Source: Luteimonas saliphila (GTDB lineage Bacteria; Pseudomonadota; Gammaproteobacteria; Xanthomonadales; Xanthomonadaceae). Taken from it: a DNA stretch of 64,000 bases. The DNA lies in NCBI RefSeq assembly GCF_016774335.1, contig NZ_JAETWA010000037.1:1-64000 (forward strand), given 5' to 3'. The notes below the pieces were generated by a model. The model worked only from the letters and a program-made list of their open reading frames with translations. It did no database searches and was not told the DNA's origin. The stretch's first letter is position 1; every line of letters begins with the position of its first letter. Shown here piece by piece: positions 1 through 64,000 of the stretch. The translations under genes were made by a program, and so were the position numbers.

Positions 1-2
1 CT

Positions 3-128
3 GACTCGCCGCCGCAGCGCATCCATGCGCTGCTCGCCGCAATCCCCGGCCCGGAACGCCCGTCGGAGCATCATTGGCCTGGCTTCGAAGAAGCTGGCCA
101 CCCGGCCATCGCGGGCAGGCAACGATGA
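3..128 (+). CDS. Possible C-terminal end of a gene cut by the window start
   Basis: Frame 3 is open from the window edge to a TGA at 126-128 and would give about 41 residues, including HALLAAIPGPERPSEHHW. The composition looks protein-like, but no family is recognised and no start is visible. It could equally be chance in GC-rich DNA. The stop lies just before the large hairpin element at 133-238, a common position for such repeats. Confidence 0.2.
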   Translation, partial: DSPPQRIHALLAAIPGPERPSEHHWPGFEEAGHPAIAGRQR

Positions 129-132
129 GCCG

Positions 133-238
133 CGCCCTGGCGCCCGGGGATCGCGACAAGCAAGACATGGATGTCTTGCGCGCGAGTCAGGGCACGATGC
201 CCTGACCGAGCGGAAAGCGATTCCCGGGCGCCAGGGCG
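133..238. repeat. Three-stem cloverleaf-like inverted repeat element
   Basis: An outer stem pairs 133-154 with 217-238, with 21 of 22 bases complementary. Inside it are two perfect hairpins: GCAAGACAT-GG-ATGTCTTGC at 160-179 and GTCAGGGCA-CGA-TGCCCTGAC at 186-206. The arms are seen directly. The interpretation as an interspersed palindromic element (REP or MITE-like) is inference. No second copy was found in this window. Confidence 0.7.
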
Positions 239-384
239 TGGCGTGCATCCGAAGTCTGGACAGGGACTTCTCTATCGAGGATCGCCTCTCCCTCACATGG
301 GAGAAGAACCTTCTTGTTTGGGGCGTTCGTCGCCTGCGTCGCGTAGCGCGACCGGCCGCGAAGCCAGGATCTCGCGGTCACCGC

Positions 385-1014
385 TCATCGGGCGACCGGC
401 GTGTCGGCATCGTCGGGCTTGCGGTCCAACTGGGTCCGCATCCATTCCGGGAACTCGTGCGCCAGGAACGTGTCGTGGAAACGCGCCCGCGCCTCCTCGC
501 CGACCCCTTCCCTGAGCGCGAAGCGATACGTCCAGCTGACGAGAGTCGTGTCGGGCGTGGGTTGGGTGCGCACGAACTCGCCCACGGCATAGGCCACGTC
601 GCGGAACTTCGGGCCGGTGTAATTCCAGACCAGGTAGCGGAAGCGCGAACCGGTATCGCCCGACTCGTTGAGCAGGACTTCCTCGACGACATGCGAGCCG
701 TCGGTCTTGCAGACCAGCCTGCGCGCGCCGACGGTGCCGTAGGGTCCCTGCGAAAGCCGGTACGTGCCGCTGACGCCGGCGAGGTTCCTGGTCGCGTCGA
801 TGCGAAGCGGCCGGTTGGCGGCCCGCATGACATCCGCGAGCGACTGCCCGATGAGCTTTTCTTCCGTGATCGCCGGCAGTGTCTCGAGCGGCGCGATGTC
901 GGGTCGTGGAGGATCGACGAAACCGGGGGGCGGCTCGCAGGCCGAGCCAGTCGTGGCGAGCGCCAATACCGCGAGCGCGAAGGCGACAAGTCCGGGATAT
1001 CGGGGTCTACGCAT
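385..1014 (-). CDS. Secreted SRPBCC-like protein of unknown function
   Basis: A 209-residue product with an N-terminal signal sequence (about residues 1-25, ending GSAC, so possibly a lipoprotein with a weak lipobox). The middle (GTYRLSQGPYGTVGARRLVC, then NYTGPKFRDVAYAVGEF and a late SWTYRFAL) reads like the alternating strands of SRPBCC/polyketide-cyclase-type ligand-binding domains. Its ligand is unknown. It is divergent from the TetR gene that begins 44 bases away, so the two may share a control region and the regulator may act on it. The C-terminus is hydrophilic and has no second domain. The family assignment is by pattern memory and only moderately sure. Confidence 0.6.
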   Translation of the reverse strand: MRRPRYPGLVAFALAVLALATTGSACEPPPGFVDPPRPDIAPLETLPAITEEKLIGQSLADVMRAANRPLRIDATRNLAGVSGTYRLSQGPYGTVGARRLVCKTDGSHVVEEVLLNESGDTGSRFRYLVWNYTGPKFRDVAYAVGEFVRTQPTPDTTLVSWTYRFALREGVGEEARARFHDTFLAHEFPEWMRTQLDRKPDDADTPVAR

Positions 1015-1058
1015 GAACGATATCTTAGGCAGGCCGGCGCACCAGGACCATTCGCATT

Positions 1059-1691
1059 ATGAAGCGGACACGCACCGACTCGCTCAGCCCCCGGAAAAAG
1101 CCCCAGCAGCGGCGCTCGCGCGTGACCATCGACGCGATTTTCGAGGCGACGATTCAGGTTCTGCTCGCCAGCGGGCTGCAGGCCATCACCACCTCCCAGA
1201 TCGCCGAGCGGGCGGGCGTGTCCGTCGGCTCGCTCTACCAGTACTTCCCGAACAAGAACGCCCTGCTGGCCGCCGTGGTCCGGCGGCACGTGGGCGAAGT
1301 GGTCGACGCCACCATCGAGGCCTGCCGCTCGGCGCACGGCACCGCCATCCGGGAGATGTGCGCGGCGATGATCGCCGCCTTCGTCGACGCCAAGACACGT
1401 CGGCCGGAGGTGTCGCGGGCGCTCTACCTGCCTTCCGCGGCCGTCAATGCCGACGCCATCGTCAAGGAGGAATCGACCCGCTGCGCGCAGGCGGTGCAGC
1501 AGATGCTGCGCACCGCGCGCGATGTGCGTTTCGCCCAGCCGCAGATCGTCAGCATGATGCTGGTCGGCGCCATCGTGGCGCCGACCCGGGCGGTCATCGA
1601 AGCGGGCGGCGATCGTGCCGACTTCGACCGGCTGAAACTGCACCTCACCGCGCTCGCCACGGGCTACCTGGGAGAAGTGGCGGCAAAGTGA
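1059..1691 (+). CDS. TetR/AcrR family transcriptional regulator
   Basis: A 210-residue product. Residues about 20-70 form the TetR DNA-binding domain: a basic lead (KKPQQRRSRVTIDAIFEAT), then the helix-turn-helix ITTSQIAERAGVSVGSLYQYF, closely matching the family signature. The rest is a helical ligand-binding and dimer domain of the usual length. Such proteins normally repress a neighbouring gene and release on binding a small molecule. The divergent secreted SRPBCC-like gene (ends at 1014) is the natural candidate target, though no clear palindrome was seen in the 44-base gap. The ATG at 1059 gives the expected short basic tail before the helix-turn-helix. Confidence 0.88.
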   Translation: MKRTRTDSLSPRKKPQQRRSRVTIDAIFEATIQVLLASGLQAITTSQIAERAGVSVGSLYQYFPNKNALLAAVVRRHVGEVVDATIEACRSAHGTAIREMCAAMIAAFVDAKTRRPEVSRALYLPSAAVNADAIVKEESTRCAQAVQQMLRTARDVRFAQPQIVSMMLVGAIVAPTRAVIEAGGDRADFDRLKLHLTALATGYLGEVAAK

Positions 1692-1724
1692 TGTGGCCCC
1701 CTTCGCCGCACATGAAGTCCACCC

Positions 1725-2645
1725 CTACAGGTGGCGGTCGAGGAACGACAGCATCTGCTTCGCGATCTCGTCGCCGTGCGTTTCCAGCGCGAGGTGGCCG
1801 GTGTCCAGGAAGCGAACCTCGGCATCGGGGTTGTCGCGCCTGAACGCCTCCGCGCCGGCCGGCAGGAAAAACGGATCGTTGCGTCCCCAGATCGCCAGCG
1901 TCGGCGGGCGATGCGCGCGGAAGTAGGCGTGCAGCTGCGCGTACTGCTTCACGTTGCTTCCGTAGTCGGCCAGCAGGTCGACCTGCGGCTCCACGCCGAT
2001 GCGCTCGATCGCGTCGGCCGCCAGTTGCCAGGGCTCGGGCGCGATCAGCGACGCATCCGGGACGCCCTCGGTGTACTGCCAGCGGATCATGTCGGGGGTG
2101 TTGAAGCGGCGCAGCGCCTCGCGGTTCTCCGCGGTCGGCGCGTCCCAGGCCTTGCGCATGTCGGCCCAACCGTCGCTCAGGCCCTCTTCGTAAGCGTTAC
2201 CGTTCTGGCTCACGATCGCGGTGATCCGCTCCGGATGCCGCACCGCCAGGCGCCAGCCGACCGGCGCGCCGTAGTCGAACACGTACAGCGCGTATCGATC
2301 CAGGCCCATGGCGACGGTGAACGCGTCCACCACCGCGGTCAGCTGGTCGAAGGTGTAGTGGAATTCCACACCGGGCTGCACGCGGGTCTGGCCGAATCCG
2401 GGCAGATCCGGCGCGACCACGTGGTAGCGCTGCGCCAGCTGCGGTATCAGGTCGCGGAACATGTACGACGAGGCGGCGAACCCGTGCAGCAGCAGCACGG
2501 TGGGCGCTTGCGGCGAGCCGGCCTCGCGGTAGAACACCTCGACGCCCCGGACCTCGAACGTGCGGTGGTGGACCGGCGACGCCCGGTCCGCGGCGTGAGT
2601 GCCGAAGGCGGCACCGAGGAGGAGGAACGCAGCGATTGCTTTCAT
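1725..2645 (-). CDS. Secreted alpha/beta hydrolase, haloalkane dehalogenase/epoxide hydrolase type
   Basis: A 306-residue product with a cleavable-looking signal peptide (residues 1-19, ending THAAD). The fold signatures are in order: LLLHGFAASS (oxyanion HGF, about 54-56), PDLPGFG, and nucleophile-elbow region YVFDYGAPVG, where Asp124 sits at the place of the nucleophile. GRNDPFF and DTGHLAL supply an acid and the late His. An Asp nucleophile points to ester or halide chemistry rather than a serine esterase. It is clearly paralogous to the gene at 31601-32575, sharing the FYREAG, DYGAPVG and QNGNAY blocks. The substrate is unknown. It is divergent from the CGNR regulator, with paired palindromes between them. 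Confidence 0.85.
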   Translation of the reverse strand: MKAIAAFLLLGAAFGTHAADRASPVHHRTFEVRGVEVFYREAGSPQAPTVLLLHGFAASSYMFRDLIPQLAQRYHVVAPDLPGFGQTRVQPGVEFHYTFDQLTAVVDAFTVAMGLDRYALYVFDYGAPVGWRLAVRHPERITAIVSQNGNAYEEGLSDGWADMRKAWDAPTAENREALRRFNTPDMIRWQYTEGVPDASLIAPEPWQLAADAIERIGVEPQVDLLADYGSNVKQYAQLHAYFRAHRPPTLAIWGRNDPFFLPAGAEAFRRDNPDAEVRFLDTGHLALETHGDEIAKQMLSFLDRHL

Positions 2646-2681
2646 GGGGGGGCTCCAGGGGCAGGAAGGTCATGCGCAGAA

Positions 2682-2769
2682 GTAACCTTTATAACAACAG
2701 ATTAACGGTTACCAATGGCGCAGGGTCGCTCATCTGGAGTAACCTGTCAATAGTCGATTTCGAGGTTAT
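2682..2769. promoter_or_regulatory. Two identically spaced inverted repeats (operator candidates)
   Basis: GTAACC at 2682 pairs with GGTTAC ending at 2712, and GTAACC at 2739 pairs with GGTTAT ending at 2769. Both pairs have exactly 19 bases between the half-sites, and the two units are 57 bases apart. The second unit ends three bases before the ATG of the CGNR gene, so it covers the ribosome-binding region. The arrangement is seen directly. Regulation of the divergent hydrolase and CGNR gene is inferred. Confidence 0.55.
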
Positions 2770-2771
2770 TC

Positions 2772-3374
2772 ATGGCAACCGCAGCGCTAACTGCCTCCCC
2801 CGGCGACACGCCCTTCGTCGGCGACCACCCGGCGATGGATCTGCTCAACACCCGGGCGCGCGAGGACGGGGTGCCCACCGACACGTGGGAGACAGGCACG
2901 GATGTCATCCGGTGGCTGACGCGGCTCGGCATCGCTCCCGCCGCAGGCGCCGGCCGGGTGGACGAAGCGGAGCTGCTCGCGCGGGCGCGCGACCTGCGCG
3001 AGCAGGCGCGCAAGCTGATCGTGGCGCGTCTGCAGGGCAAGGCCGGCAATCCCGCCGGCCTCAATGCGCACCTGCATGCATACCTGGGCACGCCCAGCCT
3101 GCGGCGTGATGGCGCGGGTGGTTTCGCACTGGTCAGGGTGGCGCGTGGCGATGCGGTCGCCACCCTGCTTGGTCCGGTGGCGGAGGCAGTGGCCGACCTG
3201 CTGGCGGAGGCGGACTTCAGCCTGGTCCGCCAGTGCGAGCACCCCGATTGCGTGCTGTGGTTCTACGACCGTACCAAGTCGCACAAGCGGCGCTGGTGCA
3301 GCATGGCGGTGTGCGGCAACCGCCACAAGGCGGCGCGGTTCCGCGCGAGCAGGCGGGAAGGCGCGGCCGACTGA
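2772..3374 (+). CDS. CGNR zinc-finger protein (ABATE domain), putative regulator
   Basis: A 200-residue product. The N-terminal part (GDHPAMDLLNTRAR near residue 18) matches the ABATE stress-linked domain. The C-terminus carries the treble-clef CGNR finger: Cys155 and Cys160, then Cys176 and Cys181 in CSMAVCGNRHKAARF. The length and domain order are those of the family, whose members are presumed DNA-binding regulators. It starts immediately after two GTAACC/GGTTAY palindromes, which suggests autoregulation and control of the divergent hydrolase. The start fits because the ABATE motif follows by about 18 residues. Confidence 0.88.
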   Translation: MATAALTASPGDTPFVGDHPAMDLLNTRAREDGVPTDTWETGTDVIRWLTRLGIAPAAGAGRVDEAELLARARDLREQARKLIVARLQGKAGNPAGLNAHLHAYLGTPSLRRDGAGGFALVRVARGDAVATLLGPVAEAVADLLAEADFSLVRQCEHPDCVLWFYDRTKSHKRRWCSMAVCGNRHKAARFRASRREGAAD

Positions 3375-3432
3375 TCCGCACTCCCGGAATACCGTCGCAC
3401 GGGGGGGGGAGGCCGCGGCGCGACGGTCGGCC

Positions 3433-3778
3433 TCAGGGCAGCGGCGTGCGCATGCCCACCGCTAGCCGGTTCCAGCCGTTGATCTCGACAACCAGGAACG
3501 TCAGTTCGGCGATGCCGGTCTCGTCGAAGTGCTCGAGCAGCGGCGCGTGATCGGCATCGGCGGCGCCGGTGGCCTCGATCCCGGTCGCCGACTCGACCCA
3601 GCCCAGCCCAGCCCAGCGCGGCCGGTTCGCGTGCGTCGAACACGCGGCTTCGCGCCAGCGGGAGTTTCAGCTTGCGCCGCTCCTCGCAGGTCTGACGCAC
3701 TTCGTGCGCGCGTGCATGCCAGGCAGTGGACGCAGCCGTTGCAAAAAGATGCCGCGCACCCTGGGATGCGCGGCATAG
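3433..3778 (-). pseudogene. Carboxymuconolactone decarboxylase/AhpD-like gene, frameshifted
   Basis: Three reading frames on this strand, taken in order, rebuild most of an AhpD-type protein. These are NGCVHCLA (the CxxC redox site of the family), then WHARAHEVRQTCEERRKL and FDAREPAALGW, then WVESATG to EINGWNRLAVGM and a stop at 3433. The first break lies between the CxxC and WHAR blocks. The second lies within four tandem copies of CCCAG at 3597-3616, where two copies would restore ALGWVESATG. The 5' end is also missing. Intact relatives act as peroxidases or decarboxylases; this copy cannot make one. Confidence 0.72.
3597..3616. repeat. Four tandem copies of CCCAG inside the AhpD-like pseudogene
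   Basis: Perfect pentanucleotide repeats, read as CTGGG on the coding strand. Copy numbers of 2 or 5 would keep the surrounding reading frame; the present 4 break it. The pattern indicates slipped-strand mispairing. Confidence 0.8.
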
Positions 3779-3847
3779 ATGGGCGAAACGGGCGACCGAT
3801 TGGCCGGGGCCGACGACGTCGCCCCGGACCGCTTCAGCAGTCGGCGA

Positions 3848-4300
3848 TCAGCGATTGGCGCCGACGGTGAGGCCGCTCGTGTCGACGCTGGACACGCCTT
3901 CGATGTCGCGTGCGATCTGGGTCGCGCGATCGATCTGCGCCTGCTGTTCCACCTGGCCCGACAGCGTGACGACGCCATTGACGGTCTCGACGTCGATGGC
4001 CAGGCCGGACACATCGGTGTCGGCGAGCAGCGAGGACTTGACCTTCGTGGTGATCCAGGTGTCGTCGACCGGCTGGCTGGAATCGCGGCCATCGTCGGTG
4101 GCATCTCCGTAGGCGGCATCACCCGTGGCCACCGGGTCCGTCGGCCCCGTAGGAGGCGCGGTCTGCGCGGCGGGCTCGTCGGCCGGTTCCATGGCGGCGC
4201 GATCGTCGGCATTGCGGTTGTTGCAGCCCACGGCGAAGGCCAGGGCCGAAGACAGGGCGATCGCGAGCGGGATACGGGTCAGGGAAGTATTCATGTTCAC
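3848..4300 (-). CDS. BON-domain lipoprotein (OsmY-like)
   Basis: A 150-residue product. Residues 1-26 are a lipoprotein signal ending AFAVGC, so Cys26 would be lipidated. A low-complexity Ala/Pro/Asp linker follows. The C-terminal ~75 residues are one BON domain (DDTWITTKVKSSLLADTDV, VNGVVTLSGQV, ARDIEGVSSV). BON domains bind lipids at membranes; OsmY-type proteins are osmotic or envelope-stress proteins of the periplasm. Having only one BON copy and a lipid anchor makes it a short version. Spacing to its neighbours suggests a single-gene unit. The start chosen gives the only good signal sequence. Confidence 0.88.
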   Translation of the reverse strand: MNMNTSLTRIPLAIALSSALAFAVGCNNRNADDRAAMEPADEPAAQTAPPTGPTDPVATGDAAYGDATDDGRDSSQPVDDTWITTKVKSSLLADTDVSGLAIDVETVNGVVTLSGQVEQQAQIDRATQIARDIEGVSSVDTSGLTVGANR

Positions 4301-4511
4301 GGGCGGGGGCTCCTGGGAATTGGGGACGGGCAGAGTGTGGTGGCTGCGCTGTCCACAAAGCGTGACTGGATCCCGTCGCCGCGTTAAATGAAGGCACCAT
4401 CCGGTTCACCAAGGACAACGGCGACTGACCGTCGGTCGCGCAGCGATGTGCGGTCCCCCGGCACGGTCCTCAGGCGGGCCCCGCGTTATTTCGTGCCTGC
4501 ACGTGACGGTG

Positions 4512-4885
4512 TCATCCGGCGTCGATCGCCTCCGCCTGCGCGGGCGTTTCCGTATGCGCGCGCTTCCTGACCCAGGTGGTGGTGTCGTACACCACCATCT
4601 CGTGGCGCTGGCTATCCGTCGTGAACGACTGCTTCGCCTTGTACGAGGCGATCGCGACGTCGGGCTTCGGAAAAACGACGCTCTCGTCGGAGAACTCGAA
4701 GGACGTGATCCGGGCATCGCCGGAGAGCGCCATCGCCCTGTAACCGGCAGGGTCGAAGTGATGGATGCCCCGGGGGCCAGCGACAGTGGACTGCCCGTCC
4801 AGGAGAGAGATGGCGGTGTCGAGATCTCGAGCATGGACTGCCAGAACTTGCGTTCCAGGGCCATGATGTCGCCCTCTGCCGTCAT
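4512..4885 (-). pseudogene. DUF4440/SnoaL-like gene with a frameshift
   Basis: The first ~20 residues (MTAEGDIMALERKFWQSMLE) lie in one frame. The rest, from RDLDTAISLLDG through FSDESVVFPKPDVAIASYK and TTTWVRK to HTETPAQAEA, lies in another. Joined near 4828 they read as a nuclear-transport-factor-2-like DUF4440 protein of about 125 residues. Two bases appear to be missing at CTCGAGATCTCGAC. The family's usual G-x-W-xx block just before the final H-T-E is also missing. It is either a decayed gene or an assembly error at the CTCGAGATCTCGA palindrome. DUF4440 proteins are small cone-shaped ligand-binding folds, mostly of unknown role. Confidence 0.6.
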
Positions 4886-5022
4886 CGTGCACCTCGCGCC
4901 CGCGATGGTGGAGGCGGACTATGCGTTCGACGCGTTCGCCCTGCGTCGTCGAAACGTTAGCCGTCGGACCGAGCATTGGAAACCCGTTTGACCGCAAAGG
5001 GGGTCGCGACCTCCTTCCCGCA

Positions 5023-5550
5023 TCAGGTCTGGGGAACCCGGTAACGTGCCAGCTGTATGAGCGCCGCCCGCGCATCGCCCACGACCAGGGGCGCCGGCAC
5101 CGAGAGCATCAGGTTCAGCGGCAGGCCGAACTCCTCGATGTTCCAGCCGTGGGTATCGAGCACGCCATCGGCGCCGATCGCCTGTGGATGGCGCCGACGG
5201 ATGCGCTGGGCGAAGCTGCCCTGCTCGGGGATGTAGCCGAACACCGGCTTGCCCTTCGCCACCGCGTAGCCCACCTCGAAGCAGGTGCCGCTGTCCGGCT
5301 CGGGGCCGCGGAAGAAGTCGAGGTTGGCCAGCACCGCGTCGGCGCGGTCGAGCAGGGCGATGTTGGCATGGTAGATCCAGGCCGCCTGCGCGGCCGGTTC
5401 GGTCACGTGCGCGGGCACCTCCTGGTCGAGCGGGAACAGTCCCTCGAAGCCGGCCTCAGCGCACAGCGCCTTCAGTTCGTGGCCGCGTTCGCGGGCATCG
5501 GGGCGAAAGACGTCGGGGCCGGCGAGGTAGAGCGTGCGGATCACGGGCAA
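5023..5550 (-). CDS. Nucleoside 2-deoxyribosyltransferase
   Basis: A 175-residue product. LYLAGPDVF near the start is the family's first strand, and DSGTCFEVGYAVAKGKPV contains the expected catalytic Glu in the FEVG block; DRADAVLANLDFF carries another conserved acid. These enzymes exchange or hydrolyse bases of deoxynucleosides in purine and pyrimidine salvage, in the cytoplasm. The length is usual for the family. The gene stands alone between a frameshifted gene and a VOC protein. No operon or unusual features are seen. Confidence 0.9.
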   Translation of the reverse strand: MPVIRTLYLAGPDVFRPDARERGHELKALCAEAGFEGLFPLDQEVPAHVTEPAAQAAWIYHANIALLDRADAVLANLDFFRGPEPDSGTCFEVGYAVAKGKPVFGYIPEQGSFAQRIRRRHPQAIGADGVLDTHGWNIEEFGLPLNLMLSVPAPLVVGDARAALIQLARYRVPQT

Positions 5551-5610
5551 ATGAAATCAGGAACGAAGGTAAGGGACATCGGCAGCGCCCAGCTCACGCC
5601 TCACCGCCCG

Positions 5611-5994
5611 TCAGCTGTCCGGCTCGATCTGCGCCAGCATGAGCACATATCCATCCGGATCCTCGAGCCTGCACTCGCCGCCCGGCATGTAGAACGGATG
5701 CCTGATCTCACCTGGCGAGTGTCCCAGCCTCTCCAAGGCGGCATGCGCTTGCCTGATGTCGTCGAGGTACAGATAGAACAGGATGGCCTGCCGGGACGCG
5801 TCGATGGGCCCGGAGGCCTGACCGACCATCAGATTGGCCTTCTCGCTCTCCAGCCAGGCCCAGACTGGCGTCGACTGGCCTTCGGGAACGACCGTGTTCG
5901 CGACCTTGAAGCCGAGGTCTGCGTAGAAGCCGATGCTGCGTTCGACGCTGGCGACGTGCGCGAAGGCAACGAGCGAGCGGGTATGGGCCGCCAT
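5611..5994 (-). CDS. VOC (glyoxalase/bleomycin-resistance) family protein
   Basis: About 127 residues from the ATG at 5994. The single VOC module is clear: LVAFAHVASVERSIGFYADLGF at the start, then a middle LFYLYLDDIRQAHAAL, and a closing PFYMPGGECRLEDPDGYVLML with the metal-ligand Glu/Asp region. Dimers of such proteins bind metals or sequester drugs; the substrate cannot be read here. An upstream in-frame ATG at 6054 would add 20 residues encoded by a 21-base tandem repeat, so the inner start is preferred. Confidence 0.82.
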   Translation of the reverse strand: MAAHTRSLVAFAHVASVERSIGFYADLGFKVANTVVPEGQSTPVWAWLESEKANLMVGQASGPIDASRQAILFYLYLDDIRQAHAALERLGHSPGEIRHPFYMPGGECRLEDPDGYVLMLAQIEPDS

Positions 5995-6025
5995 AGTGCT
6001 CTCCAGACCATCCAACCAGGGCTTA

Positions 6026-6067
6026 CGCTGCAAAGGAGTGAACTCGCGCTGCAAAGCAGTGAACTCG
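6026..6067. repeat. Tandem duplication of 21 bases
   Basis: CGCTGCAAA-GG/GC-AGTGAACTCG occurs twice head to tail (6026-6046 and 6047-6067), 20 of 21 bases identical. It lies between the VOC gene start and the next rightward gene. The unit length is a multiple of three, so an upstream-extended VOC reading frame stays open through it. Confidence 0.8.
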
Positions 6068-6311
6068 ATCCCGGGTTTCGGGTCTCCAGGAAACTGGACG
6101 CGAGCCCGTCCGCACAGGCGCCGTTGCTGGAGCAGTCACCCCGACCGGTCTTGCCGCGCCATGGGATCCGGGTCACGCAAACCGCATGAATACGCTTGCA
6201 GCGTCCGCGCGATGGGAAGATTCTGGCACGTATTCCATCCCCGCGTGGCCGCAACGCCGCCGGGCGATCCGTTCGCTGCGCACTCCATTCCGGGACGAAA
6301 GGAGGTCGGCC

Positions 6312-6809
6312 ATGTCCAAGCCACGCGCATCGCTGAGCTTTGCCGGGTTCATTGCCGTTGTCGTACTGCTGATGACCCAGGTCGGCACGGCCAGGGAGCC
6401 GGTCCGGTTCGATACCCTCGATGCGAGGGATACGGCGAATCTCGAATCGCTGCTACGAAGCGAAGTCGAGACCATCCTGCGGCGGGAGAAGGCGCGTCCG
6501 GGCGAACCGCCGGCTACGTCGCTGCTGCGTGGCGTGCGCATCGACAAGGCATCCGGCCAGGTCGTGGTGGAGTTGTCCCGGGCCTACCTGTCGGCAGGTC
6601 TCACCCATTTCTCCGCCGCCCTGCAGGATCGGCTGCACATGCTGACCACCGGCATCCTCTGGGCGGTGGAGAACGAACTGGGGCTGTCGGCAGTGGGCGT
6701 GAGCCACACCTTCGATGGCCAGCCGCTGTGGTTCTACTACCCCGACGACTTTCCGGACTTCAAACCGGACGCCAGGCCTTCGTCGAAGGCCGAACACCCA
6801 GGGTTTTCG
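6312..6809 (+). pseudogene. Secreted protein gene with its 3' end lost
   Basis: The ATG at 6312 follows a strong GGAGGT at 6301-6306. The product has a signal sequence (SFAGFIAVVVLLMTQVGTA) and then about 135 well-behaved residues, including VVVELSRAYLSAGL, LTTGILWAVENELG and a Phe/Tyr-rich GQPLWFYYPDD. I do not recognise the family. The frame meets no stop before it enters DNA opposite the convergent beta-lactamase-like gene, and stays open to 7355. The native C-terminus is therefore probably gone. If translated, a chimeric tail would be added. Confidence 0.5.
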
Positions 6810-8138
6810 TCACTCCATGCGCATGCCGTGCAGGTCCTCGTGCAGCCCCAGCCAATGCAGGCTGCCGTCGTCGGCGCCGGAGAGATAGACGTCCAGGCCC
6901 GGCACGTAGCGCAACCCGGCCCCCACCGGGTAGGCCGTGTAGCGCAAGCCGCCGCGGACCACTGCCTGCAGCGGCGCGCCGGCGTCGAGGGTGATGGCCT
7001 CGCCGTCGGGGAAGCGGTAGCTTCCCGGCAGCGGTGCCGTCTCGCCCAGCGGCAGCGCCAGCTCGCGATGCCCGGTGGACGCGTCGTCGGCGGCGAATGC
7101 GAGCAACGCGCGCTGCAGGCGCGCCTGCAGCCGGGGCGAGAGCGTGTTGTTGCTCACCATCGCCACCGAGAGCTTGCGTCGGCCATCCCACGACAGCAGG
7201 TGCCGGAAGCCTGCATGGTGCCCGCCGTAATGGCAGCGCACGCCGTCGGCCGTGCAGTACCAGTTGCCCCAGCTCAAGCCGGACGCGCTGCCGGAAATCG
7301 TGGCGGCGGTGCTGGCGCGATCGCGGACGTATGCCAGGGCCGGAGTCCACCATGACGCACCCCACGCGGCGAGCTGCGACGCGGACACGCTGAGGTTGGC
7401 CGAGCCGTAGAAGCGTTCGTCCTCATCGCTGTCGGCACGTGCGTAGGCGCCGTCCGCCGTGCGCCGATAGCCGATCGCGCGTGGTTGCCAGTCCGCCAGT
7501 CGCGCCGGCCGCAGGGTCACGCCGGGCGGCAGGGCCGCGCGCTGCCGTGCCAGCTGCAGGTACGGTGCCGAGGTGACCTGCTCCGCCAGCAGCGCCAGCG
7601 TGGAGTAGCACAGGTTGCAGTAGGCGAACCCGCTCCCCGGCGTAAACGCTGGAGGCACGCCGCGCAGGACCACCTCGTCCAGCAGGGCCCGGTTGTCCTT
7701 GCCGGCCAGGGTGTCGAACGCACCGTCGCCCGGCAGCCCTGCCGAATGCGCCAGCAACTCGCGCACGCGCGTGTCGGCGTGCGGATAGCGCGGCAGGTAA
7801 CGCACCACCGGCGCGTCCAGGTCCAGCCGCCCCTCCGCAGCGAGCGAGAGCACGATCGCCGCGGTCACCGGTTTCGCCAGCGACGCGCTGTCGACGGGCG
7901 TGTCCGGGGCGAACGGTCGGCCTTCGAAAGGGTCCGCCCACCCGTAGCCGCGCGCAAAACGCGTCCCCGACGCATCCTGGATCACAACCGCGCCGCTGAA
8001 TTCGCCCGCCGCCTCCAGCCGCGTCAGCGCGTCGTGCAGCTCCGCGGGCTCTCCGGCCCCGCGTTCGCCATCCGCGCAGGCGGCCGCCCCAGGCGCGGCC
8101 CACAGGACGGCGGTCAGCAAGGCGAGACAGGCGCGCAC
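6810..8138 (-). CDS. Secreted serine hydrolase, class C beta-lactamase fold
   Basis: A 442-residue product with a signal peptide (about 1-21). The nucleophile motif S-x-x-K is S86-L-A-K89 in DSASLAKP. The second motif YxN is YCN in FAYCNLCYS, and HYGGHHAGF stands in the position of the third (HxG-type) motif. A ~100-residue C-terminal beta-rich extension (LPGSYRFPDGEAITL onward) is typical of esterase or peptidase relatives rather than true AmpC. It probably cleaves esters or D-amino-acid peptides in the periplasm or outside; drug hydrolysis cannot be claimed. It is convergent with the damaged gene at 6312. Confidence 0.85.
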   Translation of the reverse strand: MRACLALLTAVLWAAPGAAACADGERGAGEPAELHDALTRLEAAGEFSGAVVIQDASGTRFARGYGWADPFEGRPFAPDTPVDSASLAKPVTAAIVLSLAAEGRLDLDAPVVRYLPRYPHADTRVRELLAHSAGLPGDGAFDTLAGKDNRALLDEVVLRGVPPAFTPGSGFAYCNLCYSTLALLAEQVTSAPYLQLARQRAALPPGVTLRPARLADWQPRAIGYRRTADGAYARADSDEDERFYGSANLSVSASQLAAWGASWWTPALAYVRDRASTAATISGSASGLSWGNWYCTADGVRCHYGGHHAGFRHLLSWDGRRKLSVAMVSNNTLSPRLQARLQRALLAFAADDASTGHRELALPLGETAPLPGSYRFPDGEAITLDAGAPLQAVVRGGLRYTAYPVGAGLRYVPGLDVYLSGADDGSLHWLGLHEDLHGMRME

Positions 8139-8232
8139 GCCGGCAGGCTAGACCGGCGCAGGGCCGGTCGCAACAGGCTCTGCAGTAGCGGGCGAAATGG
8201 GGCAGGGTCGAGACGGGCCGATTGCCGCCGCC

Positions 8233-9477
8233 TTATTGCCCCACGTCGCCGCTGCGTACCGCGATCGGCCTGGCGTACTGCACCAGGGTCATCAGCAGCT
8301 TCCCCGGCTCTTCGGCGATGATTTCATGGGCGGAGTGCTCGAACCATTCGAAGTGCTTGGAGGGCGCGTCGACGGACTCGAACCATTCCCGCGCCACGGA
8401 CGAGTTGACGCTGCGGTCGTGACGGCCGGCCAGCACGATCAGGGGACACCGCAGCGCGGTGACGTGGCTCATGTCGACGCCGACGACTTCGCTGAACAGA
8501 AACTCCTGCGAGTAGCCGTTGCCCTCGTACGCGCGCCTCGCTTCCTCGTCCGAGTATTCGGGCGAGAGGCGCACCGCGATGCCGTCGATCTGACGCGTCC
8601 GGTACGCCATCACCCCGCCGAAGTGATCGGACCAGCGCCGCTCCAGGGCGATGTCCTGCAAGGGAATCGCGCCGCCCGAGCGGGCGTACGGTGCGATGGA
8701 CTCCAGGTCGGCGATGGCCTGCAGGTTCCCGGCCGCCCGCGCGGCCGCGAGCGCATGCGCATAGCCCCGCCGCTCGCTTTCCGGGCTGTCGATGGCCTGG
8801 CCCATGCCGATGTAGGCGTGCAGCCATTCCGGGCGGCGAAGCGCGAACTGGAGACCGACATAGCTGCCCCACGAAGTCCCCAGCAGGAAGACCTTGTCCT
8901 TGTCGAATTCCCCGCGCAGCCACGCCACCAGTTCCTCGGTGTCGTCGACGAAGCGATCCGGCGTCATCGTTGGCGCAACCTTCTCCGGATCGCTGGCCAG
9001 GTAGGTCTTCCCGGCCCCGCGCTGGTCCCAGTGGACCACGGTGAAGTACTCCTCGAGCCCGTGGGTGCCCCACCAGGCGATGGGGGACGTGGGGAACCCG
9101 GGCCCGCCGTGGACGATCAGCAGGACCGGATTGCGGCGGTCGGCGCCGCGGATGCTCACGAACTGCGGGATGCCGCCGACCGGCACCATCTCGTAGCGTT
9201 CGACGCCGAGCGGCGTCACGATCTTCCTGAGCTCGCGGATGACCTCGACCGCCTCCGCCCGGCTCGCCGGCGGGACCGGCGCGCTGGCCCATGCGCGCAG
9301 CGGGGCGGACAACATCAGGACCGCCAGAGCGAAGGCTGCGCCACGCGACCAGCGAGCATGACGCCCCGTTTCCGATGGACGCGCGGCATCCCCGGCGTCC
9401 CGCACTGAGGGCGGGAAGGGCGGCGGGCGTTGCGCGGCAACGGGCGCAATGGTGTGGCGGTTGCGTGCGATGCTCAT
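8233..9477 (-). CDS. Secreted alpha/beta hydrolase, proline iminopeptidase-like (S33)
   Basis: About 414 residues from the ATG at 9477. A Pro-rich N-terminus precedes a hydrophobic segment (AAFALAVLMLSAPLRAWA) that serves as a late signal sequence or anchor. The catalytic layout is that of family S33: HGGPG oxyanion loop, nucleophile GTSWGS, Asp in AGRHDRS, His in EHSAHE. S33 enzymes release N-terminal proline or hydrolyse related amides. The unusually long pre-signal segment is odd, and an internal start nearer the hydrophobic stretch is possible. Confidence 0.85.
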   Translation of the reverse strand: MSIARNRHTIAPVAAQRPPPFPPSVRDAGDAARPSETGRHARWSRGAAFALAVLMLSAPLRAWASAPVPPASRAEAVEVIRELRKIVTPLGVERYEMVPVGGIPQFVSIRGADRRNPVLLIVHGGPGFPTSPIAWWGTHGLEEYFTVVHWDQRGAGKTYLASDPEKVAPTMTPDRFVDDTEELVAWLRGEFDKDKVFLLGTSWGSYVGLQFALRRPEWLHAYIGMGQAIDSPESERRGYAHALAAARAAGNLQAIADLESIAPYARSGGAIPLQDIALERRWSDHFGGVMAYRTRQIDGIAVRLSPEYSDEEARRAYEGNGYSQEFLFSEVVGVDMSHVTALRCPLIVLAGRHDRSVNSSVAREWFESVDAPSKHFEWFEHSAHEIIAEEPGKLLMTLVQYARPIAVRSGDVGQ

Positions 9478-9628
9478 CTCGACTCCTGCTGCGTGCGTCA
9501 ACAAAGGACGTCGCGCGAAGCGGCATGTGACCGCGGGATGTTCCGATCGTCGCGTCCCAGTCGGCACGTCACATGACCACTTGCGGGCGATCCACGCACC
9601 GGACGGGTTTCGCCTGCCGCGCGCCTTC

Positions 9629-9811
9629 AACCGGGCGACCGCAATCAGGCCCTGCCAGCATGTGCAGCGCCGGCGCCTCGATGCGGCCGCTCGCGCCCTG
9701 CTGCAGGACGGTGCGCCGATCCATCGCATCTCGCTGGCGTGCGGGTCCGACGACCTGTCCGAACTCAACCGCCGCTTCCGCCGGTGGCGCAGCGAGCACA
9801 ACGGGACAAGC
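9629..9811 (+). pseudogene. AraC-family DNA-binding domain remnant
   Basis: The frame reads QRRRLDAAARALLQDGAP, IHRISLACGSDDLSELNRRF, RRWRSEHNGT, which matches the second helix-turn-helix half of AraC/XylS regulators (compare the usual IALACGFSDLSHFSRRF). The sensor domain and first helix-turn-helix are absent, and no proper start is near. It lies between two leftward genes, so it is most likely a relic. Called on motif similarity only. Confidence 0.5.
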
Positions 9812-9887
9812 GCGAACGGCCCCGGATCGATTTCCGCCGTGCGCCGTCGCGCCGGCAGGACGCGCGTCGCCGCCCGGCCCGCAACGG

Positions 9888-10331
9888 CTACGACGAAGCG
9901 GCGATCCGCCGCACCAGCCTGGCCTGCAGCGCCTGCAACGCGTCCGGGTCGGCTTCCTGCGCGGCATGGATGCCCAGGCCCTGGCCGGCATAGCGTGGGA
10001 CGAGGTGCACGTGGATGTGGAAGACGGTCTGCCCCGCTGCAGCGCCGTTGAACTGGGCCAGCTGCACACCCTCGGGCTGCAGTTCCTCGACGAGCGCGCG
10101 GGTCAGCCGCTGCGCCACCGTCATGAGCCGGCACAGGGCCCCGGTCTCGAGGTCGAGCAGGTTGACGGCCGCCGAGCGCCTGGGAATCACCAGCGTATGG
10201 CCAGGCGATTGCGGATACAGGTCGAGGAAGGCGAGTACGTCCTCGTCCTCGTAGACCTTGTAGCAGGGGGCTTCGCCGCGAATGATCCTGGCGAAGATGT
10301 TCTGGGGATCGTACGGCGTGTGCAGGCTCAT
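9888..10331 (-). CDS. HIT family (histidine triad) hydrolase
   Basis: A 147-residue product from the ATG at 10331. NIFARIIRGEAPCYKVYEDEDVLAFLD is the standard HIT opening. SPGHTLVIPRR and the triad HIHVHLVPR near residue 115 complete it. HIT proteins hydrolyse nucleoside phosphoramidates and related adenylates, usually as cytosolic dimers. The tail after the triad is somewhat longer and Ala-rich. An upstream in-frame extension has no family match and is left out. Confidence 0.92.
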   Translation of the reverse strand: MSLHTPYDPQNIFARIIRGEAPCYKVYEDEDVLAFLDLYPQSPGHTLVIPRRSAAVNLLDLETGALCRLMTVAQRLTRALVEELQPEGVQLAQFNGAAAGQTVFHIHVHLVPRYAGQGLGIHAAQEADPDALQALQARLVRRIAASS

Positions 10332-10407
10332 CGAAGGTTCTGTGTCGGTCGTTGCATGAACAATGGCGACTGGATGCGAAGCGACCGCCTCACCGACGTC
10401 CCATGCC

Positions 10408-10818
10408 TCAGCCCTGCGGTGTGCCCCTGAGTCGACCGGCAATGTAAGGCGCTGTTGCCGTGACGAGCAACACCACAGGCCAGATGTTTCCATCCTTGAA
10501 GGTGTAACTCTCGAGGATGGCCGGCCACGGCGTGCCTCGCAGGAGATCGAAGGACAGCTCGAACCCGAGCGTGAGCGCCAGCCAGGCCAGCCCGATGCCA
10601 GGCAGCTGGCGCCGACGGGCGCGCAGCCAGGGGAGGGCGGCGTACGCCACGACCAGGATCAACCCGGACAGGAGCAGGCCGCTCAGCACCAGCCCGGCCG
10701 CCTTGCCCAGGTGCGGAATGAGGACCGCCTCGCGCAGGGCGCCGTTCGCCACCGCGCACACGAGGATGGCGGACCAGACCGCGACCGTTTTCAGTGCAAG
10801 CATCGGCATCGCTCCCAT
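10408..10818 (-). CDS. Small integral membrane protein, unrecognised
   Basis: Up to 136 residues with four hydrophobic spans: about 9-25, 38-60, 73-92 and 113-128. Loops carry GALREAVLIPHLGKAAG and DLLRGTPWPAILESYTFKDGN. The layout suggests a small inner-membrane protein. Three closely spaced Met codons (10818, 10809, 10803) make the start uncertain. No family can be named with confidence, and neither neighbour suggests a pathway. Confidence 0.65.
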   Translation of the reverse strand: MGAMPMLALKTVAVWSAILVCAVANGALREAVLIPHLGKAAGLVLSGLLLSGLILVVAYAALPWLRARRRQLPGIGLAWLALTLGFELSFDLLRGTPWPAILESYTFKDGNIWPVVLLVTATAPYIAGRLRGTPQG

Positions 10819-10875
10819 CGGCGCCCGCCCCCGGATCGGACCGCGCCACGTACCAGCCTGCGCCGGGGCACACGC

Positions 10876-11301
10876 TCAGCCACCGCCACGCAGCCGGAGG
10901 TGCGGCTCCGCGGGCTGCAGCAGATCCCACAGGTTGCCGTAGAGGTCCCGGAACACCGCCACCGTGCCATACGGCTCCTCCTTCGGCGCGCGGACGAACA
11001 CCACGCCCTTGCCCTGGTAGGACGCGTAGTCGCGCCAGACGTCATCGGTGTAGAGGAACAGGAACACGCGCCCGCCGGTCTGGGCGCCGATGCGCGAGGC
11101 CTGCTCCGGCGTCGAGGCGCGCGCGAGCAGCAGCCGGGATTCGGTCGCGCCGGGTGGGCAGACCACCACCCACCGCTTCGACTGCTCCGGAACCGGGGTG
11201 TCCTCGACCAGTCGGAAACCGAGCGTTCCGACGAAGAACGCCAGCGCCTCGTCGTAGTCGCGAACGACGAGGGAGACCAGACCGAGCGATTGCCGTTTCA
11301 T
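10876..11301 (-). CDS. VOC family protein
   Basis: A 141-residue product. The VOC pattern runs MKRQSLGLVSLVVRDYDEALAFF, then LGFRLVEDTPV, ATESRLLLARA, GRVFLFLYTDD, and a closing RDLYGNLWDLLQP. This variant resembles the PhnB/YaeR-type single-module proteins, with an Arg-Asp-Leu-Tyr-Gly-Asn end motif. The substrate is unknown. Its first codons overlap the end of the truncated phosphatase gene upstream by four bases, and downstream is the small membrane protein. Confidence 0.85.
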   Translation of the reverse strand: MKRQSLGLVSLVVRDYDEALAFFVGTLGFRLVEDTPVPEQSKRWVVVCPPGATESRLLLARASTPEQASRIGAQTGGRVFLFLYTDDVWRDYASYQGKGVVFVRAPKEEPYGTVAVFRDLYGNLWDLLQPAEPHLRLRGGG

Positions 11302-11525
11302 CGTGCCTGCACCTGGGGTTGGTCGGGGCGGCCGGGACGCGAGCTGCGCGGCTCCATCACCAGTATCGTATCGGCCCGGTCGACCAGCTCGGCCGGGACA
11401 ACGCAGTCCGCGTCGTGGGATGTCCCGGCAGCGGCCGTCTCGATGCCGGGCCATTGCGCGAACAGGTGTTCGGCGGCGGGACTGCGCAAGAGGTTCCAGC
11501 CGCAGACGAAGAGCACATGGTGCAT
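11298..11525 (-). pseudogene. Low-molecular-weight phosphotyrosine phosphatase-like gene, truncated
   Basis: The ATG at 11525 begins MHHVLFVCGWNLLRSPAAE, the P-loop of small tyrosine-phosphatase-like proteins (C-x4-R with N and S in place). TAAAGTSHDADCVV and DRADTILVME follow in family order. The sequence then changes to a short Arg/Pro/Gln tail and stops, missing roughly the last 35-40 residues of the family, which usually carry the aspartate acid loop. It is probably inactive. Confidence 0.6.
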
Positions 11526-11797
11526 CCGGCGTATCTCTCCGAAGTTCGGACGCGCCGCGCCACGACGCCTCATCGGATCGGGCCCACGCCCGGAACAAAG
11601 GCTCCCGCTCTACCGCGGGGCTGCACAGAAAAGGGAGGCCTGCCCGGCTTCCCGTCAGGACGCTATAGGCACCCCGGGATTGCGACAAGCCTCGCCGAGG
11701 GGCGGGATCGGCGCCCTGTCGAAGGGGCCGCAGGGGAGGCGACGCATGACCGTCCAGGCAACGACCTGCTCCCACGGCATCCGCGGGCCCCGGTTCC

Positions 11798-13039
11798 TCA
11801 GGCTGGCTCAGGACTCCGGGGAGAGGGGCCCAGCTCGAACGGGCGCGGGCCCGGCCAACGCAATTCGCAGCAGACCCATTCGGCACAGGCCCGCAGCTCC
11901 AGCTCCCAGCCAATACGCGCGGCCAGCCGTCGCGCGATGTCCAGGCCGATCCCGAAACCCGGCGCATCGGCCGCCGTCGGCGGGTTGCGTATCGCCAGCT
12001 GCGTGGCATCGGCTTCCACCTCGATCGCGCCCGCGCCGCCGTGCTGGATGGCGTTGAGCAGCAGGTTGGCCAGCAGCGTCTCGACGGCTTCCCACGGCGC
12101 ATCCCACTGCAGCCCCGGCGCGATATGGACGCGGAACGACTGCTGGCGCGTGGCGGCCAGCGGCTGCAGTTCATCGATCAGCTCCCCCAGCGCCGAGGCC
12201 GCATGCGTATGCTGCGCGCCCGCCAACGTCGCTTCGCTGGATAACCAGAGGATCGCGTTGCCCGCGCGCTCCAGCCGCGACAACGCACGTTGCAGCCGCT
12301 GCAAGGCCGGAGATGCGGCTTCCGCCTCCTGCAGCAGGGCCAGGCTGGTGCGGGCCGACTGCAGCGGCGTGCGCAGTTCGTGTGCCAGGAAGGTCAGGGT
12401 TTCGCGTTCGCGTTCGACGGCCTCGTGCCGGCTGCGCCAGACCTCGGCGTGCAGCTGCAGGATCTCGGCGAACTCGCCGACCGGCTCGGCCCGCGCCAGC
12501 GCCTCCAGGCTCGCAGGATCCGGCGTCGCCCGCACCTGCGCCACGAGTGTGCGCGCCCGCCGTTCGGCACGACCGACGAAGGCGCTGGCCAGCAGCCACG
12601 CGCACAGCATGGTCGATACGAAGACCGCCACGGCATAGCCCAGTCCGGCCGGAAGCCGCGGTGTGACGGTCAGCTCGCCGGTCACGTCGTACAGCAGCAC
12701 GGCGCGGCTACCGTCGGCGGCCGGCACCAGCCGCGCGTGCACGTAGCGACCATCGTCGCGTCGGAACTCCGCCATCGCGCCGGCGCGTCGGTCACCGAAA
12801 CGCTTCTGCTCCCGTGGCGAGAGCTGCGTGAACGGAACCAGCGCGAAATGCTCGGGCAGGGACGCCATGCGCGTATCGGCCGGCAAGGTCGCCGCGACCG
12901 TCTGCAGGCGCCGGTCGATGAAGCTGTCTTCCAGCACGAACAACAGCAGCAGGGCGATCCCTGCGAACAGCAGCGACAACAGCGCAGCGAAGAGCATCCA
13001 GCGCCGGACCAGCGCCTCCCGCAGGCTATGCCGGCGCAT
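11798..13039 (-). CDS. Sensor histidine kinase
   Basis: About 413 residues from the ATG at 13039. Transmembrane segments lie at about 14-36 and 133-155 with a ~95-residue periplasmic sensor between. The dimerisation helix carries the phospho-accepting His220 in TFLAHELRTP. The ATPase domain has the N-box LLNAIQHGG and a G-box GFGIGLDIARR; the D-box is reduced (RNPPTAADAPG), which shortens the lid. It overlaps its response regulator gene by 14 bases, so the two are co-translated. The signal sensed cannot be read. The following neighbour is the truncated phosphatase region, so there is no obvious target gene on that side. Confidence 0.9.
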   Translation of the reverse strand: MRRHSLREALVRRWMLFAALLSLLFAGIALLLLFVLEDSFIDRRLQTVAATLPADTRMASLPEHFALVPFTQLSPREQKRFGDRRAGAMAEFRRDDGRYVHARLVPAADGSRAVLLYDVTGELTVTPRLPAGLGYAVAVFVSTMLCAWLLASAFVGRAERRARTLVAQVRATPDPASLEALARAEPVGEFAEILQLHAEVWRSRHEAVERERETLTFLAHELRTPLQSARTSLALLQEAEAASPALQRLQRALSRLERAGNAILWLSSEATLAGAQHTHAASALGELIDELQPLAATRQQSFRVHIAPGLQWDAPWEAVETLLANLLLNAIQHGGAGAIEVEADATQLAIRNPPTAADAPGFGIGLDIARRLAARIGWELELRACAEWVCCELRWPGPRPFELGPSPRSPEPA

Positions 13040-13736
13040 CCGTGGCCTCCGCGCTGAAGCGGTAGCCCACGCCACGCACGTTGGCGATCAACGGCACGCC
13101 GAAGGCGCGCAGGCAGTGCCGCCGCAGCTGGTAGACGTGCATGCGCAGCGGATCGCTGTCCGGCGGCTCACCCTGCCACAGTCGCTCGCACAGGAGCTGC
13201 CGTGAGACCGCGCCCGGGCTCGCCTCCATCAACTCGCGCATCAGCACGAGTCCGGTGCCATGCAATGGCAGGGATTCGTCGTCGCGCTGCAACAGGTGGC
13301 GCTGGATGTCCAGTACGTAGGCGCCCACGCGCAGCTGCAGGCCGCCGGCATGCGCCACGTGCGCGGTGATGGCGCGTGCGCGTGCCAGCAGCTCCGCCGG
13401 GGCGAACGGCTTGACCATGTAGTCCACCGCGCCGGCGGCGAACGCAGCGAGCTTGTCGTCCAGCGAGCCCCGCGCGGTGAGGAACAGCACCGGCGCGCGC
13501 ATCCCGCCCTCGCGCTTGAGCGACCGGCACAAGGCCATGCCGTTCTGGTCGGGCAGGTTCACGTCCAGGACCGCCAGGTCGAACGGCTGCGCCTGCAGCC
13601 GCGCGCGCGCCTGTGCCGCGTTGTAGGCGAAGTCGACCGCCACGCCATGGCTGCCCAGGTAATCGCCGATGCCGGCGGCGACATCGACATCGTCCTCCAC
13701 CAGCAGCAGCCGCAAGGGCGGTGCGCACAGCTTCAT
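13026..13736 (-). CDS. OmpR-family response regulator
   Basis: A 236-residue product. The receiver domain has the acidic pair in LLVEDD, the phospho-acceptor Asp58 in AVLDVNLPDQNG, a T in FLTARG and the Lys in YMVKPF. The C-terminal winged helix ends with RMHVYQLRRHCLRAFGVPLIANVRGVGYRF. It overlaps the histidine kinase gene, and the DJ-1/PfpI gene on the same strand ends 33 bases upstream. The target genes are unknown; the DJ-1/PfpI gene is a possible operon partner. Confidence 0.93.
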   Translation of the reverse strand: MKLCAPPLRLLLVEDDVDVAAGIGDYLGSHGVAVDFAYNAAQARARLQAQPFDLAVLDVNLPDQNGMALCRSLKREGGMRAPVLFLTARGSLDDKLAAFAAGAVDYMVKPFAPAELLARARAITAHVAHAGGLQLRVGAYVLDIQRHLLQRDDESLPLHGTGLVLMRELMEASPGAVSRQLLCERLWQGEPPDSDPLRMHVYQLRRHCLRAFGVPLIANVRGVGYRFSAEATDAPA

Positions 13737-13769
13737 CGGCCGTTCCCGTTGGGGTCCGTGCGAGTGTAC

Positions 13770-14825
13770 TCATCCATGCGCGAGCCGTTGCAAGTGCCAG
13801 GCGTCGCCCCAGCGCCCCTGCATCGCGGCCACCAGTGCATGCATCAGCAGCAGGTGCTTGCCTGCCCCGGGCGCCGACTGCCTGGTTTCCAAGGCGGCGT
13901 CGATGCCGCCGCGACGATAGGCCTCCATCACCCGCACCGCCTGCTCCTCGCGCGTCGCTTCGCGCGCGACGGGCGGATGGCCCAGCGCCTTCACCATCGC
14001 TTCGGCCACCGACCAGGTCGACCACGGGTTCTGCCCGGTCACCAGCCGGCCATCGACCACGGTGTTGTCCAGGTACAGGCTCCCTTCGACGAATCGCGCG
14101 CCGCGCTGCACGAGCGCATCCTGCAGCAGTTCATCGAAGCGCTGCCGCGCGTCCTTCATCAGGAACAGTTCCTCGGCATTGGTGAAGCCGGTGACGCGAC
14201 GCCCCTGCAGCAGGCGCGTGCCGTCGTCGAGGGTCGCGTCGAGCAGCGCCGCCGGGCCGTGGCAGACGGCACCGACCACGCCACCGGCGCCATGGACGTG
14301 GCGCACGATCCGCGCGATGGCGGCATTGCCGGGGAAGTCGAACATCGCGCCCTTGCCGCCGACGAAGTACACCGCCGCGTACCGGGATGCGTCCACCGCC
14401 TCCAGCGGCAGGCTGGCGGCGAGCTTCGCCCGCGCCGACGCGTCGTTGAGGAAGGCATGGTCGGCCTCGCCCATGTCCTCGTCGTCCACGCGCATCGGCG
14501 GCGAACCGCCCTGCGGGCTGGCGATATCCACCGCATAGCCGTTGGCGATGAAGGTGTAGTAGGCGCGCGACAGTTCGGTCAGTTCGAAGCCGGCGCGCTT
14601 GTCGGTGCCGGGGAAGTACTCGGCGCTGCTGACCACCGCGAGGATGCGGCCGCGCGTCGGCGGTGGCGCATCGCGCATGAACGCCAGGTCGGCCACGCTG
14701 CTGCGTGGGTCGGCCGGTGGCTGGCTGCCCAGGTCCAGGCTGAGCACGTACAGACCAGCGCCCGCAGCCAGCGTCACGACTGCAGCCAGCGCGCCCAGCA
14801 CCAGCCGCTTGATCCAACGCCTCAT
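13770..14825 (-). CDS. Membrane-anchored DJ-1/PfpI family protein
   Basis: A 351-residue product. Residues 8-30 are a hydrophobic anchor or signal. The class I glutamine-amidotransferase-like fold follows, with ILAVVSSAEYF, a Glu-rich FELTELSRAYYTF, VYFVGGKGAMFDF, and the nucleophile elbow GAVCHGPAALL with Cys near 172. A C-terminal helical extension of ~90 residues is unusual. Relatives act as glyoxalases, chaperones or proteases; exposure on the periplasmic side would be uncommon. It sits just upstream of the two-component pair on the same strand and may share its transcript. Confidence 0.82.
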   Translation of the reverse strand: MRRWIKRLVLGALAAVVTLAAGAGLYVLSLDLGSQPPADPRSSVADLAFMRDAPPPTRGRILAVVSSAEYFPGTDKRAGFELTELSRAYYTFIANGYAVDIASPQGGSPPMRVDDEDMGEADHAFLNDASARAKLAASLPLEAVDASRYAAVYFVGGKGAMFDFPGNAAIARIVRHVHGAGGVVGAVCHGPAALLDATLDDGTRLLQGRRVTGFTNAEELFLMKDARQRFDELLQDALVQRGARFVEGSLYLDNTVVDGRLVTGQNPWSTWSVAEAMVKALGHPPVAREATREEQAVRVMEAYRRGGIDAALETRQSAPGAGKHLLLMHALVAAMQGRWGDAWHLQRLAHG

Positions 14826-15097
14826 GCTCCGCCCCCGGGCTCGTGCCCACGTTCAAGATGCGGCCACGTTGCGCCGGCAATGTAGAACGAAGATCAGTCC
14901 AGGCCCCCGGATGGCGGCGAAGGCCCCAGGCGTAGGACACCGAAGCTCGGCGTACCGCGATCGCCGCATGGCGCTGCTCCTTGCGAGGTCGAACCGCATT
15001 TGCTCAGTGATTGCGCGGTGTGGAACTGAAAACAGGTTCCGTTCCTGCGCGCTGCTCTCAGGTTTGGAAGTACCGTCGGCGACGGCATCCTGCGTCG

Positions 15098-15350
15098 CCT
15101 CACCAGGTTGAAGGTGACGGCGAGAGCTTCGGCGAGTTGCTCGCCATCGCCGACGTGGAACGCCTCCGCGGACCACGATGCCCGGATGCGCCCGGCATTC
15201 CACCAGGCGAGGTGGCGGGCGTGCATCTCGGCGGGGCCGTACAGCCGAAGCCGCGCGTCGGCATGCTGGGCAGCAGGGCCTGATCGATGAGAGCGCGATG
15301 CCCTCGTTGAGCCAGACCGGCAGCGGCAGGTGCGTCAGCAGCGCGTGGGA
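15098..15350 (-). pseudogene. Remnant of a basic secretory/MA-like peptidase gene
   Basis: One frame (15288-15347) reads HALLTHLPLPVWLNEGIALS, resembling a gluzincin-type helix with the downstream L-N-E-G that carries the third metal ligand. A second frame (15098-15226) reads MHARHLAWWNAGRIRASW and then FHVGDGEQLAEALAV, as in the following part of such proteins. The frames do not connect, both ends are missing, and the expected HExxH itself is not visible. It is a decayed gene; the exact family is uncertain. Confidence 0.45.
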
Positions 15351-15378
15351 CAGGTCGGGTGCGATGGTTCTTCGGACG

Positions 15379-16764
15379 CTACCTGGCCAGGCCCGAAGAC
15401 CCCATCCCCACGGACAACCGAAGCAGCAATCCCGGGTCCGCCCTGTGCGCGGACAGCTCCCATCCATGCGCCAGCGCGATCTCCCGGCAGATGGCCAGGC
15501 CGAGGCCGGCGCCCTGGTCGCGCCGATGGGCGCCGCGCCAGAAGCGGGAGAACATCTGCGACAGATCTCGCGGATCCACGCCGGGGCCGGAATCGCGCAC
15601 CGTCACCGTTTCGGCGTCCACCTCCACCCGCACCTCGGTGCCGCCCGGCGCATGCTGGATGGCGTTCTCCAGCAGGTTCTTCAGCAGCGTGAACAGCGCG
15701 CCGCGATCGGCTTGCCATCGCGCAACGGACGCGCCGGACAGGGTCACATGCACCTGGGCCGCCTCGGCCACGCGCTGCAGGTAGGCAACCACGTCCTGCG
15801 CAACCTCCTGCACATCGGTGATGGCGAAGTCGTAGTTCTGCACCTCGCTGGCTTCCGCCAGCAGCAAAAGCTGCTGCACCTGACGCGTCATGTGCTCGAC
15901 ATCGCCGAGCAGCGCGTCGCGGTCTTCGCCCCCCTCTCTCAACTCGACCTGCGCGTGGATCAATGCCAGCGGCGTCTTCAACTCGTGCGCAGCCGTCGCA
16001 AGGAACTCCCGCTGCACGCGGTATCCGTGTTCCAGTCTGTCGAGTGCGCGGTTGAAGCTGTGCACCAGGGGCGCGATCTCGGACGGCACCGCCTCGGTCC
16101 GCAAGCGCGCGTGGAGTGCGCGCGGCGAGATCGAGGTTGCGGACTCCGACAGCTTGCGCAAGGGCCGGAGCGTGTATCCGAGCGTGACATAGGCGCAGAT
16201 GCCGAAGACGACGAGCAGCACCGCGCTGAAGACGACCACGCCCGCACCCATGAAGGGCATGGTGAATTCCTCGTAGATGAAGCCCAGCATCCGCGTGCTG
16301 ACGGCGAACTGCAGGTACCAGGTCCTTCCGCCATGCTCGAAGCGCTCGATGGCGCTGTGCATCCGGACGCCCCCGCGTTCGAAGTTGAAGCTTCCAGGCA
16401 CAAGTCGCCGCGATTCCGCGGGAGACCAGAAGTCTTCTCCGGCAGCGGAAACGAGCACCGTCCGCCCGGAGTCGTCCAGCATGCGGTAGGCAACTTCCCC
16501 CTTGAGGCTCTCGTAGATCCACTCGTCGTCATCCTCGCTGGCCGCGAAGCCGACCGGGACGCCCTTGCCGTCGAACCGGACCGCCCCGACCAGCTCCCGC
16601 GTGTACTCGGCCATGTCTGCCTTCAGCAACAGGTCGCTGCGGTAAGTCGTCAGCACGAGGGTCGCCAGGATCATGAGCAGAACGCTCAGGATCACCCCGA
16701 CCACGTACGCGAGCAGGACCCGCAGGCTAAGGCTGTTCGGCACTGTCGGCTTCACGAAGGGCAT
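15379..16764 (-). CDS. Sensor histidine kinase of the envelope-modification island
   Basis: A 461-residue product from the ATG at 16764. Transmembrane helices lie at about 15-39 and 171-195. The ~130-residue periplasmic sensor contains an acidic run EDDDE at 77-81. A HAMP linker follows, then His260 in FLATAAHELKTP. The ATPase boxes are NLLENAIQHAPGG (N), VRDSGPGVD (G1) and GAGLGLAICREIA (G2). It overlaps the response regulator gene by 38 bases. An acidic sensor next to lipid A-type genes recalls PhoQ and PmrB, which detect cations and cationic peptides; this is inference. The last codons abut a peptidase remnant. Confidence 0.92.
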   Translation of the reverse strand: MPFVKPTVPNSLSLRVLLAYVVGVILSVLLMILATLVLTTYRSDLLLKADMAEYTRELVGAVRFDGKGVPVGFAASEDDDEWIYESLKGEVAYRMLDDSGRTVLVSAAGEDFWSPAESRRLVPGSFNFERGGVRMHSAIERFEHGGRTWYLQFAVSTRMLGFIYEEFTMPFMGAGVVVFSAVLLVVFGICAYVTLGYTLRPLRKLSESATSISPRALHARLRTEAVPSEIAPLVHSFNRALDRLEHGYRVQREFLATAAHELKTPLALIHAQVELREGGEDRDALLGDVEHMTRQVQQLLLLAEASEVQNYDFAITDVQEVAQDVVAYLQRVAEAAQVHVTLSGASVARWQADRGALFTLLKNLLENAIQHAPGGTEVRVEVDAETVTVRDSGPGVDPRDLSQMFSRFWRGAHRRDQGAGLGLAICREIALAHGWELSAHRADPGLLLRLSVGMGSSGLAR

Positions 16765-17419
16765 AGCCGAGACCTCTGACATTGATGATCCGTTGGCGCG
16801 AACCGATGACGCGCAGCTTGCGGCGGAGGCGATGCAGGGCGACATCCAGCGCGCCCGGGGTGACGGCCTCGCCCAATCCCCACCCGACCGACTCTAGTGC
16901 GCCGCGGCGCACGACTTCGCCGTGCTTGCGCAGCAGCAACAGCATGATCTGCATTTCGGCCGGGGGGAGCCTCGCGCTCTCCTCGCCGTGACATATGGTG
17001 CCGGAGGCAAGCCGCAGCGTCAGACCGCCATGGCTGGGATCGAGCGGGCGAACCTCCGCCGGGCGGCGCAGCAGCGCCCGCACGCGCGCCACCATCTCAT
17101 CCATGGCGAACGGTTTAGGAAGGTAGTCATCGGCGCCGGCATCCAGACCCTCCACACGGTCGCGCAACGCATCACGCGCCGTCAGCACCAGGCAGGGCAC
17201 GTCGATTCCAGCGCGGCGCATGCGCCGCAGCAGGACGAGCCCATCGCCATCCGGCAACCCGCGATCGATCACCAGCGCCTGGTAAGGCATGTGCCGGATC
17301 GCCGCCCACGCGGCGTCGACGCTGTCGACGACATCCGCGGCGATTCCGGCTGCCGCGAGTCCCTTGCATACCAGTCGCGCAAGCCGCTCGTGATCCTCGA
17401 TCAGGAGAATGCGGCTCAT
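16727..17419 (-). CDS. OmpR/PmrA-type response regulator of the envelope-modification island
   Basis: A 230-residue product from the ATG at 17419. Receiver residues are in place: IEDH, phospho-acceptor Asp52 in LVIDRGLPDGDG, LTARD and YLPKPF. The winged helix ends VALHRLRRKLRVIGSRQRIINVRGLGYAL. It is divergent from the phosphatase and eptA side of the island, with direct repeats of GTAAG at an 11-base period in the gap, the layout OmpR-family proteins bind. Part of this gene (matching 17256-17318) is present as a relic at 20703-20764, so the regulator region has been duplicated. Confidence 0.92.
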   Translation of the reverse strand: MSRILLIEDHERLARLVCKGLAAAGIAADVVDSVDAAWAAIRHMPYQALVIDRGLPDGDGLVLLRRMRRAGIDVPCLVLTARDALRDRVEGLDAGADDYLPKPFAMDEMVARVRALLRRPAEVRPLDPSHGGLTLRLASGTICHGEESARLPPAEMQIMLLLLRKHGEVVRRGALESVGWGLGEAVTPGALDVALHRLRRKLRVIGSRQRIINVRGLGYALREADSAEQP

Positions 17420-17529
17420 CGCGTCGTTTTGTTCTCTGGTGAATGATGGAGGCAACGCGCTCGCACAGAAAGCTCTACTCCTGCATGCGTTCGACGAGCC
17501 GCGAATGAGCGGCATTGTCGAGCGTCTTC

Positions 17530-17685
17530 CTTACTGGACACTTACCAGGCCGAACCTATGCCTGGTCCGGGGAAACTTCCCGAATGTAAGTATCCGGAAA
17601 GACGCATCCCCCGACAGTAGCGCCTCGTTATAGCACGAGGCATCGCATGCGTCCGCACCGCGGAATCATTCTGATCGGGCAGCCC
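17530..17685. promoter_or_regulatory. Duplicated control region, copy 1, with OmpR-type box
   Basis: Contains CTTAC motifs near 17530 and 17542. GTAAG at 17586 is followed 11 bases later by GAAAG at 17597, a direct repeat of the spacing used by OmpR-family regulators. About 110 bases, up to GAGGCATCGCATGCGTCC, match the region at 20764-20885. It separates the leftward regulator gene from the rightward phosphatase side. Regulation by the neighbouring regulator is inferred. Confidence 0.5.
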
Positions 17686-17864
17686 CAAGCACACATCCGC
17701 GTCGTGAACGAACCGAGGTTCGCGCGTTCCTGTTCGTCCGGGACGGAGGCCGCGACGGTGGCGCCGAACGCATGGCGAGGCAAGCCGTGACCGCCGATCC
17801 GGCGGGTGTACCTGACCCCCAATTCCGACAAGGAAGCCGCCATGACGACGGGGCTGGCGCCGGG

Positions 17865-18083
17865 GACGCTGTCGCCATCCTGGATGCGGACCTCCAAGTC
17901 CCGCACGAGCCGATACCGCGGGTGGTGTCGGTGCGGCGCGAGCGCACCGACGTGGAGGTGACGCGGCGCGGCGCCCGCGCCAGCGAATTCCTGCGCGAAC
18001 GCGTCAGCGCCCACTCGTTCCACCAGGCGCTGACCCGGATCGGCGACTTCCACTTGGAATCGCTTCCCGCCAGGGCGGCACCA
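17865..18083 (+). pseudogene. GT2 (GtrB/bactoprenol-type) glycosyltransferase remnant, copy 1
   Basis: The frame reads AVAILDADLQVPHEPIPRVV, VRRERTDVEV, ARASEFLRERVSAHSFHQALTRIGDF. This aligns with the catalytic middle of GtrB/dolichol-phosphate-type GT2 enzymes (usual VIDADLQDPPELIPRLV, then GETWLKRATAHLFYRLLRRIGDF). The N-terminal nucleotide-binding part and the C-terminal membrane part are missing. The frame runs without a stop straight into the phosphatase ATG at 18084, so a longer fusion product is formally possible. A second remnant of the same gene lies at 20938. Confidence 0.6.
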
Positions 18084-18659
18084 ATGAGGTTGATAGCGCT
18101 GGCAAAGACGGCATACGCGCAAGTACAACGGCCTCGGCAGCTGATGGCGATGTGCCTGATCGGTACTGCCTTGTCCGCCTTCTATCCATCCGATCTGCCG
18201 AGTTACCGCGATACGCCGCGCAGCGAGCACGCACTGGTCACGGGTACGGAGCGGTACGGGCGGTTCATCAACACGATCGCACAGGTGGCACTGCCCATTG
18301 TCAAGCGCGACCCGATAGGGATGGTGCAGAATCTCTATATCGGTGTCGCCGGCACCTTCATGACGCATGGCTTGAAGCGGGCGTTGGATCCAGTCACTGT
18401 TCTGGGTGTGCGCCTGGGTGAGCGCCCCTATGGCGGGCGGCACAACATGCCCTCAGGACATGCCTCACTGGCGTCTTCAGCAGTGTACTTCCTGGGGCGT
18501 CGTTACGGATGGTGGCACCTGCTTTACCTGGTGCCGGTGCTGTTGCTGACAATGTTCGCGCGTGTCGAGCTTGATGCACATACCGGATCTGCCGTGATTG
18601 CAGGCGCACTGATCGGCATTTTCTCCGCTGCGCTGTTCACCGGAAAGTACAGGTCGTAA
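18084..18659 (+). CDS. PAP2-family membrane lipid phosphatase, LpxE-like
   Basis: A 191-residue product with hydrophobic spans near 22-34, 63-72, 83-95, 147-158 and 168-184. The phosphatase motifs are KRALDP (98-103), PSGH (123-126) in GGRHNMPSGHAS, and R160-x5-H166. The third motif's usual Asp is an Ala here (H-T-G-S-A). GGRHNMPSGH resembles lipid A 1-phosphatases, and the setting next to eptA supports lipid A or carrier-lipid dephosphorylation at the periplasmic face. Its reading frame is continuous with a glycosyltransferase remnant upstream, and the GC content is lower than in the housekeeping genes. Confidence 0.78.
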   Translation: MRLIALAKTAYAQVQRPRQLMAMCLIGTALSAFYPSDLPSYRDTPRSEHALVTGTERYGRFINTIAQVALPIVKRDPIGMVQNLYIGVAGTFMTHGLKRALDPVTVLGVRLGERPYGGRHNMPSGHASLASSAVYFLGRRYGWWHLLYLVPVLLLTMFARVELDAHTGSAVIAGALIGIFSAALFTGKYRS

Positions 18660-18742
18660 GCCGGCTGGCATCGGCGCCCGCTGGTGGATGCCAGCCATCA
18701 TTCACAACGAATAATCAAGGAGGGTCGCATGGGACGATTCGC

Positions 18743-20341
18743 ATGCACGCCCTAGCGCTCAGGCTGTTGTCCGGTGCCTTCATTCCCAGGGTGCGCTGGC
18801 GTCTCCGGACGCCAATGTTCGTTCTCGCCTGGGCGCTATTCAATGCTGTGGCATACCACGTGCCGCTCTATCTGTTCGGCATCGATCATCTGGATGTCGC
18901 GTCATTGGGAGCGGGCGTGACATTGCTCACGCTGTTCATCCTGGTGGTGGCACTGACCGCATTGTTCACCGGCGTCATCGCCTCGATTGTGCCGCGACTG
19001 GTCAAGCCTTTGTGCATGGCGATGGCGGTAGCCAATGCCATCGCACTCTATTTCGTGGTCACGTACGGCGTTGTGCTGGACGAGACCATGATGGGCAACA
19101 CCTTCAATACCGATCCGGCGGAAGTCGCCGGTCTGTTCCATCCATGGATGCTTGTGTACGTCTTCTGCCTGGGCATCGTGCCGTGCTGGGTTCTCTTGCA
19201 GATCAAGGTGACGCACACGCCTTTTCTCAAACGTCTGGCAATGCCCATCGCGGTAAGTGTCTTCACGCTTTGCTGGGCGTATGGCGCATCCCAAAGCTGG
19301 TTGTGGATCGACAAGCATGCCAAGCATCTTGGCGGCATGGTCCTGCCTTGGTCGTATGTGGTCAATGGTGGGCGCTATCTGGCAGGCAACGCCGCCCCGT
19401 ACGAACGCAGGCTGTTGCCTGCCGCCCATTTCGTGTCGAATGAGAAGAAGGTCGTCTTCCTGGTGATCGGGGAGTCTGCCCGCGCGCGGAACTTCTCCCT
19501 GTATGGGTATGGAAGGCAGACCAATCCGGCACTCTCCAAAGCTGGCGCCACGGTCTTCAAAAAGGCCCGGTCGTGCGCCACGTACACCACTGCCTCGCTC
19601 GAATGCATCCTGGCCCACCAGGAGCCCGGGGCGCGCGCGATGTGGGAGCCATTGACCAGTTATCTGCAGCGTCATGGCGTCGAAGTCACATGGCGTACGA
19701 ACAACGCCGGCGAGCCTGCAATGGACGTACGGCACTTCGAGCGCCTCGGCGATGTGAAGGCCGATTGCACGGAAGAGGCGTGTGATCATGACGAAGGTCT
19801 GTTGCGTGGCATCGAAGCGCGCATTGCTGCATCGAACCAGCAACGTATCCTGGTGGTATTCCATCTCGAGGGGAGTCACGGGCCGGCATACAACGTGCGC
19901 TATCCGTCGCGTTTCAACGTATTCACGCCTGTGTGTGCATCGGTCCAGTTGCACCAATGCTCGATCGACGAACTGATCAATGCTTACGACAACACCATCG
20001 TCTACACGGACTTTGTCGTGGGACAGGCCATCGACATGCTGAAACGTCTACAAGGCTACTCGACCTCGCTGATCTACGTTTCTGATCATGGCGAATCATT
20101 GGGGGAATTCAACCTATATCTGCACGGGACGCCCTTGTCGATTGCACCCGACGTTCAGAAGGATATCCCGTTGATCCTATGGGATTCCAGCGCAGCTCAC
20201 TCAAACGCAAATGCGACATCGATTGTCGAAGGCGAATTTTCCCACGCGAATGTATTTCACAGCGTAATGGGCGCGTTCGGCATGCGTAGCGACATCTTCG
20301 AGCCCGAACTGAATCTCTTCTCACCAGAGAATCACCAATGA
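18743..20341 (+). CDS. eptA: Phosphoethanolamine-lipid A transferase, EptA-like
   Basis: A 532-residue product with five N-terminal membrane spans (about 25-45, 58-80, 90-110, 136-152, 166-182) and a periplasmic sulfatase-fold domain. Key residues match EptA: Glu244 in VIGESARARNFSLYGY, nucleophile Thr280 in SCATYTTAS, and SDHGES near the end. It transfers phosphoethanolamine from phosphatidylethanolamine to lipid A phosphate, lowering negative charge and polymyxin binding. A good AGGAGG at 18718-18723 is placed for an 8-codon open frame beginning ATG at 18729 (MGRFACTP, stop at 18755), while the EptA ATG is at 18743. Initiation may be coupled, or the native start is frameshifted. GC is lower than neighbouring chromosomal genes. 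Confidence 0.9.
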   Translation: MHALALRLLSGAFIPRVRWRLRTPMFVLAWALFNAVAYHVPLYLFGIDHLDVASLGAGVTLLTLFILVVALTALFTGVIASIVPRLVKPLCMAMAVANAIALYFVVTYGVVLDETMMGNTFNTDPAEVAGLFHPWMLVYVFCLGIVPCWVLLQIKVTHTPFLKRLAMPIAVSVFTLCWAYGASQSWLWIDKHAKHLGGMVLPWSYVVNGGRYLAGNAAPYERRLLPAAHFVSNEKKVVFLVIGESARARNFSLYGYGRQTNPALSKAGATVFKKARSCATYTTASLECILAHQEPGARAMWEPLTSYLQRHGVEVTWRTNNAGEPAMDVRHFERLGDVKADCTEEACDHDEGLLRGIEARIAASNQQRILVVFHLEGSHGPAYNVRYPSRFNVFTPVCASVQLHQCSIDELINAYDNTIVYTDFVVGQAIDMLKRLQGYSTSLIYVSDHGESLGEFNLYLHGTPLSIAPDVQKDIPLILWDSSAAHSNANATSIVEGEFSHANVFHSVMGAFGMRSDIFEPELNLFSPENHQ

Positions 20342-20699
20342 CATCGAACGCGCTGGCAGGGATGGCCTGCGCGAGTACAACCCGACCCCGCACTTCAGCC
20401 CGCATCCTGCCCGCCATGGCGCAATCGAACGTGGCGGGCGGGAACTCGAGCTCCAGCCCGGTTTCGGCAGGCCATCCTTGCGCCGTCCGATAGGGCAGCG
20501 TGCGCTCGGCACGGCGACGACGGTAGGCCCGGATCTCGGCAGCGCTCCATGACACCCGGGGCGTGCGGGCGACGGGTCCGCGTTGGCGACGACAGGGCCG
20601 GATCGGCATGCAGGTGGCATGCCGCAACGCTCGCCGCCTTCGCCGACGCCGGGTATCGGCCGTCGGCGACCTGCGTAGGCGAATCTCCCATCGCCTCTG
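20342..20699. other. No convincing gene downstream of eptA
   Basis: Short frames exist on both strands. One leftward frame reads SWSAAEIRAYRRRRAERTLPY, but nothing is recognised and no start with a ribosome site is evident. The stretch sits between eptA and a response regulator relic and is probably decayed DNA. Confidence 0.4.
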
Positions 20700-20766
20700 G
20701 CAGCCGCGATCGATCGCCAGCGCCTGGCAAGGCGTGCCCCGGATCGTGGCCCATGCCGCGTCGCTT
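20700..20766 (-). pseudogene. Fragment of a second response regulator gene
   Basis: About 62 bases (20703-20764) align with 17256-17318 of the intact regulator gene. They encode AAWATIRGTPCQALAIDRG against AAWAAIRHMPYQALVIDRG, including the phospho-acceptor Asp. The rest of the gene is gone. The duplicated control region follows directly, in the same relative order as in copy 1. Confidence 0.6.
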
Positions 20767-20885
20767 ACCTGTCCGAGCTTTCCCTGACAGGCGGGAACTT
20801 ACTGTCCGGTAAGTATCCGGTAAGACGCATCGCCTGACAGTTGCGCCTCCTCAAAGCACGAGGCATCGCATGCGTCCGCACGCCC
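20764..20885. promoter_or_regulatory. Duplicated control region, copy 2, with OmpR-type box
   Basis: CTTAC at 20764, ACTTAC at 20797, then GTAAGTATCCGGTAAGA at 20809-20825, in which GTAAG repeats at an exact 11-base period. The following ~70 bases up to the conserved CATGCGTCCGCAC match copy 1. Copy 2 keeps the repeat more perfectly than copy 1. It probably drives the chimeric phosphatase gene. Confidence 0.55.
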
Positions 20886-20937
20886 GCATCATTCCGCTCG
20901 GGACGGCACGGGCACGCGCCCCCTTCGCGAACGCATT

Positions 20938-21115
20938 GAAGTCGCGATCAGCGTTGTCGTCATCCTGGATGCCGACCTCAAAGACTCGCTCGAGTTCATG
21001 CCGCGGGTGGTGTCTGCGTGGCGCGAGGGCGCCGACGTGGAGCTGATGCCGGACCGCACCCGCGCCGGCGGATCCTTGGCCAAACGCATCAGCCACATGA
21101 AGTGGCTGTTGCCTG
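20938..21115 (+). pseudogene. GT2 glycosyltransferase remnant, copy 2 (N-terminal part)
   Basis: The frame reads AISVVVILDADLKDSLEFMPRVVSAW, GADVELMPDRTRAGGSLAKR, then jumps to HMKWLL, after which the match continues one frame over in the next gene (AWVGMETRVIGYGRDLRTGGRSKW). Compared with intact GtrB-type enzymes there is an internal deletion after SLAKR and a frameshift near 21108. It is homologous to copy 1 at 17865 but keeps a different part. Confidence 0.6.
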
Positions 21116-21122
21116 GGTCGGC

Positions 21123-21941
21123 ATGGAGACCCGGGTGATCGGGTACGGCCGCGACCTGCGTACGGGCGGTCGCTCGAAGTGGAGCACCTCGGGCCCGTTG
21201 CGACAGGCGATCGAAGGCCTCGCCTCCCTCTCGATCAAGCGTCTGCGCTGGGCCGCCGTTGTCGGCGTCGCGGCGGCTGCCGGCGGCGGACTGCTCGGAC
21301 TGTGGTTCGCGACCGACGTGCTGCTCCTGGGCGAAGCGGTGCAGGAGTATCCGTCGCAGGTTTCGGCCATCGGCTTCTTCGGTGCCGTGCAACTGCTGGA
21401 TGAGCGACTGTTCGTGTTTCTGAACTCGCTGGGGTCGGAGCGCTGGGACGGATTCTGGCTGTTCGTCACCAGCAGATTCTCGTCGATCCCAGTATCCGTG
21501 GCGTTGCTTTATCTGCTCTATCGACATTACGGATTGAAGAATCTGCTGGTCATTCTGGCGCTGGTCGCGTTGATGATCACCGTAACGGATCAGTTGGCCA
21601 ATCTCTTCAAACACGGCTTCGAGCGCCCCAGGCCCTGCCGGGAAGAGCATCTGAAGGAGATCATCCGTTATATCGCGCCGCGCTGCGGGCGTTACGGCTA
21701 CTTCTCGGCGCATGCGGCGAACTCGATGGCGCTGGCGGTTTTCGTGGGTTTAGTGCTCAGAAACACCTACAAACACCTGCTGCTTCTTCTGCTTTTCTGG
21801 GCGTCGATCGTGAGCTTCAGCCGTATTTACGTGGGGGTGCACTATCCGTTGGACTCTCTGACCGGCGCGGTCATCGGGGCTTTGGTGGGCTTCCTTATCT
21901 ACAAACTTTCACAGCGGTTCAACCTGTCGCGGCCCCGATAG
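21123..21941 (+). CDS. Chimeric protein: GT2 membrane tail fused to PAP2 phosphatase
   Basis: A 272-residue product. Residues 1-90 are the C-terminal end of a GtrB-type glycosyltransferase: GRSKWSTSGPLRQAIEGLASLS, then two membrane spans ending GFFGAVQL. From about 21393 the frame continues without a break as a complete PAP2 phosphatase: LDERLFVFLNSLGSERWDGFW, motif 1 KHGFERPRPC, motif 2 YFSAHAANS, motif 3 SRIYVGVHYPLD. PAP2 proteins of this layout dephosphorylate undecaprenyl or lipid A phosphates. The normal phosphatase start would be near residue 90, so the fusion looks recent. A shorter product from an internal start is possible. It is probably driven by control region copy 2. Confidence 0.75.
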   Translation: METRVIGYGRDLRTGGRSKWSTSGPLRQAIEGLASLSIKRLRWAAVVGVAAAAGGGLLGLWFATDVLLLGEAVQEYPSQVSAIGFFGAVQLLDERLFVFLNSLGSERWDGFWLFVTSRFSSIPVSVALLYLLYRHYGLKNLLVILALVALMITVTDQLANLFKHGFERPRPCREEHLKEIIRYIAPRCGRYGYFSAHAANSMALAVFVGLVLRNTYKHLLLLLLFWASIVSFSRIYVGVHYPLDSLTGAVIGALVGFLIYKLSQRFNLSRPR

Positions 21942-22069
21942 TTTCTCGGCCAGCCTTACCGTCCTTTTCAATGGCCCTGGCATCCTCCCGAAGGCGAGGT
22001 GCTGTCAGGCATAGGCCTTTCGATACGTGAAGACAATCCCGGGCCAACGGCCGAAAGCGAGGCCGACGC

Positions 22070-23158
22070 ATGTATGACCTGAGCGTCGTGATCCCCACGT
22101 TCAACGAGAAGGACAATGTTCGGCCGCTGTTCGATCTGTTGCGCGCCGCACTCGCGGGGCGGTCCTGGGAGGCGATCTATGTGGACGACGACAGCCCCGA
22201 TGGCACGGCCGAGCAAGTGCGTTCGCTGGCGCTGGAGTTCGACAATGTCCGTGTCATCCAACGGATCGGGCGGCGAGGCCTCGCCGGAGCGTGTATCGAG
22301 GGCATTCTGTCGTCCACGTCCCCGTTCTGCGCCGTGATCGATGCGGATCTGCAGCACGACGAAACCCGGCTCGCACCAATGCTCGATGCATTGCAGGGCG
22401 ATGACGAACTGGACATCGTGATCTGCAGTCGCAACATGGAAGGCGGGTCGAGCGGGCATGGTCTGTCCCGTCTCCGGCGATGGGGCAGCGATCGTGCGAC
22501 TGCGCTGGCACGGCGCCTGCTGAACATCACCGCCTCCGATCCGGTCAGCGGGTTCTTCATGGTGCGCCGCCTGTCCTTCAACGAGGTGGTCACATCCCTG
22601 CAGGGCGAAGGATTCAAGATCCTCGCCGACATGCTGGCCGCGTCCGCAGGGCGATGGAAGACGCATGAGATCCCGTACACGTTCCGGTCGCGCCACGCCG
22701 GAGAATCCAAGATGGATTCCGCTGTCGCCCTCGAGTTCGTGTCGCTGCTGGTGGTCCGGAAGACTGGCGGGCTGGTGTCGACGCGGTTCGTACTCTTCTG
22801 TGCCGTCGGCTTCACGGGCATCTTCGTGCAGCTTCTTGCCGTCAAGGCCGCGCTGGTCTTTCTGACGGACCAGTTCGCCGTGGCGCAGGTCCTCGGGGTG
22901 TTCGCAGCCATCAACTCGAACTTCCTATGGAACAACCTGATCACGTATCGGGACCGCACTCTGCGCGGGCGCGCGATCTGGCGAGGATTGCTGAGCTTCT
23001 ATGCAGTCTGTGCGCTTGGTGCGGTCATGAACGTGGGCGTGGCCAATGTCTTCTTTGCGGCCCTGCCGTTCTGGGCCCTGGCAAGCGTCGTCGGTGCGAT
23101 TGCCGGCGCGCTCTGGAACTTCATCGCCTCTTCGCTGTTCACCTGGCGCACCCGTTGA
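22070..23158 (+). CDS. GT2 glycosyltransferase fused to a GtrA-type membrane domain
   Basis: A 362-residue product. Residues 1-230 are a dolichol-phosphate-mannose-type GT2 domain: LSVVIPTFNEKDN, the DDDSPDGT nucleotide motif, and IDADLQHDE for metal. Residues 240-360 carry four membrane helices of the GtrA family (RFVLFCAVGFTGIFVQ, NFLWNNLITYRDR, ALWNFIASSLFTWR). Such fusions load a sugar onto a lipid carrier and present or flip it across the inner membrane, supplying donors to enzymes like the ArnT-like protein encoded next. The order, strand and 145-base spacing support a joint role in envelope glycosylation. Confidence 0.88.
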   Translation: MYDLSVVIPTFNEKDNVRPLFDLLRAALAGRSWEAIYVDDDSPDGTAEQVRSLALEFDNVRVIQRIGRRGLAGACIEGILSSTSPFCAVIDADLQHDETRLAPMLDALQGDDELDIVICSRNMEGGSSGHGLSRLRRWGSDRATALARRLLNITASDPVSGFFMVRRLSFNEVVTSLQGEGFKILADMLAASAGRWKTHEIPYTFRSRHAGESKMDSAVALEFVSLLVVRKTGGLVSTRFVLFCAVGFTGIFVQLLAVKAALVFLTDQFAVAQVLGVFAAINSNFLWNNLITYRDRTLRGRAIWRGLLSFYAVCALGAVMNVGVANVFFAALPFWALASVVGAIAGALWNFIASSLFTWRTR

Positions 23159-23303
23159 CGCACGCGAGGGCATCTGGGTTGGCGACTGGTCGCTGTGAAC
23201 GGAAACAGTGCGAACGCAGCCACGACGGAAAGGTGGAGGTTTCGGCGCACCGTGGCTTCGGGGGTCTGGCGGCACAACGTTCTTGCGTAAAGGCGACTCT
23301 CTG

Positions 23304-24761
23304 ATGCGGCCTTCCGTCTTCGCCATATCGCTTTCGTTTCTTGTCGTACACCTCGCCATCGCCGCGTTGGTCCCCCTCTTCGATGATGAGGCCTATTACG
23401 CACTGTGGGCCCGCGACCTGGCGCTCGGTTACTACGACCACCCGCCCATGATCGCCTACATGATCCGGATGGGAACCAGCCTCTTCGGTGAAACCGCGCT
23501 CGGCATCCGCCTGTTCCCGGTGATCGGTTTTGCCGCCTCGGGATACCTCGTGGGCGATATGGCGCGGCGCATGTCCGGTGGCGCAGCGGGTCTGCCAGCG
23601 CTGGCGACAACGCTCTACAACCTTGGTCTGCTTGTCTTCGCTCTGGGCAGTTTCGCCACCCCCGACGCGCCCTCGACCTTGTTCTGGGTCGCCGCACTCT
23701 GGGCCGCGATGCGCGCGATCGACGCGCCCCCGGACACACGCTCCGCGATGCGGTGGTGGGTCTGCGCGGGTCTGCTTCTCGGGTTCGGCGGCCTGTCGAA
23801 GTTCACCAATGCTTTCCTGGCCTTCGGATTGCTGACCTACCTGATTGCCACGCCAAAGGGCCGCGCGTCCCTGCTCACGCATCTGCCCTATACGGCCGTG
23901 GCGGCAGCGATTCTGCCGCTTCTGCCCTATCTTTTCTGGAACCTTCAGAGCGATTGGCTCGGCCTGGAACGCCAGGGCGCGCGCCTCGCCGCCTCCGGCT
24001 TCTCGACCCGATATCTGGGGGAATATGCCGCGCTCGTGCTCCTGGCGCCGACGCCATTGGTCTCCTGGTTCGCCTTCCGGGCTCTCAGGGCCCCGCCGAA
24101 GGACGCAGCGCTGCTGGTGTGGAGCTCCGTTCCGCTCCTGCTCTACTTCGCCTATCACGCGACCCATGCGCCAGTTCAAGCCAACTGGATCGTGCCGCTG
24201 CAGGCGCCCTTCGCCCTGCTCGCGGCCTTTGGCCTCGCTCGAGCGCAGGCGCCGCGGCTCTGGACCAAGGCCACCCCCGCCATCGCATTGGCGATGAGCG
24301 TCGGCTTGGTCGCGACCGCCTTCAACCCGGTCACCCCGATCGGCACGGCCGACAATCCACCAAACCAGACGCGCGGATGGCCAGCGACCCAGGAGGCCAT
24401 CGCCGAACTACTCGAGGAAACGGGCGCAACCTGGATCGCCACGACCGACTACGCGCGAACCGGATCGCTCGCGCTTCGTTTTCCGCAAGTGCGCGTCTGG
24501 TCCGTGACGCAACTGCAGCGCTACGGCTTCCGTGGCGCCTTCCCTGCCGAACTGTGCACGGCCCCCGGCCTCCTGATCGAGCGGGCAAGCCCGTCGCAAA
24601 CGACCTCCGGGACAGCCTCAAGCCTCTTTGAAACGGTCGAAGCCGCCCATGCAGCCGTTCGAACGCAGGACGGAGTCACACTGATGCGATATCTCCTAAC
24701 GCCGGTATCCGGGATCAGGTCGCCGGATCTGTGCCCAGGCCACGTAGATTCGCGGATCTGA
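23304..24761 (+). CDS. ArnT-like GT83/GT39 family glycosyltransferase
   Basis: A 485-residue polytopic protein. The first periplasmic loop has the donor-site acids in FDDEAYYALWARDLALGYYDHPP, and RLFPVIGFAASG opens the second helix. At least ten hydrophobic helices follow, and a C-terminal soluble part ends the protein. Family members take a sugar from an undecaprenyl or polyprenyl phosphate and attach it to lipid A, protein or glycan on the periplasmic face. It follows the GT2-GtrA gene that can make such a donor, so the pair forms a plausible pathway. The sugar and acceptor are unknown; aminoarabinose cannot be claimed because arnA/B-like genes are absent here. Confidence 0.85.
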   Translation: MRPSVFAISLSFLVVHLAIAALVPLFDDEAYYALWARDLALGYYDHPPMIAYMIRMGTSLFGETALGIRLFPVIGFAASGYLVGDMARRMSGGAAGLPALATTLYNLGLLVFALGSFATPDAPSTLFWVAALWAAMRAIDAPPDTRSAMRWWVCAGLLLGFGGLSKFTNAFLAFGLLTYLIATPKGRASLLTHLPYTAVAAAILPLLPYLFWNLQSDWLGLERQGARLAASGFSTRYLGEYAALVLLAPTPLVSWFAFRALRAPPKDAALLVWSSVPLLLYFAYHATHAPVQANWIVPLQAPFALLAAFGLARAQAPRLWTKATPAIALAMSVGLVATAFNPVTPIGTADNPPNQTRGWPATQEAIAELLEETGATWIATTDYARTGSLALRFPQVRVWSVTQLQRYGFRGAFPAELCTAPGLLIERASPSQTTSGTASSLFETVEAAHAAVRTQDGVTLMRYLLTPVSGIRSPDLCPGHVDSRI

Positions 24762-24800
24762 TTCCCTCCGCCCCCTTTGTTGCCTTTGTTGCCGCGCCCT

Positions 24801-24916
24801 TTCGTCGAACAGACGCACGCACTCAAGCGCATCGCCGACCCGGACGATCGCCGCTGCCGCGCTGTTCCTCGCCTCGGACGCCTCCGGCTTCGTCACCGGC
24901 AGCGCGATGCGGGTGG
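24801..24916 (+). pseudogene. Fragment of an SDR gene 3' end
   Basis: About 116 bases nearly match 28521-28637, the 3' part of the intact SDR gene. The shared segment starts TTCGTCGAACAG, encodes VEQ-x-HALKRIADPD, and ends at GCGATGCGGGTGG. A small indel after GCCGACCCGGACGA breaks the frame. It is an orphan copy joined to a truncated lipoprotein gene of the opposite strand. Confidence 0.7.
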
Positions 24917-25200
24917 CCCTGGTTGCCTTCGACGCGGCAGCGAACCTGAAGATCCCGGTGCCGCTCTTCGAAGTAGCTCAGCAGCTCGATCTCACTCGAA
25001 ACGAACAGCACAAGCGCATCGCGCCGTGGTGGAACTCCTGCGCGCCTTGCGGAGCCCGGGAACAGGACTTCGTGCGGGACTGCACGAACTTCCGCCTGAT
25101 CGAGCTTGAGCTCTACACGTCCAGGCCCGAAGGACAACGGATTCGAGCACGCGGCGATCGCCGAAAGCCCCAGTCCGAGCAGCGCGTTGCGCATCTTCAT
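24915..25200 (-). pseudogene. Truncated lipoprotein gene, probable integron cassette
   Basis: The ATG at 25200 lies 6 bases after a GTTGGGC core site (25206-25212, this strand), the normal place for the next cassette gene. The product begins MKMRNALLGLGLSAIAACSN, a lipoprotein signal with lipobox IAAC. It continues with RVELKLDQAEVRAVPHEV and VLFVSSEIELLSYFEE. The frame then runs into the SDR fragment, so its own end and attC are lost. No family is recognised. Confidence 0.5.
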
Positions 25201-25205
25201 GTGAG

Positions 25206-25265
25206 GCCCAACGCCTGAATCAGGCCCACCCGCGAAGCGGGTTCGGCTTGAACGAACTGTCAGGT
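25206..25265 (-). mobile_element. Integron attC recombination site
   Basis: Read leftward: ACCTGAC (R'', near RYYYAAC) at 25265-25259, then GTTCGTTCAAGCC (L''), the central stem CCCGC-TTC-GCGGG, then GGCCTGATTCAGGC (L') and the core GTTGGGC (GTTRRRY) at 25212-25206. The 60-base length and imperfect dyad are typical of attC. The upstream reading frame passes into it and ends with SSFKPNPLRGWA, a tail I associate with Xanthomonad integron cassettes. Confidence 0.72.
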
Positions 25266-25624
25266 GGGGAACCGGTGAGGTCTTGCGAGTGAAACGACCT
25301 GAGCGGCATGCCCCCAGGCTGCTGGTCCACGCCCCGAAGCCAGAGCTGTCCGTCCGAGCGAGCCTCTATCTCTACCAGGCGTCCAGTCGGACAGAGCACA
25401 GGCAACACTGACGTGACGGCGAACTGGTGGCCAACAGCACCAAAGTCGATCGCAGAAAGTGAAGTCACCGCGACCCGCGCCCTCTCGCCCGGGCCGAGCA
25501 GAATCTCGCGGCCGTCCGTTGATAGCGACAGGTCCACAGCGGAGGAATTGACCAAGGTGACGTCACAAGCCGGGCTGCCGGCGGTGGCGAACAGCAGTGC
25601 AGCTACAACGATGCTCAGCGACAT
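25220..25624 (-). CDS. Integron cassette gene: small secreted protein
   Basis: A 134-residue product starting at 25624 with GGGGAGG as ribosome site. The signal peptide (MSLSIVVAALLFATAGSPA) is followed by short beta-strand-like repeats (CDVTLVNSSAVDLSLSTDG, ILLGPGERARVAV, LPVLCPTGRLVEI). Two cysteines could form a disulfide. It has no recognised family. The last 12 residues are encoded inside the attC site, which is how cassette genes often end. With a second possible core site at 25637-25643 the cassette would be about 430 bases, a normal size. It probably depends on an outside promoter. Confidence 0.65.
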   Translation of the reverse strand: MSLSIVVAALLFATAGSPACDVTLVNSSAVDLSLSTDGREILLGPGERARVAVTSLSAIDFGAVGHQFAVTSVLPVLCPTGRLVEIEARSDGQLWLRGVDQQPGGMPLRSFHSQDLTGSPPDSSFKPNPLRGWA

Positions 25625-25636
25625 TCCATCCTCCCC

Positions 25637-25670
25637 ACCCAACGAGTGCTTATGCGGCGCAGAAGTAACT
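25637..25670 (-). mobile_element. Possible second integron core site
   Basis: GTTGGGT (matches GTTRRRY) at 25643-25637, preceded on the same strand by CTTCTGC-GCC-GCATAAG, a short imperfect hairpin. It stands 13 bases before the cassette gene's ATG, as expected for a cassette junction, but the flanking arms are too short for a full attC. It could be a degenerate attC or an attI-like end. Confidence 0.35.
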
Positions 25671-25694
25671 TGACCCTGTTCTTCGCCACCCCGG

Positions 25695-26126
25695 CTAGCG
25701 AGCACTCCTGCTTCTTCCCGCCCTGTACTCCGCGATGGTCTGCGCGGCCGTCGGGTTGGACATCGCCATGCCGTGCACGAAGACGGCCGGGGCGCCGCGC
25801 TTGAAGACCTCCACGGCGCGGTCGATCCCGGCCATCTGTTCCCGGGTCGGGTCCGCCACGTCGAAGGAGAATCCGTCTCCCCTGACCACCGGGATGCCCG
25901 CGCGGTCGAGTTGCTGCACCAGCGCCTCGGTGCGCCGCGCCTGCTCGGACGGGCAGTTGCGCGGGGCCAGCACCAGCACCGCGCCGGGCGCGACACCAGC
26001 GGGCATCTCGACCGGCACGAAACCATTGGGGCTCGGGATGACCTCGCTCGCAGCCTCGCGGTCCTGCCACCACTGCCAGGCGCCATACAGCCCGCCGGCC
26101 AGCACCAGGATCATCAGGATCCGCAT
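25695..26126 (-). CDS. Membrane-anchored small protein, thioredoxin-like fold possible
   Basis: A 143-residue product from the ATG at 26126. Residues 2-20 form an N-terminal membrane anchor. The soluble part has a strand-helix-strand layout: GAVLVLAPRNCPSEQARRTEALVQQL, GIPVVRGDGFSF, RAVEVFKRGAPAVFVHGMAMSNPTA. The single Cys after a strand followed by a helix, and a later A-P-A-V strand like a cis-Pro, recall glutaredoxin or thioredoxin folds, but there is no CxxC. Function unknown. It is followed by the cassette relic and preceded by a 210-base gap. Confidence 0.6.
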   Translation of the reverse strand: MRILMILVLAGGLYGAWQWWQDREAASEVIPSPNGFVPVEMPAGVAPGAVLVLAPRNCPSEQARRTEALVQQLDRAGIPVVRGDGFSFDVADPTREQMAGIDRAVEVFKRGAPAVFVHGMAMSNPTAAQTIAEYRAGRSRSAR

Positions 26127-26338
26127 GCACGCAACCTCCGCTGCCCGGCGGCAATCGTCATGGTGTTTCTCTCCCCGGCCTCGTCCCCCGGCTGTCCCGG
26201 CCTCCCGGCCAGCCCGGTCCCCATCCGCGAAGGGCGCGCGGTGTCGGATCCGATTCCCTGCACACCCTCCGATCCCGAAGGGTAGCGTTTCTACCCCGCC
26301 CAAAGAACCTCGACGCCGCCCCCGGATTTCGCTCCCCC

Positions 26339-27544
26339 TCAACGCGCGCCCGAGCGCAGCGACTCCGCGTGCTCCCACAGCGCCTTGAAGATCGCCACGT
26401 AGGCCTCGGTGGTGTCCTCGCCGGAGGTGTTGGTGAACAGGATCACGCCGGTGTCCAGCGCCGGCGTGGCCAGCATTTCGGTGCGCAGGCCGGGATCGCT
26501 GCCGCCGTGGCCGACGAAGCGGGTATTGAACTTGGTCTGCCAGAACAGGCCGGAGTTCTTCTCGGCCACGTCCACGTTGCCGGGCTTGCGGGCGTCGGTG
26601 AACTGCAGCCGCGTCATCTCGCGCACGGATTCGGGCGACAGCACGCGCGTGCCGGCGTACTCGCCGCCCTGCAGCAGGGCGATGAAGAACTTCGACAGGT
26701 CGTCGACCGAGGTGCGCACCCCGCCATCGGGCCATGTCACCAGGCCATAGGGCTGGATCGGCAGCTGCATCCCGTCCTGCGAGACGTAGAGCGTGGCGTG
26801 GTCGTCCATCGGCGCATCGGCCATGAACCAGCGGGTGCGGATCATGCCCAGTGGCGCGAAGAAGTGCTCGCGCGTGTAGGCATCGAGCGACTGCCCGGTC
26901 GCGCGCTCCACCGCATGCCCGGCCAGCGCCGCGCCGATATTGGAGTACTCGCGATGCGTGCCGGGCGCCACGTCGAGGAAGTTGCCGTCCGCGTAGTCCT
27001 CGCCGCCCGGCGTGAAGTAGCCGGCCAGGAATTCGCCCAGCGGCTGCGGCGCATCGCGGCCGAAGTGGTAGCCGCGCGAATACACGTCCCAGCGGTCGGC
27101 GATGCCGGACGTGTGCGTGGCCAGGTGGCGCAGGGTGATGGGCTGGCCGGGCCGGTGCGGGTTGCGCACCGGGAACGGCACCGCCTGCCCGATGTCGGCA
27201 TCCAGCGACAGCCGACCCTGCTCGACCGCGCGCATCATCGCGGCGCCGGTGATGGTCTTGCTGATCGAGGCGATGTTCATCACCGTCTCCGGCGTGAACG
27301 GCGTGCCCGCTTCGCGATTGGCGTGGCCGTAGCCGGCGCGCCAGGCCACCTTGCCGTCCACGATGATGGCCGCCGCCATGCCGACGATCCCGCCCTGCGC
27401 CATCTGCTGGCGGAGACGCGCGTCGATCGAGGCGTCGGCAGGCGCGGGGGCGTCGGGCGGCGCCGCCTGCGCGAAGACGCCAGGCGGCGCGAACGCCAGG
27501 AGGCACGCAAGAATCAGTGACCGGGAAGCACAGCGGTTCGGCAT
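26339..27544 (-). CDS. Secreted serine hydrolase, class C beta-lactamase fold
   Basis: About 401 residues from the ATG at 27544, with a signal peptide (SRSLILACLLAFAPPGVFA). The active-site motifs are S-x-x-K in NIASISKTITG, Y-x-N as REYSN, and HGG in FVGHGGSDPG near the C-terminus. The overall pattern (LATHTSGIADRWD, APGTHREYSNIGAALAG) is that of EstB/penicillin-binding-protein-like esterases and D-aminopeptidases. The enzyme acts outside the cytoplasm; the substrate is open. It is divergent from the SDR gene, with a relic between them. Confidence 0.88.
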   Translation of the reverse strand: MPNRCASRSLILACLLAFAPPGVFAQAAPPDAPAPADASIDARLRQQMAQGGIVGMAAAIIVDGKVAWRAGYGHANREAGTPFTPETVMNIASISKTITGAAMMRAVEQGRLSLDADIGQAVPFPVRNPHRPGQPITLRHLATHTSGIADRWDVYSRGYHFGRDAPQPLGEFLAGYFTPGGEDYADGNFLDVAPGTHREYSNIGAALAGHAVERATGQSLDAYTREHFFAPLGMIRTRWFMADAPMDDHATLYVSQDGMQLPIQPYGLVTWPDGGVRTSVDDLSKFFIALLQGGEYAGTRVLSPESVREMTRLQFTDARKPGNVDVAEKNSGLFWQTKFNTRFVGHGGSDPGLRTEMLATPALDTGVILFTNTSGEDTTEAYVAIFKALWEHAESLRSGAR

Positions 27545-27730
27545 CGGGAATTCCGGACGGGGAGCCACGACGGCCCGGCGGGATCATGCGCCGGCTGGCC
27601 TGCCGATGTCGACGTTCGCCGCTGGCAGGAGGGCCGTCCGGGAAGCGGGCGCTGCCGATTTCGATTGGTACAACGTCCGGGCTGCCGGGAACCCCGGGCG
27701 GCAAGCCTCGGCCGCGGCCTGCGGCACCCG

Positions 27731-27805
27731 CCCTGCGTGATAGGCCGCCGGGTTTCGCGCACGCCGCCGGACGGCTTGCGCGTCGTGCGCAGCGGCTGCG
27801 CGCCC
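27731..27805 (-). pseudogene. Fragment of an XAC0095-type gene 3' end
   Basis: About 75 bases closely match 30437-30512, the 3' part of the intact XAC0095-type gene. Both encode GAQPLRT-x-RKPSGGVRET. The rest of the 350-base gap between the beta-lactamase-like gene and the SDR shows no gene. This is a second short paralogous fragment in the same few kilobases, besides the SDR fragment. Confidence 0.6.
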
Positions 27806-27896
27806 GATCGCCGGACGCCCATGCAACGGCCGAATGCGGCGAGTACCGCGCGTGGCCGTCGCACAGACTGCGGGCTCCCACACAGGAGACGCAGAC

Positions 27897-28667
27897 ATGG
27901 CAGCACAGGCACTGGCCGGCAGGACGGCGATCGTCACTGGCGCGAGTTCGGGCATCGGGCGCGCAGCGGCATTGCGGTTCGCGCGCGAAGGTGCGCGGCT
28001 GGTGGTGAGCGGCCGCCGCGCGGATGCCCTGGCCCAACTGGTCGACGAAATCGAACGCGCCGGCGGCGAGGCGATCGCCTGCGCGGGCGACGTTCGCGAC
28101 GAGTCGCACAACGACACCCTGGTCGACACCGCGCTCGCGCGCTTCGGGCGTGTCGACATCGGTTTCAACAATGCCGGAGGCACCGGCGCCATGGGGCCGG
28201 CCAGCGCGATGTCGCTGGCCGATTGGCGCGACACCATCGACACCAACCTGACCTCGGCGTTCCTCGGCGCGCGGCGGCAGATGAGGACCATGCTGGAGGC
28301 TGGCCGCGGCTCGATCATCCTCACCTCGAGTTTCGTCGGGCACACCGCCGGCATGCCCGGAACCGCCGCCTACGCGGCCGCCAAGGCCGGCGTCATCGGC
28401 CTGGTCCAGGTGCTTGCCGTCGAGGGAGGGCAGCACGGAGTACGCGTCAACGCGCTGCTGCCCGGCGGCACGGACACGCCCGGCGCACGCGATTTCATCC
28501 AGGACCCGGCGTCACGCGTATTCGTCGAACAGATGCACGCACTCAAACGCATCGCCGACCCGGACGAGATCGCCGCGGCCGCGCTTTTCCTCGCCTCGGA
28601 TGCCTCCAGCTTCGTCACCGGCAGCGCGATGCGGGTGGATGGCGGGGTGTCGATCAACCGGACATGA
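27897..28667 (+). CDS. Short-chain dehydrogenase/reductase (SDR)
   Basis: A 256-residue product. The Rossmann motif TGASSGIG is at residues ~14-21, NNAG follows in FNNAGGTGAMG, the catalytic Ser is in LTSSFVG, and Y-x3-K is YAAAKAG. The C-terminus FLASDASSFVTGSAMRVDGGVS is typical of classical SDRs. It uses NAD(P)H; Arg residues in the second strand (SGRRADAL) favour NADP. The substrate is unknown. A partial copy of its 3' end lies at 24801-24916. Confidence 0.92.
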   Translation: MAAQALAGRTAIVTGASSGIGRAAALRFAREGARLVVSGRRADALAQLVDEIERAGGEAIACAGDVRDESHNDTLVDTALARFGRVDIGFNNAGGTGAMGPASAMSLADWRDTIDTNLTSAFLGARRQMRTMLEAGRGSIILTSSFVGHTAGMPGTAAYAAAKAGVIGLVQVLAVEGGQHGVRVNALLPGGTDTPGARDFIQDPASRVFVEQMHALKRIADPDEIAAAALFLASDASSFVTGSAMRVDGGVSINRT

Positions 28668-28886
28668 GGAAAATGCCCCTGACACCGGCTTGCTCCCCGC
28701 ATGAAATCGGCCTGCGCGGCGTGCCTGCGGGTCTACCCGCGGCGCGCTGCTGCGGTTCGCGTCCGCCCCTGGAGCGTCGCCGATGGACGGTGTCCGCCAC
28801 CCGGCCATGCACGCGTTCGCTCCAGTGCAGGGGATGCATGCGGGACGCGTCGCTCACGCCGCGCCCGCGCTGATGCCGGAGGCGAT

Positions 28887-29444
28887 ATGAAAAGGATCCT
28901 GCTGCTGTTGTTCCTGCCGCTGCTGCTCGCCGGGTGTTGCCGGCCACCGGTCATCGGCTCACAACCGGTCACGCTGCGGGCGCAGGAAACGGGAATGTGG
29001 TGCTGGGCCGCCAGCGCACAGATGGTGATGCAACACCTGGGCACCAACGTCAGCCAGTGCACGCAGGCCAACAACCGGTTCGGCCGCAGCGACTGCTGCG
29101 ACAGCCCGGTACCCAACGCTTGCGTCAATGGCGGCTGGCCCGAGTTCGACAAGTACGGCTTCAGCTTCGAGACCACGTCCGACGCGCCACTGAGCTGGGC
29201 CGACGTGCGCAAGGAGATCCACTGCCGGAAGAAGCCGTTCGCCTACAGCTGGCACTGGAGCGGGGGCGGCGGCCACATGATGGTCGTGATCGGCTATGTC
29301 ACGATCGATGGAGTGAACTACGTGACCATCAACGACCCATGGGCCCCCGGTGTCGGAGACCAGCGCGTGATCACCTACGACGCCTACGTCAGCGGATCGG
29401 GATACACGCACTGGAACGATTACTACAACGTCACCAGACTCTAG
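28887..29444 (+). CDS. Papain-like cysteine peptidase lipoprotein
   Basis: A 185-residue product. A lipoprotein signal ends LLLAGC (Cys17). The catalytic residues are Cys39 in GMWCWAASAQMVMQ, His130 in GGGGHMMVVIGY and the Asn/Asp of TINDPWAP at 149-150. This is the C39/C70 papain-like layout, with extra Cys residues (58, 70, 71, 79, 113) that could form disulfides. Relatives cleave leader peptides or host proteins; a lipid-anchored single-domain form without a transporter is unusual. The next gene begins 9 bases after its stop and is also exported, so the two probably work as a unit. Confidence 0.82.
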   Translation: MKRILLLLFLPLLLAGCCRPPVIGSQPVTLRAQETGMWCWAASAQMVMQHLGTNVSQCTQANNRFGRSDCCDSPVPNACVNGGWPEFDKYGFSFETTSDAPLSWADVRKEIHCRKKPFAYSWHWSGGGGHMMVVIGYVTIDGVNYVTINDPWAPGVGDQRVITYDAYVSGSGYTHWNDYYNVTRL

Positions 29445-29453
29445 GAGCGCGCC

Positions 29454-30092
29454 ATGAAACTGCTTATCCTGCTTTTGGCGTGCGCCGTGATCGGCCACGC
29501 CGGAGCGCAAACCATGAGTCAGCAGCCACCCGTTGCAGACGCCCGGCCCGCCACGGAGGCCGCCGGCAAGTCGCTGTCCACGCTGTCCCAGCTGGTCACG
29601 GAACAGAACTACCGCGCAATGGGCTTCGAATCCGCCAGGGAAGCCGCCGACGCCACCCTGGGTGCGCCGATCCCGGTGTACCTGGTGCAGCTCGACGAAC
29701 TGCGCGCTTACGCGGGCGGAGATCCCGCCGCGCTGCTCCGGCCGCTGCAGCAGTTCGTCTTCCCGGTGAACGTCGGCGGCGCGACGCGCTCGGGCGTCAC
29801 GGTCGAAAACACCGGCAAGGGATGGCAGGCGACCGGATTCGGCAGCCCCGCACTGACTCGCGCGCTGGCCGATGGCATACGTGCCTCGGGCGCAGCCGAC
29901 CCGATCGCGGTGCACGTCGCCGCGCTGCGCACCTACTTCATCGGCTTCCGGGATGGCGACGGCAACCTGATGTTCACGCCGATCCGGGACGAACCGGAGT
30001 TCGAGTTCCGCGCCGGCGCCGCCGTTCCCGCCACCCAGGCGTTGCTCGCGCTACGCCCGGCCGCGGTTCGGTACAACGGCCTGCCGCTCTGA
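29454..30092 (+). CDS. Secreted companion of the cysteine peptidase, unrecognised
   Basis: A 212-residue product with a signal peptide (MKLLILLLACAVIGHAGA). The mature part has TLSQLVTEQNYRAMGFESA, a VYLVQLDEL-type strand, ALLRPLQQFVFPVNVGG and an Arg-rich FIGFRDGDGNL segment. No active-site motif is seen. It may be the substrate, inhibitor or partner of the peptidase encoded 9 bases upstream. The pairing of a peptidase and a same-size secreted protein under one promoter is the only evidence for a role. Confidence 0.65.
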   Translation: MKLLILLLACAVIGHAGAQTMSQQPPVADARPATEAAGKSLSTLSQLVTEQNYRAMGFESAREAADATLGAPIPVYLVQLDELRAYAGGDPAALLRPLQQFVFPVNVGGATRSGVTVENTGKGWQATGFGSPALTRALADGIRASGAADPIAVHVAALRTYFIGFRDGDGNLMFTPIRDEPEFEFRAGAAVPATQALLALRPAAVRYNGLPL

Positions 30093-30331
30093 GCGTAGCG
30101 TTCCGCCCGCCAGGCGCGAGCCACGCATGGATGCGCGGCTTTCGCCTGGCGGGATCGACCGCGTTTGATCGCGCCGAGCAAGCAGAGGTCGCAGGTCGAA
30201 TCGACCGAAGTCCTCATGCGACTCTGCCCCCTGTTTCAGTGTTCCCGCGATTCTGTTCGCGGCTCGACTCCGTCGAACGGGATCAGGTTCCATTCCGCCC
30301 AGCAGCGAGCCTGACTCCGTCGATGGCAGGA

Positions 30332-31075
30332 TCAGTGCAGCCGCAGTGCCGGAACCGGCGCATGGCCCCGCCGCTGCCCGGCGATCGCCAGCGGCTGCGC
30401 CGTCTCCCGCACATCGCGCGCGGCCTGCGCCGCCGGCCCTGCGTGATACGCCGCCGGCGTTTCGCGCACGCCGCCAGACGGCTTGCGCGCCGTGCGCAGC
30501 GGCTGCGCGCCCACCTGGTCCAGGATCGCCTCCATCGCCTGCGCATCGTCGAAGATCGCATGCGCCAGCGTCTGCAGGCTGCCGTCGGCCAGGCCCTCCT
30601 CGTCGGTGTTGAACACCACGTCGCCCAGGGCCGTGATCCGCGCGAGCAGGCGGTCGAGCGCGTCCGCCTGGTCCATGGTCAGGCCGAAGACGTAGCGTGC
30701 GCCCGTGCCGGCCTCGGCGTCCACTGCGTCCTCGTCCGCCTCGTCGTGTTCCGCCGCCGCCGCAGACGGCGCCTCATCCGCGATCCCGCCGGCCTCCGGG
30801 GCCGTGGTCGTCTTGTCGTGCACGCGTTCGTGCCGGGCCGGCCACGTTGCCTGCTCCAGCACCTGCGCCGCCTGTTCGGCCAGCAACTCCAGGCACACCG
30901 CCAGCTCGCCCATGCTCACCTCGGGCGCATCGTCGTCTTCCTCGTCGCGGGTGCGCGGCTGCGCCAGCTGCGACAGGAACACCATGTGCCCATGCAGCTT
31001 CCTGAGCCGGAACTGCCCGTCCTCCGACAGCAGATAGCCCCTCGTCTTTCCCTGATCCAATGCATGCTCGGACAT
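30332..31075 (-). CDS. XAC0095-like domain protein
   Basis: A 247-residue product. The N-terminus RGYLLSEDGQFRLRKLHGHMVFLSQLAQPRTRDE matches the XAC0095-like domain that I know from Xanthomonadaceae. An acidic stretch (DEADEDAVDAEAG) and a helix (YVFGLTMDQADALDRLLARI) follow. The tail PSGGVRETPAAYHAG also appears as a relic at 27731. The family's function is unknown. It is preceded by a distinctive leader with hairpins. Confidence 0.8.
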   Translation of the reverse strand: MSEHALDQGKTRGYLLSEDGQFRLRKLHGHMVFLSQLAQPRTRDEEDDDAPEVSMGELAVCLELLAEQAAQVLEQATWPARHERVHDKTTTAPEAGGIADEAPSAAAAEHDEADEDAVDAEAGTGARYVFGLTMDQADALDRLLARITALGDVVFNTDEEGLADGSLQTLAHAIFDDAQAMEAILDQVGAQPLRTARKPSGGVRETPAAYHAGPAAQAARDVRETAQPLAIAGQRRGHAPVPALRLH

Positions 31076-31089
31076 CGTCGCCTCCTCGT

Positions 31090-31260
31090 TCCATGAAGTA
31101 CCCGCCCACCGCGATGCGGCGACGGGAAGTCGGGAGGTTAGAAACCGCGAACAGACGGCGGGCGTATTCCCCTTGCGGGTGTTGTATTAGCCGCCCTCCC
31201 GACGCAGGCATCGCGTCGGTCTGTCCCCGCAAGAGATACGGGCACAAAAAACCCACCGGT
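31090..31260 (-). promoter_or_regulatory. Structured leader upstream of the XAC0095-type gene
   Basis: Contains a perfect 7-base stem CCGACGC/GCGTCGG (31199-31219), a CGGTGGG-type arm near 31240 and a six-T run on the leftward strand (31246-31251). The leftward frame through it is open and reads VSNLPTSRRRIAVGGYFMERGGDD just before the gene's ATG. It may be a conserved 5' leader or the end of an inserted element. I see the structure but cannot assign it. Confidence 0.35.
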
Positions 31261-31600
31261 TTGTCGGAGGTGGGGACCGCTGTTCGAGGAGTTTCTACGC
31301 TCCTTGGAATCGAGTCTGCTACTCGATCAGGGTGGTGTCAAGCACCCGGGGAGGCACCATTTCCTGCGAATCGAATACTGCTTTCGAACAACAACATCGG
31401 ACTCCGTGGTCAAAAAAAAGGACGGAGGGAATTAAGGCTTCCAGACAGACTGCTGTGTCGGTCAGGCGGACACCATTGCCTGCGCATTGATGTAACCGGG
31501 AAGCCTCCCCGCGCGAATACAGAGCCATGACCACGCTGCTGACCCTTACAGGTACTGCGTTCCCCACAAGATCGACATTGGCTAGAACGAGGATTCATTC
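31261..31600. other. Gene-free gap before the second alpha/beta hydrolase
   Basis: No gene is supported. It holds an eight-A run at 31413-31420 between GTGGTC and GGACGGAGG, and GC lower than its neighbours. It probably includes the promoter of the hydrolase at 31601. Confidence 0.4.
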
Positions 31601-32575
31601 ATGGCTGGCCGCCTGCACATTCACCTGAAGAACCGGTTATTCACAGTGGCGGCAGCTGCTGCCTTGTTGGCCGCCTGCGCGCCGACGGCGTGGGCTGCTC
31701 CGCTGGTGTCTTCCAACTCGACGACGACCTATCACAGGGTAGAGATCGACGGCGTCGGGATCTTCTACCGCGAAGCCGGACCGAAAGATGCGCCGACCAT
31801 CGTCCTGCTGCATGGCTTTCCAACGTCGTCCCGCCAGTACGAAGCGCTCATCCCGCTGCTGGCCGCCCGATACCACATCATCGCGCCGGACTACCCGGGT
31901 TTCGGACAGAGCGACGCCCCCGCCCCATCCGCCTTCCCCTATACCTTCGACCATCTCGCCAAGGTCATGAATGACCTGCTTGTGCGCCTCCGGATCGAGC
32001 GCTACAGCCTGTACATCCACGATTACGGCGCGCCGGTCGGTTTCCGGATGATGCTGGCGCATCCGGCGCGGCTGGACGCGCTCATCACGCAGAACGGCAA
32101 TGCGTACCGGGAAGGACTGGGCAAGAAGTGGCCCGGCATTTCCGAATACTGGGCGGACCCGGAAGGCCATCCGGAGGTCCTCGACGCCTTCCTGTCGTTC
32201 GACACCACGATGCAGCGTCATACCGCTGGCACATCGCATCCGGAGCGCTACAACCCGGAGGCCTGGATCAGCGAGTTCGACCACCTTTCAAAGCCCGGCC
32301 AGCGCGCCATCCAGTCGGCGTTGCTCTACGACTACCGGACCAACGTCGCGGCCTACCCGCAGTGGCAGGCCTGGCTTCGCGAACATCAGCCGCCGACCCT
32401 CGTCGTGTGGGGAGCCAATGACCCGTCTTTCATCGCCGCCGGGGGCGCGGCGTTCAAGCAGGACGTCCCCGACGCGGAAATCCACCTGCTCGACGCGGGC
32501 CACTTCGCGCTCGACGAGAAGACCGACGAGATCGCGCCCCTGATCCTCGATTTCATGGCGAGGCATGTGGAGTAG
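31601..32575 (+). CDS. Secreted alpha/beta hydrolase, haloalkane dehalogenase/epoxide hydrolase type
   Basis: A 324-residue product with a signal (AAAAALLAACAPTAWA, possibly lipidated at the LAAC). HGFPTSS, PDYPGFGQSD and the elbow YIHDYGAPVG put Asp141 at the nucleophile position. WGANDPSF gives the acid and DAGHFALDE the His. It closely parallels the gene at 1725-2645 block by block (FYREAG, DYGAPVG, QNGNAY-x-EGL), so the window holds two members of one secreted subfamily about 29 kb apart. The substrate is unknown. Confidence 0.87.
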   Translation: MAGRLHIHLKNRLFTVAAAAALLAACAPTAWAAPLVSSNSTTTYHRVEIDGVGIFYREAGPKDAPTIVLLHGFPTSSRQYEALIPLLAARYHIIAPDYPGFGQSDAPAPSAFPYTFDHLAKVMNDLLVRLRIERYSLYIHDYGAPVGFRMMLAHPARLDALITQNGNAYREGLGKKWPGISEYWADPEGHPEVLDAFLSFDTTMQRHTAGTSHPERYNPEAWISEFDHLSKPGQRAIQSALLYDYRTNVAAYPQWQAWLREHQPPTLVVWGANDPSFIAAGGAAFKQDVPDAEIHLLDAGHFALDEKTDEIAPLILDFMARHVE

Positions 32576-32644
32576 GGTGGCCCTCAGGCCGAGCCATCTC
32601 AAGCAGACAACTCTAACCCTGCTTCCAATCTGGCCCCATCACGG

Positions 32645-33049
32645 CTATGCGCTTTCGGATCGCGCCAATGCGCGCAGGACATCCATGGCTTCCTGCGCCT
32701 GCCCGGCCGGCACGAACAGATGGTCGTGACAGACGCCTGCCACGACGTTGCAGCTGATGCCCGCCTGCGCGAGCGCCTGCGAGAACGCAGCGGTCAGGCC
32801 GACGGCCGACAGGTCCGAGTGGACGGTCAGGGTGATCCATGCGGCGGTGAACGCGACCGGCAGGCCCAGCACCACGGCAACCTGCTCCGGGATGACGACC
32901 GAGAGGCCTTCGGGTTCGCGGATGGACGCGACGACATGGGCCGGGTCGGGCACGAATCCGGCGGGCAGGGTGACGAACGTGTAGCGGCCTGGATGCAGTT
33001 CTGGCTGTATGTGGAGCATCAACTGCTTGAGGTCGGCGATCGGCTGCAT
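32645..33049 (-). CDS. ACT-domain protein (DUF2241/ACT_7 type)
   Basis: A 134-residue product. The N-terminal half (LHPGRYTFVTLPAGFVPDPAHVVASIREPEGLSVV, in short blocks) and the C-terminal half (WITLTVHSDLSAVGLTAAFSQALAQAGISCNVVAGVCHDHLFV) form the two parts of the DUF2241 plus ACT-like fold. ACT folds bind amino acids or other small ligands; this stand-alone type has no assigned reaction. The length is normal. It is convergent with the hydrolase gene, and its promoter side faces the Dabb gene. Confidence 0.85.
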   Translation of the reverse strand: MQPIADLKQLMLHIQPELHPGRYTFVTLPAGFVPDPAHVVASIREPEGLSVVIPEQVAVVLGLPVAFTAAWITLTVHSDLSAVGLTAAFSQALAQAGISCNVVAGVCHDHLFVPAGQAQEAMDVLRALARSESA

Positions 33050-33267
33050 GGCTTTGCCTCAGCTGATGATGGGGTGGCGGGAAAGTGGGCCTGGAACAGC
33101 GGAGGGACGCCGAGGCGATCAGGGTTGGAATGATTCCCTCCGTTCCCTCTGTTCGCCTGTGTCCGGAGCATGTCGACCCTGCTTTCCTCGGCGCACAAGC
33201 GCCGGGGCATCGACGATACCGCCCTATACTCGAGGGCCCGCAGGCCATCCACCGAAGGACCCGGATC

Positions 33268-33696
33268 ATGACCGATCGCAGCCGCCGAGACATCCTCCTC
33301 GCCGCCACCGCCCTCGCGGTCGGCGCGACCGCCACCGGCTCCCTCGCGGCCGCGTCCGCACCCGCCAGTAAGGCATCGTTCCCGCCGGTCGTGCACCACG
33401 TGTTCTTCTGGCTGAAGAATCCGGAGTCCAGCGAGGATCTCGCCAGACTGCTCGCCGGATTGCGCACGTTGGCGGGCATCGACACCGTGCGAGGCATCCA
33501 CATCGGCGTGCCGGCGGATACCGAGCAGCGCGGCGTCGTCGACGGCAGCTACAGCGCCTCGGAAATCCTGTTCTTCGACGATGTGGCAGGGCAGAACGCG
33601 TACCAGGTGCATCCCATCCACAAGCAGTTCGTCGCCGACTGCGAGCACCTGTGGGAGCGCGTGGTGGTGTATGACGCCAAGGCCGTCGCGCCGTAA
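33268..33696 (+). CDS. Tat-exported Dabb (stress-responsive alpha/beta barrel) protein
   Basis: A 142-residue product. The N-terminus [20 protein letters not shown] is a twin-arginine signal. The mature part is one Dabb domain: [31 protein letters not shown] and the closing [23 protein letters not shown] with the usual Y-x-x-H-P-x-H. Dabb proteins form dimeric ferredoxin-like barrels; a few are cyclases, and most have no known reaction. The export signal is an uncommon addition. Confidence 0.85.
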
Positions 33697-33737
33697 CCCA
33701 TTCGCGCGCGCCGTAGGGGAGTTCTACCGCAACAAAT

Positions 33738-33754
33738 TGTCCCTGACACCATTT
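33738..33754. repeat. TGTCCCTGACACCATTT repeat, copy 1
   Basis: The 17-base core TGTCCCTGACACCATTT recurs exactly at 34812 and 35045, all inside the 33.7-35.1 kb islet. Related, less exact forms are near 34753 (reversed) and 35063. This copy lies just after the Dabb gene and bounds the islet on the left. Confidence 0.75.
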
Positions 33755-33777
33755 CTGGTTCGTGAAGCTAGAGCAGG

Positions 33778-34608
33778 TCAATTAACTCCGTCCCCTTTGT
33801 TCCGGGGAAGCATGGAAGTGACCCTTCGCACGTCTGCGCCATACACCTTCCAGTCGCATAGGAAGGTTTTCAAGTGGATCGAGTTGACCACGTAGACCAC
33901 CTTCTCTTTTGCCTTTGAAATGGCGCGAGCATCCCAAGCGATGTCCTTAGTCGTTACGGCAATATCGTCGGTGAACTGCTTTCGGAAACGCACCCATGGA
34001 ACTTCCTTGATAGATGCGTGGCTTGGGCCTATTTCGCCGGCCGAGAGATCTATCGCCTCCTCGTCGACGGCGCACACGCTCAGGCGGGCGGTGGTGACGA
34101 TCACGGGGATGTAAGACCTATACCCGTATCCGGTCGGCTGCAGGCGGTGCTTGAATTCCTCCAATGCGATGGCTTCCGATGCGATGGTCACCTCGGCGGC
34201 AGTGCGTTCGAGAAGTGGTCGCGATTTCGCGTCGTCGCCGACCATCACGCAGTAATCTGCCTCGTAACCTTCCGGGCCAGTCCTGGCGTCAAAGAAGCCC
34301 GTGAAAGATCGCATCGGGCTCTCGGTGTAGATGACGTAGATGCGGCTATCGAGGACTTGTGAGCTGTTCTCTGGAACGATGAACACCCAGTCGCTTTCGC
34401 GGACTCTTTTGCATTCGAAAATGGCGACTGTGTTGTGGTCGTTCTCAGCGATCAGGTCTGCAAATCCGGAAGTCGTTCCCTTGGTCCAAGCATGCTCCCT
34501 ATGCTGGATTCTCCAGCCTGGCGCACGCCCGACCTCTCGCTCTACGGCGAGTTGGAGAGGAAAACCGGAGGCATTCACAAGTTTTACGAGGTCAGACTCC
34601 GTGCGCAT
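33778..34608 (-). CDS. PD-(D/E)XK nuclease-like protein
   Basis: A 276-residue product. The core GFADLIAENDHNTVAIFECKR fits the D-x(n)-E-x-K metal site of restriction-like nucleases (Asp, then Glu-Cys-Lys), with a preceding Glu-rich helix (LAVEREVGR). The C-terminal half (TIASEAIALEEFKH, YIPVIVTTARLSVCAVD, VVYVVNSIHLKTFL) is unlike common restriction enzymes and may be a target or sensor domain. GC is clearly lower than in flanking genes. It shares strand and islet with a broken HNH gene and the 35.3-36.2 kb pair. A defence role is possible; function unknown. Confidence 0.65.
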   Translation of the reverse strand: MRTESDLVKLVNASGFPLQLAVEREVGRAPGWRIQHREHAWTKGTTSGFADLIAENDHNTVAIFECKRVRESDWVFIVPENSSQVLDSRIYVIYTESPMRSFTGFFDARTGPEGYEADYCVMVGDDAKSRPLLERTAAEVTIASEAIALEEFKHRLQPTGYGYRSYIPVIVTTARLSVCAVDEEAIDLSAGEIGPSHASIKEVPWVRFRKQFTDDIAVTTKDIAWDARAISKAKEKVVYVVNSIHLKTFLCDWKVYGADVRRVTSMLPRNKGDGVN

Positions 34609-34811
34609 GCCCAGTATTCCTTCGTCTAGGCCGATGGCTTAACGATCGGCACGCTCTTTTCGTACGTCGACATCATCTACTCCAGCGCTCTGGCGGGAGT
34701 GTCACCCTTCTTCCGTCAAGGGAAACGTCTGAAACCATGCTCCGTGAGAAAAGTACCAGGGACAATGTCTGGCCGGGGGTGCTAAAAGATCAAGCGACGT
34801 GCCGGAGAAAA

Positions 34812-34828
34812 TGTCCCTGACACCATTT
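34812..34828. repeat. TGTCCCTGACACCATTT repeat, copy 2
   Basis: Exact 17-base copy of the islet repeat, followed by a short internal echo CGCCATTTTCGG. It lies between the nuclease-like gene and the truncated HNH gene. Confidence 0.75.
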
Positions 34829-35044
34829 TCGCCATTTTCGGAAACGACGTGGGACAGGTTGGAGTGGCGCCGTTCTTGCCTCGCCCGTTCTCCCCCGCTC
34901 CTCGATAAGTACACCTGGCCCCTTTCTCCCGGATATCGCGGGCGCTCCCCGTCGTCTAGTGAACAAAGATCTTAGGCGGCGCAGACGGACCACAGCTCGG
35001 AGAGGTGGCGATGCGACCGCGAGTGCTCGTCTCGGTTTCGGAAA

Positions 35045-35080
35045 TGTCCCTGACACCATTTCTCTGACACCATTTCTCTG
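35045..35080. repeat. TGTCCCTGACACCATTT repeat, copy 3, with partial tandem echo
   Basis: Exact core at 35045-35061, then TCTCTGACACCATTTCTCTG, a partial second unit. It abuts the point where the HNH-type reading frame loses similarity, so it probably marks the insertion that truncated that gene. Confidence 0.75.
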
Positions 35081-35094
35081 CTCCATTTCTCTGC

Positions 35095-35264
35095 TTCTTC
35101 CTACCCTTCCCAAACTCATCAACCGCTAGACCAGATTGAATGTGGTGGTCGAGTCTAGCTACGAAGAGGCGGTTCGAATTGAACGCGGACTCGGGCGGGA
35201 TGTGCTCGAAAGACAAGGGGCCATACTGTCCGCAGATGTGGCACTTTCCGAATCGAGGTGCCAT
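35095..35264 (-). pseudogene. HNH-endonuclease-type gene, truncated
   Basis: From the ATG at 35264 the frame reads MAPRFGKCHICGQYGPLSFEH, then IPPESAFNSNRLF. This is the C-x2-C zinc ribbon plus the E-H-I-P-P entry that opens many HNH proteins. Similarity stops after about 50 residues, where the islet repeat begins, and the tail only encodes repeat sequence (EKWCQRNGVRDIS). The catalytic remainder is lost. Confidence 0.55.
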
Positions 35265-35353
35265 CTGTGCGCTCTAGCTAATGCTCATGCGTCAAAAAAG
35301 TGAATCTAACCCGTTCTTCGAGTAGCGGGTGTGACGTTTTCAATGAGGTTCGA

Positions 35354-35707
35354 TCAAAAAATTCCAGATTCGAGATCATCAATCATTGAATCGATTGCTA
35401 TGTCGACTTGCATAGCCTTGCGTCGCGCCCCCTCGTAAGTTTTCTTCATCAGTGCATAGGCACCCTCAACATCAGATGACTCATCACTAATTCTTTCGAC
35501 TTCTGCCCCGCTCGAGTTGATTATTTTTAGAATAAACTCTTGATCGCCGGCAAACTGTCTACTATCACGCACTTCTATGCGTGCGGTGCCGTGTGTGAAT
35601 GAGACGTGGAATGCGTTGCTGACTTCCGATTCTTCCCAGGGAAGTTCACCGGCGTCTGTCTTCTCAGCAAGTAGCAGAACCAGCTTTTCTAGCCTCTTGT
35701 CAGTCAT
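35354..35707 (-). CDS. Small cytoplasmic protein of unknown function
   Basis: A 117-residue acidic product. ELPWEESEVSNAFHVSFTHGTARIEVRD and QEFILKIINSSGAEVERI suggest a beta-sandwich of two strand pairs. A C-terminal helix follows (YALMKKTYEGARRKAMQVDIAIDSMIDDLE). I do not recognise a named family, although similar strand-then-helix proteins occur next to defence or conflict genes. Its start overlaps the end of the membrane-anchored gene by 8 bases, so the two are translationally coupled. GC is low, and no signal sequence is present. Confidence 0.65.
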   Translation of the reverse strand: MTDKRLEKLVLLLAEKTDAGELPWEESEVSNAFHVSFTHGTARIEVRDSRQFAGDQEFILKIINSSGAEVERISDESSDVEGAYALMKKTYEGARRKAMQVDIAIDSMIDDLESGIF

Positions 35708-36191
35708 TTTTCACCTCGCTATGTGCAATGTTCACTAGAACAGCATGCATATCATCCATTGATCTAGTGATTTGCGAGTTTAGTTTGGGCACCTGCGCGA
35801 GAAAAATGTCTACGGAGACACCTTGATCAATTAACCGCTCGATGCCCGCAAGCCGACTGACCAATGATTGCATTGACTTTTGAATATGGGGTTCTGCCAA
35901 GAGTTTCATTTGCCGAAGAGACGTGACACTGTGCCGTAGAGCCTCGTAGCGTGCGGGCAGAACGTCGAGAACCCCTGCGCGGTGTAGGCTCTTGATTTCA
36001 CTAAGTGCCTTTATTGTGCTGTTGAGGTCCAGTACTGCCGCTGATCGTAGGCTTGCTTCTCTCGCCGCCTCTGCAGCTTGTTTCGCTCCAACGGATGCAA
36101 TTCGCGCGCGCCTTGCCTCGACAATGGCAATCACTACGCCAATTAGAGTGAGAACTGCACTTGCAATACTTATTGCATCCATCAGCGACAT
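35700..36191 (-). CDS. Membrane-anchored coiled-coil protein of unknown function
   Basis: About 163 residues from the ATG at 36191 (an alternative is at 36182). One N-terminal membrane helix (ISIASAVLTLIGVVIAIVEA) is followed by a long helical region: ARIASVGAKQAAEAAREAS, LDLNSTIKALSEIKSL, then QSLVSRLAGIERLI and NSQITRSMDDMHAVLVNI. The layout (anchor plus coiled coil) suits a sensor or effector scaffold. It is coupled to the small gene downstream by an 8-base overlap. The start lies only 17 bases from the stop of nrdJb, at the edge of the low-GC islet. No family is recognised. Confidence 0.65.
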   Translation of the reverse strand: MSLMDAISIASAVLTLIGVVIAIVEARRARIASVGAKQAAEAAREASLRSAAVLDLNSTIKALSEIKSLHRAGVLDVLPARYEALRHSVTSLRQMKLLAEPHIQKSMQSLVSRLAGIERLIDQGVSVDIFLAQVPKLNSQITRSMDDMHAVLVNIAHSEVKND

Positions 36192-36207
36192 CAGCGGCCT
36201 CGTAGAA

Positions 36208-36990
36208 TCACCCGCACTTGCTATACCCACAATTCAAACAAGTCGCACACCCGTCCATCAGCACCAGCGCCTTGGTGCTGCATTTGTGGCACATGCTGGC
36301 GGAGGGCGGGAACGAGGCGCCATCGCCGGTGACTTCGATGTCGCCGACGGGCTCGGGGTAGCCGGGGTCTTCGGGGGTGGCGTCTACGTCAGAGTTTTTT
36401 TTTGACTGCTGTTCGTACGCGCGGCGCTTCTCGGCGATCAGGGCCTTCTGCGCGGCGCTCATCTCGGGGTCGTGCAGCATGCCGATCGACTTGAGGTGGT
36501 CCTCGACGATGCTGCCCAGTTCGGCCACCAGGCTGGGCATGTACACGCCGCCGGCCTTGAAGTAGCCGCCCTTGGGGTCGAACACGGCCTTCATCTCTTC
36601 CACCAGGAAGGTCACGTCGCCGCCCTTGCGGAACACGGCGCTCATGATGCGCGTGAGCGCGACGATCCACTGGAAGTGCTCCATCGACTTGGAGTTGATG
36701 AAGATCTCGAACGGGCGGCGGTGCTCGTGCTCGTTGCCGGCGTTGAGCACGATGTCGTTGATGGTCACGTACATGGCGTGTTCCACCAGCGGCGACTTGA
36801 TCTTGTAGGTGCTGCCGATCAGCACCTCGGGGCGCTCGATGCGCTCGTGCATGTGGATCACGTCGGCGGTCTTGGGCAGCTCGGCCTCCACCTGCTCGCG
36901 CGGGACGGAGGCGCCGGCGACGGCCTTCTCCTTGTCCTCGGGGGTGACGACGGCGTATCCGGTGATTTTCTTGTCGATCTTGACGGCCAT
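36208..36990 (-). CDS. nrdJb: NrdJb: C-terminal component of split class II ribonucleotide reductase
   Basis: A 260-residue product. The main part (KITGYAVV, RPEVLIGSTYKIKSPL, HAMYVTINDIVLNAGNEHEHRRPFEIFINSKS, in blocks) is the TSCPD-type domain of B12-dependent reductases. The C-terminus has the redox-zinc cysteines in MCHKCSTKALVLMDGCATCLNCGYSKCG. In Pseudomonas-type systems the class II enzyme is split into NrdJa and NrdJb, both needed for ribonucleotide reduction. Here the two parts are separated by two histone-like genes rather than adjacent. Confidence 0.82.
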   Translation of the reverse strand: MAVKIDKKITGYAVVTPEDKEKAVAGASVPREQVEAELPKTADVIHMHERIERPEVLIGSTYKIKSPLVEHAMYVTINDIVLNAGNEHEHRRPFEIFINSKSMEHFQWIVALTRIMSAVFRKGGDVTFLVEEMKAVFDPKGGYFKAGGVYMPSLVAELGSIVEDHLKSIGMLHDPEMSAAQKALIAEKRRAYEQQSKKNSDVDATPEDPGYPEPVGDIEVTGDGASFPPSASMCHKCSTKALVLMDGCATCLNCGYSKCG

Positions 36991-37165
36991 TGCGTGGGTC
37001 CTGGTGGTGCGTGGTGCTGGTGTCGGGGAGGTGCGGGGAGGGGCTGGCCCTCACCCCGGCCCTCTCCCGCGAGCGGGTGAGGGGGAAAGGATGGCCCTCT
37101 CGCGCGGAGCGGAGAGGGGGGAAGACGGCCCTCTCGCGGAGCGGCGAGGGGGTAGGGCGGGTGGG

Positions 37166-37708
37166 TTACTTGTCCGACTTGGTGCCGGTCTTGCGCAGGT
37201 CGGCGGCGTGGGCGCGCTGGTAGGTCTGGATGTCCTTGAAGCTGCCGTCGGCGGCACGCACGGCGTAGAGCTTCTTGCCGGTCGAGGAGCGCATCACGGT
37301 GCGGCGGGACTTCTTGGCGGCCTTCTTCGCGGTCTTCCTGGCGGGGGCCTTGCGGGTCGCCTTCTTCGCGGGCGCCTTGCGGGTGGCCTTCTTCGCCGCC
37401 TTCTTCGCCGGTGCCTTGCGGGCGAGCTTCTTCGCGGCCTTTTTCACCGAGGCCTTGCGGGCGACCTTCTTGGCGCCCTTCTTCGCGGTCTTCCGGGCCG
37501 GCGCCTTGCGGGTGGCCTTCTTCGCCGTGGACTTCTTCGCGGCCTTGCGGGCGGGCGTCTTGCGTGCGGTCTTCTTCGTGGTGGCCCTCTTCTTCGTTGC
37601 GGCCTTCTTGGCGGTGGATTTGCGCGCGGCCTTCTTCGGGGTGGCCTTGCGGACCGCCTTGGCGACGGCCTTCTTCACGCGGGCGACTGCCTTCTTCAAC
37701 GATGCCAT
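37166..37708 (-). CDS. Histone H1-like Lys/Ala-rich DNA-binding protein with C-terminal domain
   Basis: A 180-residue product. Residues 1-135 are repeats of KKA, RKA and PA(K/R)K types (eukaryotic H1-tail-like), highly basic. The last ~45 residues (SSTGKKLYAVRAADGSFKDIQTYQRAHAADLRK, in blocks) are a compact non-repetitive segment. Such proteins bind DNA non-specifically and organise the nucleoid. It follows a second such gene with a 60-base gap, both between nrdJa and nrdJb on the same strand. The repeated codons make length variation between strains likely. Confidence 0.85.
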   Translation of the reverse strand: MASLKKAVARVKKAVAKAVRKATPKKAARKSTAKKAATKKRATTKKTARKTPARKAAKKSTAKKATRKAPARKTAKKGAKKVARKASVKKAAKKLARKAPAKKAAKKATRKAPAKKATRKAPARKTAKKAAKKSRRTVMRSSTGKKLYAVRAADGSFKDIQTYQRAHAADLRKTGTKSDK

Positions 37709-37768
37709 GGGAACCTCCTCCCTGCGGGTGACGCCGCCGCGCCCGGGGGCGCGGCGACGGGTACTGCC

Positions 37769-38278
37769 TTACTTCTTCTTCGCGGCTTTCCGGGCGGGCG
37801 CCTTCTTGGCGGGCGCCTTGCGTGCGGTCTTCTTCGCCGCCTTCTTCACCGCGGCCTTGGCCGGAGCCTTCTTCGCGGCCTTCTTCGCCGGCGCCTTCTT
37901 TGCCGGGGACTTGCGGGCCGGGGCCTTCTTCGCCGCAGCCTTCCTGGCCGGGGCCTTCTTCGCGGCGGCCTTCTTCTTCGGCGCGGCCTTCTTGGCGGTC
38001 TTCTTGCCCTTGGCCTTCAGCGCGGCGACTTCCGCCTTGCCGGAACTGCTGGCGCTGGCCAGCGACTTCTTCGCCGCGGCGACGCGGCTGGAGACCGCCT
38101 TCCTCGCCTTGCCGGCGGTCTTGGCGACGGCCTTCTCGGCCTTGGCCGCGGTCTTCTTCGCCGTCTTCACTGCACTGCTGGCTTTCTTCGCGACCTTCTT
38201 GCCGATGTCCTTGGCCGTCTCGGCGACGGTTTCGGCGGCGTGGGTCAGGGTCTCCGCGACCCCGTTGCCGTTGCTCAT
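37769..38278 (-). CDS. Histone H1-like Lys/Ala-rich protein
   Basis: A 169-residue product. An N-terminal ~90 residues with amphipathic helices (ETLTHAAETVAETAKDIGKK) leads into an almost pure K/A/P repeat (PARKAAAKKAPARKSPAKK). It differs from the neighbour, whose folded part is at the other end. Non-specific DNA compaction is the likely role. It is the first histone-like gene downstream of nrdJa, with a ~205-base leader containing a CGGGC/GCCCG hairpin. Confidence 0.85.
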   Translation of the reverse strand: MSNGNGVAETLTHAAETVAETAKDIGKKVAKKASSAVKTAKKTAAKAEKAVAKTAGKARKAVSSRVAAAKKSLASASSSGKAEVAALKAKGKKTAKKAAPKKKAAAKKAPARKAAAKKAPARKSPAKKAPAKKAAKKAPAKAAVKKAAKKTARKAPAKKAPARKAAKKK

Positions 38279-38483
38279 GGTGTGTCCTCGTCAGTTTGCT
38301 TTTTTTACGGTGATCGGGTTACGGGCAAAGGGCCCGTGGGCGAAATGTAGCGCGAAGTGCGCGCCACGCAAGCAATACCGCGAGGGCTGCCCTCGCCCCG
38401 ACCCTCACCCGCAAGCGGGAGAGGGGGAACGGAAGGGGCGCGTCGCATCGGTTCCGGGGGACGGATGCCGGGACGGCACGCGC

Positions 38484-40634
38484 CTAGAATTTTCCGTAAT
38501 AGCCTTCTTTCAGCGCGTCGAACAGGTTGGCGGCGGAGTGGGTCTCGCCGTCGTATTCGATCTGTTCGTTGCCCTGGACCTCGATGACGCTGCCGTCCTC
38601 CAGCTCGAAGCGATAGGTGGTGTTGGCCAGGTCCGTCTCCTTGACCAGCACGCCCTGGAAGGCGGCCGGGTTGAAGCGGAACGTGGTGCACCCCTTCAGG
38701 CCCTGCTGGTAGGCGTAGCGGTAGATGTCCTTGAAGTCTTCGTAGGGGTAGTCGGTCGGGACGTTGGCGGTCTTGGAGATGGACGAGTCCACCCACGCCT
38801 GGGCCGCGGCCTGGACGTCGACGTGTTCCTTCGGGCTGATGTCGTCGGCGGAGATGAAGTAGTCGGGCAGCTGCGCGTCGGGCGCTTCCGAGAACGGCAT
38901 CGCCTTGGGGTTCACCAGTTCTCTGTAGGCCAGCAACTCGTACGACCAGACGTCCACCTTCTCCTTGGTCTTGCGGCCTTCGCGGATCACGTTGCGGCTG
39001 TAGTGGTGCGCGAACGAGGGCTCGATGCCGTTGGAGGCGTTGTTGGCCAGACTCAGCGAGATGGTGCCGGTGGGCGCGATCGAGCTGTGGTGGGTGAAGC
39101 GCGCGCCGGTCTCGGCCAGCTGTTCGACCAGTTCCGGGGCGACCGTGGCGATCTTCTGCATGTAGCGGCTGTAGCGCGCGTGCAGCACCTTGCCCTCGAT
39201 CTTCTGGCCCACGCGCCAGCCGTCGGCGGCCATCTCCGGGCGCTTGCGCAGCATCGCGGCGGTGACCTCGAACTGCTCGTCCATGATCGGCGCCGGGCCC
39301 TTTTCCTGGGCCAGGGTGAGGCCGGTTTCCCAGCCGGCGACCGCCATCTCGCGGGCGATCCGGGCGGTGAACTCGCAGCTGGGCGCCGAGCCGTACTTCA
39401 TCTTGAGCATGGTCACGGTGCTGCCCAGGCCCAGGAAGCCCATGCCGTGGCGGCGCTTGCGCACGATCTCGGCCTGCTGCTGCGGCAGCGGCAGGCCGTT
39501 GACCTCGACCACGTTGTCGAGCATGCGGGTGAACACGCGCACGACTTCCTTGTATTCCTCCCAGTCGAAGCTGGCCTGGTCGGTGAACGGGTCGCGCACG
39601 AACTTGGTGAGGTTGACCGAGCCCAGCAGGCAGGCGCCGTAGGCCGGCAGCGGCTGTTCGCCGCAGGGGTTGGTGGCGCGGATGTTCTCGCACCACCAGT
39701 TGTTGTTCATCTCGTTGACTTTGTCGATCAGGATGAAGCCCGGCTCGGCGTAGTCGTAGGTGGACACCATGATCATGTCCCACAGGTGCCGGGCCTTGAT
39801 GTGGCCGTAGACCTTGCAGGCGACCATGCCGTCGTCGCGGGCGATGTAGCCGTCGCTGTGGGGCCAGTCGCGCCAGACCACCTTGTCGGCGTCGGCCAGG
39901 TCGATGTCGCCGGCTTCCTTGTCGCTGATCGGGAACACCAGCGGCCAGTCGGCGTCGGTGTCCACCGCGTCCATGAAGCCGTCGGTGATCAGCAGCGACA
40001 GGTTGAACTGGCGCAGGCGCCCGTCCTCGCGCTTGGCGCGGATGAAGTCGCGCACGTCGGGGTGGGAGACGTCGAAGGTGCCCATCTGCGCGCCGCGGCG
40101 GCCGCCGGCGGAGGAGACGGTGAAACACATCTTGTCGTAGATATCCATGAAGGACATCGGGCCCGACGTGTACGCGCCGGCGCCCGCGACGAACGCGCCG
40201 CGCGGGCGCAGCGTGCTGAATTCGTAGCCGATGCCGCAGCCGGCCTTGAGCGTCAGGCCGGCCTCGTGGACCTTGTCCAGGATGCCGTCCATCGAGTCGG
40301 TGATGGTGCCGCTGACGGTGCAGTTGATGGTGCTGGTGGCGGGCTTGTGCTCGAGCGCGCCGGCGTTGGAGGTGATGCGGCCGGCGGGGATCGCCCCGCG
40401 GCGCAGCGCCCACAGGAAACGCTCGTTCCAGTACTTCTGCTTCTCCGGGGTGGCCTCGGCCTCGGCCAGCGCCTTCGCCACGCGCTGGTAGGTGCCGTCG
40501 ATGTCGGCATCCACCGGCGCACCGTGCTTGGTCTTGAGCCGGTACTTCTTGTCCCAGATGTCCTGCGATGCGGGCTGCATCGGGATCTCCCGTTGGGCGG
40601 GCGTCTTGACTGCTTCCAGACGAACCGTGCTCAT
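38484..40634 (-). CDS. nrdJa: NrdJa: adenosylcobalamin-dependent ribonucleotide reductase, large component
   Basis: A 716-residue product. The ten-stranded barrel landmarks are present: PAGRITSNAGALEHKPATSTINC (specificity and first active-site Cys, in part), AGCGIGYEFSTLRPRGA, SSAGGRRGAQMGT, FNLSLLITDGFMDAVD, ENIRATNPCGEQPLPAYGACLLGSVNL (thiyl Cys, N-x-C-x-E, read in pieces), and SIAPTGTISL. It reduces ribonucleotides using B12 radical chemistry, so it works with or without oxygen. The C-terminal cysteine tail is not here but in NrdJb at 36208. Two candidate NrdR boxes lie upstream. No cobalamin riboswitch was seen. Confidence 0.93.
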   Translation of the reverse strand: MSTVRLEAVKTPAQREIPMQPASQDIWDKKYRLKTKHGAPVDADIDGTYQRVAKALAEAEATPEKQKYWNERFLWALRRGAIPAGRITSNAGALEHKPATSTINCTVSGTITDSMDGILDKVHEAGLTLKAGCGIGYEFSTLRPRGAFVAGAGAYTSGPMSFMDIYDKMCFTVSSAGGRRGAQMGTFDVSHPDVRDFIRAKREDGRLRQFNLSLLITDGFMDAVDTDADWPLVFPISDKEAGDIDLADADKVVWRDWPHSDGYIARDDGMVACKVYGHIKARHLWDMIMVSTYDYAEPGFILIDKVNEMNNNWWCENIRATNPCGEQPLPAYGACLLGSVNLTKFVRDPFTDQASFDWEEYKEVVRVFTRMLDNVVEVNGLPLPQQQAEIVRKRRHGMGFLGLGSTVTMLKMKYGSAPSCEFTARIAREMAVAGWETGLTLAQEKGPAPIMDEQFEVTAAMLRKRPEMAADGWRVGQKIEGKVLHARYSRYMQKIATVAPELVEQLAETGARFTHHSSIAPTGTISLSLANNASNGIEPSFAHHYSRNVIREGRKTKEKVDVWSYELLAYRELVNPKAMPFSEAPDAQLPDYFISADDISPKEHVDVQAAAQAWVDSSISKTANVPTDYPYEDFKDIYRYAYQQGLKGCTTFRFNPAAFQGVLVKETDLANTTYRFELEDGSVIEVQGNEQIEYDGETHSAANLFDALKEGYYGKF

Positions 40635-40854
40635 GCGTCTGTCTTCTCCTTGTGCCGGCCAGGGTGCGTGCCCCGGCCTGTTGTTCTTGTCGATGTCGTC
40701 CGCACCGGGCGTGCCGGAGCGGGCGACGGGAAAATCGCGGTCGCGCGTGCGCGCTTCCGCTGGGAACTGTGCGAGGTGCCGGTCTCCAGCGCCGTGGTGT
40801 GGTCTGCGCGTCCCCCTGTCGCCTCGGCTGCCGGGCCTGCCATTTTAGGCCAAA

Positions 40855-40903
40855 ACCCTATCTCTTGGGCTTGGTCTGAAGGCATGACCCCAACATCTTG
40901 TGG
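40855..40903 (-). promoter_or_regulatory. Candidate tandem NrdR boxes upstream of nrdJa
   Basis: On the leftward strand, CCACAAGATGTTGGGG (40903-40888) fits every fixed position of the NrdR box acaCwAtATaTwGtgt. GCCCAAGAGATAGGGT (40870-40855) fits five of six. Start-to-start spacing is 33 bases, near the usual three helical turns. A TAAAAT that could serve as -10 follows near 40847. NrdR represses ribonucleotide reductase genes when dATP is plentiful; its control here is inferred. Confidence 0.55.
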
Positions 40904-41159
40904 CGGGCGGGGCAACGCTACGCCCGCCGTTTTGCGAAGTCAACCGCTATCGGGCGTTGCCGGGGCAAAAATCGCGACCCGTGGCCGCGGCCGCGCGAAA
41001 GTGCCCGTTCAGGCTGGATGGAGGCGCTGCGGCCGACACTTCCGGGTCCGTTCTTGACGCAGTGCGGCGTGGCGAATGCGCGGCCGGGGGTTGCCGCGAC
41101 CGCGTGCCGCGCCCATCTTGCCCCTCTGTCCGCCATTGCCACCGCCGCGACCCGCGACC

Positions 41160-42593
41160 ATGCGCCCAGCCCCGACCCTGCTCGTCCTTGCCGCCGCCGC
41201 CGCGTTCGGCGGTTTCGCCGCCACCGCCATCCGCGATGCCATGCAGTCGCCCGCCCAGGCCGCGGAACCGGCCGCGCCGGCGTTGCCGGTGCCGACGGTC
41301 GCCGCGCTGCCGACCACGGTCGACGGCCAGGCGCTGCCTTCGCTGGCGCCGATGCTCAGGCGGGTGACGCCCTCGGTGGTGAGCGTGCAGGCGGCGCAGC
41401 GCCGCCAGGTGAGCCCGTTCGGCAACGATCCGTTCTTCCGCCGCATGTTCCCGGAGCTGTCGCAGGAGCGGATCGCGCGTTCGCTCGGTTCGGGGGTGAT
41501 CGTCGATGCCGGCAACGGCTACGTGCTCACCAACCACCACGTGATCGAGAACGCCGACGAGGTCTCGGTGACCCTGGCCGACGGGCGCACGCTGGAGGCC
41601 GAGTTCATCGGCTCCGACCCGGATACCGACGTGGCGCTGATGCGGATCGAGACCCGCGACCTGGTCGCGATCCCGCTGGCGGCCGATGCGCGGCTGGAGG
41701 TCGGCGACTTCGTGGTGGCGGTGGGCAATCCCTTCGGCGTCGGCCAGACGGTCACCTCGGGCATCGTCTCGGCGGTCGGCCGCAGCAACGTGCCGGGCGT
41801 GGGCTTCCAGAACTTCATCCAGACCGATGCCTCGATCAACCCGGGCAATTCCGGCGGCGCGCTGGTCAACCTGCGCGGCGAGCTGGTGGGCATCAACACC
41901 GCCAGCTTCAACCCGCGCGGCAGCATGGCCGGCAACATCGGCCTGGGCTTCGCGATCCCGGTGGAACTGGCGCGCGGGGTGATGCAGCAGCTGGCCAGCA
42001 CCGGCACGGTGCGCCGCGGCACGCTGGGCATCGATACCCAGGCGGTGGACGCGCGCCTGGCCGCTGCGCTGGGACTGGACGAGCCGCGCGGGGTGGTGGT
42101 CACGCGCGTGCACGGCGACTCCGCGGCGGCCGCGGCGGGGCTGCGCACCGGCGACGTGATCGTGTCGGCGGGCGGCCAGCGCATGGACGATCCGGTGTCG
42201 CTGCGCAATTTCCAGGGCCTGCAGCCGCTGGACACGCCGGTGGTGCTGGAGGTGCTGCGCGACGGCGCGCCGGTGAAGGTGACCGCGCGCCTGCGCGCGC
42301 AGCCGCGCGACGGCGCCAGCTACGACGAACGCCTGGCCGGCGCGACCCTGGCCGACCTGCCCGAGGCGGTGCGCCGGCAGAACCCGAACGCGCGCGGCGT
42401 GTTGGTGGAGAAGATCGAGCCAGGCAGCCGCGCGTTCCGCAACGGCCTGCGCGAGGGCGACTACATCTTCGCCGCCAACAGCGGCGAATTCCGCGACCTG
42501 GCGGGGTTCCGCGATACCTTGTCCGACGGCACGCGCCAGCTGGTGCTGCGGATTTCACGCGGTGGACGCGTCGGAAACCTGATGATGGAGTGA
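41160..42593 (+). CDS. DegP/DegQ-type periplasmic serine protease (HtrA)
   Basis: A 477-residue product. Signal sequence at residues 1-28. The protease domain has His127 in LTNHHVIE, Asp157 in DTDVALMR and Ser231 in NPGNSGGAL. Two PDZ domains follow (about 285-370 and 385-470), so the plan is DegP/DegQ rather than single-PDZ DegS. It degrades or refolds damaged envelope proteins. The LA-loop (QVSPFGNDPFFRRMFPELSQ) is short, as in DegQ. Upstream is a ~250-base gap holding a GGCGGGCG/CGCCCGCC hairpin (40902-40928). Confidence 0.93.
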   Translation: MRPAPTLLVLAAAAAFGGFAATAIRDAMQSPAQAAEPAAPALPVPTVAALPTTVDGQALPSLAPMLRRVTPSVVSVQAAQRRQVSPFGNDPFFRRMFPELSQERIARSLGSGVIVDAGNGYVLTNHHVIENADEVSVTLADGRTLEAEFIGSDPDTDVALMRIETRDLVAIPLAADARLEVGDFVVAVGNPFGVGQTVTSGIVSAVGRSNVPGVGFQNFIQTDASINPGNSGGALVNLRGELVGINTASFNPRGSMAGNIGLGFAIPVELARGVMQQLASTGTVRRGTLGIDTQAVDARLAAALGLDEPRGVVVTRVHGDSAAAAAGLRTGDVIVSAGGQRMDDPVSLRNFQGLQPLDTPVVLEVLRDGAPVKVTARLRAQPRDGASYDERLAGATLADLPEAVRRQNPNARGVLVEKIEPGSRAFRNGLREGDYIFAANSGEFRDLAGFRDTLSDGTRQLVLRISRGGRVGNLMME

Positions 42594-42663
42594 CCGGGAC
42601 CTCCGGACGTTCCGCGCCACACACCCCAGACCCGCCACCCCGCGCCCTTCCCAGGAGACGACG

Positions 42664-43029
42664 ATGAGCCCCAACTCGACTGATGCGATGAAGACCAACC
42701 TCGGCGAAGCCGGAGCCCACCTCAAGAACGCGGCCGCCGACGCCGGCAGCGCGATCAAGAATGCCGCGGGCGTCGCCGGCGACGAACTGCGCATGGGCCG
42801 CGCCGCGGTCAAGGCCGACCTGGCCGACTCCGCGCTGGCCGGCATCGCCGCGCTGGAAGAGGGCGGCGGCGCGGCGCGCGAGCAGGTCGACCAGCTGATG
42901 GACAAGGGCCGCGACCTGATCGACAGCGCCGCCGACCTGATCCGCGAGCGCCCGATCGCCTCGTTCGGCGTCGCCTTCGCCGCCGGCTGGATCATCGCCA
43001 AGCTCGCCCGCAGCGGCGGAGAGAAGTAA
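42664..43029 (+). CDS. DUF883 (ElaB/YqjD-type) membrane-anchored protein
   Basis: A 121-residue product. A helical Ala-rich domain (AGAHLKNAAADAGSAIKNAAG, AREQVDQLMDKGRDLI) precedes a C-terminal membrane span RPIASFGVAFAAGWIIAKLA ending in a short basic tail. E. coli YqjD and ElaB anchor ribosomes or are induced in stationary phase at the inner membrane. It is first in a three-gene rightward set with the holin-X/YqjE-type and YqjK-like genes, the conserved yqjD-yqjE-yqjK order. Confidence 0.88.
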   Translation: MSPNSTDAMKTNLGEAGAHLKNAAADAGSAIKNAAGVAGDELRMGRAAVKADLADSALAGIAALEEGGGAAREQVDQLMDKGRDLIDSAADLIRERPIASFGVAFAAGWIIAKLARSGGEK

Positions 43030-43041
43030 GCGCCCCACGAC

Positions 43042-43632
43042 GTGACCGGGGACCCAGCCAGCAGCGACAGCGCACGGCCCGACGCGGACCACGCGCAGGC
43101 GCCGGGCATCGACGAGAGTCTGCGCGCGCTCAACAGCGCGCGCCGTGAGGCCTTCGACGCCACCCGCGGCACCGGCCGCGCACTGCGCCGGCTGATCGCG
43201 GCCGACTTCGCGCTGGCGCGCAGCGCCTTCGGCCGCGGCCTGGCCTGGGCCGGCGCGGCCACCGTGTTCGGCGCCTCGGCCTGGCTGCTGCTCACCGCGA
43301 CCCTGATCGCGCTGATGCAGCGCAACGGGATGTCGTGGTTGCTCTCGCTGTCGGTGGCGGCGCTGGTGAGCGTCGTGGCCGCGGTGTTCTCGGCATGGCG
43401 GGTATCGCGCTACTTCGACTACACCGGCATGCACGCCACCCGCCGGCAGCTGACCCGGCTGGGGCTGTTCGACGAGGACGGCAGCGCGGACGACGATGAC
43501 GACGATCCGCCGCCCGACGTCGACGCCATGGCCTCGGCCGAAGCCGCCGCCGCGCGTGCCGCGAAGTCCGCGGCCGAAGCCGCTGCGGCCCGTGGCGCCC
43601 GCCCCGCAGGCATCCCCCCGGGAGCTTCCTGA
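43042..43632 (+). CDS. Phage holin-X/YqjE family membrane protein
   Basis: A 196-residue product with a GTG start 12 bases after the DUF883 stop. Two membrane helices (WAGAATVFGASAWLLLTATLIALMQ and SWLLSLSVAALVSVVAAVFSAW, in part) match the YqjE/Holin-X fold. An acidic Asp run and an Ala/Arg-rich C-terminus follow, longer than in E. coli YqjE. The family name comes from sequence likeness; lysis is not implied. It overlaps the next gene by one base (TGATG), so they are co-translated. Confidence 0.82.
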   Translation: MTGDPASSDSARPDADHAQAPGIDESLRALNSARREAFDATRGTGRALRRLIAADFALARSAFGRGLAWAGAATVFGASAWLLLTATLIALMQRNGMSWLLSLSVAALVSVVAAVFSAWRVSRYFDYTGMHATRRQLTRLGLFDEDGSADDDDDDPPPDVDAMASAEAAAARAAKSAAEAAAARGARPAGIPPGAS

Positions 43633-44120
43633 TGCGGTTCGAACGCCTGCGCGACGAAGTAATGATGGCCGAGCGGCGCCTGGAGACGCGGCATCTGCGC
43701 GCGCAGACCAACTGGCGCGTGCTCAAGACCATCTGGCGCGAAAGCTGGACACCGGGCCGGATCGTCGCGATCGGCCTGGCCGGCGGCTTCCTGTTCGGGC
43801 GGGCGCGGCCATTGAAGAAGATGGGCGCGGTCTCGCCCACGCGCTGGATCCAGCTGGCCAGCGCCGTGTCCGGCCTGCTGGCCACGCTCAAGGCGAAGGA
43901 AGCGGCGGAGACGGCGGAAGTCGCGGCCGCGGATGCCGGACACGCCGCGGATGCGGCCGACGAGGCCGCGGACAACGTCGAGGCGGTGGCGGGCGCCGCG
44001 GCGCCGACGCCGGGCGACGCGTCGCCGCGAACCGTGTCCGACGGCCGCCGCCGCGCCGACACCCAGTGGTCGAGCGAGCCGCGGCCGGCCGAGGCTGCGA
44101 CCGAACTGTCCGAACGCTAG
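43632..44120 (+). CDS. YqjK-like protein
   Basis: A 162-residue product. The N-terminal ~95 residues contain a basic helix (RLETRHLRAQTNWRVLKTIWRESWTPGR) and a short hydrophobic stretch IVAIGLAGGFLFG. The C-terminal half is low-complexity Ala/Glu/Asp. It is the third gene of the DUF883 set, with a one-base overlap with the holin-X-type gene. The order supports the YqjK-like call more than the sequence does. It probably acts at the inner membrane with its two partners. Confidence 0.65.
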   Translation: MRFERLRDEVMMAERRLETRHLRAQTNWRVLKTIWRESWTPGRIVAIGLAGGFLFGRARPLKKMGAVSPTRWIQLASAVSGLLATLKAKEAAETAEVAAADAGHAADAADEAADNVEAVAGAAAPTPGDASPRTVSDGRRRADTQWSSEPRPAEAATELSER

Positions 44121-44269
44121 CGCGCCCAGCGCTCGGCGGCGCCACTCCGGCGCTGGGTCGCGGCGGATGCGGCGCCGCGCCGCTGCCGGTGCGCCGGCGC
44201 ACCGGCATCGTCACGGGGTCGTGCGCCGACGCGATGGCATGATCGCGTCCCGTTCCGCCGCCGTCCGCC

Positions 44270-45367
44270 ATGGCCCACGACGCCACGCCCGAGCTTCCCG
44301 CGCCCGACGCGCCCGCGCCGACGCCTGCGCGCCCGCGCGGCTCGAGCGCGCTGGTGGTGCTGGCCACGCTCGCGGTCGGTTACACCCTGTGGGCGGCGCA
44401 GCAACTGCTGCTGCCGGTGCTGCTGGCGATGTTCTTCGCGCTGGTGGGCAACCCGATCATCCGGGTGCTGCGGCGACTGTGGCTGCCGCGGATCCTCGCC
44501 GCGCTGCTGGTGCTGTGCGGCGGGCTCGCCGCGACCGGGGCGCTGGCCTACCACATGCTGCCTTCGGCGATGGCCTGGGCCAGCCAGGCGCCGCGCGAGA
44601 TGCGCCAGCTCGCGCCCAAGCTGCGCGAGCTGACCCGGCCGGTGCACGAGGCCAACAAGGCCGCCGAGAACTTCGCGCGCGCCGCCGGCGGCGAGACCGG
44701 CCGGCAACCGCAGCTGGTGCGCACCGCGATCGACGATCCCTACCGCAAGCTCACCGAGACCCCGCGCCTGCTGGCTTCGCTGCTGGCGGTGGTGCTGCTC
44801 ACGTTCTTCTTCATGGTCTACGGCGAAAACCTGCAGCGCAACGCGATCGCGCTGCTGCCGGGGCGGCAGCAGAAGAAGTTCACGGTGGAGATCCTGCAGT
44901 CGATCGAGCGCGAGGTCTCGCGCTACGTGCTCACCATCAGCCTGATCAACACCGTGGTCGGGCTGCTGTTCGCGGCCGGGCTGTACCTGATGGAGATCCC
45001 GATGCCGGAGGCGCTGCTGTGGGGCACGATGGTGGCGCTGCTCAACTTCGCGCCCTACGTGGGCCCGCTGATCGGCATCCTGGCGATGCTGCTGGTGGGG
45101 TTCATCACCTTCGACGAGTCCTGGCTGTCGCTGATGCCGGCGGCGGCGTACCTGGTGCTGCACACGATCGAGGGCCAGATCGTCACCCCGATCGTGCTCG
45201 GCCGCCGGATGGCGCTGTCGCCGCTGGTGCTGATCCTGGCGCTGATGCTGTTCGGCTGGCTGTGGGGGATCGTCGGCCTGCTGCTGGCGGTGCCGCTGCT
45301 GGTGTGCGTGAAGCTGGTGCTGGCGCGGATCGAGGGCATGGAGGGCTGGGCGCGGTTGCTGGAGTAG
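44270..45367 (+). CDS. AI-2E family transporter (PerM/TqsA-type permease)
   Basis: A 365-residue product. A Pro-rich lead is followed by eight hydrophobic helices, with the family's helix pair LVVLATLAVGYTLWAAQQLLLPVLLAMFFALVGNP and the central TFFFMVYGENLQRNA. Late motifs AYLVLHTIEGQIVTPIVLGRRM and LFGWLWGIVGLLLAVPLLVCVKL are diagnostic. Members export autoinducer or act as Na+/H+ antiporters; the substrate here is unknown. It is a single gene, followed by tandem repeats. Confidence 0.9.
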   Translation: MAHDATPELPAPDAPAPTPARPRGSSALVVLATLAVGYTLWAAQQLLLPVLLAMFFALVGNPIIRVLRRLWLPRILAALLVLCGGLAATGALAYHMLPSAMAWASQAPREMRQLAPKLRELTRPVHEANKAAENFARAAGGETGRQPQLVRTAIDDPYRKLTETPRLLASLLAVVLLTFFFMVYGENLQRNAIALLPGRQQKKFTVEILQSIEREVSRYVLTISLINTVVGLLFAAGLYLMEIPMPEALLWGTMVALLNFAPYVGPLIGILAMLLVGFITFDESWLSLMPAAAYLVLHTIEGQIVTPIVLGRRMALSPLVLILALMLFGWLWGIVGLLLAVPLLVCVKLVLARIEGMEGWARLLE

Positions 45368-45410
45368 GGCGGCCCGCGGCCCGGAGCGCGGCGCCCGGTC
45401 TACAAAAAAA

Positions 45411-45575
45411 GGTGTCGTCCCGAGCACAGCGAGGAGTTGCCCTTCGTTCGAAGGTGTCGTCCCGAGCGCAGCGAGGATTTGCCCTTCGTTCGAAAGTGTC
45501 ATCCCGAGCGCAGCGAGGGATCTGCTCGAAGATCGCGGGAAGGCAGATCCCTCGCTGTGCTCGGGATGACAGGGT
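45411..45575. repeat. Three 42-base tandem units of the CATCCCGAGCGCAGCGAGG family plus inverted copy
   Basis: Units begin at 45411, 45453 and 45495 (exact 42-base period). Each holds GTC(G/A)TCCCGAGC(A/G)CAGCGAGG and the first two end with TTGCCCTTCGTTCG. The third pairs with a reversed copy (CTCGCTGTGCTCGGGATGAC) ending near 45571 to form a large hairpin. Members of the same family lie at 56.7, 57.6, 60.6 and 60.8 kb. Confidence 0.8.
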
Positions 45576-45700
45576 CGCGGTTTGCTGCGCCCGGACGACG
45601 GCTTCCGGCGCGATGCGCTCGGCATGGCAGGTTCCGGTTTCCAGCACCGGGGCGATGGGTTCCAGCTTCGTTCGTGGGCCCGTCCCCGCGGGCCGGCGGC

Positions 45701-45706
45701 TACAAT
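45701..45706 (+). promoter_or_regulatory. TACAAT -10 element placed for a leaderless transcript
   Basis: TACAAT at 45701-45706 ends 7 bases before the GTG start codon at 45714. Transcription would begin on or beside the start codon, giving mRNA without a leader. No ribosome-binding site is visible before the GTG, which agrees. The -35 side is not clear. Confidence 0.45.
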
Positions 45707-45713
45707 ACGCGGT

Positions 45714-46424
45714 GTGAGTTTCCCCGTCCGCGCGATCACCCTCGACCTCGACGACACCCTGTGGCCGTTCGCGCCGATCGGCGCGCGGATCGAGCGCGTG
45801 CTCGATGACTGGATGCGCGAACACAGCCCGGCGACGGCGACGATGTTCCCGGTCGAGGCGATGCGCGCGTTGCGCGAGCGGGTGTGGCGCGAGCATCCGC
45901 ACCTGGCGCACGACCTGAGCGCGCTGCGGCGGCTCACGCTCGAGATCGCGCTGCGCGACAGCCGCGGCGACCTTGCCCTGCTCGATGCCGCGTACGAAGC
46001 CTTCTACGCCGAACGCAACCGCGTGGAGTTCTATCCCGACGCGCTCGATGCGCTGGAACGCATCGCCGCGCGGGTGCCGGTGGTGGCGCTGAGCAACGGC
46101 AATGCCGATCTCGCGCGCTGCGGCATCGATCGGCACTTCGCGTTCCAGCTGCATGCGCGCGAGCACGGCGCGGCCAAGCCCGAAGCCAGCATCTTCCTCG
46201 CCGCCTGCGAACGCCTGCGGCTCGAACCCGGTCTGGTGCTGCACGTGGGCGACCACGTCGATGCCGACGTGCGCGGCGCGGCGCTGGCGGGCCTGCGCAG
46301 CTGCTGGCTGCGTCGCGACGACCATCCCGGCGCCCCGGCGGAGTGGCCGCACCACGACGTGCGTCCCGACCTTGTGTTCGACAGCCTGGCCGGCCTCGCC
46401 GACTGGCTCGACTCGCAGGACTGA
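45714..46424 (+). CDS. HAD-superfamily hydrolase
   Basis: A 236-residue product from GTG. Motif I is ITLDLDDTLWPF (D-x-D), the cap is alpha-helical (RVWREHPHLAHDLSALRRL), motif II is ALSNGNAD, motif III Lys is in AAKPEASIF, and motif IV is HVGDHVDADVRGA. It most resembles HAD phosphatases acting on small phosphometabolites or flavin/sugar phosphates; the substrate is open. The start is chosen because the D-x-D comes at the normal distance and a TACAAT lies 7 bases upstream. The DUF1294 gene follows after 4 bases. Confidence 0.9.
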   Translation: MSFPVRAITLDLDDTLWPFAPIGARIERVLDDWMREHSPATATMFPVEAMRALRERVWREHPHLAHDLSALRRLTLEIALRDSRGDLALLDAAYEAFYAERNRVEFYPDALDALERIAARVPVVALSNGNADLARCGIDRHFAFQLHAREHGAAKPEASIFLAACERLRLEPGLVLHVGDHVDADVRGAALAGLRSCWLRRDDHPGAPAEWPHHDVRPDLVFDSLAGLADWLDSQD

Positions 46425-46428
46425 TCGG

Positions 46429-46851
46429 ATGCCGCAGCTCGGCCGCCTGGAACAGTGGAACGATGCGCGCGGCTACGGCTTCGTGCGCCGGCTGGCCACC
46501 GCGGCCGCCGTGGCGGTGCTCGCCGGCGGCTGGTTGCTGGGCGCCTGGCCGGGCGTGGTACCGCTGTTCTATGCGGCGCTGGCGCTGGTGTCGTTCCTGG
46601 CCTACCGCCACGACAAGCTCGCCGCCGAACGCGGGCGCAGGCGCACGCCCGAACGCACGCTGCACGCACTCGACCTGGCCGGCGGCTGGCCGGGCGGCCT
46701 GCTGGCGCAGCAGGTCTTCCGCCACAAGTCGAGCAAGCGCAGCTTCCAGGTCGTGTTCTGGACCACCGTGCTGATGAACTGCGCGGCGTTCGCCTGGCTG
46801 CTGCGCGAAGGCGTGCTCGCGCACCTGGCGCAGGCCTCGCCATGGGCGTGA
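46429..46851 (+). CDS. DUF1294 membrane protein with a shortened N-terminal region
   Basis: A 140-residue product. The N-terminus GRLEQWNDARGYGFVRRL looks like the first strands of a cold-shock domain (usual G-x-I-x-x-W-N-D-x-x-G-F-G-F). It is cut after ~18 residues and joined to a DUF1294 membrane domain: helices about 22-38 and 45-55, the family motif AYRHDKLAAERGRRRTPERTLH, GGWPGGLLAQQVFRHKSSKRSF, and a last helix. Longer relatives have a full cold-shock domain plus DUF1294. The RNA-binding part is therefore probably lost. Confidence 0.8.
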   Translation: MPQLGRLEQWNDARGYGFVRRLATAAAVAVLAGGWLLGAWPGVVPLFYAALALVSFLAYRHDKLAAERGRRRTPERTLHALDLAGGWPGGLLAQQVFRHKSSKRSFQVVFWTTVLMNCAAFAWLLREGVLAHLAQASPWA

Positions 46852-46897
46852 TGCGTCCGACCTCCTTTTCTGCCCCGTCGATCCCGGAGTCCTGTCC

Positions 46898-48289
46898 ATG
46901 ACCGTTTCCCCGCTCCCCGCCGGCTTCTCGACCGACACCACCGGCGCGCGTGCGCTGCACGTGCTCGACAGGGCGGGATACGGCGCGTGGCTCGAGTCGC
47001 AGCCCGGCGCGACGCGCGCCTGGCTGGCGGCACAGCAGTTCGACGCCGCGCCGGGCTCGCATGCGCTGCTGCCGGGCGAAGACGGCATCGCCGCGGCGGT
47101 CCTGGGCATCGGCGATCCGCTGGATCCGTATTCGTATGCGCATGCCCCGGGCGCGCTGCCGGAAGGCGACTGGACGCCGGCGCAGGCACCCGCGGCGGCA
47201 GAAGCCGCGGCGTTGCAACTGGGCTGGGGGCTGGGCGCGTACCGGTTCACCCGTTACAAGGAGCGCGGTCGCGCGCCCGCGCGGCTTGCGCTCGAGGGGC
47301 CGGATACCGAAGCGCTCGACCTGCTCGCCGCCTGCATCCGCGTGCGCGACCTGGTGAACACCCCGACCCAGGACATGGGGCCGGAGCAGCTCGAAGCGGT
47401 GGCGCGCGAGGTCGCGACCAGGCACGGCGCCACGTTCGAAAGCATCGTCGGCGACGCGCTGCTGGAACGGAACTTCCCCGCGATCCATGCCGTCGGCCGC
47501 GCCTCGCATCGCGCGCCGCGGCTGTTGAAGCTGCAATGGGGCTTCGACGGCGACAGCGGCGCGCATCCGCACCTGGTGCTGGTGGGCAAGGGCGTGTGCT
47601 TCGACACCGGCGGGCTCGACATCAAGCCCGCCGACGGCATGCGCCACATGAAGAAGGACATGGGCGGCGCCGCGCACGCGATCGCCCTGGCCGAACTGGT
47701 GATGGCGCGCGCGCTGCCGCTGCGCCTGACCCTGCTGGTGCCGGCGGTTGAGAACGCGATCGGGCCCGATGCCTACCGCCCGGGCGAGGTGGTGGCCACG
47801 CGCAAGGGCGTGAGCGTGGAGATCGACAACACCGATGCCGAAGGCCGCGTGGTGCTGTGCGACGCGCTGGCGCATGCCGGCGAACTCGCGCCCGACCTGA
47901 TCCTGGATTTCGCCACGCTGACCGGCGCCGCGCGCATCGCGCTCGGCCCCGACCTGCCGGCGCTGTTCGCCAACGACGATGCGCTGGCCGGGGACTGGCT
48001 CGCCGCCGGCGAACGCGCGCGCGACCCGCTGTGGCGGATGCCGCTGTGGCGGCCTTACCTGCGCTACCTGACCAGCGACATCGCCGACATCGCCAACGCC
48101 GGCTCGCGCATGGCCGGCGCGGTGACCGCCGCGCTGTACTTGGAGCGCTTCGTGCCCGAGGGCACGCCCTGGGCGCACCTGGACGTGTACGCCTGGAACG
48201 ACAGCGCCCGCGCCGGCCGCCCGAAAGGCGGCGAGGCCCTGGGGCTGCGCGCCGCCTGGGCGATGCTCAAGGCGCGCTGCAGCGCCTGA
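46898..48289 (+). CDS. M17 leucyl aminopeptidase family protein
   Basis: A 463-residue product. The C-terminal catalytic domain contains the two-metal site: VGKGVCFDTGGLDIKPADGM, then MKKDMGGAAHAIALAELVM (Lys and Asp ligands), the signature NTDAEGRVVLCDALA, and late WAHLDVYAWND. It releases N-terminal residues from peptides in the cytoplasm as a hexamer. The N-terminal domain is short and Ala-rich. It differs from PepA in having WAHLDVYAWN near the end, the pattern of the PepB-like group in Xanthomonads. It is a single gene, followed by a block of palindromic repeats. Confidence 0.92.
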   Translation: MTVSPLPAGFSTDTTGARALHVLDRAGYGAWLESQPGATRAWLAAQQFDAAPGSHALLPGEDGIAAAVLGIGDPLDPYSYAHAPGALPEGDWTPAQAPAAAEAAALQLGWGLGAYRFTRYKERGRAPARLALEGPDTEALDLLAACIRVRDLVNTPTQDMGPEQLEAVAREVATRHGATFESIVGDALLERNFPAIHAVGRASHRAPRLLKLQWGFDGDSGAHPHLVLVGKGVCFDTGGLDIKPADGMRHMKKDMGGAAHAIALAELVMARALPLRLTLLVPAVENAIGPDAYRPGEVVATRKGVSVEIDNTDAEGRVVLCDALAHAGELAPDLILDFATLTGAARIALGPDLPALFANDDALAGDWLAAGERARDPLWRMPLWRPYLRYLTSDIADIANAGSRMAGAVTAALYLERFVPEGTPWAHLDVYAWNDSARAGRPKGGEALGLRAAWAMLKARCSA

Positions 48290-48309
48290 GGCGATTCAGC
48301 GCAACCGGC

Positions 48310-48712
48310 CGCGTAGCCCGGGTAAGCGAAGCGCACCCGGGATCCACGCCAGGCGAAGCCTTCCTGTGGACATGGGCTCGCGTCGTCTCCCCGGATGCGG
48401 CCTGCGGCCTTATCCGGGCTACGCCCCTGACGCGAACCCGATTCAACCACGTAGCCCGGGTAAGCGAAGCGCACCCGGGATCCACGCCGGGCCAAAGCCC
48501 TCTTGTGAGCGGGCGTTCGAATCCGCGGCTCCCCGGATGCGGCCTTTGGCCTTATCCGGGCTACGCACCTGATGCGAATCCGACTCAACCACGTAGCCCG
48601 GGTAAGCGAAGCGCACCCGGGAATCCACGCCAGGCGAAGCTTTCCTGTGGACATGAGCTCGCGTCGTCTCACCGGATGCGGCCTTTGGCCTTATCCGGGC
48701 TACGCACTTGGA
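48310..48712. repeat. Cluster of three GTAGCCCGGGTAAGCGAAG palindromic repeat units
   Basis: GTAGCCCGGGTAAGCGAAG starts at 48313, 48451 and 48593. Each is followed ~80 bases later by the reverse arm GCCTTATCCGGGCTACG, giving units of 138-142 bases with variable middles. These are Xanthomonadaceae REP-type hairpins. No gene lies in this stretch. Confidence 0.88.
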
Positions 48713-48746
48713 CAGGAGGGTGCGGTCGCGATCGCGCCGGCCGCAG

Positions 48747-49175
48747 TCAGCGTAACCAGCCGCGCTTCGCGCAGTGCCGCGCGTATCCCCACAGGAACAG
48801 CCCGACCAGCGCAATCGACATCGGAAACAGCGCGCCGCGGACGCCGGTCAGTTCCCACAGCGGAGTGGCCAGGTAGTTGCCGGCGAACTGGACGACGATC
48901 GCCAGCAGCGACAGCGCCAGCACCGGCACGGCCCATCGGCTGCGCCACAGCAGGCCGAGCGAGCCGACCAGGCCGCCGATGGTCGCGATCGCGAACGGCA
49001 CGAACAGCCAGCGCGGCGTCGCCGCGAAGATGGTCTGCTGCTGCTCCGGCCAGGTGGCCACGGTCGCGGGCGTGGCGGCGAGGTGGTAGTAGAACGAGTA
49101 GACACCGGCTAGGTTCCAGAGCACGGCGAGGATGGCGACGAGCCAGAACAGCGGCGGGCGGGTGCGGGTGGACAT
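48747..49175 (-). CDS. Small four-helix membrane protein
   Basis: A 142-residue product from the ATG at 49175. Four hydrophobic spans: LFWLVAILAVLWNLAGVYSF, FVPFAIATIGGLVGSLGLLW, AVPVLALSLLAIVVQFAG and ALFPMSIALVGLFLWG. A Pro/Ala loop holds PATVATWPEQQQTIFAATP. The layout resembles small DoxX/DUF-type membrane proteins with W-P-x-x-Q, but no function is known. It stands between two repeat clusters. Confidence 0.72.
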   Translation of the reverse strand: MSTRTRPPLFWLVAILAVLWNLAGVYSFYYHLAATPATVATWPEQQQTIFAATPRWLFVPFAIATIGGLVGSLGLLWRSRWAVPVLALSLLAIVVQFAGNYLATPLWELTGVRGALFPMSIALVGLFLWGYARHCAKRGWLR

Positions 49176-49249
49176 GGCGGCTTCCGCTTGGAAGGACGAC
49201 CGCAGTCTAGGCGCGGCCGCCGCGATCGTGCCAACCGCCGGTCGCCGGG

Positions 49250-49412
49250 CCGTAGCCCGGGTAAGCGAAGCGCACCCGGGTCCGCCTCCGATCGACGCCT
49301 TCGCATGGACCGGCAATCCGGGTCCGCGGCATCCCCGGATGCGGCCTGCGGCCTTATCCGGGCTACGCACGAGGCATCCGTAGCCCGGGTAAGCGAAGCG
49401 CACCCGGGTCCG
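49250..49412. repeat. Second cluster of GTAGCCCGG palindromic repeats
   Basis: Forward arms at 49252 and 49380, one reverse arm (TTATCCGGGCTACG) between them near 49356. Same family as the 48310 cluster. It lies between the promoter side of the membrane protein gene and the response regulator end. Confidence 0.85.
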
Positions 49413-49460
49413 TCCGTTGCAAGTCTTCGCATCGGCCGGTGCCGAGAGTGCAACCTGGCG

Positions 49461-50063
49461 CTACAGCCACCCCTTCTCGCGGGCCAGACGATAGGCCTCG
49501 ATCCGGTTGCCGACACCGAGCTTGCCGATCGCCTCGGACAGGTAGTTGCGCACGGTGCCGTGCGAGAGGTTGAGCCGCGCCGCGATCTGGCCGGCGGACA
49601 GGCCCTCGCCGGCCAGGCGCAGGGCCTGGCGCTCGCGGTCGCTGAGCGGATCGGGTTCGCCCCAGGCTTCCAGCGCCAGCTGCGGATCGATCGCGCGGCC
49701 GCCGCGGTGCACCTGGCGCAGCGCGTCGGCCAGTTGTTCCGCCGGCGCGTCCTTGAGCAGGTAGCCGGACACGCCCGCCTCGAGCGCGCGGCGCAGGAAG
49801 CCGGCGCGCGCGAACGTGGTGACGATCACCACCCGGATCGGCAGTTCATGGCGCTGGATGCGCTGCGCCAGCTCCAGCCCGGTGAGCCCCGGCATCTCGA
49901 TGTCGGTGACCAGGATGTCGGGCGCGAGCCGCTGCAGTTCGCGCCACGCGCTTTCGCCGTCGGCGGCGGCGCCGACCACCTCGATGTCGGCCTCCATCCC
50001 CAGCAGCGCCGACAGCGCGCCGCGCAGCATCGCCTGGTCCTCGGCGAGCAGGATGCGGATCAT
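49461..50063 (-). CDS. NarL/LuxR-family response regulator
   Basis: A 200-residue product. Receiver: ILLAEDQAMLR, phospho-Asp in DILVTDIEMPGLTG, T in VIVTTFA, K in LLKDAPA. The LuxR-type helix-turn-helix is LSDRERQALRLAGEGLSAGQIAARLNLSHGTVRNYL (read in parts). It resembles DesR-type regulators. The partner kinase is encoded upstream on the same strand at 50344, but 280 bases of nested palindromes separate the two. With the kinase it most likely controls the ABC transporter genes further up the strand. Confidence 0.92.
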   Translation of the reverse strand: MIRILLAEDQAMLRGALSALLGMEADIEVVGAAADGESAWRELQRLAPDILVTDIEMPGLTGLELAQRIQRHELPIRVVIVTTFARAGFLRRALEAGVSGYLLKDAPAEQLADALRQVHRGGRAIDPQLALEAWGEPDPLSDRERQALRLAGEGLSAGQIAARLNLSHGTVRNYLSEAIGKLGVGNRIEAYRLAREKGWL

Positions 50064-50121
50064 GGCGATGTGGCGGCCGGCGGCATGCGCGGAACGTTAG
50101 CAGGTCGCCCGCCCCGATGGC

Positions 50122-50352
50122 CCCCCGTAGGAGCGCCTTCAGGCGCGACTTGCAGGTCGTGCTCAGGCACGGGGTCGCGCCGGGTCGAACAGGGATCGAT
50201 GAAGCTGGGCAAAAACCGGGGTCAGAGTCGACTTTCCTCGAAGATCTTCATTACCGACACATGCACGCGGAAAGTCGACTCTGACCCCGGTCTTCTGGCG
50301 CCGGTTCGTTTCCGACGCAGGGCAATCGCGCCTGAAGGCGCTCCTACGGGGG
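50122..50352. repeat. Nested palindromic element between response regulator and kinase genes
   Basis: The outer arms 50122-50148 and 50326-50352 are perfect inverted copies of 27 bases (GTAGGAGCGCCTTCAGGCGC type). The inner arms 50215-50237 and 50269-50291 are perfect inverted copies of 23 bases (GGGTCAGAGTCGACTTTCC type). Two different repeat families are therefore nested in one another. The right outer arm contains the stop codon of the kinase gene and encodes its last residues (TRPPP). Confidence 0.88.
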
Positions 50353-51522
50353 TGGTCGGGTTTCGTCGTTGGCTGCCAGCGGTACGCGCGCCTCGACCAG
50401 GGTGCCGCCGCGCTCGCCGGCGCCGACGCGCAGGCGCCCGCGCACGCTTTCGAGGCGTTCGCGCATGCCCGACAGGCCGTTGCCCGGCACGATCGCGCCG
50501 CCGCGGCCATCGTCGACGATGCGCAGCACCGCGTCCGGCCCGTCCGTGCCGAAGCTGACCTCCGCGCGCTGCGCGCGGGCGTGGCGCTGGATGTTGGTCG
50601 CCGCCTCGCGCACGGTCAGCGCGAGCGCGCTCTCCACCCCGGCCGGCAGCGCGCTGTCGGCGAAGCCGTCTTCGAAGCGGTAGCCGAAGGCGATGCCGTC
50701 GGTTTCCAGCAGCAGCTTGGCCGAAGCGAGTTCGGCGGCGATGCCCGCGGCGCGGATGCCGCTCACCGCGCGCCGCACCTGCGAAAGCGCCTCGCGCGCG
50801 ACCCGGCTGACTTCGGCGATCTCGCCGCGCGCGGCGTCGGGATCGCGCTCGAGCAGGCGTCCGGCGAGGTCGGACTTGAGTGCGACCATCGACAACGTGT
50901 GCCCGAGCAGGTCGTGCAGGTCGCGGCCGATGCGCTCGCGTTCGGCGAGCGCGGCCAGGCGCCGTACCTCGTCGTGCGACAGGCGCAGCGCGGCATCGCG
51001 CTCGTGCCCGATCCGCTCGAACACCACCAGCACGCCGATGATCGCCGTCACCGTCGGCATCCACACCAGCGCCTGCCACGGATAGCCGATGGACAGTGCG
51101 TAACCCAGCAGCAGCGCGTTGAGCACCACCAGCAGCGCCAGGTAGCCGAGCACGTTGTGCCCGCGCCGCGGCTGCAGCATCACGCAGCCGAACACGAAGT
51201 AGCTCAGCCCCGAGGGATACCAGGGCAGCAGCGCGAAACACAGCGCCGCCATCGCCAGCGCGCAGGCGTAGGCCTTGCGTGGCGACTGCACCACGCTCAT
51301 CGCGTACAGCCACAGGAACAGCGGGAACGAGACCACCGTCAGCCACGCCCACAGTGCGGTGTAGCCGTAGGCGCCGCCGGAGAACGCGGGCGTCAGGAAC
51401 ACCCAGACCGACCACACCACGTGGACCATGGACAGCCACGGCGAGCGCCCCATGCGCTGGTCGAACGCGGCGATCGAGCCCGGTCGCGGCGCCAGCCAGC
51501 GTTGCAGTGCGTTTCGGATCAC
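50344..51522 (-). CDS. NarL-type (DesK-like) sensor histidine kinase
   Basis: A 392-residue product. Five or six N-terminal membrane helices (about 30-180), with no large periplasmic domain, suggest sensing within the membrane as in DesK. The HisKA_3 box is ERERIGRDLHDLLGHTLSMVALKSDL with the phospho-His. The ATPase has REAATNIQRHA (N), RIVDDGRGG (G1) and GNGLSGMRERL (G2). Its stop codon lies inside a palindromic repeat, and another copy of the inner repeat lies before its start. Partner of the regulator at 49461. Confidence 0.9.
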   Translation of the reverse strand: MIRNALQRWLAPRPGSIAAFDQRMGRSPWLSMVHVVWSVWVFLTPAFSGGAYGYTALWAWLTVVSFPLFLWLYAMSVVQSPRKAYACALAMAALCFALLPWYPSGLSYFVFGCVMLQPRRGHNVLGYLALLVVLNALLLGYALSIGYPWQALVWMPTVTAIIGVLVVFERIGHERDAALRLSHDEVRRLAALAERERIGRDLHDLLGHTLSMVALKSDLAGRLLERDPDAARGEIAEVSRVAREALSQVRRAVSGIRAAGIAAELASAKLLLETDGIAFGYRFEDGFADSALPAGVESALALTVREAATNIQRHARAQRAEVSFGTDGPDAVLRIVDDGRGGAIVPGNGLSGMRERLESVRGRLRVGAGERGGTLVEARVPLAANDETRPPP

Positions 51523-51576
51523 CGGGAGGCCTCCGGCAGGATGCGCATGCGATGCGGGATCATGGCACGGTGGGGA

Positions 51577-51656
51577 AACCGAGGTCAGAGTCGACTTTCC
51601 CCGTGTGCGCGTGGCTAGCGATGATCATTGGGGAAAGTCGACTCTGAGCCCGGGTT
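51577..51656. repeat. Second copy of the GGTCAGAGTCGACTTTCC hairpin
   Basis: Arms 51577-51602 and 51630-51656 form an imperfect inverted repeat matching the inner arms of the element at 50215-50291. The 27-base loop differs in sequence. The two copies bracket the histidine kinase gene. Confidence 0.85.
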
Positions 51657-51691
51657 TTCATCCCGGTTTCTCCGGTTTCCGGCACGCCGGG

Positions 51692-53527
51692 TCAGCGCAG
51701 TTCGACCCGGTCGATCCGGAACTCGAACGCGCCTTGCGGCTGGCCCGCGGTGAAGGCGATGCCGCGTACCTGCGACAGGTCGCCGCCGGCGAACGCGGAC
51801 AGTGGCAGGCGGATTTCACGCCACTCCGGTCCCGCGGTGAACGTCTGCACGGCCGGCATCCCCTGCATCGACGCCCCGGAGAACAGCATGGCGCTGTAGG
51901 TGCGCTCGTCGCCGCGCACCTGGAACACCAGTTCCTTGCGCGCGGACAGGTCGACCGGTTGCATCGGCTGCGCGGCGGGGAAGTACATCACCCCGGCCCA
52001 GGGATAGGCGAAACCGGGCCTGATCTCGCCGCCGATGCGCAGCGCGCCGCGCGAACCCTCGGCGCCGCCTTCGACCAGGGCGTGGCCGACCTGCGATGCG
52101 CCGCCGGCCATCTGGTCGGTGGTCGGCATCCAGCTGCCGAATGCCGCCTCGATCGCGTCGCCGTCGAAGTCGCTGACCAGGGTGTCGTCGGGTGGCGCGG
52201 TGGCGGCCGGCGCGGCCACGGTGTCGAGCTCGCGCGCGACGCGATGGCCGTTCTTCCACACCGCGTCGATCGCGCGCGTGGCCGTGATGTCGTCCAGCGG
52301 ATCGCCGTCGACCAGCACCAGGTCGGCGCGCATGCCCTGCGCGATGCGTCCGCGTTGCGCGAGCCCGAAGCGTTTCGCCGGCAGCGAGGTCGCAGCGGCC
52401 AGGGCCTGCGCCGGCGTGAGCCCGGCGCGCACCAGCAGCGACAGCTCGTGGTGCAGGCTGGCGCCGTGCGCGGTGCCGGGATTGGGTGCGTCGCTGCCGG
52501 TGAGGATGTCGACGCCGGCGGCGTGCAGCAGGCGCACGCTATCGAGCGCGCGCTGCAGCCGCTGCGGATTCGGCGGGCCGAAATCGGCCGCCAGGGTGCC
52601 GGTCTGCTGCGCGCCGAGCAGCGTCCGCAGGCGCACGTCTTCGGCCAGCGCCTTGCCCTCGCCGCTGCCGGCCATCGAGGCGACCACGGACAGCGTCGGC
52701 ACCACGAAGGCGCCGCGCTCGCGCATCGCGGCGACGAACGCCTCGTCGGCGACCGCGTCGGTGAACACGTGCACCAGGCCGTCGGCGCCGGCCTCGATCG
52801 CCATGCGCGCATCCTCCAGTTTGGCCACGTGCGCGACCGCGCGCCGGTCGCGCGCATGCGCTGCGGCCACCACCTGCGCGACCTGCGCCGGCGACAGCGT
52901 CGGCAGCCGCTGCGGCAGGCCGTAGGCGCTCAGGTCCTCGACGATCAGCTTGATGAAGTCGGCGCCCTCGTCGACGCGTTCGCCGATGAAGGCGTCGATG
53001 TCGGTATCGGCGTCCACCGTGGGCACCGGGAAGCCGTACTGGGTGCCGTGGCCGCCGGGTGCGGTGATGGCGAAGCCGGCGGCCCACAGGTCGGCGCGGT
53101 CGCCGTGCGTGGCCGCGTCGCGCTGTGCGCGCAGGCCGGGCAGGCGGGCGGCATCGCCGTGCATGTCGAGCGCGGAGGTCACGCCGAAGCGCGCCATGTC
53201 GCGCTGCGCATCGCCCCAGGCATGCACGTGGGCATCGATCAGGCCGGGCAGCAGGGTCTTGCCGCTGCCGTCGACCACGGTCAGGCCTTCCGGCACTGCG
53301 GCATCGGCGACGACGGCCTCGACCATGCCGTCGCGCACTACCACCGTCGCCACGCCCAGGTCGCGCTCGCCATCGAACACGCGTGCGCCCTGCACGACGA
53401 AACTGTTGCCTGCCCGGCCGTCGGTGGGTGCGGACGTCGCGGACTGCGCGGTCGGCTGGATCGCGACCGCGAGGCCGATCACGGCGGCCAGCGCGCCGGC
53501 GCAGGCGAGTTCAGGCCAGGATTTCAT
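51692..53527 (-). CDS. Secreted amidohydrolase with C-terminal CIA30-type domain
   Basis: A 611-residue product with a signal sequence (about 1-30). The amidohydrolase barrel carries the H-x-H metal site in LLPGLIDAHVHAWG, Lys in ADFIKLIVED, His in AVAHVAK and GLVHVFTDA, and Asp in ILTGSDAPNPG. The C-terminal ~170 residues (SDFDGDAIEAAFGSW, RGALRIGGEI, YPWAGVMYFPA, ELVFQVRGDERTYSAML) are a CIA30/NADH-ubiquinone-intermediate-type beta domain, likely for binding. Imidazolone-type or dipeptide-type substrates are possible. It lies between the ABC genes and the kinase on the same strand. Confidence 0.88.
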   Translation of the reverse strand: MKSWPELACAGALAAVIGLAVAIQPTAQSATSAPTDGRAGNSFVVQGARVFDGERDLGVATVVVRDGMVEAVVADAAVPEGLTVVDGSGKTLLPGLIDAHVHAWGDAQRDMARFGVTSALDMHGDAARLPGLRAQRDAATHGDRADLWAAGFAITAPGGHGTQYGFPVPTVDADTDIDAFIGERVDEGADFIKLIVEDLSAYGLPQRLPTLSPAQVAQVVAAAHARDRRAVAHVAKLEDARMAIEAGADGLVHVFTDAVADEAFVAAMRERGAFVVPTLSVVASMAGSGEGKALAEDVRLRTLLGAQQTGTLAADFGPPNPQRLQRALDSVRLLHAAGVDILTGSDAPNPGTAHGASLHHELSLLVRAGLTPAQALAAATSLPAKRFGLAQRGRIAQGMRADLVLVDGDPLDDITATRAIDAVWKNGHRVARELDTVAAPAATAPPDDTLVSDFDGDAIEAAFGSWMPTTDQMAGGASQVGHALVEGGAEGSRGALRIGGEIRPGFAYPWAGVMYFPAAQPMQPVDLSARKELVFQVRGDERTYSAMLFSGASMQGMPAVQTFTAGPEWREIRLPLSAFAGGDLSQVRGIAFTAGQPQGAFEFRIDRVELR

Positions 53528-53560
53528 GACAGGTCTCCGGTGGACGCGGACGGGGCGGAT

Positions 53561-54328
53561 TCACTCGGCGGCGGCGAGCCGCCGCTGCGCGAGCGCGAAG
53601 CATGCAATGGTGACCACCACCAGCACCAGCAGGTGCAGCCAGGTCGCCCCGCCGCGGTCGTGTCCGACCACCTTCAGCGCCAACTGGCCCAGGTGGTAGG
53701 CCGGCCAGGCCGATGCGATCCGCGCGAGCCAGTCGGGCAGCATCGACAGCGGCAGCCAGAGCCCGGACAGGAAGGCCATCGGCAGATAGATCAGGTTGAG
53801 CAGCACCGGCGCGGCGTTGCCGCCGACCAGGGTGCCGACCCACAGCCCGATCGCGGCGAACGGTAGGACCCCGAGGACGTTGACCGCGAGCAGCCCGCAC
53901 CATTGCGACGGCGCCAGCGACACGCCGCCAAGCGTCGCCGCGAGCAGCGCGAGCACCCCCGAGATGATCGCCGCGAACAGCATCGCCATCGCCATCTTCG
54001 CCAGCAGCTGCGCACCGGGCGGCGTCGGCAGCGCACGTCGCAGCCGCAGGTAGCCGCGCTCGCGGTCCATGGCGATGGTCACGCCGAAGCCGAACAGCGC
54101 CGCGCCGACCACGCCGAACACGCCGTAGCTGGCCAGCAGGTATTCGGCCGCCGCCGCATTGCCGCGATTGAGCAGCACGCCGAACAGCAGGTAGAACATC
54201 GCGGGGAACGCGACCACCGGCGCGCAGAACGCCGGTTCGCGCAACATGCGCAGCAGTTCGTACTTCGCTTCTAGCCCATAGGCACGCCAGGGCGTGCGGG
54301 CGACGGGTGGCGCGATCGCGTCCATCAT
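53561..54328 (-). CDS. ABC-2 type transporter permease
   Basis: A 255-residue product. Six hydrophobic spans (about 35-55, 65-90, 105-130, 140-160, 165-190, 220-245). The ABC-2 motif region IYLPMAFLSGLWLPLSMLPDWL is typical of drug or lipid exporters. It overlaps the ATPase gene by ATGA-type coupling. The two lie with a DesK/DesR-like two-component pair, a common set for exporters that respond to membrane or antibiotic stress. Confidence 0.9.
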   Translation of the reverse strand: MMDAIAPPVARTPWRAYGLEAKYELLRMLREPAFCAPVVAFPAMFYLLFGVLLNRGNAAAAEYLLASYGVFGVVGAALFGFGVTIAMDRERGYLRLRRALPTPPGAQLLAKMAMAMLFAAIISGVLALLAATLGGVSLAPSQWCGLLAVNVLGVLPFAAIGLWVGTLVGGNAAPVLLNLIYLPMAFLSGLWLPLSMLPDWLARIASAWPAYHLGQLALKVVGHDRGGATWLHLLVLVVVTIACFALAQRRLAAAE

Positions 54329-55254
54329 GCGGCCTCCTGCAGCGCCGGCCGGGTGAGGGCGAGGAAGGCGTCGGCGAGTCCGGCGCGGCGGATCTCGAGA
54401 TCGCGCAGCGCGGGATCGGCCTCGAGCAGGCGGCGCACCACCGGTTCGGCGGGCTCGGCGGCGATGCTCAGTGCGTCGCCCTCGCGCAACGCCTCGCGCA
54501 CGCCAGGCCATTGCGCCACGGCGCCGGCGGGCAGGTTCGAGATGCAGCGGATGCGGCGCAGCGACACCCGCGCGCGGATCTCGCCCACGCTGCCCTCGGC
54601 GATCAGCCGCCCGGCGTCGAGCACCGCGACCCGATCCGACAGCGCCTCGGCCTCCTCCAGGTAATGTGTGGTCAGGAGCACCGCGCTGCCCTCGGCGACC
54701 AGCTCGCGCACCGCGGCCCACAGCCCCTGGCGCGCCTCGATGTCGAGACCCGTGGTGGGTTCATCGAGGAACAGCAACCGTGGCCGCCCGCAGATCGCGA
54801 GCGCGAACTGCACGCGCCGCTGCTGTCCACCGGACAGTCGCCCGTAGCGGCGTTCGAGCAGTCCGTCGAGCCCGGCCAGCGCGACGCAGTCGGCGATGCT
54901 GCGCGGTCGCGGGTAGCCCGCGGCCACCAGTTCGAGCAGCTCGCGCACGCGCAGCCGTTCGGGAATGCCGGCCGACTGCAGCATCGCCCCGCACTGGCGG
55001 CGCACGGCCGCCGAACCCGGCACCTGCCCGAACACCGACACTTCGCCGGCATCGGCCGACAGCAGGCCCAGCAGCAGGCCGACCGCGGTGCTCTTGCCGG
55101 CGCCGTTGGCGCCGAGCAGCGCGGTCACCTGGCCGGCGTGCAGCGCCAGGTCGATCCCGTCCAGCGCGGGCGTGTCGCCGTAGCGCTTGCGCACGCTTTC
55201 GAGCCGCGCCAGTGGCGGCATGGTGGTGGCCATCGGTGCTTCCGGGGAGGACAT
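54325..55254 (-). CDS. ABC transporter ATP-binding protein
   Basis: About 309 residues from the ATG at 55254. Walker A GANGAGKS, Q-loop MLQSAG, signature LSGGQQRR, Walker B LLFLDEPTTGLD and H-loop TTHYLEEAE are all intact. A C-terminal ~90 residues regulate or dimerise. It pairs with the ABC-2 permease encoded next. It is first in the leftward group ATPase-permease-amidohydrolase-kinase-regulator and divergent from the MacAB-like operon, so the 180-base gap to 55434 should hold two promoters. Confidence 0.94.
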   Translation of the reverse strand: MSSPEAPMATTMPPLARLESVRKRYGDTPALDGIDLALHAGQVTALLGANGAGKSTAVGLLLGLLSADAGEVSVFGQVPGSAAVRRQCGAMLQSAGIPERLRVRELLELVAAGYPRPRSIADCVALAGLDGLLERRYGRLSGGQQRRVQFALAICGRPRLLFLDEPTTGLDIEARQGLWAAVRELVAEGSAVLLTTHYLEEAEALSDRVAVLDAGRLIAEGSVGEIRARVSLRRIRCISNLPAGAVAQWPGVREALREGDALSIAAEPAEPVVRRLLEADPALRDLEIRRAGLADAFLALTRPALQEAA

Positions 55255-55433
55255 GGCGCCATCGTGCCGCCGCCGTGGCCGGCGTGACATTCGCCGCCGT
55301 CAGTCGAAGCACCTGACACTTGTCAGCGGCCGGCCGCGATGCCGAGGGCTAACCTGTGCCCCACATCGGCGCGCCGGGCATCGCATCGCGCGACCGGTGT
55401 CACAATGGCTGCGAATCCACGTCCTGTCCTTCG

Positions 55434-56666
55434 ATGAACACCAACGCCGACCTGCTCAATCAACTCCGGATCGACCGCTCCGCCGGCCCGCCGCCCTCGC
55501 GCAAGGGTCTGTGGATCGCGCTCGCGGCGATCGTCCTGCTCGTGCTGCTGGCGCTGGCCGGCTGGTGGCTGTTCGCCCGCGACAAGGCGGTGCCGGTGGA
55601 GACCGCGACCGCGGTGTCGCTGGCGGCCGGCACCGCGTCGGCCTCGGTACTGGACGCCTCCGGCTACGTGGTCGCGCGGCGCATGGCCACGGTCTCGTCG
55701 AAGATCACCGGCCGCGTGCGCGAAGTGCTGATCGAGGAGGGCATGGAAGTCGAAGAAGGGCAGGTGATGGCGCGGCTGGACCCGATCGACGCCGACGCGC
55801 AGCGTTCGCTGAGCGCCGCGCAGCTGTCGGCCGCGCGCAGCCAGGCCGCCAGCGTCTCGGCGCGGCTCAAGGAGGCGGAGGCCACCGCCGCGCGGCTGTC
55901 GCGGCTGGTCGGCGAGCAGCTGGTGTCGAAGGCGCAACACGACCAGGCCATCGCCCAGCGCGACGCGCTGCGCGCCGAACTGGTGACCGCGCAGCGCAAT
56001 GCGCAGGTCGCCGCAGACAGCCTGCACATCTCCGACCTGGGCGTCGACAACACCGTGGTGCGCGCGCCGTTCGCCGGCGTGGTGATCGCCAAGGCCGCCC
56101 AGCCCGGCGAGATCGTCTCGCCGCTGTCGGCCGGCGGCGGCTTCACCCGTACCGGCATCGGCACCATCGTCGACATGGACTCGCTCGAGGTCGAGGTCGA
56201 CGTCGGCGAGGCCTACATCGGCCGGGTGCAGCCGAAGATGCCGGTGCAGGCCACGCTCAACGCCTATCCGGACTGGAAGATCCCGGCCGAGGTCATCGCC
56301 ATCATCCCCACCGCCGACCGCGGCAAGGCCACGGTCAAGGTGCGCGTGGCCCTGCTCGAGAAGGACGTCCGGATCGTGCCGGACATGGGCGTGACCGTGA
56401 GCTTCCTGGAGAAGGCGCCCGAGGCTGGCGGCGAGCCGCGGCGCGGCGTGCGCGTGCCGGCGACGGCGATCGTGCAGCGTGATGGTGGCGAGGCGGTGTT
56501 CGTCGTCGGCGACGGCAGCGTGGTCGAAGTGCGTGGCGTGCAGGCCGGCGCCATGATCGGCGAGGCGCGCGAGGTGCTGTCGGGCCTCGCGCCCGGCGAG
56601 ACCGTCGTGGTCGAGCCGCCGACGGGTCTGGCGGAGGGCGCGACGGTGTCCACCGGCGCGAAATGA
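55434..56666 (+). CDS. Periplasmic adaptor (HlyD/MacA-type) of an ABC exporter
   Basis: A 410-residue product. One membrane anchor (about 24-44: LWIALAAIVLLVLLALAGWW), then the lipoyl half-motif KITGRVREVLIEEGMEVEEGQV, a coiled-coil hairpin (AAQLSAARSQAASVSARLKEA) and the second half VRAPFAGVVIAKAAQPGE. A beta-barrel and membrane-proximal domain follow (VEVDVGEAYIGRVQPKMPV, PATAIVQRDG). It links the inner-membrane transporter to an outer-membrane channel. The three downstream genes are the ATPase and two permeases. Confidence 0.9.
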   Translation: MNTNADLLNQLRIDRSAGPPPSRKGLWIALAAIVLLVLLALAGWWLFARDKAVPVETATAVSLAAGTASASVLDASGYVVARRMATVSSKITGRVREVLIEEGMEVEEGQVMARLDPIDADAQRSLSAAQLSAARSQAASVSARLKEAEATAARLSRLVGEQLVSKAQHDQAIAQRDALRAELVTAQRNAQVAADSLHISDLGVDNTVVRAPFAGVVIAKAAQPGEIVSPLSAGGGFTRTGIGTIVDMDSLEVEVDVGEAYIGRVQPKMPVQATLNAYPDWKIPAEVIAIIPTADRGKATVKVRVALLEKDVRIVPDMGVTVSFLEKAPEAGGEPRRGVRVPATAIVQRDGGEAVFVVGDGSVVEVRGVQAGAMIGEAREVLSGLAPGETVVVEPPTGLAEGATVSTGAK

Positions 56667-56683
56667 ATCCGGCATCGTCCCTG

Positions 56684-56790
56684 CCATCTCGAGCGCAGCG
56701 AGAGGTCTGCTGTGGGCTTGGGAAGAAAGATTTCTCCCTTCGGTCGAAATGACAAGCTTTTTTGCTCCTGCAGGATGTTCGAAGTGACAA
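56684..56790. repeat. Degenerate CGAGCGCAGCGAG repeat
   Basis: CCATCTCGAGCGCAGCGAGAGGTCT starts near 56684 (written here only as a label); its reverse arm near 56735-56755 is CCCTTCGGTCGAAATGACAA, a diverged form. It lies between the adaptor and ATPase genes. Confidence 0.6.
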
Positions 56791-56868
56791 ACAGGCGCGA
56801 TGCTGCGAATCACTCCATCGCATGAACCTCCGGGACATTCCCGGCCACGACACCACACGAGGCAAGCC

Positions 56869-57561
56869 ATGGCATCCCTGGTATCGATCCGCAACCTGAC
56901 CAAGACCTACCAGCGCGGCCCGGAGAAGGTGGAGGTGCTGCACGGCATCGACCTGGACATCGAGAAGGGCGACTTCGTCGCGCTGATGGGCCCGTCCGGC
57001 TCCGGCAAGACCACCCTGCTCAACCTCATCGGCGGGCTCGACTCGCCGACCTCCGGCAGCATCGAGGTCGACGGCCAGCGCATCGACCAGCTCGGTGGCG
57101 GCAAGCTCTCGCACTGGCGCAGCCAGAACGTTGGCTACGTGTTCCAGTTCTACAACCTCATGCCCGCGCTGACCGCGCAGAAGAACGTCGAGCTGCCGCT
57201 GCTGCTGACCAAGCTCGGCGGCGCGCAGCGCAAGCGCAACGCGCAGATCGCGCTGCAGCTGGTCGGGTTGTCCGACCGCGTCAGCCACAAGCCCACCGAG
57301 CTGTCCGGCGGCCAGCAGCAGCGCGTCGCGATCGCGCGCGCGATCGTCTCCGACCCGACCCTGCTGATCTGCGACGAGCCCACGGGCGACCTCGACCGCC
57401 AGTCGGCTGAGGACATCCTCGGCCTGCTGCAGGTGCTCAACCGCGAGCACGGCAAGACCATCGTGATGGTCACCCACGACCCGAAGGCGGCCGAGTACGC
57501 CAGCCATACCCTGCACCTGGACAAGGGTTCCCTGGTCGAACGCCAGGCGCACGCGGCATGA
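56869..57561 (+). CDS. MacB/LolD-type ABC ATP-binding protein
   Basis: A 230-residue product. Walker [11 protein letters not shown]-loop VFQFYNL, signature LSGGQQQR, Walker [13 protein letters not shown] and H-loop MVTHDP. The length and DEPTGDLD block are those of the MacB/LolD/FtsE group, which act with FtsX-type permeases as mechanical transporters. It works with the adaptor upstream and the two permeases downstream. Confidence 0.94.
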
Positions 57562-57634
57562 ATGCCCGCCACGCCGTGGATCGCGGTCGTGCCTCCGGTC
57601 CTGGTGCCGTGGATCCGGTGCGCTCCGCGGTTTC

Positions 57635-57722
57635 CTGCCATCCCGAGCGAAGCGAGGGATCCCGTTCCTCCATCCCGCCGTCAGCCAGAGGCAGACCACT
57701 GGCTGCGCTCGGGACGACATGT
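57635..57722. repeat. CATCCCGAGCGAAGCGAGG inverted repeat
   Basis: Forward arm CATCCCGAGCGAAGCGAGG at 57641 and reverse arm GCTGCGCTCGGGACGAC ending near 57719 form a hairpin between the ATPase gene and the first permease gene. Same family as the 45.4 and 60.6 kb repeats. Confidence 0.78.
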
Positions 57723-57739
57723 GCAGAGGTGGCTGCGCG

Positions 57740-58906
57740 ATGAAGTACTTTCACCTGATCTGGGCGGCGCTGTTCCGGCGCAAGACCCGTACCTTCCTGA
57801 CGCTGGCCTCGATCCTGGCGGCGTTCCTGCTGTTCGGCATGCTCGACGGCATCCGCACCACGTTCGCCCAGCTCGGGCGCAGCGCCGACGGCGCGCAGCG
57901 GCTGCAGACCACCTCGCGGCTGTCGATCGTCGAGAGCCTGCCGATCTCGCTGGAATCGCGCATCCGCCAGGTCGACAACATCCAGGAGGTGACCTGGGCC
58001 AACTGGTTCGGCGGCGCCTACCAGAACCCGCGCAACCAGCTGTTCACCTTCGCGGTGGCGTCGAACTACCTCGACCTGTATCCCGAGGTCGACGTGGACC
58101 CCGCGCAGCTCGAGGCCTGGAAGCGCACCCGCGACGGCATCCTCGTCGGCCAGCAGATGATGACCCGCTTCGGCTGGAAGGTCGGGGAGCGGATCCCGCT
58201 GCAGTCGACCATCTTCCCCAACAGCGACGGCACCCTGAACTGGTCGTTCGAGATCGTCGGCGTGCTGCGGGCGAAGGAGGGCAGGAGCGCCGGCTTCACC
58301 GAAGCGCTGATCCTGATGCACTACGACTATTTCGAGGAAGCCACGCCCTACGTGGACGACACCGTCGGCTGGTACATCAGCCGCGTGTCCGACGTGAACC
58401 GCAGCGACGCGGCGGCGAAGGCGATCGACGCGCTGTCGGCGAACTCGCCGCACGAGACCAAGACCATGAACGAGCAGGCGGCGATGGCCGCGCAGCTCAA
58501 CCAGATGGCCGACATCGGCCTGATCGTGGGTTCGATCATGGGCGCGGTGTTCTTCACCCTGCTGCTGCTGACCGGCAACACCATGGCCCAGGCGGTGCGC
58601 GAGCGCACCTCCGAGCTCGCGGTGCTCAAGACCATCGGCTTCACCAGCGCCAGCGTGCTGGGGATGGTGCTGGCCGAGTCGGTGCTGCTGGTGGTGATCG
58701 GCGGCGTGCTCGGCCTGGGCCTGGCGGCGGTGCTGGGGCCGGCGGTGACCGCCGGCAGCAACGGCGCGATCAGCCTGCCTGCGATCGGCTGGCAGAGCTG
58801 GGCGCTGGGGCTGGGACTGATGGTGGCGATCGGGCTGCTGGTCGGGGCGCTGCCGGCGATGCGCGCGATGCGGCTGAACATCGTCGATGCGCTGGCCGGC
58901 CGCTGA
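57740..58906 (+). CDS. FtsX-like ABC permease, first of two
   Basis: A 388-residue product with four membrane helices: one near residues 19-38 and three after 265 (IGLIVGSIMGAVFFTLLLLTG, VLGMVLAESVLLVVIGGVLGLGL, LGLGLMVAIGLLVGALPAM). The ~220-residue periplasmic domain between is the MacB-type core. RERTSELAVLKTIGFTSASVL and ALPAMRAMRLNIVDALAG are family signatures. It probably forms a heterodimer with the next gene's product. Confidence 0.92.
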   Translation: MKYFHLIWAALFRRKTRTFLTLASILAAFLLFGMLDGIRTTFAQLGRSADGAQRLQTTSRLSIVESLPISLESRIRQVDNIQEVTWANWFGGAYQNPRNQLFTFAVASNYLDLYPEVDVDPAQLEAWKRTRDGILVGQQMMTRFGWKVGERIPLQSTIFPNSDGTLNWSFEIVGVLRAKEGRSAGFTEALILMHYDYFEEATPYVDDTVGWYISRVSDVNRSDAAAKAIDALSANSPHETKTMNEQAAMAAQLNQMADIGLIVGSIMGAVFFTLLLLTGNTMAQAVRERTSELAVLKTIGFTSASVLGMVLAESVLLVVIGGVLGLGLAAVLGPAVTAGSNGAISLPAIGWQSWALGLGLMVAIGLLVGALPAMRAMRLNIVDALAGR

Positions 58907-59009
58907 TGGCCGACGCTGATCGCCTGCGCGCCGACGCCGCGCGATCGCCGCGAACGGCCGGCGCGCCGCGCGGTGCCGGACGGCCGGACGTGATGGAACT
59001 CATGAGGGA

Positions 59010-60332
59010 ATGCAGATGACCGCTTTGAAGAAGGTACTTCGTGGCTTCGGCCTGTTCCTGCTGCTGGCCGTCTTCCTCGCCGCCTGGATCGCGCTGCCGT
59101 GGCAGGCGCTGATCGGGATCGCGGTGCTGTTCGCGCTGTGGATGGCGTTCACCCGCAGCGGCCGTCAGGCGGCCTCGGTCACGCGCGTGGGCGTGGGCAC
59201 CCTCCGGCAGCGCCTGGGCGCCTCGTCGGTGGTGGTGATCGGCATCGCCGGCGTGGTCGGGGTGCTGGTCGCGCTGCTGGCGATGGCGGAAGGCTACCGG
59301 CACACGGTCAGCAGCAGTGGCAGCGACGACACCGCGATCGTGCTGCGCGGCGGCTCGTCGGCGGAGCTGATGTCGGTGGTCTCGCGCGACGCGATCACCG
59401 CGATCGAGCGCGCGCCGGAGGTGGCCCGCGACGCCGAAGGCCGGCCGCTCGCCTCGGCCGAACTGGTGGTGTCTGCGAACGTGGTGCGCCGCGACGGCGA
59501 GGACGGCAGCGTCACCCTGCGCGGCGTCGGCGACATGGCCTGGGCGGTGCGGCCGGACCTGAAGCTGGTCGACGGACGCCGGTTCGAGACCGGCCGCCGC
59601 GAACTCGTCGTCGGCAAGGGCGCGCAGCGCCAGTTCGTCGGCCTCGATCCGGGCAAGGAGGTCCGCCTGGGCAGCCAGGTCTGGACCGTGGTGGGCGTGT
59701 TCGAATCCGGCGATGCGATGGAGTCCGAAATGTGGGCCGACGCCGAGGTGGTGTCCTCGACCTTCAACCGCGGCAGCAGCCGCGCCTCGGTGTTCGCCAA
59801 GCTGACCGATGCCGGCGCGTTCAACGCGTTCAAGGCCACGCTCGCGGCCGACCCGCGGCTGCAGGTGGAGGCCGATACCACCGCGGACTACTTCGCCTCC
59901 CAGTCCGAAGCGCTGACCAAGGTGCTGCGCATCATCGGCATCGTGGTCGGCTCGATCATGGCGATCGGCGCGGTATTCGGCGCGCTCAACACCATGTTCG
60001 CCACGGTCGCCTCGCGCGCGCGGGAGATCGCGACGCTGCGCGCGATCGGATTCCGCGGCATGCCGGTGGTGGTGGCGGTGATGCTCGAGACCATGCTGCT
60101 GGCGCTGCTCGGCGGCCTGCTCGGCGGGGTACTGGCCTGGCTGGTGTTCAACGGCTACACCGCCTCGACCCTGGCCGGCGGCGTGGCCAGCCTGAGCTTC
60201 GAGTTCCGGGTGTCGCCGGAGCTGCTGTGGCAGGGATTGAAGTGGGCGCTGGCGATCGGCTTCGTCGGCGGCCTGTTCCCGGCGCTGCGCGCCGCGACCC
60301 TGCCGGTGACCGACGCGCTGCGGGCGATGTAG
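59010..60332 (+). CDS. FtsX-like ABC permease, second of two
   Basis: A 440-residue product (an in-frame ATG also at 59016). Two extra N-terminal helices (GFGLFLLLAVFLAAWIALPW, LIGIAVLFALWMAF) precede the MacB-type layout, making it longer than its partner. The periplasmic domain spans about 105-310. Family signatures are AREIATLRAIGFRGMPVVV and LFPALRAATLPVTDALRAM. With the adaptor, ATPase and first permease it completes a MacAB-like tripartite exporter. The substrate is unknown. Confidence 0.9.
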   Translation: MQMTALKKVLRGFGLFLLLAVFLAAWIALPWQALIGIAVLFALWMAFTRSGRQAASVTRVGVGTLRQRLGASSVVVIGIAGVVGVLVALLAMAEGYRHTVSSSGSDDTAIVLRGGSSAELMSVVSRDAITAIERAPEVARDAEGRPLASAELVVSANVVRRDGEDGSVTLRGVGDMAWAVRPDLKLVDGRRFETGRRELVVGKGAQRQFVGLDPGKEVRLGSQVWTVVGVFESGDAMESEMWADAEVVSSTFNRGSSRASVFAKLTDAGAFNAFKATLAADPRLQVEADTTADYFASQSEALTKVLRIIGIVVGSIMAIGAVFGALNTMFATVASRAREIATLRAIGFRGMPVVVAVMLETMLLALLGGLLGGVLAWLVFNGYTASTLAGGVASLSFEFRVSPELLWQGLKWALAIGFVGGLFPALRAATLPVTDALRAM

Positions 60333-60599
60333 GACATCGTGCGTCCTCCCCGCGCTGCGGGGCAGGGCGCCGGAGCGCCCCGCTTTCCCTTCCGCCGCTC
60401 GCGGGGCATTGCGCCCTTCACGGGTGGAAGGTGCCGAAGGCGGATGGGGCGCAGACGAAGACCGGCGTGAAACCGATGCCGGTCAGCGCCGGCAACCGCA
60501 CCTGGCGCGAGTCGGCGCGCGCCGCAGGCGCGGTCGATCCGCCCATGGCCGGCGCCAGCCTCGCCACCGCCCCGAAGCCGAGGCCACCGCACGAAACTG
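60333..60599. other. Gene-free stretch after the exporter operon
   Basis: No supported gene. It begins with a GC-rich inverted pattern (TCCCCGCGCTGCGGGGCAGGGC) after the permease stop that could end transcription, although no T-run follows. Confidence 0.35.
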
Positions 60600-60895
60600 G
60601 GACGTCATCCCGAGCGCCGCGAGGGATCTTGCTTCCGCAGTTGCGGTGCGCGGATCCCTCGCTACGCTCGGGATGACAGCGTTTGGAGCGGTGCCGACCT
60701 GGCTGCGCTTCAGTCCCCCAGCGACCCCCTCGCGCAGCACGCTTCCACTTTGCGCCGGTTCACCGCGTCGAGTCGAGAACCTCCGGTCATGTCATCCCGC
60801 CGGCCATGTCATCCCGAGCGCAGCGAGGGATCTGCGCCCCGCGGCGGCAGAAAGAAGATCCCTCGCTGCGCTCGGGATGACAGCGGGTGGGTGAC
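60600..60895. repeat. Two CATCCCGAGCGCAGCGAGG hairpins
   Basis: Arms near 60606/60677 (CATCCCGAGCGCCGCGAGG and GCTACGCTCGGGATGAC) and near 60794-60835/60884 (CATCCCGAGCGCAGCGAGG and CTGCGCTCGGGATGAC). The ~115 bases between them hold no gene. They lie just downstream of dapA's stop. Confidence 0.82.
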
Positions 60896-60914
60896 GGGGG
60901 CGCCCCGTGGCGCT

Positions 60915-61817
60915 TCAGTCCCCGAGCAACCCCGCCTCGCGCAGCGCCGCTTCCACCTTCGGCTGGTGCGACGCGTCGAGCTCGGTCAACGGCAGGCGCA
61001 ACCTGCCACCGCACAGGCCCAGGCGCGCCATCGCCCACTTCACCGGGATCGGGTTGGCCTCGACGAACAGCTGCCTGTGCACCGGCAGCAACCGCATCTG
61101 GATGGCCATCGCGCCCGCCACGTCGCCGGCGAGTGCGGCCACGCACAGTTCGTGCATCAGGCGCGGTGCGACATTGGCGGTGACGCTGATGTTGCCGTGG
61201 CCGCCGCACAGCATCAGCGCGACGGCGGTGGCATCGTCGCCCGAGTACACGGCGAAGCCCGCGGGCGCCTCGCGGATCAGCCACTGCGCGCGCTCGAGGT
61301 TGCCGGTGGCTTCCTTGATGCCGACGATGCCCGGCACCTGCGCCAGCCGCAGTGCGGTCTCGTGCTGCAGGTCGGCGGCCGAGCGGCCCGGCACGTTGTA
61401 GAGCACCACCGGCAGCTCGCCGGTCGCCTCGGCGATCGCGCGGAAGTGGCGGTACAGGCCTTCCTGCCCGGGCTTGTTGTAGTAGGGCACGACCTGCAGC
61501 TGGCTGTCGGCGCCGACCTTGCGCGCGAACTGCGCCAGCGCGATCGCCTCGGCGGTCGAATTGCCGCCGCAGCCGGCCATTACCGGCACGCGGCCGGCGG
61601 CCTGCTCGACCGCGACCCGGATGATCTCGCAGTGTTCCTCGACATCGACCGTGGGCGATTCGCCGGTGGTGCCGACCACGCCGATGCAGTCGGTGCCCTG
61701 TTCGACGTGCCAGTCGACCAGCTTGCGCAACGTGGCGTAGTCGACGCTGCCGTCTTCGTGCATGGGCGTGGCGAGCGCGACGATGCTGCCGCGCAGGAGG
61801 GGGTCGCTGGAGGTCAT
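60915..61817 (-). CDS. dapA: 4-hydroxy-tetrahydrodipicolinate synthase
   Basis: A 300-residue TIM barrel. GTTGESPTV near residue 50 and the Tyr of VVLYNVPGR at ~135 are in place. The Schiff-base Lys is in [11 protein letters not shown] (about 164). [16 protein letters not shown] completes the family pattern. It condenses pyruvate with aspartate semialdehyde, the first committed step to lysine and meso-diaminopimelate. It is a single gene, divergent from the alpha/beta hydrolase. The start ATG at 61817 gives the standard N-terminus ([10 protein letters not shown]). Confidence 0.96.
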
Positions 61818-61975
61818 GGCGTGGGCCGGGCGTGCGAAAGGAGACGGAGCACGCGATTCTAATGCTGAACAGCGCGCACGCTGTCATCGGATTGTCATGC
61901 GAACGCGGTAGAGGGCCGCGCCCGCGACCCCTAACCTCTGCAACCTTTTCCGCGAAACCCCCGGGACCGCCGACG

Positions 61976-63070
61976 ATGCGACGCGCGCTGCCGCTGCTGT
62001 GTGCCTGCCTGCTGCTGGCCGGCTTCGCCTGGCCCGATGGCGGCGACGCGCTGGGCCGGCGCCTGGTCGCGCCAGGCGGCGTGTCGCCGCTGCTGCCGGG
62101 CGCGCGCATCGAGCAGGCGATCGCGCGGCTGCCGCATCGCGAAGGGCGTGTCGCGACCGCGGCCGGCGTCGAACTGTTCTGGCGTGCGTTCGATCCGGGC
62201 GCGTACCGGCTCGACTACGCCTATCGCCCGGACGGCAGCGAGCGCGGGCGCATGGATTTCAGTCTCGATTTCGCCGTGCCCACGGCCACGCCGGTCGCGC
62301 CGCGCGGCACCGTGCTGCTGCTGCATGGCTGGATGATGGACGGCGGTTCGCTGCTGCCGTGGTCGCTGCAGCTGGCGCAGGCCGGCTACCGCACCATCAG
62401 TCTCGACCTGCGCAACCACGGCCGCTCCGGCGCCGCGCCGTCGGGCTACGGCCTGCGCGAGGCGCGCGACGTCGCCGACGCGGTGGCGGCGCTGCGCGAG
62501 CGCGGGGAGATCGTCGGCCCGCTGCACGTGATGGGCGTGTCCTACGGCGCGGCCACCGCGATCTTCAGCGCGCGCGAGCTGGGGCTGCAGGTGGAGAACG
62601 TGGTCGCGATCGAATCGTTCGACAACGCCGGGCGCGCGATCCGCGACATGGTGCCGCACCTGCTGCACAAGGCGCCGGAAAGCCTGATGCAGCAGTTCAC
62701 CCATCGCTGGTTGCGCTGGCAGCTGGACGATGCCGCGCTCGAGCGCGCGATCGCGGCCGCGAGCGACACACTGGAGCTGCCGCTCGACCGGATCGACGTG
62801 GGCACGGCGCTGGCGCAGGTGCCTGGCTGCGTGCTGCTGCTGCACGGCCGCGAGGACGCGCACGTGCCGGTGGCGCATGGCCGTGCGCTTGCCGCCGCGG
62901 CGCCGCGCGCCCGCTACATCGAAGTACCCGGCGAGGACCACATCAGCCTGCCGATGCGCCTCGACCTGCTGGCGCCTACCGTCATCGACTGGCTCGACAA
63001 CGCCTCGCCGACCCGCAACTGCCCCTCGCCCCTGGCCCTCGCCGACCCCGCGAATCAGCGCAACGCGTAG
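61976..63070 (+). CDS. Exported alpha/beta hydrolase
   Basis: A 364-residue product with a signal sequence (LPLLCACLLLAGFAW; LLLAG-F lacks the lipobox Cys). The lid-less core has TVLLLHGWMMDGGS, a strand SLDLRNHGRSG, the nucleophile elbow GVSYGAATA (Ser), VLLLHGREDAHVPV (Asp) and VPGEDHISL (His). NH-G-R-S-G is typical of lysophospholipase/epoxide hydrolase-like proteins. The substrate is unknown. The N-terminal ~90 residues before the core are Arg/Ala-rich and may form an extra domain. Repeats begin right after the stop. Confidence 0.85.
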   Translation: MRRALPLLCACLLLAGFAWPDGGDALGRRLVAPGGVSPLLPGARIEQAIARLPHREGRVATAAGVELFWRAFDPGAYRLDYAYRPDGSERGRMDFSLDFAVPTATPVAPRGTVLLLHGWMMDGGSLLPWSLQLAQAGYRTISLDLRNHGRSGAAPSGYGLREARDVADAVAALRERGEIVGPLHVMGVSYGAATAIFSARELGLQVENVVAIESFDNAGRAIRDMVPHLLHKAPESLMQQFTHRWLRWQLDDAALERAIAAASDTLELPLDRIDVGTALAQVPGCVLLLHGREDAHVPVAHGRALAAAAPRARYIEVPGEDHISLPMRLDLLAPTVIDWLDNASPTRNCPSPLALADPANQRNA

Positions 63071-63077
63071 CCCCGAC

Positions 63078-63475
63078 CAGCGTAGCCCGGAGAAGCGTAG
63101 CCCGGATAAGCGCAGCGCATCCGGGACCCCACGCATCCTTGCAGCACAACCTCCACTGCACGCGTCCAGCGCCGTTCCCGCATTGCGCCGCGGCTCCCGC
63201 TCCCGCGATCCCCGGATGCGCTTCGCTTATCCGGGCTACGGCCGGTGCGCCACTGCCTGCCACCGTGCGACACCGCCAGCCCGACCCAGACGATCGCTCA
63301 TGCGATCGCACGCCCTGCGCCGAAGAAGAACGCCCCAGCGCGTAGCCCGGATGCGCTTCGCTTATCCGGGCTACGGCCGGGCGTCACCACGCGCTTCCAA
63401 GGGCGTCTTCGCGCTGCGCTGCGGCACCGGCGTCTCCGCGATCCCCGGATGCGCTGCGCTTATCCGGGCTACGCC
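63078..63475. repeat. Third cluster of GTAGCCCGGATAAGCG palindromic repeats
   Basis: Forward arms near 63079, 63096 and 63341, and reverse arms CTTATCCGGGCTACG near 63227, 63361 and 63459. Same family as the 48.3 and 49.2 kb clusters, here with ATAAGCGCAGC in place of GTAAGCGAAGC. The last reverse arm reaches the stop of the rarD-type gene. Confidence 0.86.
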
Positions 63476-64000
63476 TGTTGGGCCACCACCCGCCGCCGCG
63501 CGGCGAGCACGCCGTCGATCGCGAACACCGCCAGCCCGGTCCAGATGATGGCGAAGCCGATCGCGCGGTCGCGGCCGAAGGCCTCGCCGAAGAAGAGCAC
63601 CCCCAGCAGCAACTGCAGCGTCGGCCCGATGTACTGCAGCAGGCCGACCACGCTCAGCGGCACGCGTCGAACCGCATAGGCGAAGAAGATCAGCGGGATC
63701 GCGGTCAGCGCGCCGCCCAGCACCAGCAGCAGGTCGATCCAGCCGCCCCAGCGCAACGACACGAAGCCGCCCTCGCCTGCGAACTCGAACCAGGCCAGCA
63801 ATGCCAGCGCGGGGAAGAACATGAACATGTTCTCCACGCCGAGCCCGCGCACTGCCTCGACCGCGGCGAACTTGCGGATCAGTCCGTAGAGCCCGAACGA
63901 GCCGGCCAGGCACAAGGCGATCCACGGGAAGCTCCCGTAGTGGAACGTCAGCCACAGCACGCCGCATGCCGCCAGCGCCACGGCCACCCATTGCGCCGGC
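63469..64000 (-). CDS. rarD: RarD-type EamA family permease, C-terminal part (cut by window end)
   Basis: About 177 residues are visible; the frame is open to the window edge (PAQWVAVALAACGVLWLTF). Six hydrophobic helices follow. FGLYGLIRKFAAVEAVRGLGVENMFMFFPALALLAWF and RRVPLSVVGLLQYIGPTLQLLLGVLFFGE are diagnostic of RarD proteins, read in parts. RarD members are inner-membrane drug/metabolite-type permeases, best known from chloramphenicol sensitivity studies. The N-terminal half lies outside the window. The stop codon lies next to a palindromic repeat. Confidence 0.88.
   Translation of the reverse strand, partial: PAQWVAVALAACGVLWLTFHYGSFPWIALCLAGSFGLYGLIRKFAAVEAVRGLGVENMFMFFPALALLAWFEFAGEGGFVSLRWGGWIDLLLVLGGALTAIPLIFFAYAVRRVPLSVVGLLQYIGPTLQLLLGVLFFGEAFGRDRAIGFAIIWTGLAVFAIDGVLAARRRVVAQQA

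Follow-up and report, generated by a model that had tools for sequence, protein, structure and literature searches.

Do the regulators, phosphatases and transferases that lie side by side in Luteimonas saliphila form one lipid A-modifying unit, and did this unit come from outside the genus? The genes occupy positions 15379-24761 of the window, by which we mean the whole 64,000-nt stretch of DNA analyzed here. A two-component system is divergent from lpxE-eptA; beyond this pair come another PAP2 gene, a gene for a GT2-GtrA fusion and one for an ArnT-like transferase (Table 1). Our main reading, to which we assign a probability of about 0.7, is that these genes are a self-contained cluster for lipid A remodelling, gained by horizontal transfer and working by the pathway proposed in the last section.

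Layout and spread of the island

All the genes that the original prediction had named in this block were recovered there by Pfam domain matches, and the lower GC content that it had remarked on is confirmed, with 63.6% in 15359-24756 versus 69.0% in the remaining window. The same seven genes occur in the same order in 5 of 52 Luteimonas-genus genomes. In the four other islands, the edges of the aligned block are near-identical (15358-15359 and 24736-24756) and the flanks are unlike those of the window; at least three flanking contexts are seen across the five carrier genomes. The conserved order, the shared edges and the differing flanks together argue for more than a chance co-occurrence. Low GC, patchy spread, an LpxE-type 1-phosphatase, EptA, a second PAP2 protein and a sugar module thus all point to the envelope modification island that had been proposed.

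Middle pairwise dN/dS values of the seven genes range from 0.12 to 0.32 across the five islands, indicating purifying selection. The gaps between genes measure 83 to 676 nt, which is no proof of a single operon; the genes are possibly governed by one regulator. No tRNA gene was found within the window, and scans for consensus promoters (one promoter-like site, 1.3 expected) and terminators (12 terminator-like sites, 6.4 expected) were uninformative. The cluster is not named among the matches listed for Luteimonas literature on lipid A, polymyxin, eptA or lpxE, and the sole paper found to join LpxE, EptA and lipid A with Lysobacter was PMC8306577.

Table 1. Features of the island, with middle pairwise dN/dS over the five islands where a gene is listed with one
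Feature	Position	Strand	Evidence	dN/dS
Sensor histidine kinase	15379..16764	-	Pfam HAMP, HisKA, HATPase_c	0.27
OmpR-type response regulator	16727..17419	-	Pfam Response_reg + Trans_reg_C	0.32
Direct-repeat box CTTAC-N6-CTTAC, upstream of response regulator	17530..17545	+	exact match	
Second box, same pattern, 1 mismatch	17586..17601	-	pattern match	
Decayed GT2, copy 1, a remnant of ArnC/PgfS-like type that is in frame with lpxE	17647..18083	+	ArnC model	
LpxE (PAP2), predicted lipid A 1-phosphatase of Helicobacter type, with uncertain start	18084..18659	+	NF007159, Pfam PAP2	0.12 (171 codons)
EptA, lipid A phosphoethanolamine transferase, Helicobacter-type	18743..20341	+	NF007160, Pfam EptA_B_N + Sulfatase	0.19
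Response-regulator 5' end remnant, copy 2	20687..20763	-	DNA similarity	
Direct-repeat box upstream of second gene group	20809..20824	-	exact match	
Decayed GT2, copy 2, C-terminal GtrB-like membrane part still readable	20870..21401	+	PgfS model	
Second PAP2 phosphatase	21402..21941	+	Pfam PAP2 6.6e-23	0.27
GT2-GtrA fusion, polyprenyl-phosphate sugar synthase type	22070..23158	+	Pfam Glycos_transf_2 + GtrA	0.12
ArnT-like lipid-linked-sugar transferase	about 23304..24761	+	PMT_2 2.1e-29	0.25

The LpxE-EptA pair and its lineage

The first PAP2 protein narrowly passes the LpxE model NF007159 (178.8 bits for a cut-off of 177; 180 bits in a second run), a threshold passed in none of 14 control genomes. 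It carries the PAP2 catalytic motifs PSGH and ARx5H; the Kx6RP motif was not found in its canonical spacing. The listed reading frame, 17772-18659, opens with about 100 codons of a decayed GT2 gene, and the LpxE portion starts near 18084-18144. Its start codon is uncertain, since the islands L049 and L048 do not share the ATG at 18084. Solved structures searched by sequence with LpxE gave no match. Among 72,556 plasmid records, 12 match LpxE, all weakly and none over 80% of the query (33-36% identity for the best 10 of the 12), and hence no plasmid source of the gene is seen.

EptA passes its own Helicobacter-type model, NF007160, with 587 bits for a cut-off of 561. The protein retains the GESAR, SCAT, FHxxGSHGPAY and SDHGES motifs with their E, T, D and H residues, and can be aligned with solved MCR-1 and EptA chains, including MCR-1 chain 9nww. 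A phosphoethanolamine transferase gene next to a PAP2 gene is also the arrangement of the mcr-pap2 cassettes (PMC10285318); in contrast to these, the island EptA scores far under the cut-off of every MCR model listed, and its LpxE has no close relative among the plasmid records.

Among the closest known systems are lpxE-eptA of Helicobacter pylori (HP0021-HP0022) and the lpxE-eptA operon of Capnocytophaga canimorsus, where LpxE and EptA are likewise adjacent and where the two-step route, LpxE then EptA, has been characterized (PMC4730577, PMC3245313). Phosphate removal followed by phosphoethanolamine addition, as the original prediction had envisaged, is therefore a known order of events, and the scores of both island proteins above the NF007159 and NF007160 cut-offs extend the likeness to the sequences. 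Unlike these pairs, the island genes adjoin a sugar module and a two-component system of their own; they lie 83 nt apart, whereas the Capnocytophaga genes overlap (PMC4730577). According to PMC6581854, undecaprenyl pyrophosphate and PGP can also be substrates of LpxE proteins.

Closer to the host, the raxRH/arnT-lpxE-eptA locus of Xanthomonas, a member of the same family, has a two-component system and a set of ArnT, LpxE and EptA genes that are divergent from each other (PMC8306577), and the island shares this layout of the RaxRH/ColRS-linked locus. Furthermore, the L. saliphila genome itself has a second cluster, arnT-eptA-GT2, on contig C46 beside its own response regulator and kinase. The claim that known systems lack such a mix of genes can thus not be kept: the component gene kinds are already known, and it is their combination in the island that appears to be new. 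The island order is lpxE-eptA-PAP2-GT2GtrA-ArnT, with two PAP2 genes and a dolichol-phosphate mannose synthase (DPMS)-type GT2-GtrA gene inside, as against the Xanthomonas locus.

One may then ask whether the island represents nothing more than a rearranged, diverged form of the family's raxRH-arnT-lpxE-eptA locus, as the like gene kinds and divergent two-component layout described in PMC8306577 could suggest. We built an EptA tree from 43 loci (L001-L015, L021-L044, L054, L058, L112 and L113); L015 and L042 were dropped by a length filter, L006 gave two rows, L001 is identical to L021 in sequence and the window was added, for a final 43 rows, of which none is labelled Helicobacter, Capnocytophaga or Xanthomonas. 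In this tree the island EptA joins Bacteroidota sequences and a small number of other rows in a group distinct from the EptA usual in the family, and the split, 22 versus 21 rows, is fully supported (100/100). The EptA of the C46 cluster belongs to the usual lineage and reaches 290 bits with NF007160, below the cut-off of 561. In addition, of the 198 family genomes no more than 3 have near relatives of the island kinase sensor and ArnT-like protein. With a separate arnT-eptA cluster in place and EptA in a different tree group, descent from the family's own locus is very improbable. Gene phylogeny had been suggested as a check for transfer; that of EptA bears out a separate lineage but singles out no nearest sequence, and so points to no donor.

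The sugar module and the remnants of a repeated segment

The GT2-GtrA fusion gives a full-length match (residues 4-361 of 362) to dolichol-phosphate mannose synthase 5mlz (E 4.2e-43). Its neighbor fails the ArnT model NF009784 (40.5 bits for a cut-off of 567) and had no sequence match among solved structures; a structure predicted for it from two sequences had a mean pLDDT of 36 and was discarded. The second PAP2 protein is closest to the solved chain 6ebu, named LpxE (E 5.6e-8), and carries Kx6RP and SRx5Hx3D, with FSAH instead of PSGH. These assignments suggest that a sugar is probably also added somewhere by the island enzymes. For Xanthomonas, PMC8306577 does not settle which protein makes the sugar donor; two ArnC-like candidates are unlinked there, homologues of one of them being linked to arnT in other species.

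Both PAP2 reading frames begin with GT2 remnants, that of the second spanning 21018-21941. A segment comprising the 5' end of the response regulator, the promoter and the GT2 start (17259-18008) is repeated in degraded form at 20704-21093, in three pieces of 78-85% identity, so that regulator, promoter and GT2 sequences flank lpxE-eptA on both sides, both GT2 copies being decayed in the window. The regulator fragment is 85% identical between 20704-20763 and 17259-17318, and 20687-20763 is 85-86% identical to the regulator DNA of L049, L048, L112 and L113. GT2 copy 1 is recognized by the ArnC model (E 2.6e-6, ORF residues 30-79); its amino acid identity to L. endophytica is 67% versus 91% for LpxE, and its dN/dS is 0.73 in the single pair measured. 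GT2 copy 2 matches the PgfS model (E 3.6e-9) and the C-terminus of sll0501 (E 0.002). For its last 87-95 codons, the upper middle dN/dS value is 1.17 in a range of 0.24-2.06 (10 pairs); values of 0.24-0.39 in the three closest islands indicate that constraint may not be absent there, and in genome G123 copy 2 is an open GT2-PAP2 fusion. When an intact ancestor of the GT2 promoter segment was sought as DNA in the 198 family genomes, 54 of them gave matches. Those in G000, G097 and G123 were strong, and those in the remaining 51 were short, none exceeding 52.7 bits. The decayed copies preserve a trace of the cassette's assembly.

Two degraded GT2 copies and a degraded regulator fragment could also mean that the whole island is decaying debris, with no working pathway left in this strain. 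This is scarcely credible, however, for seven genes that are under purifying selection across five genomes, with catalytic motifs still present.

A more serious alternative, which we hold to be clearly less probable than the single cluster but well worth considering, is that two unrelated modules lie side by side. Here lpxE-eptA would act on lipid A, while the second PAP2, GT2-GtrA and ArnT-like proteins would add sugar to another envelope polymer, such as an O-antigen side group, a protein or peptidoglycan, the PAP2 protein being an undecaprenyl-(pyro)phosphate phosphatase. Among NCBIfam models, this protein is indeed best matched by SepP, an undecaprenyl-diphosphatase, and by PgpB, with no score reaching its cut-off, and 676 nt with a second promoter-like segment separate the two modules. 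Moreover, two of the 16 distant loci that were compared, L137 and L138, have GT2-GtrA directly adjoining an ArnT-like gene, a recurrence that also favors the pairing of these two in the single-cluster reading; neither locus has an island EptA or LpxE match within about 1.5 kb on each side. Yet the full set is co-inherited in all five islands, the same type of box precedes both modules, and published Xanthomonas clusters likewise join ArnT to lpxE-eptA (PMC8306577).

Direct-repeat boxes and the proposed pathway

The kinase is best matched by cztS/silS/copS (193 bits) and less well by PmrB (119 bits), both under cut-off. It has a single ExxE, ERFE at residue 140 of the piece analyzed, which is a candidate for the metal motif that RaxRH/ColRS-type sensors carry near their second membrane span. 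The best model for the response regulator is PmrA, with 169.7 bits for a cut-off of 330. A CTTAC-N6-CTTAC box lies ahead of both gene groups in 5 of 5 islands. The box at 17530 has an identical 16 bases in all five, and the one at 17586 is kept with at most one mismatch in three (the window, L049 and L048). Exact boxes number three in the genome (4.65 Mb), two in the island and one at C29:147861, inside locus L055. This pattern was picked post hoc, after inspection of the sequence; a rough estimate gives about two exact matches expected genome-wide, and a reversed control pattern occurs once. At two mismatches, boxes are not enriched within the window (7 found, 8.9 expected).

Returning to the single acquired cluster, we propose the following pathway. 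Once activated, the two-component system would have its response regulator bind the boxes and switch on both gene groups. LpxE, as its family suggests, would remove a lipid A phosphate, after which EptA would add phosphoethanolamine. GT2-GtrA would make a polyprenyl-phosphate sugar, which the ArnT-like protein would pass on to lipid A or to some other glycan of the envelope; more speculatively, the second PAP2 protein would probably free the position or recycle the lipid product for the sugar module. The outer membrane would become less anionic and cationic peptides would be better tolerated.

Known rhizobial systems suggest a bolder version. In Rhizobium and Mesorhizobium, LpxE/LpxF with RgtD/RgtF/RgtE replace lipid A phosphates by galacturonate (PMC7663294). 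The island resembles them in gene logic, having a phosphatase, a lipid-linked-sugar transferase and a polyprenyl-phosphate sugar synthase, and differs in that it would add phosphoethanolamine via EptA. We may imagine two remove-and-replace pairs under one switch: LpxE and EptA would serve position 1, and position 4' would be served by the second PAP2 protein, as a 4'-phosphatase, followed by GT2-GtrA with the ArnT-like protein. We consider this unlikely; if true, the resulting lipid A would keep no free phosphate, one end bearing phosphoethanolamine and the opposite end a sugar, and a single transferable cassette under regulation would combine the strategies of Helicobacter and the rhizobia.

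It appears that a module of the Helicobacter/Bacteroidota type, for lipid A 1-dephosphorylation and phosphoethanolamine addition, has settled with its own sensor in a few gammaproteobacteria; the host genome studied here carries, in addition, an arnT-eptA cluster such as is usual in the family. If the island is active, phosphate removal, phosphoethanolamine addition and sugar addition would be separable there gene by gene.

A conserved block in several genomic contexts

The original prediction placed seven genes of envelope modification in lower-GC DNA, and this gene set was borne out in content and order (see table). At 63.6% GC, 15359-24756 lies below the remaining window (69.0%; genome size, 4.65 Mb). 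A search for LpxE across the genus yielded a match in 5 of 52 genomes. Comparison of the window's DNA with the corresponding loci of L. endophytica (L001/L049) and genome G123 (L048) delimits a single conserved block that begins near 15358 and ends at 24736-24756; the island is thus a real unit. The islands of G237 and G219 are identical to the others in gene content and order, with nearly identical edges, and the L. endophytica EptA is 90% identical to that of the window.

Within the 4-11 kb compared on each island side, flanking DNA is common to G097 (taken here as the L. endophytica genome), G237 and G219, though as much as about 4 kb that they do not share separates it from the island. The flanks of the window and G123 match neither these nor one another, except for repeat-like pieces to the right of the window's island. 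The block therefore occupies at least three flanking contexts. The SDR gene fragment beside the right edge of the window's island is a possible footprint of recombination.

Features of the island and of the surrounding window
Feature	Position	Strand	Remark
Second histidine kinase and response regulator pair	11798-13736		Left of the island, past the DJ-1/PfpI gene
DJ-1/PfpI gene	13770-14825		
Histidine kinase, then response regulator	within 15379-24761	minus	First two genes of the island
lpxE, eptA, second PAP2, GT2-GtrA fusion, ArnT-like (PMT_2)	within 15379-24761	plus	In the order given
Duplicated segment, first copy	17259-18008		Regulator 5' end, promoter region, GT2 start
Duplicated segment, second copy	20704-21093		Degraded
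SDR gene fragment	24801-24916		Just beyond the right edge
Intact SDR gene	27834-28667		Part of it (28521-28638) 93% identical to the fragment over 118 bases
ORF	30332-31072		No Pfam match
Stretch resembling DNA at other islands	30837-31344		83% identical to DNA right of the island in L113; also matched over shorter lengths at the left edge of the islands in L112 and L113 (the loci from G237 and G219)
Second lower-GC stretch	33001-37000		54-60% GC (2 kb windows)
Two ORFs in this stretch	33778-34608, 35700-36230		No Pfam match
Two repetitive ORFs	37166-38278		Lysine- and alanine-rich; histone H1-like in appearance
Ribonucleotide-reductase-like ORF	38484-40634		Named by eye; adjoins the lysine/alanine-rich ORFs

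Relatives and predicted functions of the encoded enzymes

Against curated Helicobacter-type models, EptA passes clearly (587 bits, cut-off 561) and LpxE narrowly (178.8 bits, cut-off 177); of 14 control genomes, six matched the LpxE model to some degree and none exceeded its cut-off. EptA carries the expected catalytic motifs. In the family Xanthomonadaceae, EptA matches occur in 126 of 198 genomes, with seven above 460 bits and the next best at 272, and LpxE matches in 12, of which five exceed 140 bits and the others stay below 30. At class level, 27 of 369 genomes have an LpxE match, none above 42 bits apart from the window.

In a tree of 43 EptA rows, the island proteins are separated from the family's usual EptA with a support of 100/100. 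Their companions are ten Bacteroidota, one Rickettsiales, one Pseudoalteromonas and four family genomes (G130, G161, G039 and G075); the second EptA of the window genome, on contig C46, falls in the usual group. The tree pinpoints no donor, because it is midpoint-rooted, leaves the nearest branch to the island proteins ambiguous, includes 15 rows of deviating letter make-up and no Helicobacter row, and has Bacteroidota rows retrieved by patterns of the island EptA itself. The four family genomes belong to other genera. LpxE adjoins EptA in G130 and G161, in the order eptA-lpxE, opposite to that of the island, and over the matched stretch scores 187 bits in G130, above the cut-off, and 152 in G161, below it; the family search gave no LpxE match in G039 and G075.

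The best match of the second PAP2 protein among solved chains is 6ebu (E 5.6e-8), named LpxE and from A. aeolicus, a likeness in sequence that does not fix the substrate. A. aeolicus LpxE is itself reported to be active on undecaprenyl pyrophosphate and PGP as well (PMC6581854). The GT2-GtrA fusion most likely makes a polyprenyl-phosphate sugar, given its end-to-end match to a dolichol-phosphate mannose synthase (5mlz, E 4.2e-43). The ArnT-like protein is a PMT_2 member below the cut-off of the ArnT model; it has some match in 188 of 198 family genomes and close relatives in three. Its best class match outside the window is 34% identical, and 17 of 369 genomes, the window included, pass 1e-25. 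Around 16 more distant loci, surveyed about 1.5 kb to either side, a GT2-GtrA gene directly adjoins the ArnT-like gene at two (L137 and L138) and a GtrA piece lies on the opposite strand at a third (L136); extending the survey farther out at four of these loci revealed nothing further.

Duplication, decay and candidate regulation

A segment missed by the original prediction, comprising the 5' end of the regulator, the promoter region and the start of a GT2 gene, occurs twice, so that its copies bracket lpxE-eptA. The second copy remains open in G123, where it encodes a GT2-PAP2 fusion protein 496 residues long (L048:11841-13331) in which both Pfam domains are matched. An older cluster of regulators, GT2, PAP2, GT2-GtrA and ArnT-like genes may thus have gained lpxE-eptA along with the promoter-segment duplication; the GT2 copies would then have decayed, with the other sugar-donor synthase, GT2-GtrA, retained.

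When the five islands are compared in pairs (ten pairs, non-independent), dN/dS, given as the higher of the two central values, is 0.27 for the kinase, 0.32 for the response regulator, 0.12 for the LpxE core, 0.19 for EptA, 0.27 for the second PAP2 part, 0.12 for GT2-GtrA and 0.25 for the ArnT-like gene. It reaches 1.17 (range 0.24-2.06) in the GT2 stretch preceding the second PAP2 (87-95 codons). The lowest three values, 0.24-0.39, stem from the three closest islands, so this part may be under some constraint there. The remnant ahead of lpxE gave 0.73 in the single pair measured.

The direct repeat CTTAC-N6-CTTAC, a motif picked after looking and whose second copy descends partly from the first, occurs exactly three times in the genome, twice in island intergenic regions; read backwards as a control, the pattern occurs once. 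In each of the five islands, both groups of genes are preceded by at least one copy. At one mismatch, L048 and L049 gave three matches, a number reached by 0 of 200 shuffles; at two mismatches, the window shows no excess (7 versus 8.9 expected). Pairing of box and regulator is a candidate suggested by sequence, a testable guess only, as the best model of the response regulator, PmrA, falls below its cut-off.

Relation to known systems

Contig C46 of the same genome bears PMT_2 (ArnT-like), EptA and ArnC-like GT2 genes in one orientation, with a response regulator and kinase on the opposite strand. In layout, this resembles raxRH-arnT-lpxE-eptA of Xanthomonas, as described in PMC8306577. A genome-wide search found five PAP2 genes, two of them in the island, and none near the C46 cluster, the PAP2 gene of that contig lying about 80 kb away; the island may therefore supply a 1-phosphatase absent from the C46 locus.

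The original interpretation was partly right, but the mix is less unprecedented than it held: published work describes lpxE-eptA in Helicobacter and Capnocytophaga (PMC4730577, PMC3245313), and regulators with arnT-lpxE-eptA in Xanthomonas, as well as arnT-linked donor-synthase genes from other species (PMC8306577). Our literature search found no description of a cluster joining the Helicobacter-type pair to a second phosphatase, a GT2-GtrA of the dolichol-phosphate mannose synthase type and an ArnT-like transferase. The cluster is present in a minority of one genus, and its decayed remnants hint at how it may have been assembled.
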